Of a DNA stretch of 64,000 nt, positions 1 to 64,000 are shown piece by piece. Made by a program: the position numbers and the translations under genes. The DNA is taken from contig CM049317.1 in the NCBI GenBank assembly GCA_026874595.1, forward strand, positions 42,618,401 to 42,682,400, in the 5' to 3' direction. Under the pieces are notes generated by a model, which worked only from the letters and a program-made list of their open reading frames with translations, did no database searches and was not told the origin of the DNA. Every line of letters starts with the position of its first letter. Positions within the stretch are counted from its first letter, which is position 1. The DNA comes from Sipunculus nudus. Taxonomy: Eukaryota; Annelida; Sipuncula; Golfingiida; Sipunculidae.

Positions 1-233
1 AATTATATAATATATATTTTAAATATCATTATGCTTATGTTATATCAAGTTATTTCATTTAAATTTCTGACAAAGTTAATATTTTCTAAGAGGTATATAC
101 ATCTATGGTCATCATTTTGCAAATGTGTTATTTTTCTCACTTGTGCGACTTTTATATGTTTTATTTTTACATGTGCAATTTAAGCATGTTCCCTTTTTGT
201 TGTTTCATTTAATAAACCATAGTCCTCTGGTAT

Positions 234-282
234 AAGTAATAGTAATAGTAATAGATACCCCAGGAATAGTAATAGTAATAGA
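234..282. repeat. (ATAGTA)n microsatellite
   Basis: Imperfect runs of ATAGTA/AGTAAT, interrupted once around 255-264. Confidence 0.8.
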
Positions 283-571
283 TTGTACAATGTGTTAATA
301 GTAATATATATAGTATTAATTAATATCAGAAATTGAAAGCCATGAATAGAAATAGTAAAAGTAATAGAACATCTGTAATAGACCCATTGTCTGAAAATGA
401 CTGGCCAAAAAATTGCAGGAGTTGTTCATTGGATTGCCTGACTATAACAAAATATCTCTTACCTTACACCGAATTCGTATCTTTGAGACAGATGATCAGT
501 TATACGACAAAACTGTTAAATTGATTGAGACATCCATCATCGGACAGAAATGAACCTGCAATTCTAGCGCA

Positions 572-650
572 TGACGTCATTCAATGCAAAGTCGTACGAC
601 CGACCTTTATGACGTCTTTGTGACGTCACTACTGAAATATTACATATAAA
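572..650 (+). promoter_or_regulatory. Candidate promoter: clustered CRE sites plus TATA-like box
   Basis: Perfect palindromic CRE octamers TGACGTCA occur at 572-579 and 621-628, with a one-mismatch copy TGACGTCT at 610-617. A TATA-like CATATAAA follows at 643-650. CREs just upstream of a TATA box are typical of CREB/ATF-regulated animal promoters. No coding region is recognised immediately downstream, so activity is inferred only from site clustering. Confidence 0.35.
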
Positions 651-1609
651 CAGCTCTAACAGTCACAGACATCACATGCTAAGTTTTTTTTTAAAGTTCT
701 CTCCAGTCACGGGCGGATCAATCCCTATGGTACACATATTGGCTTAAAAAGTTTTCAACCATTCCCCTACCCTTTACTGAGCGGAAAACCGGCAAATAAT
801 GCTCGCCGCTACGCTGTTACAAATTGTGCTGGGTACCAGGCACTATATCTCTTGTTTTCAATCCATCACAAGATGACAAGTTCTGTGCGGGTCTTTTCCT
901 AATACATGCAATGCAGTTGCAGACGAAGATTTCGGCCGTTTGCCTTTTTATACATGTATAAACAAGTTACTGACAAGCATTATTTATAAATTTTTGCTTA
1001 AAGGGTAGGGAATGTTTATAAAGCTGACTGAAAATTGTTAAAGCATATATTTATACAAATAGGAATTCGAGCACTAAATGGTCCATATGTAGACTAGGCT
1101 ACCGGAAAGACGCCTAAACAGTCCATAGACATATAAAACACAACAGTCGCAATGAAATACTTACACTTTTTGCTTTACACATTATCTTAAACACCATAGA
1201 CAGAACATCGCGAAATGTAAGTGAGGCCGAAAATTATTGTTCAAAACGTTTCTTAAAACGATCATCGCTAAAGAAAAAGACACGTGCTGGCTCTGAGACA
1301 AATTACATCCAATGCCGTGACATAGTTACTGTCTGGTTTGTAATATGGTCTATGCTTCTTTGCTCTTTGTAAATTGCCTACCTAACACAAAGGACGGTAT
1401 TCACACTTTGTTCGCATCTTAATTAGATTACTGTTTACTAATTATTTAACCGGTTTTCTTAAGCCTAAAAGTACGTTTTTGTGCGCACTGTATTTCGCAA
1501 TACAAAAGCCTAAATCGGTTTATTGCATAAAACGTGATTTTGCTGTTCGCGCCAAGTTGTTAATCCGACTTACTGTGCTGCAAAAGATGATATTTCGGGA
1601 AAGAATTAA

Positions 1610-2192
1610 GCCGGCCATAGCCTACACGAGGCGACATGTCGCGGGACAAGTCCCAGAACCACACTTATTCCACCACAAGTCGTAACGTGTATGGGAGTTA
1701 GTCGCACATTTTCATGGATTGCGCTACGTGTCACAGTCGTTTTTTTTTTCTGCGACCTGTCGCGCGAAATCAGGTTCAGCGTTAGAGAAACAGCCAATGA
1801 GTGCACAAAGTTTTGAATCTGTCTTCTTTATTTCGAGCTCTACCTTGCCCATTATTTCCACAAAGTCTTTGGTCCATTATGAAAAACTGCTGATAGCCCG
1901 ACCTGTCCTCAAGCCCCTTAATCAGGTTGTTATTTGCCCCTTTTTCTGTACGTTTTAATGGGACATCGTCTGCCTAAATTAGACGCCTCTTACGTCTGCG
2001 CTTCCGACGAATCATGATCACAGAAATCGCTTCGGCAACACAGCCCATGACGACATCTTCAGAGGCCATTATGTTAATAAAAACACAAGTCAAAAGGCGG
2101 GATAAAGTGATTGTTGGTATATGTTGCGGAACATGTTGCTGCGTGTATGGGGGGTTTATGTTTAGCAAGATGTCGCCTCGAGTATGGCCGGC
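1610..2192. mobile_element. TTAA-flanked MITE-like element (583 bp)
   Basis: Terminal inverted repeats start GCCGGCCATA at 1610 and end TATGGCCGGC at 2192; similarity continues inward through a shared GAGGCGACAT. Both ends are flanked by TTAA (1606-1609 and 2193-2196), the target duplication of piggyBac- and Kolobok-type DNA transposons. No transposase is encoded, so it is non-autonomous. TTAA is short and self-complementary, so the duplication alone is weak evidence; the TIR match carries the call. Confidence 0.55.
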
Positions 2193-2196
2193 TTAA

Positions 2197-2764
2197 ACCT
2201 TAGGATCCGGTTTCAACCAGACTGAAGTAAACCAAAATGCTGTAGACCACCTTTAAAGCGAAACTTCACCAATAAACAAGATTCGATCCACAAAATAATT
2301 AGGGGTGCTTAATAGGACAGAAACATAAACATATGAATGTTACTTGAAAAATAAACGTAGTTTTATTACTTCGTCTGAGCCGGCGTAAATGAATCTCAGT
2401 AAAAAGTTTGCGACAAATATATCTGATGTTCTCGGACAAATGATCCAGCATTTACAGCAGAAAACTTATAATCGTTTGGTCTTTTTCAGTTTTTAAAGTA
2501 AGGCTTAATGGTGTGCGATATTATCATTATATTAGATATTCGCGATACGGTGATTCGCATATTTCGTTTATATATCGCGAGAAAGTTCTCAAACATCCAT
2601 GTTTTTTTATATTTTGTTAAACATGCCTAAAACTGATTATATGTAGTAACAGTAATGTTTCTGTTACAAAATTAGACATCTAAATGAGATGGGATTAATG
2701 ACAGGCTTAAATTGAAACCCGCTACCGTGTCTTTTAAGGAACAAATAATCATTTGTATAATAAT
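2197..2764. other. Intergenic sequence, nothing recognised
   Basis: AT-rich, with no supported gene or clear repeat structure. Confidence 0.5.
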
Positions 2765-3037
2765 ATATTGATGTCTCATGCTCTTGTGTCATTTTGGCTG
2801 AAAGCAAAAGTTCCGAACAAAAACGGGGGGACACAGACTTACTCTTTCAAGTTCACCTGTTTTATACGATGTTATGGTTCTGTGTGTGAGTAAACACAAT
2901 CTTAGCCCATCTCTTTACCATTACAAGACTGCATTACAAGAGATCGGATCTTTAGCATGTTCAGCAACACTGGAACAATGAAGTGAAACATAAAAGAAGA
3001 AACACCAGTTGGAAGCTTTAAAAAAAACTTGCAAACT
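2765..3037 (+). repeat. Conserved flank of the 41-bp array (dispersed repeat family)
   Basis: This block, including GGTTCTGTGTGTGAGTAAAC, precedes the first 41-bp units. Its second half recurs at about 3200-3354 before the next run of units, and a diverged copy of the whole lies at 61285-61530 inside the loop of the fold-back transposon. The array therefore appears to belong to a mobile unit with conserved flanks rather than being an isolated satellite. Confidence 0.6.
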
Positions 3038-3789
3038 TGCGCAGTACGGCCACATGCATGGTTTGTTTATGTTTAGTGTGCGCAGTACGGCCACATGCAT
3101 GGTTTGTTTATGTTTAGTGTGCGCAGTACGGCCACATGCATGGTTTGTTTATGTTTAGTGTGCGCAGTACGACCACATGCATGGTTTGTTTATGTTTAGT
3201 GTGTGAGTAAACACAGTCTTAGCTCATCTATTTACCATTACAAGACTGCATTACAAGAGATCGGATCTTTAGCATGTTCAGCAACACTGGAACAATGAAG
3301 TGAAACATTAAAGAAGAAACACCAGTTGGAAGCTTTAAAAAAAACTTTCAAACTTGCGCAGTACGGCCACATGCATGGTTTGTTTATGTTAAGTGTGCGC
3401 AGTACGGCCACATACATGGTTTGTTTATGTTTATTGTGCACAGTACGACCACATGCATGGTTTGTTTATGTTAAGTGTGCGCAGCACGGCCACATGCATG
3501 GTTTGTTTATGTTTATTGTGCGCAGTACTGTCACATGCATGGTTTGTTTATGTATAGTGTGCGCAGTACGGCCACATGCATGGATTGTTTATGTTTATTG
3601 CGCACAGTACGGCCACATGCATGGTTTGTTTATGTTTAGTGTGCGCAGTACGGCCACATGCATGGATTGTTCATGTTTATTGCGCACAGTACGGCCACAT
3701 GCATGGTTTGTTTATGTTTAGTGTGCGCAGTACGGCCACATGCATGGTTTGTTTATGTTTATTCAGCGCATTACGGCAACATGCATGGT

Positions 3790-3880
3790 TGTCATACAGA
3801 TCCCCTAAGAACTATTTTTGTGTATATATAATTAATTGTCGTCCATTTATTTTGTGTGTGACAATGTACAGTGGGAGACA
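3790..3880 (+). repeat. Truncated LTR 5' end inside the minisatellite (copy 1)
   Basis: Starts TGTCATACAGATCCCCTA and matches the start of the LTR at 17292 (TGTCACACAGATCCCCTA) for about 90 bp, through the GTACAGTGGGAGACA stretch also present in the LTR at 11797. It then switches to the array flank. Confidence 0.75.
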
Positions 3881-4010
3881 TAAAAGAAGAAACACCAGTT
3901 AGAAGCTTAAAAAACAACTTGAAAACTTAAGCAGTAAGGCCATATGCATGTTTTTTTATGTTAAGTATGCGCAGTACGGCCACATACATGGTTTGTTTAT
4001 GTTTAGTGGT

Positions 4011-4101
4011 TGTCATACAGATCCCCTAGGAACTATTTTTGTGTATATATAATTAATTGTCGTCCATTTATTTTGTGTGTGACAATGTACAGTTGGGAGA
4101 C
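4011..4101 (+). repeat. Truncated LTR 5' end inside the minisatellite (copy 2)
   Basis: Nearly the same LTR-end segment as copy 1, with similar breakpoints and the same following flank (GAAGAAACACCAGTTAGAAG). This indicates the LTR end and the array units were duplicated together. Confidence 0.75.
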
Positions 4102-4456
4102 TGAAGAAACACCAGTTAGAAGCTTAAAAAACAACTTGAAAACTTAAGCAGTAAGGCCATATGCATGTTTTTTTTATGTTAAGTATGCGCAGTACGGCCA
4201 CATACATGATTTGTTTATGTTTATTGTACGCAGTACGGCCACATGCATGGTTTATTCATGTTTATTGCGCACAGTACGGCCACATGCATGGTTTGTTTAT
4301 GTTTAGTGTGCGCAGTACGGCCACATGCATGGTTTGTTCATGTTTATTGCGCACAGTACGGCCACATGCATGGTTTGTTTATGTTTAGTGTGCGCAGTAC
4401 GGCCACATGCATGGTTTGTTTATGTTTATTCAGCGCAGTACGGCAACATGCATGGT

Positions 4457-4500
4457 TGTCATACAGATCCCCTAGGAACTATTTTTGTGTATATATAATT
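4457..4500 (+). repeat. Truncated LTR 5' end at the array edge (copy 3)
   Basis: The first 44 or so bases of the LTR close the last block of 41-bp units and abut a different dispersed repeat at about 4505. Confidence 0.65.
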
Positions 4501-4504
4501 ATAT

Positions 4505-4770
4505 ATATGCCTCTTTTCTTTGTGTCTTCGGGCCCGGTAACACAATGGCCATAAAGTGTGTGATGGCGGGACAGTTTTACTCCCGGGGGCCCGATCTGGG
4601 ATTTTCTTATATTTCGAGGTGACCAGCCTGAAATAATCCCCATTCGTGATCCCTTCTCAAAAGGCAACCTCCGCGCAGCGAAAAGGTCTATTGTGCACAA
4701 GAGGATCTCGCGTGAGGAGAATGCTTAAAAGGGGGATCTTTTAAAGAATGAAAATTTTCCGAACGGTAAT
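4505..4770 (+). repeat. Dispersed repeat, uninterrupted paralogue of the site at 6600/10660
   Basis: Contains AACACAATGGCCATA, then GATGGCGGGACAG, then ATCCCTTCTCAAAAGG and AAAAGGGGGATCTTT. The same order is split in two elsewhere: the first half at about 6600-6704 and the second at about 10565-10660, with a transposon between. It therefore serves as an empty-site reference for that insertion. Confidence 0.7.
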
Positions 4771-4775
4771 GATTG

Positions 4776-5765
4776 CAGGGTAATGTGTAAAACCCGGACC
4801 CCACGGTCCCCGGACCCCGAAAACCAATTTCCTCATTTTTCACCATTTAAACCGATAAAACCACTATTACTGATGAAAAAACATAGCAAACTCCCTAAAT
4901 GTTGCAGCTTTGAAATGACCGATTCACTGAAAGATTTAAGTTTACAAAAACATTTCGACGAAGATTGACCTCATTTAACTTGACTTTGCTGACTGTTCCA
5001 TTTTGACGGACCCCAGTAACCACTGCTCATATTTTTTTATTTATGACTAAAAGAGGAATAAAATGGCACTCATGTCACAAACTAAATATAATTTTTGTTT
5101 TATTTTAAATGAAAATTTAATAGTGCGGGCACACTGGGGGAAATTTATTTTATGTGCACTAACAGTCGTTGCGGACCCGAGACTGATAATTCCGAGCTCT
5201 TCCACATAACAACAGGTTTCGTGTTCCATTCATACCAACCATGCAAATTAAAGTTGGCAATAATATAAAAACCAAAAGGAAATGTTGATTACTTGCATTT
5301 CAAGCAACTATAGGTACCAAAATAATGATTTTTAAATGTTTTTAATTATTGTACTTTTTAAAACGCTACACAAATGTAATAAATAGCATATATAAAATTA
5401 TGAATAAAAACTGAGACATAAAAATGTAAAAATACAAATAATAACATAATAATAAATCACATGGGTGTTATGGTTAAACGTGATGTGAAAATATGTACTA
5501 AAGAAATGGTAATACAACGAGTAAACGGGGTCCATGTAATCCGTCAGGTCCGTGCGCCAGGGTCCGTAAGTGTTAATTATCAATTTTTTTTTGTGCAAAT
5601 CAGACTATTTCTACTAATTTTTAAACAAACATAATATTAAATATGTCTTTAATACGTTTATGCTAAAATATCTGGATAAATTACCATGAGAGTTTAAGAA
5701 TTGCAAATTTTTTCTTGGGGTCCGGGATCCGGAGTCCGTGGGGTCCGAGTTTCACACACTGCCTG
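4776..5765. mobile_element. TIR-bounded non-autonomous element (about 1 kb)
   Basis: The left end reads CAGGGTAATGTGTAAAAC, then CGGACCCCACGG and CCGGACCCC. The right end, reverse-complemented, reads CAGGCAGTGTGTGAAAC, then CGGACCCCACGG and CCGGACCCC. The interior is AT-rich and encodes nothing recognised. TGATTG stands directly before the left end (4770-4775) and 7 bp beyond the right end (5773-5778), so the exact right boundary and target duplication are unsettled. CAGGG termini are common among hAT-type elements; the superfamily is not established. Confidence 0.5.
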
Positions 5766-6134
5766 AATGCAGTGATTGTCTCACTGGTATACATTGGCTT
5801 AGCTTTCAAACAGGAAAGGTCCTTGGGAGTGCGTGATATTTAAAAATATATACAGCCATTATATGTACCATATAATATAATGCTACAACGAACTTTTGCG
5901 CAGCGGAATTGCCCGACCATGTGAGTGCTCAGTTTTTGTGCCTGATAACGGGAATGCAATTATCGAGAACACGTCTCATGCAAGATAACAGGTTCCTTTA
6001 ATGGCGGATTGACGGGGTCGGAGGGCAACTTTAAATGACGATGTTCAGCATAATATATTTTCATATAAAAATGATTTTATTTATCACTTCTTAGAAAATT
6101 CTCCGGCCAATCGCTTGGCTTCATTTAGTTTTTA
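5766..6134. other. Intergenic sequence, nothing recognised
   Basis: No gene or repeat boundary identified. Confidence 0.5.
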
Positions 6135-6290
6135 TGCATAACACCATGCATATAAAGAATCTATATATTAATAGCGGAACACGATTTGTGTGGTCTTCCG
6201 TATCTCCTCTGGACATTACGGATTGCCCTGGTTTTCATCATACATATGCTCCGGGTTTGTCAGAAGATATTCCACCATTCTACAGGAACA
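6135..6290 (+). repeat. Dispersed repeat with ATCTATATATTAATAGC start (copy 1)
   Basis: From 6159 it shares the ATCTATATATTAATAGC start, the TTCCGTATCTCC block and CATACATATGCTCCGGGTTT with copies at 6428 and 11670. A TC start preceded by A resembles Helitron 5' ends, but no 3' hairpin/CTRR end was found and some similarity extends upstream between copies 1 and 3. The class is unresolved. Confidence 0.45.
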
Positions 6291-6427
6291 AATTCGTCCA
6301 ACTCATCCAGACTCCGACACAAGGTCAACTCAAAAACAGAATACTTATACCAAATGTCAGATTCAAAGAGATCTTTTGACGGTAACATTGTATAACCAAG
6401 ACTTTCATCTATGATAAGCTATTTGAC

Positions 6428-6570
6428 ATCTATATATTAATAGCATAAGGCGATTTTTGTAATTTTCCGTATCTCCTCTCATACCACCGTACGGATTGCC
6501 GTGATTTTCGACATACATATGCTCCGGGTTTTTTCCGAAGAGATTCCAACCATTTTATTTGCAATATTTT
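6428..6570 (+). repeat. Dispersed repeat with ATCTATATATTAATAGC start (copy 2)
   Basis: Second copy about 270 bp downstream of the first, same orientation, sharing the start, the TTCCGTATCTCCTCTCATAC region and CATACATATGCTCCGGG. Confidence 0.45.
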
Positions 6571-6807
6571 CGTATTACGTGCATAATTAATAATTTTAAC
6601 ATTTGCTCCCCCGCGGGCGCTTCTTTTCTTTGTGTCTTCGGCCTTGTAACACAATGGCCATAGAGTGTGATGGCGGGACAGAGTTTTACTCCGGGAGCCC
6701 TGTCTAGTGGGTGAGTTAAGTGCATAAAATAGGCTGTTGACTTCATTTCATGATGCAAAGGTCCCCTTTGGCATAAAAGTACCTTAGGGTCATAGGATTA
6801 AATTTAT

Positions 6808-7818
6808 CCAAAGACACAAGTTAGATCCCCCTTAGTATGTGAAATATATGCAAATTATTCAAAATGGCCGCCGAAAATACTACAAACCCCATATGCTTGC
6901 TGCTGTTACAGCTATAATGACAAATGTTGTGTCAAAATATACATTTTCTTGGTCAAGGAATCCAATGAAATAGGTTTCCAGATTGAGAAAACAATAGTTT
7001 TCTCCTTAACATGAAAATCTGGGGTAAAATGGGCACATTTCATAAAATATCAATGATTTTCTTCCATCAGGGTAACCTGAGACACTTGAGACATCTATGT
7101 CCTTGGCATTTGGGAGGTATTAAACAGTTGTGAATAGACCATGAAGACGCGTCTAACTGAACACAATCATCAGTCGACTTACATAGAGTATGAAACCACA
7201 GGAAATTTAAAGCATTAACTAGAGAATTACTGGTACGTGGCACTTACTTAATCTGAGTTTAGGCAGTACAACAAGACCATGGTATTACAAGGACAGATAT
7301 ACAGTTTTTTCTTTTTTTTTCAAGAATCAGCCAATGAAATACCCACATTCTTGCTCTATCACCCGATCAAATACCCACACACGATGCTTTATTACTAGCA
7401 AATATACATAAGGCCTTGGTTGTGGTTTTTCCGCATGTACTGTTATTTCATTAATATACATTATCTGGGTAATACGGCATAAATGACCTTTCTCGAAACT
7501 ACAGCATGCATGAGATATATATAAAACCAGAGTACCAGTGCACACAGGAATGGGTAGACATTCCTGTAGGAAAACACAATAAAGTTGCCAATTGTGGTTC
7601 CTTCCCAGAATCTAAAATTTTGATTCGACAGAATATATTGCTTGAAATACATCTTATCTATCTCATGATCTATCTCATGATGGCCAACCCATAATAGTAA
7701 ATGATCAATGCTGAAAACTAAAAAGCCATCAGTTCTTGACATTCTTGGTGTTTATGCTTCGCCAATTAGTTTAGGGTTTTATTGTGAAATATCCTAAAAA
7801 CTTTGTTCACATTTCTAT
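6808..7818. other. About 1 kb inserted within the left TIR of the 6705-10564 element
   Basis: The right TIR is continuous (10385-10564), while the left TIR is split at its AAATTT position and resumes about 1 kb later at GACAAGTAATG. The intervening sequence is unique-looking with no clear TIR or recognised protein. It may be a nested insertion or a deletion on the right side; the continuous right copy favours insertion. Confidence 0.5.
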
Positions 7819-7910
7819 TTTTGACAAGTAATGTTAGGGAAATGAAGGAATTAGATGTCTTATATTTTAGTTGTGGATGAAATGATTGTTGAAGTAATGG
7901 TGGCAGTGCT

Positions 7911-10384
7911 GATTGTTCAGGATGTGGTGCAGGTTATATCAATTAATCCAGTATTGTTCACAAAAACTGCAATAATGCCACCGAACATCAGCATGTTAAT
8001 GATGCAATATATACTTGCAACCGAAGTATAAGCACAGCAAGAAGGCGAGATGCCAAGTCCGCCTAACAGGCTTTACCTCTCACTTCCGTGCTATATAACC
8101 TTTTACACTAGTCATAAAAGAAAAGCAGAAAGTGTTGAATGTAATGTCTAAATGTAATTCAATAAAGTTTAAAATTTGATCAATTGTAACTTTATCACTT
8201 TACATGGACCCAGAGAAACTACTGACCTGGAAAGGGTCACTGTCATCTATTCTCATAGCTTTCCCGGGAATTGAAACTGGGTATAGCCAGCACAGAGATC
8301 AAAGTCTATTACCACTTGACTCCTATGTTCCATGTTCTCAGTGATTAGCTCTTAATTTAAACATTGCGTCCAAAGACATTTCTTTCCTTTGCCTAAAATC
8401 AGCTATAATCTTTGGGCAAAAGGATCTCACATGTACTCCCTGAGGATCCAGTCACCTCTTGGTCCACATATGTTCCTGGTGACCAATGTCCATGGGGAAG
8501 TAAATAATTTTCTTCTCAGTAAGACCCAAATTGAAGTGGTATAGAAAATTGGTAGTGTCCTTTGTCATATAAAGAGATTAAGACACTAATTTACTTACAT
8601 CATGCAATGAAAATACATCTTAAACCTAGAAATGCACAAGTCGCGGTAATGCATAAGTGAGAATAATATGTCATTTAACCTTAACAATACCCCGAACAGA
8701 CCTAGGAAATTAAGTTATCAGTACCTAGGAGTATACAAGTGTCAGGGCTTACACCAAGAAAATTACCCTTTTAGATCCATCAGTGGAAAACTAATTTTTA
8801 GGGTTGTAAAGCTGACCATTTGTCAATGATTCTCCAAAGTTAGGTAATCTCTGATGAACTTATTTAGCAAATCCCATTCAGTCATGTCGCACCAGCAGCT
8901 TTATGTTACTATGTATAACCCTTTCAGGCATGGGCCACGTTGATAAACAGCAGCAGCGCCCGTCATGTTACTTGTCTCTGACCTATTTAGCAAATTCTCT
9001 CACATTTCCAATCAAACAAATAATCTGTTTTTTTTTTCAGAAAAAAAACTAATTCTTGCTCATAATAATTTAATAAAATGTATATGTTATACTTTTACAG
9101 TTGGTTACAACTAACCTGCAAAAGGGGCTCAAACTGCTTTAACGTCAGCAAGACACGCCACAAATGTCACTTAAAATTTGAAGGGCCTATAACATAAACA
9201 GTACTGGACATTTTATTTAACCTATGAAGCAAGATATAGGTTTTTCTTTAATTTATGCTGTGGTACCACCATGTGATAATTCCTATGCACACAATTCATT
9301 AGTTTTAATTGAAGTGCAAAGCTCCTAAGTTTTTTAGGGTCACTTGCCGATATTCTGCAGATGAATTTGGCAAGTAGGGCCATACCAGGTCACATTACCA
9401 GGTCACATTGGGTTTTTAGGGAGATTTCTAAGATTGTAATACATGTTGTGCTTACTCGTTAGAATTTCAACGGATATCAGGCGGCTATTAAGTTCATTGT
9501 AAATATTAATAAACACCAAAGTCCAGGAATCACTCCAATCTAAAAGATAGATGTTTGAGGATTTTGCTTCAGAAGTATACACACATTCTCAAATGCAGTT
9601 TGACTAGATCTGTAAACAAGCAATGTTTGGCCAAGTTTATCAATTTGTAACTGTCCTGTGACAACTCTGATAGTATAGTACTGACTTTCTCGGCATAAGG
9701 AACTTTGACTTATGTGATTCGTGCAATGGACTTCACTATCCAGAATGCTAGATTCTGGGAAATAGGTGCTTCCCTTTTTATCAAATGCACATCTTAAATA
9801 GATTATGTGATGATTATATCGCACAAGACCTGAAAGTTTTACATTGAAGCTCAAGCAGACGATAATCTTTGTTGGCAATAAAGAAATTCTCATGTCCACT
9901 TTGTACAGCTGCCAATACCTCTGTGTACTCCGTCTGTGACAGAGTGAAACCTATGTAAGCCGTGCAAAACGTATGGTTTAAGGGGTTCTAAAGAGATATT
10001 GTATTCCAGAACATGGCAGTAAATTTGAAAACTTACGGAAGCAAGACTATGGAAGTGTGTTCTTATGTTCAATTAAATTATATCTGATCATAAGCATAAT
10101 TATATATTATTCGAATAGCATGCAGCTTAATTATTTCTCCACGTAATACAAATATGTTTATCACTTTGATGTAGTTTTATGCTCTGTATGCAGTGAATCG
10201 CACACATCGGGTACATATACACTGGTATTAAATGCTCCCCTGTCTATATAAGGATAATAAACAAGAACTTATAAAGGAATATAATACAAAACCAATCAAA
10301 GATACTAAAAGTTTTCATGATGATACTAAAATTTATTGAAATTTGCATACTTTCCCCATAATTTCAAGGTAGGATGAATACTTT
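7911..10384. other. Interior of the 6705-10564 transposon, no gene recognised
   Basis: The longest frame is 119 codons at 9540-9899 on the minus strand, with no domain I can name and no splice or start context. The rest is AT-rich and non-repetitive. Confidence 0.5.
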
Positions 10385-10664
10385 TACTTTATTACTTCAA
10401 CAATCATTTCATCCACAATAAAACATAACACATCTAATTCCTTCAGTTACCTGACGTTACTTGTAAAAATAGAAAATTTATTCCTATGACCCTAAGGTAC
10501 TTTTGTGCCAAAGGGGACCTTCTCATCATGAAATGAAGTCAAAAGTCAGTTAACCCACCTACTATGTCTGGTGTTTTCTTACATTTCGCGGTGACCGGCC
10601 CGAAACAATTTCCATCGGCGATCCCTTCTCAAAAGGGGGATCTTTGAAAGAATGGTTTTGCAGG

Positions 10665-11644
10665 AGCCCTCTTCGTGACCTGATATGCTTCAGTGCACAT
10701 CTACCGGGTCGCAGGAAATCATGATGGATAGGCCAAAAAAAAGATATGGTTCTCGGGCACTTTTTCTTCAGAAACCTGTGAGGCCGGGCGATATCTTACC
10801 TTTGTTTTGTATGTTTCGATAAAATTTTCATATGATCAGGCAAAAGCATTAAAATAAAAGAATTGTTTTGCTAAACACACAAAAGCTCCACAAAACAAAG
10901 GAAATCTGATCAAAATTGTGTTATTTTATCTTCTTGAAAGATGAAAAGAAAATTTTTATTATGCGGGGGGGGGGGGGGGGGGTAATTTTACGCAGGCGGT
11001 GCCTGTTAATCGTACCTTTTTTTTTGTTTTTTTTTGTCATATATAGTCGCACTTGGTCGCAAAAAGTCCAGGGCCTTGCATGCGATTGAGGTCCTTGCCA
11101 AATATTCACCAACACATTTAGGCCTACTATGTAACAGATGTAAAGAAAATGTTCACATAATTCACGTTGTGGTTGGTACAGTGTGATGTGTTCATGTGTG
11201 GAGTGGCACCACCAAAGTTGTCAACACATAATATTGACTTACAAATGTTTTGAAAATCGAGATTTATCTCATTATTGCAGTTACAAATGTAAAAAAAAAA
11301 TGTTAAATATGTTAAATACGTTTGTACTGGTATTTGTTTCTTTTAAATGCATGTGCCATCTGTTTTCAGTAATGTTTGTGTAATACTCTTTGTTTTTAAA
11401 GACTTTTAATTCTTTCATTCAGTATGTATGCTTATTGCGTATAAGTCATGGCCATCATTGTTACTATTTTCACAAATAAAACTAGTATTTTTGCATTTTC
11501 TTCTTAGTTCTATTCCGTGGACGGTTTCTTTTGTATGTATATGTAATACTGTTGATCATTTTCTCATGTCACATGGTACATGTGTAGGTGTATATTTGTC
11601 AAAGACCGTGTGTGACTGTACGCTGTTCCGAAAGATATTTATCC
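10665..11644. other. Intergenic sequence with a poly-G run
   Basis: Contains a homopolymeric G tract at about 10964-10982, poly-T stretches near 11018-11035, and short frames that resemble nothing recognised. Confidence 0.5.
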
Positions 11645-11796
11645 ACAATACCATGCATAGATATAATGGATCTATATATTAATAGCGTAACGCAATTTGT
11701 GTGATTTTCCGTATCTCCGGATTTTCTGTGGATTTCAGATACCACCGTACGGATTGTCGTGATCGCCCGAAACCGTGCGTAGCATGGGTATTTGCT
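11645..11796 (+). repeat. Dispersed repeat with ATCTATATATTAATAGC start (copy 3)
   Basis: Matches copies 1 and 2 from 11670 and ends where the 5'-truncated LTR begins near 11797, so the junction marks either the truncation point of the retroelement or a later rearrangement. Confidence 0.45.
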
Positions 11797-12675
11797 AGTA
11801 TATAATTAATTGTCTTCCATTTATTTTGTGTGTGACAATGTACAGTGGGAGACACGTCCAGTTGTTTTGGGTCCCATGTACTTGTTTTGTATCCACTATG
11901 ACCACACTGGTAACAATGACCTGTGTCAAGTGAGGTGTAACAAAATAGTCTTTGTGTCAAAGACCTATAGCAATACCCCTGAAACAAGTATAGGGCTGTC
12001 ATAATTTCACTGGTCCTGCTCAGTGTGCTTAGAATTGTTGTCAAGGCTCTTTTCAGCAAGAATAAAGCAGTTGGCCAGCAGCTCTGCTAGAGGAAACATA
12101 TGAACTGTAAGAAGCCTGAGGGCTGCTCAACATACTTGTTACTATGTGCTGCACTGAATCAAGACCAAGAGCTGTGTTTTTTTAACTTTACTGGTATGTT
12201 CAACAATAGACTTTTAAATGCACACCAAACCATGGTATGAACTGTGCCACACTCAGAATGCTGATGTTATGCACTGTTCCCAGTGTGCAGAGGCTTTATA
12301 GAGACCGAGGGGTACCGGCAGTACACGGGCACCACCCAGAAGTGCAGAGAATGGTGGACTTCAGACTTTGTCTCTGTGATACTTCATGCATGAAAGGTGA
12401 GCCATTTTACAGTTTTTCTTGGTACCCAAAAGCTGAACTGACTTTATGGTATCCCCTTTAAATGTATATATGAAATATTAACTGTCTTTACAATTGCTGA
12501 AATACTATAATACTTGATTACAAAATTTTAGATACTATAATACTTGATTACAAAATCCTAAGATATGTAGGAGACTCATTATTTCATTTGGGACCCAGTG
12601 TAATGACCTTTTTTAATACCCTGTTTTATCTCTATTAGAATATTGGCTCTGTTACCGTCTCCTGACGGGTTGCTA
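11797..12675 (+). repeat. 5' LTR, truncated and internally deleted
   Basis: Long blocks match 17335-18290, including CCAGTTGTTTTGGGTCCCAT and the 25-bp tandem duplication TACTATAATACTTGATTACA at 12505-12560. It lacks the TGTCA start. Near 12660 it lacks about 85 bp present in the 3' copy (about 18187-18270). Its 3' limit is uncertain and could reach about 12759 (TTTTACA). Confidence 0.75.
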
Positions 12676-12779
12676 CTTTTCTTCTTGGAGGTACGTGTTT
12701 TGGTTTATACGTTGGTATAACCATATGGCCTATTCTGTGGTCTTGTATATTTTACAGTAAAAAAAGCCCAGAAAATGGG

Positions 12780-13690
12780 CTTTAAAGGGGAAGACCTCAG
12801 GCCATTTGTAAATAGAGATCAAGAGAATTTAAGATAAAAGTGAGAAAGATAGGACTAGAGAAGAAAGGGCTCGTGAACGTGAAAAGAAAGCACGAGGACG
12901 CGAGCAAGCCCATGAACTTGCGGTATTGAAGTTGAAATCTCAGTTTCCTGTTGAGAGAGGAGGGGGGTCTAGTTTTGTAGGGGTTTCTTCCTTAAAAATG
13001 CCGTCCTTTGATGAGGCGTATAATAGACTTGACGCTTACTAAGAACTATTTAAAAGATTCGCTCTTGGAAAGAAATAGCCTGCATATGATTGGGCAATTC
13101 GCCATACGTTGTTGAAAGGCAAGTCACTAGAAACATATTCTACACTTCCCTCAGACGAAGCGCTTGACTATGAAAAACAAAACTCAAACTTGTTTTATTT
13201 AGACATTATCATATGACCGAAGAAGGGTTCCGGACTGAATTCCGTACTAGTCGTCCAGGAAAATCGGAAGCCCAAAGCCAATTTGCAGCTCGCATCAGTG
13301 GGTACCTACATAACTGGGTCAAGATGGCGTGTATAGATAGGACTTACGAGGGTTTGGTAGATCTCCTCCTTCGGGAGCAGTTTAAGAATTCTTGCTCCAA
13401 GGAGTTGTCAGTCTTTCTGCGTGAAAGACGGTGTTCTAGTATTGACTCGATGACAGAAGAGGCAGAAAAATTTGTTGAAGCCCATGGTCGATACAGTTTT
13501 TCATCTCACCCTAAAAATTTTGGTTCCAAACACGGTTGTAATCAGTCGTAAGGGAACAGACAGGCTAATGCAGGTAAGCAACAAACTTATCCACCTTCCA
13601 AAAGTATACTCCAACCACAAAGTGCTATAATTGTGGTGGTGCTAGACATAAATCTTTCCAATGTAAATTGCCTAAGAAAGGTAAGGATAT
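12780..13690 (+). pseudogene. gag: gag remnant: SCAN-like capsid and CCHC zinc knuckle
   Basis: The N-terminal part (about 12835-13020) is a charged Arg/Glu-rich stretch followed by KMPSFDEAYNRLDAY, the linker typical of this gag type, then stops near 13040 and 13076. The best-preserved frame, 13213-13551 (112 residues), contains FRTSRPGKSEAQSQFAARI, TYEGLVDLLLREQF and a terminal AHGRYS; this SCAN-like capsid domain mediates Gag multimerisation. A separate frame at 13623-13664 encodes a zinc knuckle CX2CX4HX4C (CYNCGGARHKSFQC), the nucleic-acid-binding motif. Several frame changes separate the pieces, so no intact Gag can be made. Vertebrate SCAN domains are thought to derive from this type of capsid. 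Confidence 0.8.
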
Positions 13691-13984
13691 GGTCCAAGGT
13701 TTCCAGGTTAACGAGCAACAAAATGTCATTCAGACTATGGTTGACCAGGCTGTGTACGAGCTGTGAGTAAAGCGGTCAAAGAAGCTCTAACACATGTCGG
13801 TAAGTTGGAATCAAATAGTAGTGGTCAGTCTGATAGCAAGCTAGTACCTCCTCTGCAGTGCAGCGATGTTAACATTGGCTCAGAACCTGTAACACTTGAG
13901 CCAGAGGTAATGAATTTGCCTTGTCCTGCAGCAGTTGGCAGACCAGAATCGCACACTTTAGGCATGCCAACATGCACAGGAGTC

Positions 13985-14240
13985 ATGACAATAAAATGGT
14001 ATCAGTACTTAGGGACACTGGGTGCAGCAGTGCTTTGGTTAGAACAGCTCTTATACAACAGGACCGGATGACAGGTAAGTCTCAAACCTGTATTCTGATA
14101 GACGGAACTGTGAGAGAATTCCCATTGCAAAGACTCAGGTACACACACCATAGTTCACAGGTGAGATAGAGGCACTCTCTATGGACAACCCGGTATACGA
14201 TCTAATAATCGGTAATATAAAGGGAGCTAGAGATCCTCAT
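13985..14240 (+). pseudogene. Retropepsin-like aspartic protease remnant
   Basis: The frame through 13998-14169 carries RDTGCSSALVR, the D-T-G active-site motif of retroviral-type aspartic proteases that cleave the Gag-Pol polyprotein. It is followed by a basic Gly-rich strand region (GKSQTCILIDGTVREFPL). A frame change near 14150-14170 separates this from the downstream region (about 14180-14215) ending in the expected LIIGN-type sequence. It lies between the gag knuckle and the integrase, as expected for gag-PR-IN order. Confidence 0.75.
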
Positions 14241-14519
14241 AAGCCAGATTCAGGATGAACTCCAAATGTACCAGAAAGTGGTCATGCAGTTGAGACCAGA
14301 GCCCAAGCTGCTAATAAGGGTTGGCCAGTAAAACCCCTTTCGGTGCTAAGTCCCATTGCTGGTGTTAGTCGTTCGGACCTGATTAGAGAGCAGCAAGAGG
14401 ACAAATTCCTTTCCCCGTTGTAGGATAAAGTAGGCAAACCTGGGGGTATATTTAAATATGCCATCAACAAGGGAGTTCTTGTGCGTCTGAAGGAAGACAA
14501 AAACATATCTGGTAAGTAT

Positions 14520-15640
14520 CACTCTCACGTAGTAGTCCCTATCCCTTTACGTACTGATATCTTGAAACTTGCCCATGAAGGGATCATGTCTGGCCACAAA
14601 TGAATATCCCGTACTTTTGAGAGGATTATCTTTAACATATTATGGCCGGGTCTGCATGAGGATGTCGCAAAATTCTGAAAATCATGCGACATGTGCCAGA
14701 GGACCATACAAAAAGAGAAGGTAGGAAAGGTCCCTTTAGGTAGAATGCCTCTAATGAGCCACCCATTTCAACGTATTTCTTTAGATTTAGTGGGGCCTAT
14801 CTTTCCTGCATCTGATCGGGGTAAGAGATTCATCCTAAGAGTGATGGATTACGCAACTCGCTATCCCGAGGCGATTGCATTGAGTAAGATAGAGACCGAA
14901 ACAGTCGCTGAAGCCCTCCTTGATGTTTACAGCAGACTTGGTATCCCCAATGAGGTATTGACTGACATGATCAGTCAATTCACCTCCTCTGTCATGCGAG
15001 AGGTCATTAGACTTTTATGTATCAAACAGCTGACCACTAACCCATATAATAAACGATGCAATGGCATGGAAGAAAAGTTCAATAACACCTTAAAAAGGAT
15101 GCTGAAAAAGATGTGTGCAGAGTGTCCTAGAGACTGGGACCCTTATTTAGCCCCGTTCTGTTTGCATACCGGGAGTCTCAACATGACTCTCTGGGTGGTT
15201 TATCTCTTTTCGAACTTTTATATGGGAGAAATGTCCGGGGCCCTTTAAAGGTTTTGAAAAAGCTAATGACAAATGATGAGGACGATTCTGAGGTCAAAAC
15301 TACGTACCAGCTTGTTGTTGACCCAAATGAAAGATTAAAGGATACATGTGCTCTTGCTAGAGAGGCACTGAGTAAAGCATCTGTAAGGTACAAACAGTTC
15401 TGTGACAGGAAAACAAAACCTAGGCATCTGCAAGTAGGTGATAAAGTGCTAGTTTTGTTACCTACAGATCGCAACAAATTACTCCTGCAGTGGAAAGGTC
15501 CTTTTGAGGTTACATGCAGGTGCAATGATTGTGATTATCAGACTGACATGCTGGGAAAATCTAAGGTTTTCCATTTAAACATGCTAAAGAAATATATAAC
15601 AAGGGCACAACCAGATAAGTCGCAGGTTGCATATTTGATA
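14520..15640 (+). pseudogene. Integrase remnant: zinc domain, DDE core and GPY/F module
   Basis: In order: an HHCC zinc-binding region (about 14570-14700) with AHEGIMSGHK and KSCDMCQRT; a catalytic core (14691-15248) with first Asp in SLDLVGPIF, second in LTDMISQF and Glu in NGMEEKFNNTLK; and a C-terminal GPY/F-type module (15254-15664) with VGDKVLVLLP and WKGPFEV. These cut and join element DNA to the chromosome. Stops at about 14601 and 14677 interrupt the zinc domain, and a frame change near 15170-15250 splits core from C-terminus. The usual Gly in the second motif (LTDxGSQF) is Ile here. Its position before RT is the diagnostic oddity. Confidence 0.8.
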
Positions 15641-16460
15641 TGTCTTGTTTTACTGGTGATGTAGGCATGTCTCTTGATATGCATAATTATCATCAGGATA
15701 CTGAGCAGTTAGATGTGGACTACTCAGAATGTGGGAAATCTGTGGTACCAGTACCTAGTGTGACGCGTCAGCAAGGTCAAGAACATGTTCAGATTTGTAA
15801 ACAACTCCAAGCTGCAAAAATTGAGGAACTCTCTTTGCTTATCAACCTGTATGAATCAGTATTTACTGATGTACGGAAGCAAACTCATGTCCTTGAGTGC
15901 GATTTGCGCACTACTACTGATCAGCCTATGAGATCAAAGCCTTATTCAGTGCCACATGCTTTAAGAGACACCATGAGCAAAGAAATACAAGACATGCTGT
16001 CCTTAGGTATTATTGAGAGATCAAACTCTGGTTTTGCCAGTCCGGTTGTCATGATACGTAAAAAAGGATGATACGATGGGGTCTGTATTGACTTCCGCAG
16101 ACTTAACCGTACCCTTTTGTTTGATCCAGAGCCAATGCCGAATTTCGAAAATCTCTTTGCTGAATTGGGTGAGAGTACCTATATCTCGAATCTGGATTTA
16201 ACAAAAGGCTATTGGCAAATACCCATGTCAGAGAGTTCTAAAGAACCAACAGCATTTGTCACTCCTGAAGCACAGTTTCAATTCCGCTTCATGAAATTTG
16301 GTCTTGTAGTGGCTGGAGCAGTGTTTACAAGAATGATTAGAAAGCTCTTTGATGGCGTGACCGGTGATGCTCTTATATTGATGATGTTCTTTGTCACACA
16401 GTTACCTGGCCAGAACATTTAGTCCTTTTAGAGAAAGTGTTTAAGATCCTTTAGGACGCC
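15640..16460 (+). pseudogene. Reverse transcriptase remnant (Ty3/gypsy type)
   Basis: The frame 15640-16071 holds the connection region and fingers (LECDLRTTTDQPMRSKPYSVP, LGIIERSNSGFASPVVMIRKKG) and ends at an in-frame TGA at 16069. The next, 16117-16422, holds palm motifs (NLDLTKGYWQIPM and FRFMKFGLVVAGAVF; the usual FGLxNAxAxF is altered). The YIDD catalytic box is present in the DNA near 16376-16387 but in a different frame, so a frameshift precedes it. Beyond about 16470 the thumb region is missing: sequence jumps from the post-catalytic region directly to the RNase H connection. Confidence 0.8.
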
Positions 16461-16489
16461 AGTTTAGAAGCAAAACCAGCCAAAAAATC

Positions 16490-17060
16490 ATCAAGAAAGA
16501 AGTGAGATCCTTTCTAGGTCTCACTGGATACTACAGGAAATTCATTCCTCATTATGCTGAAATCGCAGTTCCTTTAACCGATCTGACCCGAAAAGGTCAA
16601 AGCAATAAGGTCACATGGGGTGAGGCCCAGGAACGATCATTCCGCACATTGAAATCTATGCTAGTAAAACCACCTATTTTACAGCTTCCAGACATGTCAA
16701 AACCTTTTGTCCTACGAACCGATGCCTCAGACAAAGGTATTGGAAGTATCCTGTTGCAGGAATCCGATGGAATCATGTGTCCGGTTGCATATGCAAGCCG
16801 GAAATTGACAGAATGGGAACGCAACTACTCTGTAAAAGAGAGAGAAGCTTTGTCTATCAAATGGGCAATAGTTAAGTTTGATGCATATCTGTTTGGGAAG
16901 GAATTTTACATTCACACAGATCATAAGCCATTAACCTTCATCTATCAAGCGAAGTGTGTCGCGTTGGGCTATGATGCTCCAAGAATACAAATTCAGGGTA
17001 GAAGCAATACCGGGTAAAGAAAATCATGGACCCGACTTCTTAAGCAGAGTCCACATGATT
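16490..17060 (+). pseudogene. RNase H remnant, C-terminal domain of pol
   Basis: The frame 16502-17017 begins with the connection motif FLGLTGYYRKFIPHYAEIA and continues with RNase H acidic residues in VLRTDASDKGIG, EREALSIKWA and HTDHKPLTF, the activity that degrades the RNA strand during reverse transcription. A frame change near 16960-16980 moves the final segment (IPGKENHGPDFLSRV) to another frame, ending at a stop at about 17060. No integrase follows; non-coding sequence leads straight to the polypurine tract, confirming the PR-IN-RT-RH order. Confidence 0.85.
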
Positions 17061-17280
17061 TAGGTTGTAACTGCTAAGATTAGGCGAGCATTTTTTATTC
17101 CGTAGCAAAGTTGTTTTTGTAGCATTGGAGATCACTGTACAAATTCAGGAGAGTGCACCAGTATACCACTACGCCCCTTTTGGTTTTGGTTACGTGTTAG
17201 TCTGTTTGAACATTTATTTTTATAAATAAATCTTTGGGATAAACGGATCCAATATGAAAATGCCTGCATTTTCCTTTGTT

Positions 17281-17291
17281 GGGAGGAGTGA
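17281..17291 (+). other. Polypurine tract before the 3' LTR
   Basis: GGGAGGAGTGA abuts the TGTCA start of the LTR; this is the expected primer site for plus-strand DNA synthesis. Confidence 0.7.
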
Positions 17292-18440
17292 TGTCACACA
17301 GATCCCCTAGGATATATTTTTGTGTATATATAATCAATTGTGATACATTTATTCTGTGTACAGTGTGAGACACAGCCAGTTGTTTTGGGTCCCATGTACT
17401 TGTTTTGTACCCACTATGACCACACTAATAACGATGACCTGTGTCCAGTGAGGTGTAACAAAACCCCCAGGTAGTCTTTGTGTCAAAGACCTATAGCAAT
17501 ACCCCTGAAACAAGAATAGGGCTGCCATAATTTCACTGGTCCTGCTCAGTGTGCTGAGAATTGTTGTCGATGCTCTTTTTAGCAAGAATAAAGCAGTTGG
17601 CCAGCAGCTCTGCTAGAGGAAACATATGAACTGTCTGAGGGCTGCTCAACAGACTTGTTACTATGTGCTGCACTGAATCAAGACCAAGAGCTGTGTTTTT
17701 TTAACTTTACTGGTATGTTCAACTATAGACTTTTAAATGCACATCAAACCATGGTATGAACTGTGCCACACTCAGAATACTGATGTAATGCATTAAAGGA
17801 CTGTTCCCAGTGTGCAGAGGCTTTATAGAGACCGAGGGGTACCGGCAGTACACGGGCACCACCCAGAAGTGCAGAGAATGGTGGACTTCAGACTTTGACT
17901 CTGTGATACTTCATGCATGAAAGGTGAGCCATTGTACCGTTGTTCATGGTACCCAAAAGCAGAACCTAACTTTATGGGAGCCCTTTTAAATGTATTTATG
18001 AAATAGTACTGTCTTTACAACTGCTGAAATACTATAATACTTGATTACAAAATCTTAGATACTATAATACTTGATTACAAAATCCAAAGATATGTAGGAG
18101 ACTCATTATTTCATTTGGAACCCAGTGTAATGACCTTTCTTTAATACCCTGTTTTATCTCTATTAAAATATTGGCTCTGTTACCCCTGAATGTTGGGAGT
18201 TATTTTTCTCTTTGAGCTAAAACGGTCCGACGTTGTTTACAGAGGGAGCCTTCTGGTATTTGGTATGCTGAAGGGTTGCTTCCTTTCTTCTTGGAGAGGT
18301 TTCATTGGACTATCTATCTGCATCTTGTGGCAAATCGTAGTTACCGGGAACTCCAAGGACTGCATTAGTCCACTCGTGTTTCTTTTGTAATATATAGTGT
18401 CTAATCTGTGCTGTACTTGCCGGCTTATTTCACAGTGAGG
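17292..18440 (+). repeat. 3' LTR
   Basis: Begins TGTCACACAGATCCCCTA directly after the polypurine tract. From about 17330 it parallels the 5' LTR for roughly 900 bp with scattered substitutions and small indels. Its end is uncertain; a plausible CA terminus lies in the TTTCACA at about 18430-18436. The 41-bp array begins about 220 bp beyond. Confidence 0.75.
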
Positions 18441-18654
18441 TGCTAATACTTCTCATTCTTCGCTCGATATCATATTGCACTTGTATGCACTTATATTCAT
18501 TAAATTTATTGTACATCTTTCAGTTGTTGGTCATTTGTGTAGAAATGTGCGAATGTTTTCTTATCATATGCTAAGTATTAAAAGAACTGGGGAAAGGTGC
18601 TTAAGGTCAGATGACCTTAAAATGCAAACCTTTACAATGTTTTGTACATGTTTA

Positions 18655-20120
18655 TATGTTTATTGTGCGCAGTACGGCAACATGCATGGTCTGTTTATTG
18701 TGCGCAGTCCGGCCATATGCATGGTTTGTTTATGATAAGTGTGCGCAGTACGACAACATGCATGGTTTGTTTATGTTTGGTGTGCGCAGTCCGGCCACAT
18801 GCATGGTTTTTTTATGTTTATTGTGCGCAGTACGGCCACATGCATTGTTTATGTGTATTGTGTGCAGTCCGGCCATATACATGGTTTGTTTATGTTTATC
18901 GTGCGCAGTACGGCCACATTCATGGTTTGTGTATGTGTAGTGTACTCAATACGGCAACATGCATGGTCTGTTTGTTTATAGTGCGAATTATGGTTTATAG
19001 TGCATTGTATGCTTATATTTAGTGTGCACAGTACAGCCACATGCATGGTTTGTTTATGTTAATTTTGCGAATAACGGCCACATGCATGGTTTGTTTATTT
19101 TTAGTGTGCGCATTACGACCACATCTATGGTTTGTTTATGTAAAGTGTGCGCAGTACGGCCATATGCATGGTTTGTTTATGTTTAGTGTGCGCATTACGA
19201 CCACATGCATGGTTTTTTATGTAAAGTGTGCGCAGTACGGCCACATGCATGGTTTGTTTATGTTACGTGTGCGCATTACGACCACATGAATGGTTTTTTT
19301 ATGTAAAGTGTGCGCAGTAGGGCCACATGCATGGTTTGTTTATGTTTTCAGTGCGCAGTACGGTCACAAGCATGGTTTGTTTATGTTTTGTGTGCGCATT
19401 ACGACCACATGCATGGTTTATGTAAAGTGTGCGCAGTACGGCCACATGCATGGTTTGTTTATGTTTAGTGTGCGCATTACGACCACATGCATGGTTTTTT
19501 TTTTTATGTAAAGTGTGCGCAGTACGGCCAAATGCATGGTTTGCTTATGTTTAGTGTGCGCAGTACGGCCAAATGCATGGTTTGCTTATGTTTAGTGTGC
19601 GCAGTACGGCCACATGCATGGTTTGCTTATGTTTAGTGTGCACAGTACGGCCACATGCGTGGTTTGCCTTTGTTTAGTGTGCGCAGTACGGCCACATGCA
19701 TGGTTTGGTTATGTTAAGTGTGCGCAGTACTGCCACATGCATGGTTTGTTTATGTTTTGAGTGCGCAGTACGGCCATATGCATGGTTTGCTTATGTTTAG
19801 TGTGCACAGTACGGCCAAATGCATGGTTTGCTTATGTTTAGTGTGCGCGGTACGACCACATGCATGGTTTGGTTATGTTCAGTGTGCGCAGTACTGCCAC
19901 ATGCATGATTTGTTTATGTTTTGAGTGCACAGTACGGTCACATGCATGGTTTGTTTACGTTTAGTGTGCGCAGTTTGGTCACATGTATGGTTTGTTTATG
20001 TTTAGTGTGCGCAGTACGGCCACATGCAAGGTTTGTTTAAGATAAGTGTGCGCAGTACGGCAACAAGCATGTTCTGTTTGTTTATTGTGCGCAGTACGGC
20101 AACAAGCATGGTTTCAAATG
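18655..20120 (+). repeat. 41-bp minisatellite, long array (about 36 units)
   Basis: Same unit as 3038-4456 (GCAGTACGGCCACATGCATG plus a T-rich half). Units are diverged, with frequent alternation of GCAGTACGGCC and GCATTACGACC types around 19090-19510, a sign of amplification of unit pairs. Reading frames of 60-126 residues on the plus strand are translations of the repeat, not genes. It lies immediately downstream of the retroelement whose LTR ends occur inside the first array. Confidence 0.9.
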
Positions 20121-21744
20121 GATTACGAATACCAAATAATCATTCTGCTTATGTGAACAATATGAGAGGATTTATAACACAAAGATTTAATAAAGATTTG
20201 AAAACAAATCAAGAAAATCTGATTAATTCCCTTTTAATCATGACGAGGACACTTAATAGTAAGGAATCTTGGGCATGAAATATTAATTCGAATGACCAAG
20301 AAATTAAGCTAAATATTACTTTTATAATGAAAAAAAAACTAATTCTATATAACCAAAGCGCTTAAAATAGTCTCCGATTAAGAAATTTGGAACATTGACC
20401 TATGCTCAAAGACACTCGCCAATGACACTTGTTACATTGAAACACGTTTATCCTGGTGTGCGGGGCTCGAAATAGTATGTATACTCGTTTCTCGATGTCA
20501 AATTAAATATACTCACAGACGCGGCATATCATAATCGTTTGGCACAGTGATTGTTCATATATCAATGCCGTAACGTGCCAAGTCTGGTTTAAAAATGCCG
20601 CAGACGGAAATTCCAAGTGCCATTCAATAGCCCGCGTCCTGACGTTGTTTTTGCTAGTGTAAAAACCGCAATTAATATGCTAATTTTTGTTCAGAAACCA
20701 TTTAGAAAGTCCCATTATAACATATTTTAAGGCACTGCATAAAAAGGATCAGCATTTTTCCTATACATTACACCAACCGAAGAGTGTTAATTACGGTGTT
20801 GAAGCGAGCAGACCAACACGTGTAAACATCCTGACACGTTGTTGTTTCGCGCGGTGTATTGTGGGACGATGACGTAAGGGTTTGTGCCATGCTTCCGTGG
20901 GCGTAGCGCAAGGCAAGCTGGGAACCATGCTACCAGTAGGATCATCTTTAAACCTAGAAAGCTCTTCACGCATTTTCTTTTTTAAACCCGATTTGCATTT
21001 TACATGTATTTTAAACTTAACAGGGATCATTGCCAAGGTTTAGGGCCTTTTGGCATCACTGATGGCGCAATATCCTTGTTAGACAGATGGTGGGGGACTA
21101 TTAGTATCTCTAGGCCTTTGTTTCTCGATGATTTGACATCCAGTGTCAATTTAGGTGAAAATTAGCTTCTGTGCACCTCTGGAAAGTGACGGCTTACTCC
21201 CCTAGTGCCCAAATTCAAAATGGCGACCGACAACATTTTGAAAAAAAAAAAGAAAATATAATATCTCTGGCACCAGATATGTTAGAATGACAAAAGTGGT
21301 GTCGTTTCCGACTAATGCTTGTGGTGATATACTAGGCTACCACAAGGTGGCGCTGCGGGCTTACGATCTAGTCGGTTCTACGTCATACAGAACAAGGATG
21401 CAATGCATATGGCACATGTAACATTGGAATAAAAGCATTTATATAGTAGACTGTCTTGTGAACGATGTTCACACAACACAATGCTGGCATGACAAATTCA
21501 CTTAAGTGGTTATTGAAGAGTTTCGGGATCTTCCTAAACTCTCAATTCCAAACGGCACCCGACATCAACTTGAAAAACATGGAGCATGGTATTTCTGACA
21601 TACTTGTATCCAACAGGCAATATGGCCACATTAGCCACTTTGAAGAATGTCAGATATATCAGAAACGTAGGAAATTCTGATCTGCTTCTGCGGTGATTTT
21701 GAGATTATAAAAATCTGATTGACCCTCAAACTCTGAGAAAACCA
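20121..21744. other. Intergenic sequence, no supported gene
   Basis: The part near 21220-21310 (AAAATGGCGACCGACAAC, then a TGGCACCAGATATG region) resembles units inside the left arm of the adjacent palindrome and sequence near 6862-6960, so it is probably another diverged repeat copy. The rest is unremarkable. Confidence 0.45.
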
Positions 21745-22730
21745 TTCGCCATGCATTAAATAGCAGTAATTAAGATGACGGCGACAACCATTAAGACTGA
21801 AAAAAAACGGAACAACAATAACCATTTAAGTGGATCAGTCACGTTGGTATTACTGGGAAATGACATCTCGTTTGTGTTTCTAGGTCACCGGGTGCAAGAT
21901 ATATCATATTTTCTGTTTTTCAAGATGGCGTCAGCTGTCATCTTGGATAAATTAAGGTCATGGTCATCCCGAAATTCAACTATAACAATTTAGTTGGATC
22001 TTTTAATAAGTAGACAATGATACTTAATTCATTCTTCTTGTTCATCTACTGCCAGGAATAGGCCAACAACATATGAAGGTTAAACAATGTCGGGGGCCAT
22101 TCTGAATTAGAACTTCAGAATGATCTACAGTAACTATTCTTAGATGAAATTGTCATGCCAGGATTAGTACGAAATGATACCTCATATGTATTTCTATTAC
22201 ACATGGTGCCAGAGGTATTACTTTTTCTCCTTTTCATGATGGCGTTTGGCCTCATTTTGAATATAAAGGTTTAGATGATCCCAAAACTATACAATAACCA
22301 CTTGAGTGGACTTGTCATGCCAGAATTAATCGGAAATGACACTTCATGTGTCATTCTAGCTGCTCTGGTGTCTGCGATACACTTTAACATTACAATGGAC
22401 AACAGTTGGACGGCGTTTTATGGTTGCAAATATGAGCCTTATTCTAGAGAAACAAGGGGACATCATGTCCCTGTATTACTTTGGGAATGGGGACATCCTG
22501 TTTCCTCTTTGTTTCTGGGAATATCCTTTGTTCCCTATTTGTGTATATGTGTGTGTGTGTGGGGGGGGGATAAACAATCATATTTTAGAACATTTATTTC
22601 AAGATTATTCTGTCATCCAATTTATAGTTTTTCATATGTTCCTCAATAATCATTCTGTCACGTAATAAGATAAAGAAAATGTAAAAACTCTCAAATAAGA
22701 GTGAACAAAAATTTGAAAATTAAGCATATC

Positions 22731-23149
22731 TTCAAAATGGAACCACGCTTCTTGTAGCAGCCTATGTAGGATGTGGAGCTTAAGAAGCAGCAGCTTATTT
22801 TGCAGAGAAATAACATACAAGCAAATACTGGCAAGATCTAATACCTAGTTCTACCAATTTATGGCCTTGGTTTACCTAATTAAATGTATGCCCATTAGAT
22901 TAATTGGGGTACGGGGCGGGACAGGCCTCTAACAAACACTTGAGAATTGTTTTATGTAAGGATCCGAGGGGCTGGCAATAACAGATCCGATCTGAAGCCA
23001 TAAAAGAGTAGCATGGGTACAGCTAATGTGACTTAATGATGATATACATGTGTACCCTAAACAAACTGAAAGCTTTATCAGGGAATAATTTAAACACAAC
23101 AAACATATTGCTTGATGATGGACCAACATTATCATGAGTTAATACTAAA
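22731..23149. other. Loop sequence before the 45-bp array, nothing recognised
   Basis: Unique-looking sequence between the left arm and the minisatellite. Confidence 0.5.
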
Positions 23150-24205
23150 AAAACATGACGACAAAGCATGGCGTAGTTAATCTGTCTGGGTGTGGAAGTC
23201 TGACGACAAAGCATGGCGTAGTTTGTCTGTCTGGGTGTGGAAGTCTGACGACAAAGCACGGCGTAGTTTGTCTGTCTGGGTGTGGAAGTCTGACGACAAA
23301 GCACGGCGTAATTTGTCTGTCTGGGTGTGGAAGTCTGACGACAAAGCACGGCGTAGTTTGTCTGTCTGGGTGTGGGTGTGGAAGTCTGACGACAAAGCAC
23401 GGCGTAGTTTGTCTGTCTGGGTGTGGAAGTCTGACGACAAAGCACGGCGTAGTTTGTCTGTCTGGGTGTGGAAGTCTTACGACAAAGCACGGCGTAGTTT
23501 GTCTGTCTGGGTGTGGAAGTCTGACGACAAAGCACGGCGTAGTTCGTCTGTCTGGGTGTGGAAGTCTGACGACAAAGCACGGCGTAGTTTGTCTGCATGT
23601 CTGGGTGTGGAAGTCTGACGACAAAGCACGGCGTAGTTTGTCTGTCTGGGTGTGGAAGTCTGACGACAAAGCACGGCGTAGTTTGTCTGTCTGGGTGTGG
23701 AAGTCTGACGACAAAGCACGGCGTAGTTTGTCTGTCTGGGTGTGGAAGTCTGACGACAAAGCACGGCGTAGTTTGTCTGTCTGGGTGTGGAAGTCTGACG
23801 ACAAAGCACGGCGTAGTTTGTCTGTCTGGGTGTGGAAGTCTGACGACAAAGCACGGCGTAGTTTGTCTGTCTGGGTGTGGAAGTCTGACGACAAAGCACG
23901 GCGTAGTTTGTCTGTCTGGGTGTGGAAGTCTGACGACAAAGCATGGCGTAGTTTGTCTGTCTGGGTGTGGATATCTGACGACAAAGCACGGCGTAGTTTG
24001 TCTGTCTGGGTGTGGAAGTCTGACGACAAAGCACGGCGTAGTTTGTCTGTCTGGGTGTGGAAGTCTGACGACAAAGCACGGCGTAGTTTGTCTGTCTGGG
24101 TGTGGAAGTCTGACGACAAAGCACGGCGTAGTTTGTCTGTCTGGGTGTGATCGTCTGACGACAAAGCACGGCGTAGTTTGTCTGTCTGGGTGTGGAAGTC
24201 TGCGA
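23150..24205. repeat. 45-bp minisatellite (about 23 units)
   Basis: The unit contains GACGACAAAGCACGGCGTAG and TTTGTCTGTCTGGGTGTGG. Copies are nearly identical apart from a 6-bp expansion near 23370 (GGTGTGGGTGTGG), a 4-bp insertion near 23595 and single changes. The length is a multiple of 3 and the unit lacks stops in most frames on both strands, producing overlapping frames of up to 359 residues in both orientations. All encode 15-residue peptide repeats and none has gene features. High homogeneity implies recent amplification or ongoing homogenisation. Confidence 0.95.
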
Positions 24206-24984
24206 TACTCTGATTACTCTGCATGTTGTTGGTAAGGACTCATTTAACGTCAGTGTACTTTATCGTTTATTTTCCCGTATTTATTTCGGAAAAGCCACGT
24301 TAACAAAGTATGCTTTCTGTTTTATTTAGTAGCATAAATCCATATGAAAAATATTGCATATGAAGAACACAGAAATACAGATCGAACAAATTTTAATGCC
24401 GAGCTACAGATTTGTTAATCCAGGCTTAGTCTACACGAAAACCTCAAAACGTTTATATTTTCCATGCTTGTAAAATGTCAAGAGGCTGCGTATAAAATTT
24501 CTCATATGAAACAACGTTTGCCTATAACGAATGAACAATGTTAAGGTGGAGAATTATTTCCAGCACGCGTATTCGTTCGATTAGCCGAGGTCACTTTGAC
24601 TAGTCCCGAGCTATGGAATTATGGGAGGAGACATATGTTTGGTTTGTCGTCGTTGTTGTCATACCTTGTGAACTTAATAAATTTTGAACTGATCAAAAAT
24701 TTTTCATGAAATTTAAAATTTACATTGTTTCTAATAAGTCATACAGGTTATCAAACCGGTGACTATGACTTCATCTTCGAGGTCAAATAAGCCGAAATAT
24801 AATTTTTTTAACACTATAATATTTTAAGTATCGCATATTTCCCCCTCAAAGTTGATACACAGAAGTTCTTTAAGGGTTCGGAAACTTGTGAACTTAACCC
24901 TAATCAGCAGAAATATTTCTTATTGTGTCTTCGCTTTCGTGTGAATGTGGTAACTTTTGAAGCACTCCAAAGTTTTACCTCAAA
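24206..24984. other. Loop sequence between two arrays, nothing recognised
   Basis: AT-rich, no supported gene. Confidence 0.5.
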
Positions 24985-25290
24985 TACATATTTGAGTGAC
25001 GGTTCATGTGGTTACAGATCTGAATTACATGTATGAGTGGCGGTTAAGGTGGGTACAGATCTTAGATACATGTATGAGTGGCGGTTAATATGGGTACAGA
25101 TCTTAGATACATGTATGAGTGGCGGTTAATATGGGTACAGATCTTAGATACATGTATGAGTGGCGGTTAATATGGGTACAGATCTTAGATACATGTATAA
25201 GTGGCGGTTAATATGGGTACAGATCTTAGATACATGTATGAGTGACGGTTGAAGTGGGTACAGATCTTAAATACTTGTATGAGTGCAGTT
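24985..25290 (+). repeat. 41-bp minisatellite (about 7 units)
   Basis: The unit contains ATGTATGAGTGGCGGTTAAT and GGGTACAGATCTTAGATAC. The central four units are almost identical and the end units are diverged. It is unrelated in sequence to the other 41-bp array. Confidence 0.9.
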
Positions 25291-25364
25291 AATGACAACC
25301 CCTTATAACATAGAGGACAAAATCCCCTCCTCATTATCAACACTTGTTGTAATTATGGAAGACT

Positions 25365-25545
25365 ACACTCTAAGAAAATAGGGTTCATCGGGGTTCTTGC
25401 TAGAACCCACAAGGTTCTGTTCCAGAAGGAACCATTTTCTCAGTGCAATAGTTCCCTCTGGCTCTTGAAGGTTCTTGCCCAGATCCTAACTTATAATAAG
25501 GTTTCAGATGGAACCCGTGTTGTTAGTGGTGTCAATTTAACTTTA
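25365..25545. repeat. Small hairpin-rich repeat (AGGTTC/GAACC motifs)
   Basis: Contains a perfect short hairpin GGGTTCT-TGCT-AGAACCC at about 25395-25412 and several further GAACC/GGTTC motifs, as in short MITE-like elements. Boundaries are not defined. Confidence 0.35.
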
Positions 25546-26899
25546 AGGGTGTTGGGATGATTCGCAGGCGTGTGAGGGTAGTAAAAGTTGGGACAACTTT
25601 TTTCAACCTTTTGTTATCTGTGTGACACATTTCAAATATACAATATATTACAATTTAGTTTAAGGTTTTTAAAAAAAGGTGTTTTCAGTAAAGGTTAACT
25701 CTTAACCAGATTTAGAAATATAATATTTCATAGTTATCTCAGAAATGGAACCAAAGTCTAATTATTGATGCATTTTATTTTCAGTATATAAACATCATAA
25801 TCTGAATATCCGGGTCTTAACTACATTGACCATCCCCCTTGCAAAAAAGTATATTTTGCTTCTATAAAAGCAAGTTTTGCTCAATTTTCTAAAATTTTGT
25901 TCACTCTTATTTGAATTTGATTTTAATCAAATACTTACAATGCTAACATGTAAAATGGAACCACATCCTACAATTTCTTAAGATAGATTGCGTGACAGAA
26001 GGATTATCAAGAAACATATGAAAAACTATAAACTGGATGACAGAATAATCTTGAAATCAATGTTCTAAAATATGCTTGTTTATTCCCCCCCCCCACACAC
26101 ACATATATACACAAATAGGGAACAAAGGATATTTCCAGAAACAAAGAGGAAACAGGATGTCCCCATTCCCAAAGTAATACAGGGACATGATGTCCCCTTT
26201 TTTCACTAGAATAAGGCTCATATTTGCAACCATAAAACGCCGTCCAAATGTTGTCCATTGTAATGTGAAAGTGTATCGCAGGCACAAGAGCAACTAGAAA
26301 GACACATGCAGTGTCGTTTCCGATTATTTCTGGCATGACAATTTCATCTAAGAATAGTTACTGTAGATCATTCTGAAGTTCAAATTCAGAATGGCCCCCG
26401 ACATTGATTAACCTTCATATGTTGTTGGCCTATTCCTGGCAGTAGATGAACAAGAAGAATGAATTAAGTATCATTGTCTACTTATTAAAAGATCCAACTA
26501 AATTGTTATAGTTGAATTTCGGGATGACCATGACCTTAATTTATCCAAGATGACAGCTGACGCCATCTTGAAAAACTGAAAATATGATATATCAGGCACC
26601 CGGTGACCTAGAAACACAAACGAGATGTCATTTCCCAGTAATACCAACGTGACTGATCCACTTAAATGGTTGTTGTAGTTTCGTTTTTTTCAGCCATAAG
26701 GTTCGTCGTTGTCACCTTAATTTTTACTATTTAATGCATGGCGAATGAGAGTTGTATCCTTCCTTTTAGTTTTTTGACATTCAATTCATATTTTTGGTCT
26801 CAGAGTACACAGGAAAGTTTATTTGTTGTGGCCTTGTTGTAAAATTGAAGGTTACAATTTTAACAAAATCATGAAAGTAACCATATCCTGTTTCTAGCT

Positions 26900-27420
26900 G
26901 ATTAGTTTTTCTTAGCGCAACAAGTCAAAAAGTGAGATGTGTAGCTGATGTTACATCTTCGACATCATCTATGGATACTTGTAACCATGAACAAGAACCT
27001 TTACCATCAACATCACGTGATCACGACTATGATACACAACCTTCAGATACTTAGAAGTTAGAAGCAGCTCATGTGGAATTTGCTAGACGGAACCTAAAGA
27101 TGTTAGAGATGCAAGGCAAATTATCATTTCTTGAAAGATTTTCTAATGATTCACAAGCTATTTACTTTTACACAGGTTTTAAAGATTAAATCATCCTTAA
27201 AAATGTATGTCTCTTTTTGCAACCCACAGTAATGTGGGTATAACACCTTGTGAGGCTATTTCTTGTGTAAGTTCTATTTATACACGGTCAATATCAGACC
27301 AAGAAATTATAACCAGATCTGGTATATTAGAACCTCATGATCAAGTGAAGGAAGATATTTAGGGTTTTGATTCAAGGCTCAGTAATGGCAGAAAGTTAAT
27401 CTTTCTATCCTGTGATGTCC
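26900..27420 (+). pseudogene. Degenerate DDE transposase (Harbinger/THAP-associated type)
   Basis: One frame reads a Ser/Thr-rich linker, then EFARRNLKMLEMQGKLSFLE followed by RFSNDSQAIYFYTGFKD (about 27070-27185). This resembles the conserved segment before the catalytic core of DDE_Tnp_4-type transposases. Further on, about 27285-27361 reads a SISDQEIITRSGILEP-like segment and a GFD after a stop, as near the second catalytic Asp. The intervening catalytic region is missing and stops occur at about 27050 and 27361. It encodes no functional enzyme. It lies about 150 bp outside the large palindrome. Confidence 0.5.
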
Positions 27421-29194
27421 CATGATGAGGAAAACTTGGATAAAAAACCCTCGTGTATTAACATTGTAACCAGCTTTTGCTGCATAGAGCTTGGCAGCTT
27501 CTGGCTAATGTTTTATGATATATCAAATAGCTGCTGTCTGTACAATCTTGCCTTTCAGAAGTGTTGTGGCCAAGCTTGTATGGTCACTTTCTTTTGGATA
27601 AATATCTTTATAACTTTGAAGATGATAAGCGGTTTTTACGGGACATCATGCCAGATTTTATTTTTGCTTTTATTTTTGTTGCTGTGTCTGTCTTTCTAAT
27701 TCAACGGAGAAAGTGTCACTCAAATGTAGTCCATTAATATATTATACTCAGACTGACCCAACACGGTCTAAATGGTAACAAGTAACACTTATATGTAACA
27801 AGTTCAAACGTTGTTGTATAACCTAGCTGCTCCGAGATTCAATATAATATAACATTTACTCATTATCAACAGACTGTTATACTCTGGTAATTATTCTGTT
27901 CACTGCCGTATATGTATTTTTAGTATTAATATATTGATGTATAGGAGTAATTGATATTAGGAAATAATTATTTATAATTCATGATCATGCTGATTGCTGT
28001 TTCATCAATTTAAAACCTGGTTGATTGGAACTTTGCGATGCACGGTTGTCATTGAAAGTTTAATAGATGATGGCAGACAATATTTATTATTCATTTTTAT
28101 TTTCTATATGTTTTATGTAGGGGCTGCAGTTTTCAGCAACCAAATTTGCTTCATCTTGTGTAATATGTTATTTACATTTATTTGGTGTAAATGAGTATGT
28201 ACAAAATCAAACTTTTTAATATACAAGAAACATTGACTTTTGTAAATGGATGTACATATTTTTTTTTATTCCAAAAATATGCATTATCATTTAAAATATG
28301 ACCATGAGTGCATGGAAATAATAATTTTGTCTGAAATCAATACAATGCACACTATTTCATGGTAAAATTTCCTCATTTTTTAGTTATATATCTGTTTTAG
28401 CAGGCAGTTTGTGAAATGAAGATACTTGTTCAAGGAAAGGGGGGCGTGGTAACATTTCTTAATGATAACCCATTTCGGAATCTCAGAAGCCAAAATGCAC
28501 AGAAGGGCGTGTCGAAGGTCAGGTGAATGAAAACGACTGTGATGGTTGCATGTGACCAGATGTCTTGACAATGACACAGGGTTGGGCGGGCAATACCAGG
28601 CCGGGTAAACCCGGGTGGGTAATACCCGGATTAACCCGGGTTGGGCAGTAAGTATTAAAACCCAAATGTGGGTTTTATTGGAAATATGATGGACTTGTCT
28701 AAAAACTGCTGGTGTTTAAATATATAAATTCCCAGGTTATAAATATTGTAATATAGCATACCCTGCCATAGTTTAATATCACTGTTTACATGTGATTGAA
28801 TCGTAAATAAATACAAATCCATTACTGTGATTATATGTGAATTAATAGTGTCATCAATTCTCCAAATCAGAGTTCCTTATCAGAGTCCATGAAAAACATC
28901 AGCTTGGAAGCCCTCTTTGACCAAGTCATTGTCTTACTTTGATCTGCATTGCTGCCACATTCAGCACTGGTAAGGTGCATTTACATGTAATAGTAGTAAC
29001 ATTAAGGCTGACCAGTCATAACAGCCCTTCAGGGATAATTGTATCAAAGTTACTCAGGCATCCTCCTTACATCCACCACTTAACTCCTTTGCATCTGCCT
29101 TTGGACATTTGCAAAACAATTGAAAGTACACCATGAGTCCCCCTTATGCCTATAGCCATTAATACTTTTAACAATAGAGGCTGGGGTGTGCACA
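27421..29194. other. Intergenic sequence, with a CCCGGGT-rich repeat end near 28575-28660
   Basis: The 27412-27699 frame lies downstream of the transposase remnant and has no recognisable domain. CAGGGTTGGGC at about 28577 followed by repeated CCCGGGT motifs looks like the terminus of a DNA element, but no partner end was found. Confidence 0.4.
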
Positions 29195-29199
29195 GATGG

Positions 29200-30555
29200 C
29201 AGGGGCGTATTCATAGGGGGGCGCAAAGGGGCGGGCGCCCACTTAATTCTGCTAACACTTATTCCAGTCAACTACTGGCAAGTGTTATGTTTGTTAACTC
29301 ACATTTATTTTATGTTCGATTATTAAGTATACACACACTTAGATTAAATATGGCGAATAAGTAAATAAATATTTTCATGTTTCTCTATGCACGAGTGTGG
29401 TAATGGTAGTCCCATATGGAAAAGAAAGAAAAGCCTAGCAAGATATTGTCTGTAGTGTAAATATAAAGAGTGTCACACTTTGAACATTTCTAAAATAAAT
29501 CTTAACAGTAAAGGGATTATATACTTACACATTTCTCTCCTTTTTTTTATTTTACTCTTTCTCTTTACTATTTTTGTGAAGAAGTGAAGTCCCCAAACAC
29601 TATGATTGTTCTGTAACATCATGGTGGATGGCCAAAAACTGTTAAACAATCCATGCAAGCTATTTGTATTTTCACTAGGTGCTTGCTAGGCATCATTTTT
29701 GAAAATTTACCCTGGAATACACCAATTACTATAGAAAAGCTTCCGGTTTCGTGATTCTGAGGTAATAATATCACCTCTAAATACCCTGCTACTGTCACTG
29801 GAGCTGGATGGCAAGTCTTGATATTTTAAAGCTGCATTTTCAATAATAATATAAACCTGAAATTGGCATGCAAATAACAGTTAACGAGTATTTTTCACTT
29901 TTGTGTTTATGTACTTTAATTACCTCAGGTCAGACTATCTTTATTACTTTTTAACTCCAACTGGCTCCAGTTCGAACTGAATTGCTGCAAAGATAATGTA
30001 TATACGAAAGACCTATATCATGGAATTCATTATCAGAAGCTTCACATGAAAAATAGATGCAGTCACCTTTCACAGATTCAGTGACATATAATAGTTAATC
30101 CATTTTAGTCTTATTGATGCATATATTTTTCTGTTGTTCAAACAATGCATTATATATAGACGAGGGCCCCACGGTTAACATAATAAACAACTAGAAGTGG
30201 ATACCTTACAAAATTACTAATAATAATCATCATAATAATGCACGAACTAAAAATGTTTGATGTGTTTAGTAGGAGACAATTTTACAGCCACGCAGTGTGA
30301 TCAAACAAGATTAAATTTGCTTGGTTCCTACTAAAAGGGCTTTATGGAACGTCAGTATAATCTGAAAAAATATTTATATATATTTTATTCTTATATATAT
30401 ATTTATGTATATATATATATATATATATAAATATATATATATATATTTATATATATAAAGTATATATATGGCATGACTAACAGACGCAGAACAGCCCCTT
30501 CCCGACTTCAGAAGTTTAGGGCCCCCTCTATTTTCAAATCCTGGATACGCCACTG
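29200..30555. mobile_element. TIR element with 5-bp target duplication GATGG (1.36 kb)
   Basis: The left end is CAGGGGCGTATTCA at 29200; the right end reads TGGATACGCCACTG up to 30555, which reverse-complements to CAGTGGCGTATCCA. Both TIRs continue into G-rich sequence. GATGG occurs directly outside each end (29195-29199 and 30556-30560). The interior is AT-rich with no transposase, so it is non-autonomous. The termini and 5-bp duplication match the small element at 49103, indicating one mobilising family; hAT-like ends are suggestive but not decisive. Confidence 0.7.
30360..30472. repeat. (TA)n microsatellite
   Basis: Imperfect TA/TATATTTA runs inside the right part of the 29200-30555 element. 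Confidence 0.85.
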
Positions 30556-30604
30556 GATGGCAACAATAAAGGGTACCATGAATCAGCAGGTAATTGTTAC
30601 TTGG

Positions 30605-31939
30605 ATATCAACCAGCCTGTGGTGGATCATCAGATATCAACCAGCCTCTGGTGGATCATCAGATATCAACCAGCCTGTGGTGGATCATCAGATATCAACC
30701 AGCCTCTGGTGGATCATCAGATATCAACCAGCCTCTGGTGGATCATCAGATATCAACCAGCCTCTGGTGGATCATCAGATATCAACCAGCCTCTGGTGGA
30801 TCATCAGATATCAACCAGCCTCTGGTGGATCATCAGATATCAACCAGCCTCTGGTGGATCATCAGATATCAACCAGCCTCTGGTGGATCATCAGATATCA
30901 ACCAGCCTCTGGTGGATCATCAGATATCAACCAGCCTCTGGTGGATCATCAGATATCAACCAGCCTCTGGTGGATCATCAGATATCAACCAGCCTCTGGT
31001 GGATCATCAGATATCAACCAGCCTCTGGTGGATCATCAGATATCAACCAGCCTCTGGTGGATCATCAGATATCAACCAGCTTCTGGTGGATCATCAGATA
31101 TCAACCAGCCTCTGGTGGATCATCAGATATCAACCAGCCTCTGGTGGATCATCAGATATCAACCAGCCTCTGGTGGATCATCAGATATCAACCAGCCTCT
31201 GGTGGATCATCAGATATCAACCAGCCTCTGATGGATCATCAGATATCAACCAGCCTCTGGTGGATCATCAGATATCAACCAGCCTCTGGTGGATCATCAG
31301 ATATCAACCAGCCTCTGGTGGATCATCAGATATCAACCAGCCTCTGGTGGATCATCAGATATCAACCAGCCTCTGGTGGATCATCAGATATCAACCAGCC
31401 TCTGGTGGATCATCAGATATCAACCAGCCTCTGGTGGATCATCAGATATCAACCAGCCTGTGGTGGATCATCAGATATCAACCAGCCTCTGGTGGATCAT
31501 CAGATATCAACCAGCCTCTGGTGGATCATCAGACATCAACCAGCCTCTGGTGGATCATCAGACATCAACCAGCCTGTGGTGGATCATCAGACATCAACCA
31601 GCCTGTGGTGGATCATCAGACATCAACCAGCCTGTGGTGGATCATCAGACATCAACCAGCCTGTGGTGGATCATCAGACATCAACCAGCCTCTGGTGGAT
31701 CATCAGACATCAACCAGCCTCTGGTGGATCATCAGACATCAACCAGCCTCTGGTGGATCATCAGACATCAACCAGCCTCTGGTGGATCATCAGATATCAA
31801 CCAGCCTCTGGTGGATCATCAGATATCAACCAGCCTCTGGTGGATCATCAGATATCAACCAGCCTCTGGTGGATCATCAGATATCAACCAGCCTCTGGTG
31901 GATCATCAGATATCAACCAGCCTCTGGTGGATCATCAGG
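30605..31939 (+). repeat. 29-bp minisatellite (about 46 units)
   Basis: The unit is ATATCAACCAGCCTCTGG followed by TGGATCATCAG. Units are almost identical. Two variants cluster: ATATC to ACATC in about 31530-31790, and CCTCTGG to CCTGTGG in the first units and again in about 31570-31670. The forward strand has no stop in any frame, so three overlapping frames of up to 485 residues arise, each a 29-residue repeat; none is a credible gene. The array starts about 50 bp beyond the right end of the 29200-30555 element. Confidence 0.95.
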
Positions 31940-33330
31940 TCGAGATCATGATGCCAATTCAATGCAGATCATTACTGAATCCTGCATTTAAGAAGTCCAT
32001 ATACAGGAGGGTTTTAATTATTTTACACTTAGGGTTTAAAAGATTGCTTTTAACGTGATATATATTAACAGTGCAAAAGAAGTCAGTGTAATGGACCTGT
32101 CAGCCCTGCTACATTTAACATAAGTTCCACTGTTTACACCAAAAATTCAAAAATAAAATGATGCCAGTTAATCCGGTTTTTGCAGCTAGTAGCCAGTATC
32201 CACTTTTACATAAGTTGTGTAAACACCAGAAAAGTAATCCACTTTCACTTAAATAAAGTTCCGAAAAAAGTTTCAAAATGATAGGCTGATGGATGAGCAC
32301 TGTAGGTCTTCACTGCATCTAAAGATTATTTTTGTAAAAGTGTATCATTATACATTGCTTTATGTGTTAAATATTACATTTCAGACATGGCCCTTATATT
32401 TTGAAATAAACAAAATATAAAGAGCATAAAATTTAAATATAATATATAATAAACAAAAATAAAATTTATGCTTCATATAGTCACATTTAATTTTAAATTG
32501 ACATTATATTGCTCATAAAACCAGGGTTTATCAAGAAAAAATCCCGTTCGATTGGGCTCTATGCTTAAAATCCAGGATTTTACCAATTCTTCAATGACAG
32601 TTTGTCCGCTGGGCACCTCAGCCCAGACGAAGGTTGCTAAATAAAGTTTGTAGCACCCTTTGAGAACTTGAGAACGGAACAATGTTTTGTTTTTACTTTG
32701 AACATCTGACAGTCCATGTACGTGTGCACTGACTGCATTAAATGCGTGTGCACATGATAAAAATAATAGAGGTTAAAAAGGCTACTCATTACGTGACAGA
32801 CTCTTCCCCTAATTTATAGAAAATGTTAAAAAAAATTATTTAAAATATCATTGCATCACACGAAGTAAAGTTTATCCATCATATTACAAGTAGCAGTTGT
32901 TTAATTCAAAATTTTGCAAGACAGTCGAGTGGTGACTGGGAATTCCCGGGGATCCTGGCCTTGTTTTGGGCGATATTAGGGGTATAAGATGGTTCCACGT
33001 ACGATATATTCAACATCGTGAGTGTACGTATCCTTCTATAAAGTTCTGCTATTTAGCACTAGTAATTCTAGCAGTTTAATTCGCCCATTTTTCTAGGATT
33101 TTTAGGCTAATTGGTGGTAAATGTTCCAGGTTACCATGTTGGTGTTTGTCCACCAAGCCTCGTACTGTCTGAGTTCAATATGGCCGCGCCCTGAATAGGG
33201 AGTATGTAAAAGCCATAAAATGACGATTAAAAGGAGCTAAGTTTCATGCGGCTATGATCATTCTTGACAAAGATATGAAGAAAAAAGTCATTTTGAGGGG
33301 TCTTCATGACCCCGACCTTGACCTTTGAAC
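31940..33330. other. Intergenic sequence, nothing recognised
   Basis: AT-rich, no supported gene. Short minus-strand frames at 32115 and 32473 resemble nothing I know. Confidence 0.5.
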
Positions 33331-36300
33331 GATAATGACCAAAAACAATTGACCTATATTCTGGTAGATTATATACTGTTTATATATCCTAGTTTTAAGC
33401 TAGAGAGGTCTTGTTTTTTAAGGTCAGGCAGCATTGCATCGGTTTTACAAATCTCATACCGTTTCTCGTCAAACAAGATATTACAAGAGTTCACTGTTTC
33501 CGCACTTCAGGCTTCAAATCTCAGGCCACATTTCCGCAAATACTGTCTTATCTACACAAACTATAGTTCATTTTATTAGTCTTTGCATTCTCCATTCAGT
33601 CTGTTTGTCTCATTTCAATTCCGGCAAATGCTCGACCAATGGTTGTCTGGTTTGTTGCTTGCCGGAAATCTTCGATTTCGGCAAGCCTGTTGGTCAGTTG
33701 CGTATATGTCTGTTTGTCTGTCTGGATGTCTGTTTGGTTGTCCGCGATACAGGCTACAATTTCAATGCGATCGCTCTAAAATTTTTAGGTATAGTGTATA
33801 ATTGATTCTTCTCGAAGCCTTTTGGTTTTTGGTCATGATCGGCCAAAGGTCAGGGTCACCCAAAAACAAAAATAAAATGAAATTTTAAAATTTTTACCCT
33901 TTTTTTACCATTACTTTTGGTCATTTTTAAAGCTGGAGAGTTCTAGTTTTTGCATAATGTAGAGTTTAATCAATTTTACATGATTTTATTTCAAGTTTCA
34001 GGAAATGGCCACCAAGGGGCGCTGTGCAAGACTTTTTTAAGATTTTATTAATTATGCTTTAGAGGCCCTAATTTTAAAGTGATTGTTTCAAATCTCATAC
34101 ATTTTATGTTATACAGTTAGATCTCGAAACAGATTTTTCACTTTTTGAATATAGCCACCAGGGGGCGCTGTGGGTCAACCAGTTTAAAATATCGTTTTTG
34201 TCCTATAGCTTCATATATATAATCAATATCACAAATTTTATTATAGAATCTGAAACTAGGATAAATGGGCTTACTCCTGGGTACACTTGACCTCATTCTG
34301 CAGTTACAATGGCGACCTATTTAGTGTAAACTTCTTGGCAATTTAACTTTTAATTTTTTAACTTGGTCATCTTTAAAGCTAGAGAGGTGTAGTGTTTTGC
34401 ATCGCTTAGAGTTTAGTAAGTGTTACAAGACTAGCTTGCAAAATGACCAACGGGGGCGCTGCACAAGATTGCGAGATATCATTTTTTGACGCCCTAAAGG
34501 GCTCAATTTTGCAGCAATCATTTTGAAACTGATATATTTTATGTGTAACATAAATATCTCAATACAGTTTTTTGTATATGACCACCAGGGGGCGCTGCAC
34601 ACAAAACGCTTCAATATATAATTATTGCCCCATATCTCCAAAGCTAGAAATCATGTTACAATTTTCATTGCTGCTTCTGAAACTAGAATCAATGGCCTTC
34701 TTCCTGTGTAATCATATTGACCTAATTCCGGGAAAACTTTGTTGAAGTTGGAATAATTCAGATAATTCTATCCCTGACGCAGGCCCCAGTTTCCTGCAAT
34801 TGCTTTAAAACTTTTACTGTTGGTAAATATCTTTTATTGCATCAGACCTATTTGATTTTGTCAAGTTTGGACAAAGGTCAAATGTCAAGGTTATAAACAT
34901 GCCCCAGTGTCTTATTTTCTTCATAATTTGGTCATAAATAGTCGCATCCATATAATCAGTAGCTCATTTTACTCGCCTGACCATTCTTTATAATATAAAT
35001 GAATAATCTGACCATGACCTACTTTTCCTGTACGTCCGTCCGGCTGTCTGTTTTGGTCCTCAATTTTTAAATTCAATATAGCTTTAAATTTTTTTTTCTA
35101 CTTCCTCAAAAATATTGGTTATTTATTTGAACATTTATATATGTTTCTTTGTCTGTCCGTCTGTCTTTCTCTATCACCTTCTGTAAGCGCTCGACCTATG
35201 GTCGCCTGGTGTGTTTGTGTGTTTGTCCCCACTCTACAGGCAACAATTTTGCAGCAACCGCTTTGAAACTTAAAGCAAGATGGAAAACAAGAAGTCCTGG
35301 AAGCCTATTGTTTTTGGTCAATATAGGTCTTTATTTTTGTCACAACTTCATCAAAATTGGTCCTTTTTTCACAATCTTAGGCTCCATTTCTTCCTCTGGG
35401 TCTTCTCCATAAACTGGTTTAGTCGACTGGTGTCAATCTTGTGTCATTTTGTCAGTATGTCTGTCTGTTTGTCAGTTGTCCTCAATTCCGACTGCTTGCT
35501 GTTTCTTGTGTCTTACATATTGCATTCTACAGGCCAAAGTTTTGCAGGAATCACTTTGTAGCTTATACATATTGTATATCGGATCGATTTCTGGAAGTTT
35601 TATGTATATTATTTATAAAGGTCAAAGGTCAAGGTCAAGTTCATGAAGATGTGTCAAAAATCTTATTTTCCTCATATATTGTCAATATTGGACCTATTTT
35701 TACAAACTATAGCTCATTTTCTTCCTCTTTGTCTTCTACATCAATTGGTATAGTAAACTGCCCTTCACTTTGTGTCACTTTGTTATAATGTCTGTCTGTT
35801 TGTCAGTTGTCCTCAGTTTTGAGTACTTGCTTGTTCTTGTGCTGGACAAAAAGCATTCTACACGCCATAGTTTTACTGGAATCAATTTTTAACTTATACA
35901 CATCTTATATCGGGAACATTTCTAGAAGCTGTATAAGTATGTGTTAAACAGATCAAAGTTCAAAGGTTAAGGTCAACAAAACATATTTTTTCATAACTTC
36001 ATCAATATTAGTTCTATCTTCATAATATTAGGCTCAATTTCTTCCTCTGGGTCTTCTCCATAAACTGGTTTAGTCGACTGGTCTCCATCTTGTGTCACTT
36101 TGTCAGTATGTCTGTCTGTTCGTCTGTTATTGTCATAGCCTGCATGTTTTTTATTCATCTATCATGTTATTCTGCAGTCCACATTATGTTAGCAATGCCT
36201 CTGAAAGGCGTCCAGTTAAAAGTGAACCAGGAAATATGATCTGTCTGTCTGCCCGTTCGTCCGTGTCTTTTTAATTTTAGCATAGGTACAAAAAGTGCTA

Positions 36301-36470
36301 GTTCTTTCTGCTCTCCCATAAATTGCTCATTCAAATGACTGTTTTCACATGTTCGTCTGTCTTTCTGTCTCTCCGCCTGTCTGTGTTATTAAACTTCTGG
36401 CAAGCGCTCGACCTATTGCCGCCTAATCTTAAATCTTACCCTACAGCATAATTTTATATTAATGATGCCA
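33331..36470 (+). repeat. Diverged dispersed/tandem repeats rich in AGGTCA and GTCTGTCTGT
   Basis: Recurrent blocks include TAGAGAGGTCTTG, CAAGCGCTCGACC-like motifs, GGTCAAGGTCAA and TGTCTGTCTGTTTGTC. Within it a segment repeats with a period near 320 bp: TTCTTCCTCTGGGTCTTCTC at about 35390 and 36038, with a diverged copy near 35716. A related copy of the first part lies at 40180-40870. The reading frames over it are low-complexity and unconvincing. Confidence 0.65.
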
Positions 36471-36735
36471 ATATAGAGACATCATCAATTGACACCTTGT
36501 TGAAAAATATCTAAAAAATGCTCTTAATTAATTGGACAGTAGGCCATAGGCCATAGGAGTTATAAATTCCGGGGGGGGGGGCATATCGATATATTTTGTA
36601 AATATTGGATGGACAACCAAACAGTACAGCAAACAAAAAAGGGGGACCTAGGGTGGACCCACATACGCATTAACAGTCTACCGAGACATGTATAATGTTG
36701 AAACGTAAAGTATTTAGTACAAATACCCCCCTGAA

Positions 36736-37340
36736 AACAGTAAACTGTTCAGTACCAGTACCCACCGTACACCCGTATATTGTTCAGTAACAGTACCCAC
36801 TGGACAACCGTATACTGTTCAGTACTAGTACCCATCTGACACAAGTCCTATAAACTGTTCAGTACACGTATCCGCCAGACACCCGTAAAATGTTCAATAC
36901 CAGTATCCACCGGACACCCGTAAGCTTTTCAGTACCAGTACCAACCGGACACCCATAAACTGTTCAGTACTATTACCCGCCGGACACCCGTATATTGCTC
37001 AGTACCAGTACCCACCGGACATCTGTAAACTGTTTAGCACCAGACCCACTGGACGTCCATATACTGTTCACTACCATTAACCAACCAGACACCTGTAAAC
37101 TGTTCAGTACAAGTACCGATCGGACACCCATGTACTGTTCAATACCAGCACCCACCAGACACCCGTAAACTGTTCAGTACCAGTACCCACCGGACATCTG
37201 TAAACTGTTCAGTATGAGTACCCACCTAAAGTGTTCATTACCAGTACCCTCCGGGCACCCGAAAACTGCACGCATCGGGAAAACAAACTGCTCAGCACGG
37301 CCTGTACACACGTACACTGCTCAATCCGAGTACTCAGTTG
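36736..37340. repeat. 35-bp minisatellite (about 17 diverged units)
   Basis: The unit is CTGTTCAGTACCAGTACC followed by CACCGGACACCCGTAAA. The period of 35 is regular in the first units and degrades toward the right edge. Confidence 0.85.
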
Positions 37341-38493
37341 TCACACATAAACTGTGCCGCACCAGAGAAGAAGAGTCCACACGATACAAGTAAACTGTAG
37401 AGCACCAATAATATTTGAAATAGTCATAGTTCTACAAATATGCATCGTTAACAAAATCAATGGCTGAACAAGTGAAGCACAACGAGTTATCAGCAGTAAG
37501 CCTGCTGGCCCTGCTCATGTTGAATCAAAATTCTGGATCTTCATACCAGACTTATAAGGTGCGACTTTCAAGGAGACGCAAGCATACATTTATTTTGTGT
37601 ATTTATACATGTCACATTAACCACATGTATATCCACATTAACATATAAGAAAGCACTGAGTATTTAAGTGCCAGATTTGGTCAAACGTAACTTTTTGTTA
37701 TTGGACAATAGCAAAGCCGATCAAGGTACGAATCATGCAAGTTTTTAATTTATTTGCTGTAAATAAATACTATTTAGAACAAAGATGGGATGATGTTACA
37801 TGTTGTTTAACTAAATCTGTCGTCTTGGTCACGAGCTGACATTCCTTATACACAAGTCGAATTCATACAACGGAGCCCGTCTTGGTCATGGTACAGGACA
37901 ACTAAATCTGCAGCTGGAGCTCTATAGGTGCTCGATTAAGTGGATTCCAGAGTATAATTAATCATAAGAATGGCCCTGGATTTTAAAGCACGAACATTAT
38001 ATCACCGTTTCTCGAGTAGTAAGATCACTTTCTGGGTGTGTGTAAAACGGCCGAGAAGCCGTTAGCTAGTTTTGTCACAGCGATCAACAACAGAGATTTG
38101 TTCATCTGTCTGTGGTGCTACTGGTTGGTGAGTGCCTCGTCTGCGGCCACTGTTTGTCTACTTCATAGTGCTGTAAGTGGGGCCTTCTTATTAAAGCTGC
38201 ATGCTGCTGTTTGGGCCGCGTAAAACACGAGCTGGGTTTACACGTTAACTTCTCACAGGCGGCTGATCCTGTCAGTAGGCGTGTTCAGCAGCTGTTGTGA
38301 GACAGTTGACATGTCACAGTTGTGCTAGAAACAAAACCAAATGAAAATGGCTGGAATTGACAGAATGGTAATGAGTTTCACAGCACTCTAATTATCAAGT
38401 AATCTTTATCTCACTTTGATAACACGGCGGGCTGGTGGCTTCATCTTTCACTTAGTGCCGTAGCTCCATACCCAAACAGGCTTATATAACAAC
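37341..38493. other. Sequence upstream of the GPCR gene, no supported gene
   Basis: Probably contains the promoter and 5' untranslated region of the GPCR. Small frames at 37460 and 38038 have no recognisable content. No clear TATA box, initiator or splice pair was assigned with confidence. Confidence 0.4.
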
Positions 38494-39573
38494 ATGGGCT
38501 CAAACAGATCAGACCCGACGCCCATGGGGAACATTTCAACGACCATATCGGTCTCAGACCTGGAAATGGACACCTTGAGGTATTTTTCATATGGACTATA
38601 TCTTATTACTGTCTGGGGATGTGCGAGTAATTTGCTGGCTCTATATGTGTTGTTGCGCTCACAGAAAATCCACACAACGGTGTACGGTAGGTTTTTAATA
38701 GCTTTATCTACGTCGGATACGGTGGCTTTGATCACCACACAGATTGCTTCGCTGATTATCGGAGAGATGCCTGCGGGGCATCTCACGTGCGTGACCATAC
38801 TGTATTTGATGTATGTTTCACAAATGGTGTCCACATTTGTGATTGTTTGTATCAGCGGTAACCGGTTCGTTGTAGTTGTTTATCCGACCAGTTCTGGCTG
38901 GCTCTCCAGGCCACGTAATGGCGTGTTAATGATAGTCACTGTGACCGTTATTGCCGCGGCCATGTACATCTTCTCTCTGTTTACCTTTACTTCCAAGAAA
39001 GGTAAGTGTCAGATATTAACAGATCAGCAACTGACGTATTTCATTGGAATACTCGTGGCAGACGTCATCGTCAGAGACCTCATCGCAGGAACCATTATAT
39101 TTGTGTTGTCAATGTGCACTATATTTGCACTGCGTACCTCCGGTCAGAGACTGGCTAATACTAAAGCTCCGGGAGGAAGTGAGAGATGTGGCACGTTGTC
39201 TCGACATCGCCGAGATGAGGAACGTCAGGTGACCGTGTTGCTCTTGGTGGTGGCATTCACCTACCTGCTGCTCCGCCTCCCGTACTCCGCAACCTGGGTA
39301 CCCCAGCATCTACAGAACTTCATCAGCTACTCACAGGAGACGATTGTCCGCCTAAACACCGCCACCAACATCACCACGCTTATTGCCATGACCAACCACG
39401 GTATTAATTTATATCTGTACTGCCTGGGCAGCAAAATTTATCGTCAGGAGATAAGGAAGTACGTCTTACCCATCTGTGCCCCCAGCCGACACCGGAATTC
39501 TAAAGGCGCACATCCGCCGGAACATGAGGCCATCAACAATGGCGGACATGCTAACGTGCAGTGCGGACAGTAA
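38494..39573 (+). CDS. Class A (rhodopsin-like) GPCR, invertebrate peptide-receptor type
   Basis: A single-exon 359-residue plasma-membrane receptor expected to couple a ligand to G proteins. Seven hydrophobic segments lie at about 32-55, 65-89, 100-125, 142-164, 183-213, 246-269 and 286-311. The N-terminus has glycosylation sites N4 and N13. Family landmarks are N46 (TM1), D75 (TM2), and C99 with C172 for the extracellular disulfide. The DRY motif is NRF (123-125), TM6 has LRLP (260-263) instead of CWxP, and TM7 has NLYLY (305-309) for NPxxY, followed by a short amphipathic helix and a basic tail. The NHGINLYLYC pattern recalls FMRFamide-receptor-like orphans; the ligand is unknown. GC content is higher than the surroundings. 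The start is the first Met, placing the glycosylated N-terminus outside. The last 12 codons fall in a tandem repeat. Confidence 0.9.
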   Translation: MGSNRSDPTPMGNISTTISVSDLEMDTLRYFSYGLYLITVWGCASNLLALYVLLRSQKIHTTVYGRFLIALSTSDTVALITTQIASLIIGEMPAGHLTCVTILYLMYVSQMVSTFVIVCISGNRFVVVVYPTSSGWLSRPRNGVLMIVTVTVIAAAMYIFSLFTFTSKKGKCQILTDQQLTYFIGILVADVIVRDLIAGTIIFVLSMCTIFALRTSGQRLANTKAPGGSERCGTLSRHRRDEERQVTVLLLVVAFTYLLLRLPYSATWVPQHLQNFISYSQETIVRLNTATNITTLIAMTNHGINLYLYCLGSKIYRQEIRKYVLPICAPSRHRNSKGAHPPEHEAINNGGHANVQCGQ

Positions 39574-40023
39574 AGATAAGATAGACACGGAACAATGGCG
39601 GACATGCTCATGTGTTTTGTGGACAGCAAAGATAAGATAGACACGGAACAATGGCGGACATGCTAATGTGTTTTGCGGACAGTAAAGATAAGATAGACAC
39701 GGAACAATGGCGGACATGCTAATGTGTTGTACGGACAGCAAACATAAGATAGACACGGAACAATGGCGGACATGCTAATGTGTTGTGCGGACCACAAAGA
39801 TAAGATAGACACGGAACAATGGCGGACATGCTAATTTGTTGTACGGACAGCAAAGATAAGATAGACACGGAACCATGGTGGACATGCTAATGTGTTTTGC
39901 GGACAGCAAAGATAAGATAGACACGGAACAATAGCGGACATGCCAATGTGTTGTATGGACAGCAAAGATAAGATAGACACGGAATAATGGTGGACATGCC
40001 AACGTGTTGTGCGGACAGCAAAC
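39534..40023 (+). repeat. 56-bp tandem array overlapping the GPCR 3' end (about 9 units)
   Basis: The unit contains ACAATGGCGGACATGCTAAT and GCGGACAGCAAAGATAAGAT. The first unit includes the last 12 codons and stop of the GPCR (stop at 39571-39573); the later units are non-coding. The repeat thus probably arose by amplification of the end of the coding sequence and start of the 3' UTR. Confidence 0.9.
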
Positions 40024-40052
40024 ATGGTAAACCTGTAGTGTAATGTTGTTTC

Positions 40053-40091
40053 ACACACACACACAAACACACACACACACACACACACACT
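40053..40091. repeat. (CA)n microsatellite
   Basis: CA run interrupted by one AA, just after the 56-bp array. Confidence 0.9.
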
Positions 40092-40179
40092 GCGTTGCCT
40101 TATACTTTCATAAAGTTTTTGTTGTTTTGTGTAATTTGTCGGCATTCAGAAAGTGAATTTACCTTAGTATACCCTCTAC

Positions 40180-40870
40180 TTCACAAATATAGTCTGGACA
40201 AATTGTATTTCACTTTTAAAGCTAAAGAGGTCTCGTCAAACTCGTACCGTATCTCATCAAACGAGAATTTACGAGATTTTACTGTTCTTGTTCTACAGGC
40301 CAAACCTTCTGAGCAATTGCTCACTGTTGATAGAAAACCTACAATTCTGTTGTTTTTGTTCAAAATCTAGCCAAGGTCAAGGTCACCAAAAAAGCTCCAA
40401 AATCTAATTTCCCACATAACGTCGTCACAAATTGTGGTATCTTCACAAACTATAGCTCATTTTGTTCCTATATACATTTACCATAATATGTACTAGTAAA
40501 CGGTCATCCCAGATAGGTCAGTCTGTCAGTATGTCCGTCTGTTGTCATCATTTTCGCCGGCCTCCTCTCTTGTCTGACTTGTGTTATTATGCACTCCACA
40601 TTTTTTTTGTTGCAATCGTTCTGAAAGGCATACATCTGAAAGATAACCGTCCTTATATTTTGCTGCCGTCTGTTTGTACGTCCGCAACTTTTCAATATCA
40701 GCATAACTATAATAACCTATCATTTGTTTCGGCTAAAACAGAAAATGTTTCCTTCATTTGACTGTTTCCACATGTTCCCTTGTTACTCTATCTGCCCGTC
40801 TATCTGGATGTCTATCTAATTCCAATTTTCGGCAAGCGCTCGATCTGTGGCCCGAACACTTGGTAGTAAT
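40180..40870 (+). repeat. Copy of the dispersed repeat at 33331-36470
   Basis: Shares AAAGAGGTCTCGTCAAA-like, CTCATCAAACGAGA-like, CAAGGTCACC, GTCAGTATGTC and GGCAAGCGCTCGA blocks in the same order as 33400-36410. Confidence 0.6.
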
Positions 40871-41555
40871 CCCAAAGAAATGCCTTAACATTGTCATGTA
40901 ACGGACATGAATGTTATGTATTTGTTTGTTTTTGTCGCATTGTGTTTACATATAACAATTGTCATATGTGTTACTCGTCTCTGTTGTTCACTTTAATATT
41001 AGTTATCAGTCCTGCATTTAATGTTTAACACATTCCTACAATACACATGGTCTGGTGTTATGTAAAACAGAGAGCTTTACTTTTAAAATTGCTTACTTTT
41101 ATGTGTTAGGGCCGTTTGGTTTTGTGTAGTTACACGGACTCGTGGTGTGAATCACCACCTCATTCGTCTGTATATTAAAGAAAGAATAACATGGTTTCTT
41201 AATCCTGTGTTTTGTATAAGATTTTAAAAAATGTCAACGAGTCTGACTAAAGGTCTTGTGAAAGTTTATTCAATGTTTGAATGGTGGAAAACAGATCGTT
41301 TTGAATTGTTCTGTTCTGGTTTTCGAGACTCTGAAGTCTGATCGGTTTATAAGCCAATAAGGAACGATTTTATTTTCGGAAAAGGAATTTTTGAGGAAGT
41401 AGAATTATTTGAGTTTGAATTGAATCAACATATTCTCAAAATGGCTTGTGCAAAGAATTTCATTCTTTAACAAGGTTCATTTAAGGGCTGGCTGGTAACT
41501 AGCTGCTGGTGGGACTATAATGTATTGTGTAAGCCAAAGTGACCCTTTTGACTGT
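40871..41555. other. Intergenic sequence, nothing recognised
   Basis: No supported gene or repeat. Confidence 0.5.
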
Positions 41556-41665
41556 TTCTTAAATAAATCAGATAATACCAACAGTCTAGTTTTCAGTTAA
41601 TTGTTTTATATATTTTTTGCATACAATCAGGTCATACAATACACATTTCATACATTTTGTTTTCA
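41556..41665 (+). repeat. Direct repeat, left copy
   Basis: About 110 bp (containing TTTTCAGTTAATTGTTTTAT and ACACATTTCATACATTT) repeated at 41944-42053 in the same orientation, with a TA microsatellite between. Confidence 0.75.
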
Positions 41666-41761
41666 ATCACATTAAATAAAATCTATACCATCTATACAAG
41701 CACATCGTATTGGATATTATTTCAATTATTTCCATATTTCAAGGCTAGTACATCGCACATT

Positions 41762-41834
<73 letters not shown>
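41762..41834. repeat. (TA)n microsatellite
   Basis: Uninterrupted TA dinucleotides for about 73 bp. Confidence 0.95.
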
Positions 41835-41836
<2 letters not shown>

Positions 41837-41943
41837 TATAGGGGAGAGTTTTCCCATGACCTGAAGTACACACATTATGTAGGATAATTTGCCTCATTTT
41901 GTTGTTTTTTGTTGCTGTTTGAGCACAATTGTATATATATATA

Positions 41944-42053
41944 TTCTTTAAATAAGTCAGACAATACCAACCGTCTTGTTTTCAGTTAATTGTTTTATAT
42001 ATTTATTGCATACAATAAGGTCTTACAATACACATTTCATACATTTAGTATAC
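41944..42053 (+). repeat. Direct repeat, right copy
   Basis: Second copy of the 41556-41665 segment with a handful of differences. Confidence 0.75.
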
Positions 42054-42780
42054 AAATATGCTCAACCGACACATATGCTTATATTTTTCCTATATATTCC
42101 ATTCTCCTTACAAAATCTGGCAATAAATTACATATATTCCTTTGTACTACAATATACATACATTTTTTATGTAAGTAGCAACTAATTTATTTAAAGGTTA
42201 CACTTATTTGGAAACCATCCATACAATACGGTGTTCCAGATTTAAAATGGCATGATCACTCCATTTGATTTCATCAAATCTACAATTCTAAAATACAATT
42301 ATAAAACATTAATAAAAAATGTTTTTCTCCGGATCTATAGAGCAATACGAATATCGGGGGCATTCAGCTACCATATCTAAATTAAACTATTGGTTGGTGA
42401 ATGATTATGGTGTATTTTTAAAAGTATTCTCTTGTATACATATCGACTGAGATTTTACGGATAGCGCCAAAGTCTATCCACCAGTTAAAATTATCATCCT
42501 GCACGGTATCTCTTTATTGGACCGAGAATGAGGGTGCAGTTGATTTCTGTTCCACTAATATATATAAATATATTTAGAAGACAAAGTATATTTAAAATAC
42601 CCTTAATTGTAATTATACTATGCTCGTCTAATAATCTTCATTATGTAATCCTGTTTTTATACAAACTTTTCTTCAACCTTAATCCATCTATTGTCCACAG
42701 AGGATGCAGTTTTACCTCATTTTATGAAGCTGGTTCTTTGAGACAAATCTGTGTCTATGACCAAAGCCTGTTTACAGGTT
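42054..42780. other. Intergenic sequence, nothing recognised
   Basis: AT-rich, no supported gene. Confidence 0.5.
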
Positions 42781-43982
42781 TTTAGCTCAGCTGACTGAAA
42801 GTCACCTGAGCTATAGCGAGCAGTCTTTGTCCGTCTGTCCATCCGTTAACCAGGCACAAATCGTAACCGCTGGACCTGGAATCTTCTTACTTGACTTCCA
42901 AGAAGGTCCATGAAACATCTCCTTTGAAACTAGAAATTAGGTCTTTTTGCATGCATGGAGTGTTTCATCAGTTCCTGCAGACTGGTGGCGCTACCTGTAT
43001 TTTTATCGAATATTAATGCATTTTCTCTTTTTCTGAGACCCTCAAAGATGCAGTCGTCCGTTAACAAGGCACATATCGTAACCACTGCACCTAGAATCTT
43101 CTTAGTTAATATCCATGGAGGTCATTACAAATCTCCTTGGAATCCTGAAATTAGCTCTCTGTTACCCATATCCTCAAAGCTATAGGCTTATAAGTACCCT
43201 CTAGAATAATTAAAAATTTGGTACAAAAGCTCCTTTATCTGAATAACTGATGCATTTCTCGCCACGATTCTTTGCATGGATATTGATCATGGAGTGTTTC
43301 ATCAGTTTCTGCAGACTGATGGCGCCACCTGTATTTTTTTTCTCGAAATTGCACGCATTTTTTTCTCTATTTTTGACGCCTTCAAAGATGCACAAATCGT
43401 AACCATATAGACTAGAATCATGAAACCTCTGCATCCTGAGAGGTCCTCCAACCTTTCTCAGAAACCTGAAATTATGTCAGTTATATTCTTAGAGTTACGG
43501 AGCCCGTTTAACCCCTCCCCAGAATAATTAAAAAATACACACTAATTGCCAGATTCCTCAGGAAAGGCTCGATGGATTGTCATAAAATGTGGTGTGCTTA
43601 TGGATCTTAATGAACCTTAGCTACATGGCATGAATGGTGGTGCCACCTGCACTATCTTATTTTAAACAAATTTTACTTGTATTTTTTAGAATACTAACTC
43701 TGTTTACAATGTACAAACCGTACCCGTAAAGGCTAGAGTCATGAACATCTGCATCCTGAGAATTCTTCAGAAGTTCTCTTCAGAAATCTGAAATTAGGTT
43801 ACTGTGACCTGCTTTCTCCGAGTTACGGGGCGTGTTTGAGCATCCCAGAAATATTGTAACGGACTTCCGGTGTCATGGCTGCTTGTAGCTAGACGGATAT
43901 AAGGACTGCTCCGTATAAAAGTGGAATTACCCAGTGTAAAAAGGTTTCAATACGGAACAGGTACAACAAAAAGTTATAGACA

Positions 43983-44917
43983 ATGCCTAAACAACAACGA
44001 ACCAAAAGAGGTGATACACAAGGGAGCCTAGATAGCTTCATTGAAAAAGAAACCACGGAGGAAAGCAGTTTGCAGACGATCGAGCCCCAGCATGGGGCAT
44101 GTAAACAAACGGACAAAGACGTGAGAGAGGTGAGCCAGAGTATGAATAAAACTATGCTTGACACAAAATTAAAAGCTCTTGAAAATAATATTTTGAAAGC
44201 ATTCACAGATTTTAAAACTTCACTAGAAACACAAGTAAAGAGATTACTTGGTGAAGTTCAAACATTAGAAAAAGGTGTCGGAGAATGTAAAGATGAGCTA
44301 GGTCAGTTAAAGAGAAGTACAGAATTCTCACAAGGTCAGATTGAAGATTTGCTCAAGAAAATGAAACATTGAAAAAAGAATCTGATCAAATGAAAGTTGA
44401 GATGAACAGTTTGAAAAAAGATTTGTATGAGAAAAATAAAATAATTCAAGAATAAGAACAAAGATGTATGAAAAACCTGAATGAATTGGAACGTTATTCC
44501 AGAGAATTTAATGTAAGACTGACTGGGATGAAAGAAGAAAAAGGAGAAAATTGCAAAAATATTTTGGCTCAAATTATTGAAGAAAATAATTTGGCAGAAA
44601 GGAAAACAAAAGCTGAAATATTAGACTGTATTGAACACGCGCACAAGTCCGGTCAAAAGTTCAGAGACACTCGGCACATAATTGCCCGTTTCTATAGCCG
44701 GGGGTTGAGAAACCACAAAAAAGCCGCAAAAGAAAAGCTGAATAATAGAGATGGAAATAACGGTGTGCACCTGTACGAGGACTTGACTGCTGAGGACTAC
44801 AAACAGAAGAAGAGAGCAAGAGATCAAATGAAAGAAGCCCATCGGCAACACACGAAAACCCGCTTCTGGCATGGACAATTGATTATTGAGGGAAAGCGTG
44901 TGGAGATAAGTTCATAA
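43983..44917 (+). pseudogene. LINE ORF1 (Transposase_22-like RNA-binding protein), broken
   Basis: The first frame, 43983-44372 (129 residues), has a charged N-terminus followed by a heptad-rich coiled coil (about residues 55-125), as for trimerisation of L1 ORF1p. A frameshift near 44360 and an in-frame TAA at 44453-44455 break it. The second frame, 44468-44917 (149 residues), carries the RRM and C-terminal domain signature: LERYSREFNVRLTGM, then RFYSRGLRNHKKAAKEKL and EDLTAEDYKQKKR. The product would bind element RNA as a chaperone. Confidence 0.75.
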
Positions 44918-45300
44918 ACTCTGTTTTTCTCGCCACGTATCTTTGGGTGCATGTTTCAATAACTGTCCACCAGAATGCGCCAGTACACAAAGTTGTCAAG
45001 TAACTCGAAAGAGGGCGCTACAACCGACAAAAAGGATAATAATGACCAAAAAAGACCTTAAGATAGCGTAATTATACTGCATTAAAAACCATGTGGTTAT
45101 GGTGTTAAGGATCATATAAATAAATTAGTAAATAACTTTAAAAAAATGGAGCGATACAGACTGTTTCCGGCTTAGCATCAATATAGTTAACATAGCTATA
45201 AGATAATTATCAAAGTTGAGTGTTTTGTCATTAGCTGGATACACATAAAGGGACGCTCCTGGTAACCAGCTGATATTTTCTATTACAGAGATCTGCAGCT

Positions 45301-45600
45301 ATGTTATTAATATGCATCCATTCACCACTAGAATTACTGTTCTATTTATTACTGTTCTATGTGTGCCTTAAATTATGTTTGTTGTGTAGAACGAGAAAGT
45401 ACTTGGTTAGGGAATATTATCTAGAAAAGGAGATTTTGAAGAAGTGTATAAGGTTGATTGTTATGTTACTAGCAATTGATAATTATTTATGGGGAATACT
45501 CAAATGTAAACCTTGGAAGGAGGTTAAGGTAGACAAAGAATGTGTGAATATTGGTTATAAAATCATTGGCAAAACTAACAATAAGTTAAAAATAATATGA
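45301..45600 (+). CDS. Small hydrophobic frame between LINE ORF1 and ORF2, doubtful
   Basis: A 99-residue frame with a strongly hydrophobic Leu/Cys-rich N-terminal half and a Lys-rich C-terminal half. Its stop overlaps the probable ORF2 start (45598-45600). It lies in the roughly 680-bp spacer. It resembles nothing I know and may be chance in AT-rich DNA. Confidence 0.15.
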   Translation: MLLICIHSPLELLFYLLLFYVCLKLCLLCRTRKYLVREYYLEKEILKKCIRLIVMLLAIDNYLWGILKCKPWKEVKVDKECVNIGYKIIGKTNNKLKII

Positions 45601-48534
45601 ATAAAAACAGTATAGGAATAATGTCTCTAATGTTAGAGGTTAAGGAAATAAAAATAAGAGACGTCAACTGTTTCATTGGTTTCATCAGAAAAGGCATAAG
45701 ATAATTTTATTACAAGAAACTCATAGTAAACCAGAATGTGAACAGACGTCGAACGCTGAGTGGGGTCACACAGTGATTTATAATCATGGGGCAACCAATG
45801 CCAGAGGGGTGTGTTTTATGATAAAAAATTCCTTTTGGTATGAAATTTTACAAATGAAAAAGATTGTGAAGGCAGATATATTATAATTGATATTAAAATG
45901 GAGGATATAACAGTTACTCTTGCAAATATATATGGACCTAATGATGATAAGCCAAACTTTTTTAGAGATTTTTTTTTTCAGTTTTGGACTCATTTAACAA
46001 TGAGCATATAGTATTAGGAGGTGATTGGAATGTTTTTCTTGATGGCAATCTAGATAAATTAGGAGGTAATTTACAAACACATGCTTTGGCAAGAAGGATT
46101 ATACAACTATATGCGTCAGAAATGGGGTTGTGTGACGTTTGGAGAATGAAACACCCAGATGAAAAAAAATCTATACTTGGTCTCGATCACAACCTCATAT
46201 AATAGCTAGCCGTATTGACATCAATTTTAGCGTTAACTTGTTCTACAGAGATAAATTTAGCCATTAGAACAGACCATTGTAGTATTGATTTGGAAATTGA
46301 AAACAGCATGCATGTAAAAGGTCCAGGATATTGGAAGTTTAACTGTAAATTGTTAGAGGACTCCAATTATCAATCACTTATTACAAAAACAATTGTATCT
46401 GTTATAGAAAATAATGAAAATACTAAACCTATGTTACTGTGGGATATATTAAAAATGGAAATTCGTGATAAAACCATTACATATAGTAAAGATAAGCAAA
46501 ATTTATTAAGAACTAAAATGAAAGAACAAGAAAAAAAGAATTAAGGTAACTTGTTCAAGCCATCCCTGTGAACAAGAATACTTATTATAAAATTATCACA
46601 AAAACCATTGCTAACCGTCTAAAATTAGCTTTACATTCAATTATCAATGAAGATCAAACAGGCTTTTTAAAAAATAGATATATCGGAGAAAATATTGTTC
46701 AAATACTGTCAATAATGGATTATTGTAAATATAAAAGAGAAGAAGCATACCTTTTAGTAATTGACTATGAAAAAGCTTTTGACAGCTTAGAATGGGAATT
46801 TATCATTTAAGCTTTAGAATATTTCAATTTTGGTGATCAGATAATTAAATGGATTAAAACCATTTATAAAAATATTTCTAGTTCTATCATTAATAATGGT
46901 TGGTTATCATCATTCTTTAACATCTACAGAGGAGTGAGGCAAGGTTGTCCTTTGTCACCATATTTATTTATAATCAATGCGGAAATATTAGCAAATTACA
47001 TTAGAAATCAAAAGAAGGTTAATGGTATTGAGATAGGTGATCATAATTTTATTATATCGCAATATGCTGATGATACTAGTTTTACATTAAAAAATATAGA
47101 AAGTGTAAAATTTATATTACAAATATTGAAGAATTTTGAGCAAATATCAGGTTTAAAGGTGAATATTGAAAAAATCCAAATTATGCCAATTAATCACCAT
47201 TTTAACAATTTAGATAAACTCGGAAATATCGTATTCAAATTACAGAAGGACCTTTAACAGTGTTAGGTGTAAAGATATCACAAAATATACATGATATTAT
47301 AGAAATTAATTATAATACAAGGATAGAGGAAGTGAGAGAATCTTTGAAATTGTGGTCAAAACGATTACTTACCCCATATGGGAAAACAACTTTTTTGAAG
47401 TCACAGGTTCTATCGAAATTAATATATCTTTTATGTGTTCTCCCAACCCCTAATTCTCGAATTAAAAATACAGTAACAAAATTGATGCGGGATTTTGTGT
47501 GGTCAAAGGGAAGAAAGAGAGTCAAATGGATGACGCTTATCGGATCAAAAGAAAATGGGGGACTTGATGTAACAGATATAGATACACAAGAACAAGCTTT
47601 AAAAGTCTCCTGGATTAAAAGATTAATAGTTGGTACAAAATTACATGTGCTTTTCACTAATGCACTAAAAGCAGATTCCATGCTTGATTGCAACCTTAAG
47701 ACAAAAGATGTGATCAATGTTTTTAAATTTAAATCCAATTTTTGGATTGATGTTGTAAAAGCATTGTCTAACTTTAATTATGATGAGATCAACAAATAGA
47801 ATGTATTACACCAAAATATATGGTTTAACTCTCACATAAAAATTGACGGAAATTTTTTTGTACATAAAGATATCAAAATATTAAAATGCAATTATATCAG
47901 AGATATAATAAGAAAAGATATAACAGGGTTCAGACTTTTAACGCATGAAGAATTGGAAATAAATTTCATGGGAAATGTAATTTTTTGCATTATGTTAGCT
48001 TATTAGATGCCATTCCGAAAGACTGGAAAGGCTACTTAAAACAATTAGAAACTCGAGATTCCCCGAACTTGCTATAGAAAAAGAGTTGATTTTTAGTGGT
48101 TTATAAATATTTAGAAAAATTCAAACTCGACAAAATTAAGATATTTTCAATTTTGTTTAATGCATAGATGCTTGACTCTGAATCCATTGTTGTATAGAAT
48201 TGGTATTAAAGAAGATAAACATTGTACATTTTGTAAAGATGAGGAGGAACCACTTGAACACATCATATGGAAATGTATTTTTGTAAAGAAGTTATGGTCA
48301 GATATATCTGACTCACTTAAAAAGGAAAGAATATTAAAATTTGAGGCACTTGAATATAAAAATGTTATTTTAGGCACTTATGAAGATATAACGCTGAATG
48401 CCTTTGTACTTATCGCAAAGAGATATATATACATCACTAGATGTGAGGAGAAAAAACCTTCCTTTAGAAATTTTAAATATTTTCTTAAAGATATAATTTA
48501 TATTGAAGAAAAAGCAGCAAAAAGTAATGGTTAA
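45598..48534 (+). pseudogene. LINE ORF2: endonuclease, reverse transcriptase, zinc motif; broken
   Basis: Endonuclease motifs are present but spread over frames: LQETH near 45712, ANIYGPN near 45925, LGGDWN at about 46014 and RTDHCSI near 46255. The RT (46568-47257) has TKTIANRLK, DQTGF, VIDYEKAFDSLEWEFI, an in-frame TAA at 46808-46810, then RQGCPLSPYLF and the catalytic QYADDTSF. The thumb and following region is 47260-47799. The C-terminal zinc motif CTFCKDEEEPLEHIIWKC is within 48160-48534. The linker between endonuclease and RT is about half the usual length, so an internal deletion near 46545 is likely. The enzyme would nick DNA and copy element RNA at the nick. Confidence 0.8.
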
Positions 48535-49102
48535 TTACATATTCATGGAAGAAAATGGAAAAATTGTCAAAATATAATTAGTTGAGAATTCCCTAGTTAT
48601 ATATCTGTTATATATAAAACAATAAATAGGACACCTCTTTTGTAAGAACCAAAAGTAAAATTAAGTAAAAATTATATAAAGGCACTATATATGTATATAT
48701 TATGTGATTGTGTATATTTATGTAGTGTGTGTTTTCTTTTGTATGTAATTGTGTATTCTATGTATTTTGCATGTTTTCATTTGTATTTGTTAATTTAAAA
48801 AAAAAAGAAATATTGTAACAAGTATATAAAAATTACCAGATTTCTAAGGAAAGGCTGGATGGCTTGTTATTAAATTTTGTGCGCTTATGGGTCTTGATGA
48901 ACTTAAACTAATATTCAAGAATGATGATGCCACCATCTTAATTAGTTTCCTGTGCAAGGACATATTGTCAAAATGTCAGTCGACTGAGCGTCATGACCCA
49001 TTGGTCACTTGTTTTGTAACGCTTAACATAAGGACCATGTCTGATGAATCATAATCTGTTTTAAAGTCAGCTCCAAACAGAATTACTTTTTCTTATAATG
49101 TA

Positions 49103-49296
49103 CAGAAGCTGATCCGGGGGGGAGGTCCAGCAGGCCGGACACCCCCTCCCCCCCCCCCCCTCTTTTTTGTCTTTTTTAGAGGGATTGAGACAAATTTTAC
49201 CGCCTGGATCCCCCCTCCCCTTTTCGGGATATGGCGACCTTTTTTAGGTATTTTATGAGTCCTCCTTGGTTGGACCCCCCCCCGGATCCGCCCCTG
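49103..49296. mobile_element. Small MITE with 5-bp target duplication ATGTA (194 bp)
   Basis: The left end reads CAGAAGCTGATCCGGGGG; the right end reads CCCCGGATCCGCCCCTG, so the ends pair with few mismatches. ATGTA stands outside both (49098-49102 and 49297-49301). The interior is dominated by poly-C/poly-G runs. Its ends and duplication length match the element at 29200-30555. Confidence 0.65.
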
Positions 49297-49301
49297 ATGT
49301 A

Positions 49302-51269
49302 TCATAATATTCCAACAAATCGCTAATTAAGCGAATTGGAACCAATAATATGAGACATTATTTTGTTGTGAACCATTGTTTCTACTGACTCTACTATTCA
49401 TGTTTTATAACTGTCTTTTCAAAATTTCTCTTTTCAAGATTTAATAAATATTTATATAGCTGCGCTCACCCTGCTCATTCCACTAAGCTCTTAATTGAAT
49501 TGATCTAACAGTAATGTCATTCGTTACCAGGTCATAACAATATACAAGTTCTGCTTTAAATCTTTGTACCTTTCAGTTATATCAATATTTTCATATTCAA
49601 CAACATTACTCTCTAGCTGCTTCACCGTTTTCTCAAAGTCCATCCTCTTTGTCCGATTAGCTCCGTGTTTTTTCTTTTGAGTATGCAATCGCGATTTTTC
49701 TTGTATGATATTTAAAATAATCCCACTTCATATTTGTCTATAAAGCTTTATGTTTCACTGTGTATATAATCTCTTTTAATTCGTTGATGAATGTGTAGTC
49801 TTCAGCCAAGAATTATTAAATTTCCAGGATGATAGCTAATTTTTTGACATTTTACTTAACAGCTCAATGTTCTGTTCACACTCAAGGTGTAGTCTCACGA
49901 AAAGGAACAAAAGGTTGCAATGTAGATGATACAAGAAAATAGCCTGATCTACTTTGTTTAACTAGGTTTATTATCCTCCAAGAAAACCACTCAATATTTG
50001 GTTAAATAGTCACCATATATCACATAGAACATGGTTTGAATATTTTTATTCATTGGTCAATTGTTTTATATTTATTCACTGAATTACTTCCCTGAGCATC
50101 CAAACAGGAGAGACTGAAAGTGGTCTCCTCACCATATAATGTCAGTATGACAGATTATGTCAATCTCATTTTTAATGATTTTAGTGTAAAATCCCAGTCC
50201 CGCACGAATTGAATACCGAAATTGTGATAGTGCATGTTTTCACTTCGTTTAGAGTGTAAGCTGATGGAAAAAGTTAGGTAAATTTTATCAACCCCCGACC
50301 TCTCTAAATCCAAGATTGCCGCCATCCCCAATAAATAATAAAATGTAGATATTGCTTAGATGTTTTAACTACCGCACCGAACTGAATAATATTGGATAGA
50401 TTTATAAAATTTTGAATGTGTTCTATCAATTGCAACTACTCTAGGAATTGTCTGAAGGTCGAAGAGGGTATTCAAGGTCAAGGTCAAACTTATTTACCCA
50501 CCTTCTAAAGCCTAAAATTATACATCTTGGGTAGTACACTGTCATATATTATGTAATATGGTTTTCAGATGGACATTATATAATAAACTTCATTTCATGA
50601 TGGTCACAGATGTAATCAAGGTTAAGGTCTACAGTATTCATCATTTTTTTTTGCAGAATGATATGTCATATGAAATAAATTACACTAGCTATTGTTATAT
50701 GTTTTCCAAATGAACCTTAAAACATACAATTGATTTTTTTGTTAAGATGTTTAATGGATGATGATTAAACAGAAACACTTGATTTTTTTTGTTATGATGT
50801 TAAATGTATGATGATTTAAGAGAAACATATTTGAAGAAAACGTGATAATACATCAATTGAAAATTTTTTACATATACTTAAGTCTGACGATAAAATAGAG
50901 ATTTGTAAATTAGCAGAATACACTTACCATGCCTTTAAGAAGAGGGAAGCAACTATTTAGGTATAAAGTCAATAGTTAAATAAATACTCATATATAATAA
51001 TATTCCTATTTCATATATTCTAGACCCAAATTATCTCTGTTAAAAAGTCTGCACTTTAAATACAAGAATTCTCCTAAATATATGAATACTGTATTATATA
51101 GTTTTTTAACTGTAAGGTTCACTGAACTGTTATAAATCTTGTTTTATGTCTCCTTAAAAGATACATGCAGAGGTAAGATATCTCTAGCTATTATTTTATT
51201 TGTTTTTATATTTTTCTGTTCATCTGTTTGTTTGTTCATTTATTCACATATTTTCTATTATATTCAATT
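49302..51269. other. Intergenic sequence, no supported gene
   Basis: AT-rich. A local duplication of about 60 bp (TTGATTTTTTTTGTTAAGATG-like) occurs near 50730-50820. Nothing else is recognised. Confidence 0.5.
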
Positions 51270-53110
51270 TTTAGCTCAGCTGACTATAAGGCATCAGAGC
51301 TATAGTCGTGGTCCTTTGTCCGTCGTCCGTCCGTCCGTACGTTAACAGAGCACGTTTTAAAACCGTTTGACCTACGAATCCAAAATTTTGCATACAGTTA
51401 GAAGTCCCAAATATCTCATACCACACCGAAAATTGGGTCAGTAGGACTTCGTTCCTTCGAGATATTAAGGAAAAACCTCTGTTTTCCATAAAAAAAAGCC
51501 ATTGTTACACTTCAAGGCTGCCTAATATCAGAACCACTGATCTGTTTTTGGTCATATTTAGTATGCATTTTCTTCCATACATTTTCTATGAACATACCAA
51601 AAATTTTATCCATATTGCCTATTGTTTTGAAGTTATTTGCCCAAACATAATACAATATGAAAAAATCAGGAAATATATTTACTCACTCATGAAAATTGCT
51701 GAAGCTGGAGACTTTTTTCAGGGATATAACTTTTTTTAATTAAGATTCAATTGTTTACCCAAAATTAGATGTGAACTTTGCAAATCTTTTACGTTATTAG
51801 CATAAATAAAAAATCAATACTTTAAATTTTGTCCAAATTTGGCAATGGCATGTTTTTTCCCTGTAAGCACTGTTAATTTAATTTTCACAGCATATATACA
51901 TAAGGATTTTACCTTTTAAAATCTGAAATTTCAAAGGAATTGATTGAAAAGAGTAGCTTTTGTTCAAGTTTTCATACACAATGTCAAGTGTTGTTTACAT
52001 CAAGCTTACCTAGTAGTACAGCCTTCACTTGTATTATGTAGCCGACTCCAGGCAGCTTGCCTTGGCTCACTTGGCCACTACTAGCAAGCTTCTCCACTGC
52101 CCTGTACTCCCCCCCCCCCACCCCCCACCCCCCGCCAGATGGTGCATAAACTAGATGAATGTTATAATTTTCTGTATTTGATACATTCTTATTCTAGGCT
52201 ATGCTACATTTTAGATTTTGTATTGTACCACCAGGGTCACAATGATTAAAGTGCTTATTTAATTTTGTCCACAAAGTGGTGTATTGCTATGAAGGTGTGG
52301 ATGTTCATCAGTCAGATAAGGAATTCCTTACTTCAGAGAGTAAAAACTTCACCAGGTGTTAAATTGCCTATTCATTCCAGTATTGAATTATAGCTGAGAT
52401 AGTCATTAGCACAATGATATGGTCTGTCCCTCATTCAACCAACAGTGTGTTGGTCACTGAATATTTTATTTCGGTGAATACAATTAAGCATGTACTGAAA
52501 ACTCCAATGTACAAAACTTTTTAATTGTGATTCAATGAAAAATCTTGAAGATGCCATGTTAAAGCATTATTTTCTTTTAAATTCAGTTTAAACATATATG
52601 ATTTAAAAATAATAAAATACATGTGTATGCATAATATGACCCGATATGAGCTACACTCTGGATGAATAATAATTGCAACTTAGAACTCTGATATTTTAAC
52701 TTACATTTTCAGATTTTTTTCTTATTTGTAAATTAAAAAAAAATTATCTGATAAAAACTATTAATGAAAAAAGTGGATATGCTAAAAAATAGGCTTTAAT
52801 ATAAACTTAAATGCATTATTCCCTTGAAATTGAAATAAAGGTATCAGTCCATTCTGTCCACTTGCCTGTCCATCTGTAAATTTTTTATATGCATCACAGT
52901 ATTTCAAAACTTTTACTGTTTTTCTTCATGACAGTCTCGTCAGAGTATTAGTTTGCAATCATATATTTAGAACTTAACTATAACTAGGTAGTAGGGCCCC
53001 TTCCTCTTAGCTTCTCATATGCTTATATATATGAAAAACATTACAATAAAATATTTTGCCTTTGCAAAGATTTCAAACTTCAGCTGAGCGCCGTGACCCA
53101 TGGGTCCCTA
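51270..53110 (+). mobile_element. AGCTCAGCTGA-type dispersed element, second copy (1.84 kb)
   Basis: Starts TTTAGCTCAGCTGACTATAA and ends with TTCAGCTGAGCGCCGTGACC then CATGGGTCCCTA; the two ends carry inverted CTCAGCTGA/TCAGCTGAG and a terminal GACCCATGGGTC palindrome. It contains a GTCCGTCGTCCGTCCGTCC stretch typical of the family and a poly-C run near 52110-52132. No protein is encoded. Confidence 0.55.
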
Positions 53111-53639
53111 GTTTATTTGTACTGGTAATTGTTAAATATTTTGAGGCAGATAACATGTATAGACCTTACATGTTTGCACAGTATATTCAAAGAAGATATA
53201 TGCATATGTCATTGTCAGCATTTATTTTGATAATTGTCAATTTGTTTGCATTCACTGTCTATTCAATTTTTTTTTACATTAAATGTTTAATTTTGTATTA
53301 AGTTAATACAGTATTAGAGAAAACTCAGCCAGAGGCAGTTAATTTTACTTTATTTAGTTCTCTGTGTTTATATTAAGTTTGTTCATTTAACTGACCGTCA
53401 TTTTCATTCAGTTGTTAAATAAGAACTCGAATTTTGTTGAATCATGAACTGTAGGCCCTGTGGCCATTTTACCTGAATAAAGTTCTGTTCTGTTTCTGTT
53501 CTGTTCCAAATGAACATTAAAACATACAATTGATATACGTGTTACATATTTCACACATTGCTGATTCTCTGATATGAAGTATTAATCTCCAACAGTATCA
53601 CTGTGGAACAACCCTTTTTGAGATCAATTTGTGTGGTTA
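53111..53639. other. Intergenic sequence, nothing recognised
   Basis: No supported gene. Confidence 0.5.
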
Positions 53640-54165
53640 GTATAAAAGACTAAACGGAAGCCTTGTTGATCTCGATACTGGAGCAATGTATGGCATGTTT
53701 ACTATTCGAGACGCCTGCTACATTTCGAAAGAAGAAAGGTTTGTCTGAATATCCTTCAAGTTTACTGAATATGGGTAGATATAGGTCCGATGCCATTGTA
53801 ATTGTCCCCCAAAAAATACGCTGCCCTGACAAAATCTCACCAGCAAACTTGCGAAGAAGGGCGGTCAACAATGCAGACGACACATCTGCACGCTCACAAA
53901 GTCAAACTAGTGGGTCCCTAATTGATAAATGTCCACATATTAATGACATCTGGCGAATGTAAATATCTTTCAAAACCTCGTATGTTAACGTCGGGTATTC
54001 GGGACCAAGCACCTCGAGACTTAAGTACCACTACCACAGATAATGATATCAAGGAATTACTGTCGGGTCTGCTTCAATCAGAAGATTCGCGTGCCAAGGA
54101 AAAGAAGTATCACAACAGCTGTTTATAAGATACGCTTGAAACGTACTCAAATTATAGCGAGACGG
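53640..54165 (+). pseudogene. Coding remnant of an unrecognised family (copy A)
   Basis: Two overlapping frames (53663-53962 and 53922-54128) read as one degraded protein. They contain LFETPATFRKKKGLSEYPSS, NLRRRAVNNADD and, at the end, DNDIKELLSGLLQSEDSRAK and EKKYHNSC, followed by a stop and TLETYSN-like sequence. The spacing of a basic His-Cys segment after an acidic helix recalls Zn-ligand regions of invertebrate transposon-associated proteins, but I cannot name the family. A related minus-strand fragment lies at about 56045-56350. Confidence 0.4.
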
Positions 54166-56044
54166 GCGGTGCATTTTATAATAATGACCATGGTCAAATG
54201 ACCATATATATGTATGTAGGTCAAATCAACATGGATTTATCTTAAACATAATTTAAAATTAAAGTGTATTATGTGTCTATCCTTAAGGGCAGCAATACCT
54301 GGGAGACAGTAAGAGAAAACATCTAAAATACTTGACCAGATTAATGAAATTTATTCAGCCACTTGAAAGTTAGAGTTTCTGCAACAGTCTCATTATATAA
54401 ATCACTATCTGATAAACCCGGTATACCGGGCGTTTTACCGGGGTTTGGGAGATATATTTACTGAGATATTGAATGTTGGCTATTTTTTTATTATAAAAGT
54501 TAAAAGAAAATATAGATTTTTAGTGGGATACTCTCGGAATACGATATGTACAAATATTTTTTACTGTTATTTTGTGGCGCTGTGCTGGTGACAAAAATCA
54601 TACCCGATATATTTACCTTGTCAGTGATGGTTTACATTGCGAACCGGAATGAGACGCGGAGGCATACAGTGTTTTGTTTATATTTGACTGGTTTCTATCG
54701 TTGGAAGTATAAAGTATAGGTTGATGTGAGGAACACATAAAAGATTAATTAAATGTACGTTGAAAGGAAACTGTTCCTGAAGAAGGAAACAGAAATATGC
54801 ATAAATCGTAAGTAGAAGAAGCGGACCCAACGGGACTCCATGCAGTGGGTCCGTATCCCATTCTCCGCCAATTCATCCTTTTTTTCATCGTATCAGAAAA
54901 ATTTTGAGGCCTAAAACCCCGCCACCATCCAACCCAACCCCACCCCAGCCCTGTTCCTGAAACTGGGACCTTAAATTAGGTTTTGTCATTAATCCTCCTG
55001 GGTTGAACTCTTTCTCTTTTACTGACCACGCACGTGGGTCAAATCCCTCATTGAAAGCAAGCGTTATTCATATGAACAATAGTCCTTAGTGTTCGAGGTT
55101 AAGTGACCACGATGCGCGCATTTCGGTGATTGCCGAAGGCGGTTCGGCTGTGCTCGGTAAAAAAACGGAAAAATCACTCTAAATTATATGTATATTAAAA
55201 ATTATTTATTTTCATATCGCCTATGTCACTGTGGGGATAATAACCTTTAAAATGATGTATGGCACAATATTGTACACAACGCGGTTTTAGAGAACATTGC
55301 GCACAAACGTGAACCGAATTCCTTTTATAAGTATTAGATTAGACGAAAGCATTAACCTTGCAACTATGAAGACCACGAATGCTGTATCAGAGTTTTAGTT
55401 TTAAAAAAGACCGGACTTCAGGAATTCGAGAAACAAATGAAGATCTCTGGTGGTGGTTCCCTCCTTGATTTGGACACTATATACTGATCATACTCTTTGT
55501 TTCACACCTCTTACACGGAACTTATAGTGGTAATATCGGGGGGTACAAGGATATTGAAGCTCACAAGTATGTTTAAATTGATTGCAAATTCATGAATAGG
55601 AACCCAGGTTAGCCAATCGCGTGATAAAAGCTTCTAAAATTTTCTCCCCCATGTTTCTGTGTGCACATGATATAAACATCTGGATATAACCAAGCGATTT
55701 GGGTATGCAGTGGTAATTCGTATGAAAGACAAGGTATGGGTATTCCGAACTCATCAAGAAAGGCGTCACAGGCTTCTTTGCGGTTGAAAATATTGGTCTC
55801 TTAAAGAGGAATCCGTAGGGCTGTTATCCCTAAACATGGCTCTGTTTAGGTGGGTGTTTTTTCAGGACGATAAAAGAGCAGAACCAATCAATATACCCCT
55901 TGCCGTCTTAGATAAACCACCATCCGTCCATCTGCATATGAATAACATGCACAAAGACATGCTAGTCATACAGGGAACTAAATAATTACAAGTTACTTCG
56001 TAAGCAACTACCTTGGTATATGAAACAACTTTCCTTAAATTACT
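54166..56044. other. Intergenic sequence, no supported gene
   Basis: No frame or repeat I can support. It separates two opposed fragments of the same coding family. Confidence 0.5.
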
Positions 56045-56350
56045 CTATGCACTGCCCACCTTGGTGTCCTTGGAGCACTTTTTAAGCGTATCTTGGAAAC
56101 AGTTGCTGTGATGTTTCTTCCCTTGGCCAGTGCGTCTCTTGCATGGTTGATTCCCTGATTTTATCATCCATGGTTGGCCTTCATGTCAAGAGGTGCACGG
56201 TCGTTTTTATCACACAAGTGTACTGTTGAGTTCCTCATGATATTTGTATTCTTATGATGCCGGAGAAATTGTGCATACTATCCTTAGGAACCATACTCAT
56301 ATGACTGTTTACATGTGCAGATGTGCCTTCTCTTCTGTTGAGCAGGTTTC
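56045..56350 (-). pseudogene. Coding remnant of the same family (copy B)
   Basis: On the minus strand, near 56070-56140, the sequence encodes KKHHSNCFQDTLKKCSKD, parallel to the end of copy A (EKKYHNSC ... DTLETYSN). DNA similarity is clear across GCCAAGG, AAGAAG/AAGAAA, CATCACA and AAGATACGCTT. Weaker similarity upstream includes GGCACATCTGCAC versus GACACATCTGCAC. Broken and very short. Confidence 0.35.
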
Positions 56351-56737
56351 GCGGATGTTTTTTTTCTCTCAGAGCATTAATTGTTTCTGTTTAGCTTTTA
56401 GTAGGACCTCATTATAACTTTTAAAATTAGAATGATATCTGACCTGTCTCTATCAGCTCTTATTCAGGTTAAATAGAAAGAAATATCCAGACAACGGTTT
56501 CTACCAATCCCCCTGTTCTTGGAATAGTTTAAATATGCCATGAATATTTCTGTATCAGGATTTCCAAGAAGGCTTTTGGAATCTTTTTATCTTCCATATA
56601 ACCACACAAACTGATTCTAAATGTTTGTTTCGCAGTAATACGGTAGGCTTATTAGAGAATCAGCAATTTAAATAAAAAATATCACAAACATTAAATTCAT
56701 AAGGTCAAACCATTCATACAGTATAATTATGTGTTAC

Positions 56738-56945
56738 TATGGGGCCTGGACAGTCGAGGGGTAAAACGCTCTGCTCTCTCTTCTGGCGACCCTGGTTCGA
56801 TCCCCGGCGTGGCTATGAGAGTAGGTTGTAGTTGCCCGTCCAAGGCCCGTGGTTTTCTCCGGGTTCTCCGGTTTCCTCCACCTCATGACACTACCGAACG
56901 CCACCACCTGAACCATGGAGAGTTCCTCGATTAGTTATAATAACT
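56738..56945 (+). mobile_element. tRNA-derived SINE
   Basis: The head resembles a tRNA gene: an A-box-like GGACAGTCGAGG at about 56747-56758 and a B box GGTTCGATCC at 56794-56803, the internal RNA polymerase III promoter. It is followed by GTTTTCTCCGGGTTCTCCGG at about 56852-56871, a conserved SINE central domain found in several animal groups, and an AT-rich tail. It moves only with LINE machinery. The 67-codon frame over it is not a gene. Confidence 0.75.
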
Positions 56946-57549
56946 ATTTGTATAATCCATGTAAAATAAATATGTTTATTATATGTGATACTATCTGGAA
57001 TTAACGTTCGTTCAGGGATCGATATCATTATTGCCTATTAAACTTGGGACCAATCGGTCTCGACGCTCAGCTGTGTGTCTATATAACGATATTTTTCAAG
57101 AAATTCTTCAGAATGATGGTACTGTGGCCTTAACCAATGACCTTGTGACCAAAAATCTTGGAACTTATTATCCTTGAACTTGCAGCATTTAGTTTATTGT
57201 AACAATCTTTGAAAAAATGGTGGGTCCAGGGACCTTGACCTCTGACCAGGTAACCTCAAAATCTACATATTTCTTCCACTGTTGGCAAGTAAGCCATGTA
57301 TAAAAGACTGTTTGTTTTACAGTGCATGCACAATCTTTTTAAAGTTGTGGCTCCTGTGACCTTCACCTTTGACCTCTGGACCCTGAAAATCATAATTATA
57401 TCTTGCTTAAGTGGTTGGTCATAAGTAGATCACATTTGAAGCCAATCTGTCAATCAAAACCAGAATAATCATCCATAATCTAATTTTTGAATGGGTGGGG
57501 TCCGAAATTTGTTACATGTCGTTTTTCATTAATTCATATCCTATTTCAG
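56946..57549. other. Intergenic sequence with GACCTTGACC-type motifs
   Basis: Contains GGGACCTTGACCTCTGACC and GTGACCTTCACCTTTGACC, resembling the dispersed repeat at 33-36 kb in reverse orientation. No gene. Confidence 0.4.
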
Positions 57550-57680
57550 CTAAATAAGGCATTTTCGCAATTTGGGCATCAATGTCCTACGAAAATACAT
57601 CCCCGTCTACACTAAGAAGGAATCTCCAGCAGAAACAGCAGATCTTAGAGTGTCATCTAAAGGTTGAGGGTCGAAGACCC
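57550..57680 (+). CDS. Candidate 5' coding exon of an unrecognised gene
   Basis: A pyrimidine-rich acceptor (CCTATTTCAG, ending at 57549) and a strong donor (GTAAGT at 57681) bracket 131 bp. An ATG at 57582 opens a frame that reaches the donor with a complete codon (phase 0), encoding MSYENTSPSTLRRNLQQKQQ and about 13 further residues; an in-frame stop lies upstream at 57555-57557, as expected for a first coding exon. The Gln/Leu-rich stretch could form a helix. The family is not recognised and no following exon was identified, so this may be chance. Confidence 0.3.
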
Positions 57681-58737
57681 GTAAGTTGTTCTCACTTGCC
57701 ACTTTCTTGTAAATTAAATTCTAGTTACTTTCTTTTAACTCACAGTATGAACACAGATTGTAAATACTTTAAGTAGACTTTTCAATAGGTGGATTCGTTA
57801 AACTTACAGTTTATTTTTTTTAAAGGAGGATTCGTTGAATAGTTTATTTTAAAAAAATAGTTAGCTTAATGTTATGTGGAGTAAATGTATTTGTTATAGC
57901 CAGTGCACTGGCAATAGTGTTATGAGGCATAATTTTAATGGTATCGTGTTATAAAGCAGAAGGCAGCTTAAATGTTTGAATGGACAGTTTTTGTCGGGGC
58001 TTTCGGTCAATCCATCAAGTGCTCTCCATGCACGGATTATAATTCTGAGGTTGTTACGGAGTTTTTATTTAATACGCGAGGTTTCGCAAATATTGTTAAT
58101 AACGCCACCCACTGTTAGGGCATCACAGGCAACAATGCCAATGTTATTTCGTTTGGAGCGTGCAGTGCTTGTAAAACGTAATTTGGATATTCGACTTTAA
58201 GTGTGTATGACGGGCATGAGCCCAGGGGTATAAGGTGACGTTCCCGGTACAAGAACTTTCTAGGCAGTAGGCCCTCATGGCATGCGTGCCGTGGTATTTG
58301 ACATGGCCATAGAAGTTAAGAGTATTTTCCTTCCTGATATCTTTTAATCCCGGTTGAGACCCCGGTGAGGCCGACAGTGCAGGGCGCAGAGTGGGTGTAC
58401 TACATGTCCCACTGACGGACTAGCAGCCATCCCGGGATGGAGGAAGACTGGTGAGACGCACACCACCACTGCAGAACCGCACAGTCGAGGCAGGTTTCGT
58501 CAACGAGGCCGAGAGAGGGCGCTCGGGTGTGGCCGGCGGGAGACCGAGATTCGTCAGAGACGAGAGGTATCCAGATACGACGTACTGGTACGGGCAGTTA
58601 CTGATGAGTACTGAGGGTGCACGAGTCCAGCTAAGAAGAACTGGTAGTCTGGGTAATGTCGTCTGAGTGCAGCGGATCGTGTGGGCGCTCCGGGATTTCC
58701 AACAGATCTCGTGTTTTACAGTTTAGAGAAGATTCTT
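57681..58737. other. Unassigned sequence with a GC-rich stretch at 58230-58700
   Basis: The higher-GC segment carries a 71-codon frame (58451-58666) rich in Arg, without a recognisable domain. It could be part of an exon or a repeat; neither is supported. Confidence 0.35.
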
Positions 58738-59340
58738 TTTAGCGAACCTGTGAGCTTATGCGGTGGTGCGGCGTCGTGCGTCAGTGCGTCGTGCGTCGTC
58801 TGTACGTAAACCATAGCTATCTAAAAAACGGCAGTAGCTAGCATCACCAAATATTTTGCAAATAATCAGTCATCTGAAAAACTCTATTTGATTTTGTTTA
58901 TTTTTCCAAACTGCATTTTCTTAGATTTATAGGGAAAAAGCTTAAAAAGCTTTAAAATTTTCTCCGAAACTAACCAGCCAAATTGTCCAATATTTCACAG
59001 AAATGATCCCTGGAACAATCTCTCTCAAGTTTGTTCGAATGGTTCCAGTTCGGAGATTTTTCACCGAGTTACAGGAGGTTAAACTTAGTCATCTGTCCAA
59101 AAAAGCACACTTTATTTAAAATCTCAGAAACGGCTGGAGCTATCATCACCAAATTTTATGCCAATGTTTGTCACATAAGTCATATCAGAAATTGAGGTAT
59201 AGGTGGCGCCACCTACATTGATTTTTTTACAAGCAAAAATGTAATTTTAGACTCTTCTAGCTTATAATCTGTGTTATGATGAAACTGTTAAGTTGATCGG
59301 TTTAAACTTTACAAGAATTATTCTATGGTAGGGTTCTGCC
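58738..59340 (+). repeat. Dispersed repeat starting TTTAGCGAACCTGTGAGC (copy 1)
   Basis: Shares its start, GCGTCGTGCGTC, AGCTAGCATCACCAAATATT and the following 100-200 bp with copy 2 at 59627. Non-coding. Confidence 0.65.
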
Positions 59341-59626
59341 AGCTTATAAGAATAGATTGGGTAAACGCAGCTTTAAAAAGCAGTGTAGCCAATTAAAAAA
59401 GGCTATCAATGTTTAAAAACGGATTTGACAACATGCCAAATTTCAACATGCAAAGCCAAGAGGTCACTCAGTTCAACCAGGGGAGGTCCAGGCAACTGAC
59501 TTGGCCCTGTCTGGTGTCTAGACCATGTGTCTAGATGTCTAGAAACATCGTCTAGACGCAGAATGCCCAGATTAGAACTAATGAAACTATATCTTTTACC
59601 TGTTTGAAAAAACTTGGTTTGCATTT

Positions 59627-59900
59627 TTAGCGAATCTGTGAGCTTATGTGATAGTGTGGCGTCGTGCGTCATAGCTATCTCTAAAAGGGCAGGAGCTAGC
59701 ATCACCAAATATTTTGCAAAAAAAAAAATTCATCTAAAAAATTCTATCAGATTTCGCTTATTTCTTGGCTAACTGCATTTTCTTAGATTTTATAGGGGAA
59801 AAAGCTAAAAAACATATAGAAATATTCTTCTCCGAAACCATGCTGCCAAATTGTCCGTTCATCTGTCCCAATAATCCTCCCTGGCAAAAACAACATATCC
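59627..59900 (+). repeat. Dispersed repeat starting TTTAGCGAATCTGTGAGC (copy 2)
   Basis: Same orientation as copy 1, about 890 bp downstream; shorter, with a deletion within the GCGTCGTGCGTC region. Confidence 0.65.
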
Positions 59901-60383
59901 AAAATATCCTGACTGATACATCCTAGTTTTTAAATTGTCCTAGTCTGAAACGTGCAGGTCCGAAACGTCCATTTTGCTGAAATCATAATTACAAAGGTAG
60001 ATATGCAGGACAAAAGAGGAACAATATTAAATTTTAAAAATAAACCTCCATTCTTACTCCCAAACTATGCACAGGTTCGCATTAGGCCTGTAGGCCTTGT
60101 TTGTAATAGCTAGAGTAAACGCATTAAAGATACGTTTATCTTATATGCAAGTCTCTGTCATTATTGTGAGCCTTGAGTGAGTGTGTGTGTGTACGAGCAC
60201 GTGGTTCAGACAGACAACGACGTCACACAGGTTATCGTCTTCGCGCCTCAGTCTCTAGTTCACCGATCTCTGACTAGTTATCAACCACTGTCACAGAAAT
60301 CATGTATCATGATATAAAACTTTGGAGCTCTTTAAAACCAACCACTTCCACACCTTCAAACATTTTGAGAAACGTGTTTATTT
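59901..60383. other. Intergenic sequence, nothing recognised
   Basis: No supported gene. Confidence 0.5.
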
Positions 60384-60439
60384 TAAGATCGTACGGAAGC
60401 GTATTGCTGCCACCTGGTAAAAGAAAAATAAATTATTTA

Positions 60440-60565
60440 TCTCGTACGTACGACATAGTATCTCGTACGTACTATAGTATCTCGTACGTACGACATAATA
60501 TCTTGTACGTACGACATACTATCTCGTACGTAAGACATATTATCTAGTACGTACGACATAATTAA
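60440..60565. repeat. 21-bp tandem array, left arm (about 6 units)
   Basis: The unit is TATCTCGTACGTACGACATA plus one base, with the self-complementary core CGTACGTACG. Mirror array at 62900-63010. Confidence 0.85.
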
Positions 60566-61284
60566 TCTTACGCATCTGATTCACAGAATACACAACAGGC
60601 CAACTGATATATGTATAAGCAATATATATATGTTAAATAATGCATGTTCCTACCCAAACTACGCAACATCTTCACCTTGCAAACCGTCGGAACACTGTCG
60701 AAAAAAATACCTATGTTTATATATGTATTTATTTATTTATTTATACTATAAATTTAAATGCTATTCGATTTATCATGGTTTCTTTGTGTCCAGGTTTAGG
60801 AAATATTTCAAGGAAATGAAATTTATCAAATCGTTGTCTGCAAGTCATATACAGAACTTTCGTTTTTAAATAGGTAATTAAAATCTGTTAGCAGTGTATG
60901 ATAATGATCAGCCTGTCATAATATAAATAAGAAAAAAAAATATTGCCTTTGCCAAATTGAATCTACCTTTTGGAGAAGGAAGGGTTCGGACAAGAGGTAC
61001 AACTAACAAATAGCCTGATTATAAGTAATTGAGAATGGATATATGTGGGGTAGGTTTCTTATATTCCAAAATTGATCTGTATAAGAACTAGATTTATGAC
61101 TAAACGCACAGTGTCACTCGCCCTTCTGTAAACGGCACAAAGTTCAACTGATGGGATCAAGCACTTGGTTTATAATATATGATTCAGGAACCTCTCCTTA
61201 CGGGCATCTCTGTATTACAGACACCTCTATATTACAGACACCTCTATATTGATACTCAAGGTTCATATTCTTTTGTAATAATAT

Positions 61285-61530
61285 GCGTTTTGTCTCACGT
61301 TATTAACTCATTTTGGCTGAATACGAAAGTTGTTCAGCAAATCATTGCCGATACACAGGCTTAATATCTCCTGTTTACCGGTTTTGTATACGTTATTATG
61401 GTTCTGTGTGTGAGTAAACACAGTGCACCTTTGTCTGTTTACTATAACAAGACCGCGTGACCAGAAGCAAGATCTTAGTCTAGCACACGCGACAATTATA
61501 AAAAAAGAGAAGAAACATGAAAGAAAAAAC
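61285..61530 (+). repeat. Diverged copy of the 41-bp array flank, in the fold-back loop
   Basis: Shares CATTTTGGCTGAA, TTATGGTTCTGTGTGTGAGT, AAACACAGT, ACAAGAC and AAGAAACA blocks in order with 2790-3010. No 41-bp units follow it here. Confidence 0.6.
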
Positions 61531-61774
61531 ACCCAGAAAAACCCCTTGATTTGGGAAGTTTATTTTTACGGCCATCAGGTGATGTGAGCGCTGTTTGTTT
61601 TTCGCGCCCGGGGCAAACTTTTTTCACTTGTATACAGGAGAAAGCAAACGAAATATTGAAAGATACCGTAATAGTTTAAGGAGACTAAATTGTATTTCAT
61701 GTAAACTCAAAATACCTTGTTTGTAAAATGTAAATAGGTCCTTTTTTTCATTTTATACTCTCTACTATACAATC

Positions 61775-61876
<102 letters not shown>

Positions 61877-62899
61877 GATCTTTCCTCTGGTCACCCGGCC
61901 TTCTTATGTAAACACTTAATAGACACTTATAGAGGTCCTGTAATGCAGAGATACCCATTAGGAGAGGTTCATGGTTCATATATTATGAAACTAAGTGCTT
62001 GATCCCATAAGTTGAACTTTATGCCGTTTACAGAAGGGCGAGTTACATGTGCACGTTCATGTACCACATACAAGATCTTATACCAATCCGCAAATGAAAG
62101 AAATCTGAGGTGTAGATTTTACCACCACTTCAGCCTGACATATGAGGTTAAGACTTATTTTAGAATTTCGTATTCTTCTGTCACAGATTAATCGCACGCC
62201 CATAAGTGATAGTTCTTAATATATATTTTTTTATAATTTAGCTCAAAATAAAAATTATACGTACCCCATTAAATGGATTGTTGTCTGTTCAGCTACCCAC
62301 CAATCACATCAATGGCTGTATATGCATTAAATAGTTTAAAAGATCAACTACACGATGTGCTATGTAAAAATTTAGTTCTTAGAAAGATCAGTTTTGAATA
62401 TTAGAAACCTACCCCATAAATATCCATTCTCAATTACTTAAAATCAGGCTATTTGGGATTTTTACCTCTTGTCTGAACCTCTTTTCTCCAAGAAGTAGTT
62501 TCGGTTTGGCAAAGGCAAGATTTGTTTCTTATTAACATTATGACAGGCTCCCTATTATAACATCATATACTGCTAACATTATTTAATCACCTGTCTTAAA
62601 ATGAGAGTTCTGTATATGACTGTCAGACAACGATTTGATGTATATTTCGCTTGCTTGAAATATTACAGAAACCTGGACACACAAAAAAATGTGAATCGAA
62701 TAGCATTTAAATATATACTATAAATAAATAGATATATGTGAGTGTGTGTGTTGGTTTCAACGGTAGTCCAGCGGTTTGCAAGGAGGTGGAGATGTTGTAT
62801 ATATAGTTAATGTGAAAACATACATTATTTAATATATACATATTGTTTATACATATATCTGTTGGCATGTTGTCTAGTCTATGAATCAGATCCGCAAGA

Positions 62900-63010
62900 T
62901 TTTTTATGTCGTACGTACGAGATAATATGTCGTACGTACTAGACAATATGTAGTACGTACGAGATAGTATGTCGTACGTACGAGATAGTATGTCGTACGT
63001 ACGAGATAAA
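62900..63010. repeat. 21-bp tandem array, right arm (about 5 units)
   Basis: Inverted counterpart of 60440-60565, with the same CGTACGTACG cores. Confidence 0.85.
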
Positions 63011-63060
63011 TAGTTTATTTTTCTTTTACCAGGTGGCAGCAATACGCTTACGTAAGATCG

Positions 63061-64000
63061 GACAATCTTACAGAGTTTTTTTTCCAATTATATGACAACT
63101 ATTAGGAATTTCATGGCTAATATTAAATCATCTTAGTACCTGTTAATGTTTTATGTAAAGTGTATCATAAAATGAGCTATCGATATAACCTCTAAAAAGG
63201 CGTTACCTAAATAGAAATGGGATTATTCTTGAGTGTGAAGTTGGAAGTAACTACATAATTAACGAAATCTTTGAGACAGAAAGTCGACGGGTCTTTCTAC
63301 CTCTGCATGTCCTTTTGTCTAGTGTGATATTGCTACATTGTATCCGTAAACAAAAACTGGGTCCATCTAATTGTACGGTCGTTATTATAAATATTACCGA
63401 GTATTTTGTTAGTCTTTCTTGTGTTCATGTTGCGTGCCTAACGACATTTTAGTCACACGTGACACTGGCTCCTTAGAACTATTATTATTCAAACCACACA
63501 TTGCTCAGATGTATTTGGCTGTTTTGCTGGATCGCAAATAAAAGGCAAGCTAAGAAGATTCGGCTTTGTTTCACTAGCCTGTGAATTTGTCTCGGTATCC
63601 AAGGAAGATTGGCAGATCCAGTATCAATTTGACGAACAGGCAGCCCTGACGCAGTATCGCCGCTCACAAATATTTCTTTCGCGTCTTTTTCGTATATTCT
63701 TTTCTATTCTCACATACATCCTTACTTTCTTCTGGGGGTAGCCAAAAAGTGATCTCTGCCACTTTCCAGACTTTCATACTTTGGTGATAGATCATTTGCA
63801 GTAACTTAGTGGCTTGGTCACGGGATTTAGGAAGGCTTTAAAGTAAGCACTAAGAAGGACAAGCTACAAAAGTAGACAGAAAACCACACACTGATCAAGA
63901 AATGTTTGGTTTTATGACTGCAAAGTATGCCTTGCATTGCCAACTTAATTGGTGAGAAATAGCGCTTTTATTTCCACTTCCGTTACTTGGTGTGTGGGGT
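63061..64000. other. Intergenic sequence, nothing recognised
   Basis: No supported gene or repeat to the window end. Confidence 0.5.

Follow-up and report, generated by a model that had tools for sequence, protein, structure and literature searches.

Introduction

Gmr1-like retrotransposons of the Ty3/gypsy type were reportedly treated by Goodwin and Poulter in 2002. Elements of this kind are described in three papers (PMC3587641, PMC8220671, PMC6238403), two of which already place the type outside vertebrates, in crustaceans and in an annelid (PMC3587641, PMC8220671). Two further papers tie a SCAN-type capsid to Gmr1-like gags (PMC4592553, PMC4131045), one of them giving a SCAN-type gag in more than half of frog Gmr elements (PMC4131045). 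Among surveys, the available part of one on polychaetes did not itself recover a Gmr1 element (PMC8556966), and that of one on molluscs, which sorted elements by reverse transcriptase (RT) and RNase H, shows no Gmr1 clade and many unnamed ones (PMC6238403).

Here we describe an element in a 64,000-nucleotide stretch of Sipunculus nudus DNA, the whole of which we call the window. This element is very probably a decayed LTR retrotransposon of the Ty3/gypsy type and, within it, of the known but unusual Gmr1 kind.

Results

Between two LTRs, the window copy holds a SCAN-type capsid, a weak zinc knuckle, what is left of a protease, and then integrase, RT and RNase H. An earlier note on this stretch had proposed this order, and Pfam matches, position and motif confirm it:

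11799..12690 (end approximate), + strand: truncated 5' LTR; a deletion removes its end together with the primer site and some of the leader
12741..13213, + strand: N-terminal remnant of gag, its frame interrupted by stops (frame listing; start estimated from the alignment with copy L091)
13213..13548, + strand: SCAN-type capsid piece of gag (Pfam SCAN PF02023, E=4.2e-8, 33.3 bits, cut-off 27 bits)
13590..13763, + strand: CCHC zinc knuckle (Pfam zf-CCHC, E=0.018, below cut-off)
13921..14166, + strand: protease remnant (position and RDTG motif; protease present in copies)
14424..14675, + strand: integrase zinc-binding part, stops inside (Pfam H2C2 for piece 14424-14600, E=0.064, below cut-off)
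14679..15245, + strand: integrase catalytic core with DD35E spacing (Pfam rve, E=2e-10, over cut-off; frame shifts near the end)
15131..15661, + strand: integrase C-terminal GPY/F-type module (SH3_Tf2-1 1.2e-5, Integrase_p58_C 0.0015, both below cut-off)
15640..16068, + strand: linker and RT start (tblastn to L050, E=4e-17)
16072..16419, + strand: RT core, about 106 nt absent relative to copies (Pfam RVT_1, E=1.1e-13)
16502..17014, + strand: RNase H, preceded by the last part of the RT connection (Pfam RT_RNaseH_2, E=2.2e-33; tree)
17281..17291, + strand: polypurine tract directly 5' of the 3' LTR (sequence; similar tracts in L091 and L092)
17292..18636, + strand: 3' LTR, TG...CA, 1345 nt (alignment with copy L091)

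The Pfam scan covered ten stop-free pieces and gave no match for the N part of gag (13079-13213), the protease (13921-14166) or the linker and RT start (15640-16068); a protease was found by tblastn at the corresponding place in the fetched copies, and the integrase zinc-binding part was also matched in seven other loci found with the RT probe. The CCHC and GPY/F modules named in the earlier note have matches in place, although these score below the Pfam cut-offs. In PDB the RNase H best matched 7q5b and 4ol8, both of them Ty3 structures (E=2e-16), and the best structure match of the integrase core was PFV integrase (3e-10), with Ty3 at 1e-4. From the end of RNase H to the polypurine tract is about 270 nt, too little to hold an integrase, and the LTR then follows; the absence of integrase from the end of the element, as first noted, is therefore upheld. 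The LTR pair is real, but the element does not end at 18440, the limit given in the earlier note, since its 3' LTR extends to 18636.

The two LTRs are 92.6% identical between 11839-12656 and 17357-18184 (BLAST, gaps counted) and 95.6% identical over 810 ungapped columns, and insertion would date to about 1.8 My ago if the rate of 1.3e-8, taken over from an annelid study, applies. The copy is dead, with shifted frames, stops, a lost primer site and the gap within RT, which sets it apart from all 19 other copies that match both parts of the RT probe. The first 35 nt or so of the 5' LTR are gone, and with this left end lost no target duplication can be read here; the primer site is gone because a deletion begins within the 5' LTR and reaches into the leader. 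We rejected the idea that the gap near 12690 reflects an intron, since the stretch missing here includes, in the copy compared, the end of the LTR as well as the primer site.

A copy broken in so many places could mislead as to its own order, and what we see might be an ordinary gypsy element with a moved integrase, or two nested fragments that mimic one element. Such a local rearrangement is nevertheless most improbable in view of the other copies. The order integrase-RT-RNase H was found in all eight RT-probe loci examined (the window and 7 of the 19 other copies), integrase precedes RT in 4/4 full regions, two copies hold the order in a single open gag-pol frame of 1501 aa, and two elements from outside this genome, L049 and L050, share it. 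In each of the three flanked copies of the window's family, moreover, 5-bp target duplications enclose the whole unit, and the LTRs of these copies are 99.4-99.7% identical over about 1,098 aligned columns. The search for intact copies that the earlier note advised thus bore out its order. Integrase-last gypsy elements are also present in this genome, their share being judged from 30 RNase H loci of 150 scored and 6977 candidates; one locus, L121, has integrase on neither side. As to the mollusc-like source suggested in the earlier note, a search for haemocyanin of the mollusc type gave no match in three candidates, nor in any control genome, and so speaks neither for it nor against it.

These integrase-last elements served as the comparison in trees. 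In three unrooted trees, each with only a few integrase-last lineages, all of them from this genome, one branch set every integrase-first row apart: RT (100/98), RNase H (99/98; 41 rows, 30 of them different, with many near-copies) and integrase (95/92). The earlier note had envisaged a contrary outcome, RT or integrase falling among ordinary gypsy clades; against the integrase-last gypsy sample of this genome it was not seen for RT, integrase or RNase H. Window rows were trimmed to 157 aa in the integrase tree and 95 aa in the RT tree, and the midpoint root of the latter falls within the integrase-first rows. The RT tree omits L113, L121 and L122, which are too short, and the integrase tree omits stretches under 100 aa, both integrase-first (L062, L073, L104) and integrase-last (L123, L134). 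Six integrase-first loci lack the core within the 3.3 kb covered, and three of these entered the integrase tree via larger regions (L135-L137).

It could be argued that this is an integrase-first Ty3/gypsy lineage which acquired its order apart from Gmr1 and merely resembles it: the trees hold the elements sampled here and are unrooted, and some integrase-first lineages lie deep in them. The element has, however, the SCAN-type capsid that has been tied to Gmr1-like gags, and all sampled integrase-first lineages lie together; we consider an independent gain quite unlikely.

Evidence for the SCAN-type capsid reaches beyond the window copy. Searched singly against PDB with phmmer, capsid pieces gave no match; only a profile of 24 pieces found SCAN chains, its top four being the SCAN domains of ZNF24, ZNF174, PEG3 and ZNF42 (E=3.3e-6 to 0.021). 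A structure model predicts five helices for the capsid piece. Pfam SCAN matched family copy L091 at 8.7e-11; the L050 piece (25.3 bits) lay below the 27-bit cut-off, as did L136, scanned as a 56-aa piece only (24.9 bits), and the SCAN stretch of L137 contains stops and was left out of the Pfam scan. Among integrase-first elements found by RT or RNase H, a SCAN-type match was present in the window family, L049, L050, L092, L135, L136 and L137, and it lay upstream of integrase in 3/3 further integrase-first regions chosen by RNase H. No SCAN match was found in the two integrase-last regions examined, whose gags match Retrotrans_gag, one of them below cut-off. Since L104 was chosen by its SCAN match, its capsid is no independent evidence, though its order is.

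Taken by itself, a lone SCAN match would suggest a vertebrate-type transcription factor, and hence a domesticated host gene or SCAN-zinc-finger gene in place of a mobile element. We give this virtually no credence: the element has LTRs, a polypurine tract and pol domains, its family has young copies flanked by target duplications, and 29 of the 30 best SCAN loci of the genome are followed on their own strand by protease, integrase or both.

Relatives outside the genome were also found. The nearest, L050, represents a lineage separate from the window family and has the same order in one 1476-aa frame; it compares with the window element at 61% in the integrase core (157 aa), 61% in RNase H, 53% in RT, 51% in the integrase C-terminal module and 41% in the capsid piece, and its 5441-nt contig holds no LTR pair. 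This contig belongs to a Candidatus Thiodubiliella MAG, a genus of mussel symbionts, and L050 is very likely contamination of the bacterial bin. L049 shows that order, too, in a single frame of 1586 aa with a SCAN gag, but it is distant, at 35% in the integrase core, 46% in RNase H and 23% in the capsid piece, and groups with L104 of the window's genome in the RNase H tree; lying in a contig of a Breoghania MAG, it too is very likely contamination. Protein searches found no relatives in viral contigs, 48 viral-contig loci from DNA patterns gave nothing at E 0.01 in tblastn with six window pieces, and eight such loci from a further DNA pattern gave one weak match (L099, E=0.006) with no readable order.

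Discussion

The LTR pair and polypurine tract in the window, with the 5-bp duplications around 3/3 copies, identify an LTR retrotransposon, and the gypsy-type RT, RNase H and integrase identify it as Ty3/gypsy. The order would also fit Ty1/copia; the RNase H, however, matches the Ty3 type. The placing of integrase ahead of RT within pol, together with the SCAN-like capsid, points to the Gmr1 group, and the integrase-last order of Mag, CsRN1 and other gypsy clades was found in none of the eight loci. The case for membership is built on the order that defines the group, on the SCAN capsid and on the split seen in trees of the elements sampled here, all of which support the kinship with Gmr1 first proposed in the earlier note.

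From established retrotransposon biology, an intact copy would be expected to make a long polyprotein that packages its RNA through capsid and zinc knuckle and from which the protease releases the enzymes. A tRNA bound beside the 5' LTR would prime reverse transcription, the polypurine tract would prime plus-strand synthesis, and integrase would insert the new copy at a 5-bp stagger. Its place in the polyprotein would alter the order of cleavage products and leave the cycle itself unchanged. The window copy would then have lost its primer site and part of RT after insertion.

This genome offers a Gmr1-type sample in which young, unbroken copies stand alongside integrase-last gypsy controls, and the integrase-first rearrangement and the SCAN-type capsid may therefore be datable without vertebrate copies. 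Since a SCAN-type match was present in all integrase-first elements followed into gag and in neither of two integrase-last gags, it is tempting to speculate that order and capsid form one ancient linked package, each perhaps with a single origin older than the divergence of the animal phyla, and that vertebrate SCAN factors were captured late, from an old lineage that in this genome still has young and active members; we hold this tentatively, at somewhat less than an even chance. The sample may also bear, as a lead only, on the Gmr1 clade missing from the available text of the mollusc RT/RNase H survey (PMC6238403).

Judged from their descriptions, Gmr1-like elements share with the window element an integrase upstream of RT, an RT and RNase H of Ty3/gypsy type and a SCAN-type gag. 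The vertebrate SCAN domains of ZNF24, ZNF174, PEG3 and ZNF42, in contrast, are domesticated in host proteins without pol genes.

The element in the window

The window element, which runs LTR to LTR from 11799 to 18636, belongs to a Gmr1-type Ty3/gypsy family (integrase before reverse transcriptase, RT); this copy is dead, and the genome also holds young relatives of it. The earlier note had read it as a SCAN-like capsid, zinc knuckle, integrase, RT and RNase H, and the Pfam order bears this out; in the run on ten stop-free pieces, three, the protease included, had no Pfam match.

Pfam domains of the window element, in order
13213-13548, SCAN, E=4.2e-8
zinc knuckle, E=0.018, below cut-off
integrase zinc part, E=0.064, below cut-off
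rve, E=2e-10
SH3/GPY-type end, E=1.2e-5, below cut-off
RVT_1, E=1.1e-13
RNase H, E=2.2e-33

The DD35E spacing is present in the integrase core, as read from the frame listing, and about 270 nt separate the end of RNase H from the polypurine tract and 3' LTR. The two LTRs align between 11839-12656 and 17357-18184, where they are 92.6% identical with gaps counted and 95.6% over 810 ungapped columns (K2P 0.046). Alignment to a younger copy places the 3' LTR at 17292-18636 and shows the left LTR and leader to be shortened.

Arrays of a 41-bp minisatellite lie at 3790, 4011, 4457 and 18655-20114, the last starting 18 nt past the 3' LTR, and three fragments of 43-91 nt adjoining the 3.0-4.5 kb arrays start at the exact first base of the family's LTR. 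Given this proximity and these fragments, the minisatellite may have been a target of element insertion, the inserted copies later being amplified together with the array.

Other features of the window
38464-39573, +, 369-aa open frame, rhodopsin-type GPCR (7tm_1 E=3.6e-21)
39535-40022, 56-bp tandem array, after the GPCR frame
43980-48534, +, LINE-type remains, with a reverse transcriptase piece at 46811-47254 (RVT_1 E=1.4e-17) and, upstream of it, an ORF at 43980-44372 without Pfam match
21743-22666 / 25987-26747, long inverted repeats, 93% identity, and 60387-61095 / 62368-63059, 80% identity; both sets possibly non-autonomous DNA transposons
23156-24202, 45-bp tandem array, 95% matches, and 30604-31938, 29-bp tandem array, 99% matches; several frames are open in both because of the repeat period

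Copies in the same genome

The genome (1.43 Gb, 153 contigs; window on contig C12) was searched with a 601-nt RT probe, and the 40 of 76 candidates that were scored gave at least 59 matched stretches. At least 19 other copies match the first probe part at 87-91% identity; at least 15 stretches, at 66-69%, represent a second family, or more than one. All 19 nearer copies have about 110 nt between the two probe parts, versus 4 nt in the window. Among the matches listed, the window and seven copies all have integrase zinc part, core and C-terminal end, then RT and RNase H (8/8), and four fetched regions (L089-L092) all read SCAN, protease, integrase, RT, RNase H, so that integrase before RT, which the earlier note had wanted confirmed in the source genome, holds in 8/8 loci and 4/4 regions. 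This order occupies a single 1501-aa frame in L090 and L091, three open stretches in L089 and shorter ones in L092, a tandem region of the second family.

The LTRs of L089, L090 and L091 (about 1.32 kb) are 99.4%, 99.7% and 99.5% identical over 1097-1098 columns, and all three copies have 5-bp target duplications. With a rate of 1.3e-8 per site per year, which comes from the available text of an annelid study (PMC8220671) and may not be the host's, these copies are about 0.1-0.25 My old and the window copy about 1.8 My.

Head-to-tail element rows were also seen, with six matches at about 5.95 kb spacing (C7:49357576-49387799, L092), three at about 6.67 kb (C9:18200021-18213366) and two at 6.37 kb (C5:17790757-17797124). 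In L092 the repeated units share 99.3% identity across 3625 columns, and no LTR pair was found within one period.

Relatives in bacterial bins

A single pattern scan with an RT motif, run on bacterial and archaeal genomes, found two contigs with the window's domain order, each in one frame: L049 (a Breoghania bin) and L050 (a Candidatus Thiodubiliella sp. bin). Candidatus Thiodubiliella are symbionts of deep-sea mussels. Since these are animal-type elements in metagenome bins, host or environmental contamination is the most likely source. The ends of L049 (1-129 and 6241-6369) are an exact 129-nt repeat, and its element may therefore be in a circular or tandem form.

The SCAN capsid

All 150 scored SCAN candidates in the window's genome (of 2198 at first look) exceeded the Pfam cut-off, in a search that had no positive control because none of 14 control genomes gave a match. 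Protease and/or integrase lies downstream on the same strand in 29 of the 30 SCAN loci listed (tblastn); L066 had neither. The capsids of these 30 are closest to that of L049, not the window's. Pfam SCAN scores were 42.3 bits for L049, 41.9 for L091, 39.1 for L092 and 57.8 for locus L061; L050, at 25.3, fell under the 27-bit cut-off. A profile of 24 capsid pieces gave 13 PDB matches, the best four being vertebrate SCAN structures (3.3e-6 to 0.021) and the other nine unrelated by name (E 0.28 or more). Structure prediction for the window SCAN piece gave a five-helix model whose pLDDT is about 95 at residues 1-90 and 40-54 beyond.

Integrase order and capsid type

Domain order and capsid type go together among the elements examined in this genome. 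Of 6977 RNase H candidates from a family search, 150 were scored, and the best 30 loci comprise 23 with integrase downstream (integrase-last), 6 with it upstream (integrase-first) and 1 in which none was found. In unrooted trees, whose rows were cut with domain profiles made from integrase-first elements, all 17 integrase-first rows fall on one side of a 99/98 branch for RNase H (41 rows, 30 different), and the separating branch is 95/92 for integrase (31 rows, 10 integrase-first) and 100/98 for RT (35 rows, 13 integrase-first). Our own profile found SCAN upstream of integrase in 3/3 integrase-first regions chosen by RNase H (L135, 7e-33; L136, two pieces, 3e-8 and 9e-10; L137, 2e-28) and in 0/2 integrase-last regions (L138, L139). 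Pfam SCAN gave 1.1e-9 for L135 and 1.7e-5, below cut-off, for an L136 piece. One integrase-last gag matched Retrotrans_gag at 2.8e-8; the other did so at 2.6e-4, below cut-off, alongside DUF1759 (1.6e-4). L104, chosen via its SCAN match, has integrase before RT too.

Comparison with known elements

In the available text of each source, Gmr1-like elements that carry integrase ahead of RT are reported from cod, a tunicate and the annelid Lamellibrachia (PMC8220671) and likewise from crustaceans (PMC3587641), and the clade was absent from a survey of polychaetes (PMC8556966). Among the papers listed by searches on Gmr1 in molluscs and bivalves, none was a mollusc Gmr1 report by title or summary, and a mollusc survey (PMC6238403), in its available text, mentions Gmr1 once, in the introduction, with a clade table lacking it. 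Likewise, from partial texts, more than half of the Gmr elements of frogs contain SCAN (PMC4131045), five zebrafish elements have it after the LTR and before pol (PMC8672886), and vertebrate SCAN is stated to derive from Gmr-type gags (PMC4592553, PMC3424704, PMC7231272). The window element adds one more member to this already known type; its added value is the comparison of both integrase orders inside one genome.
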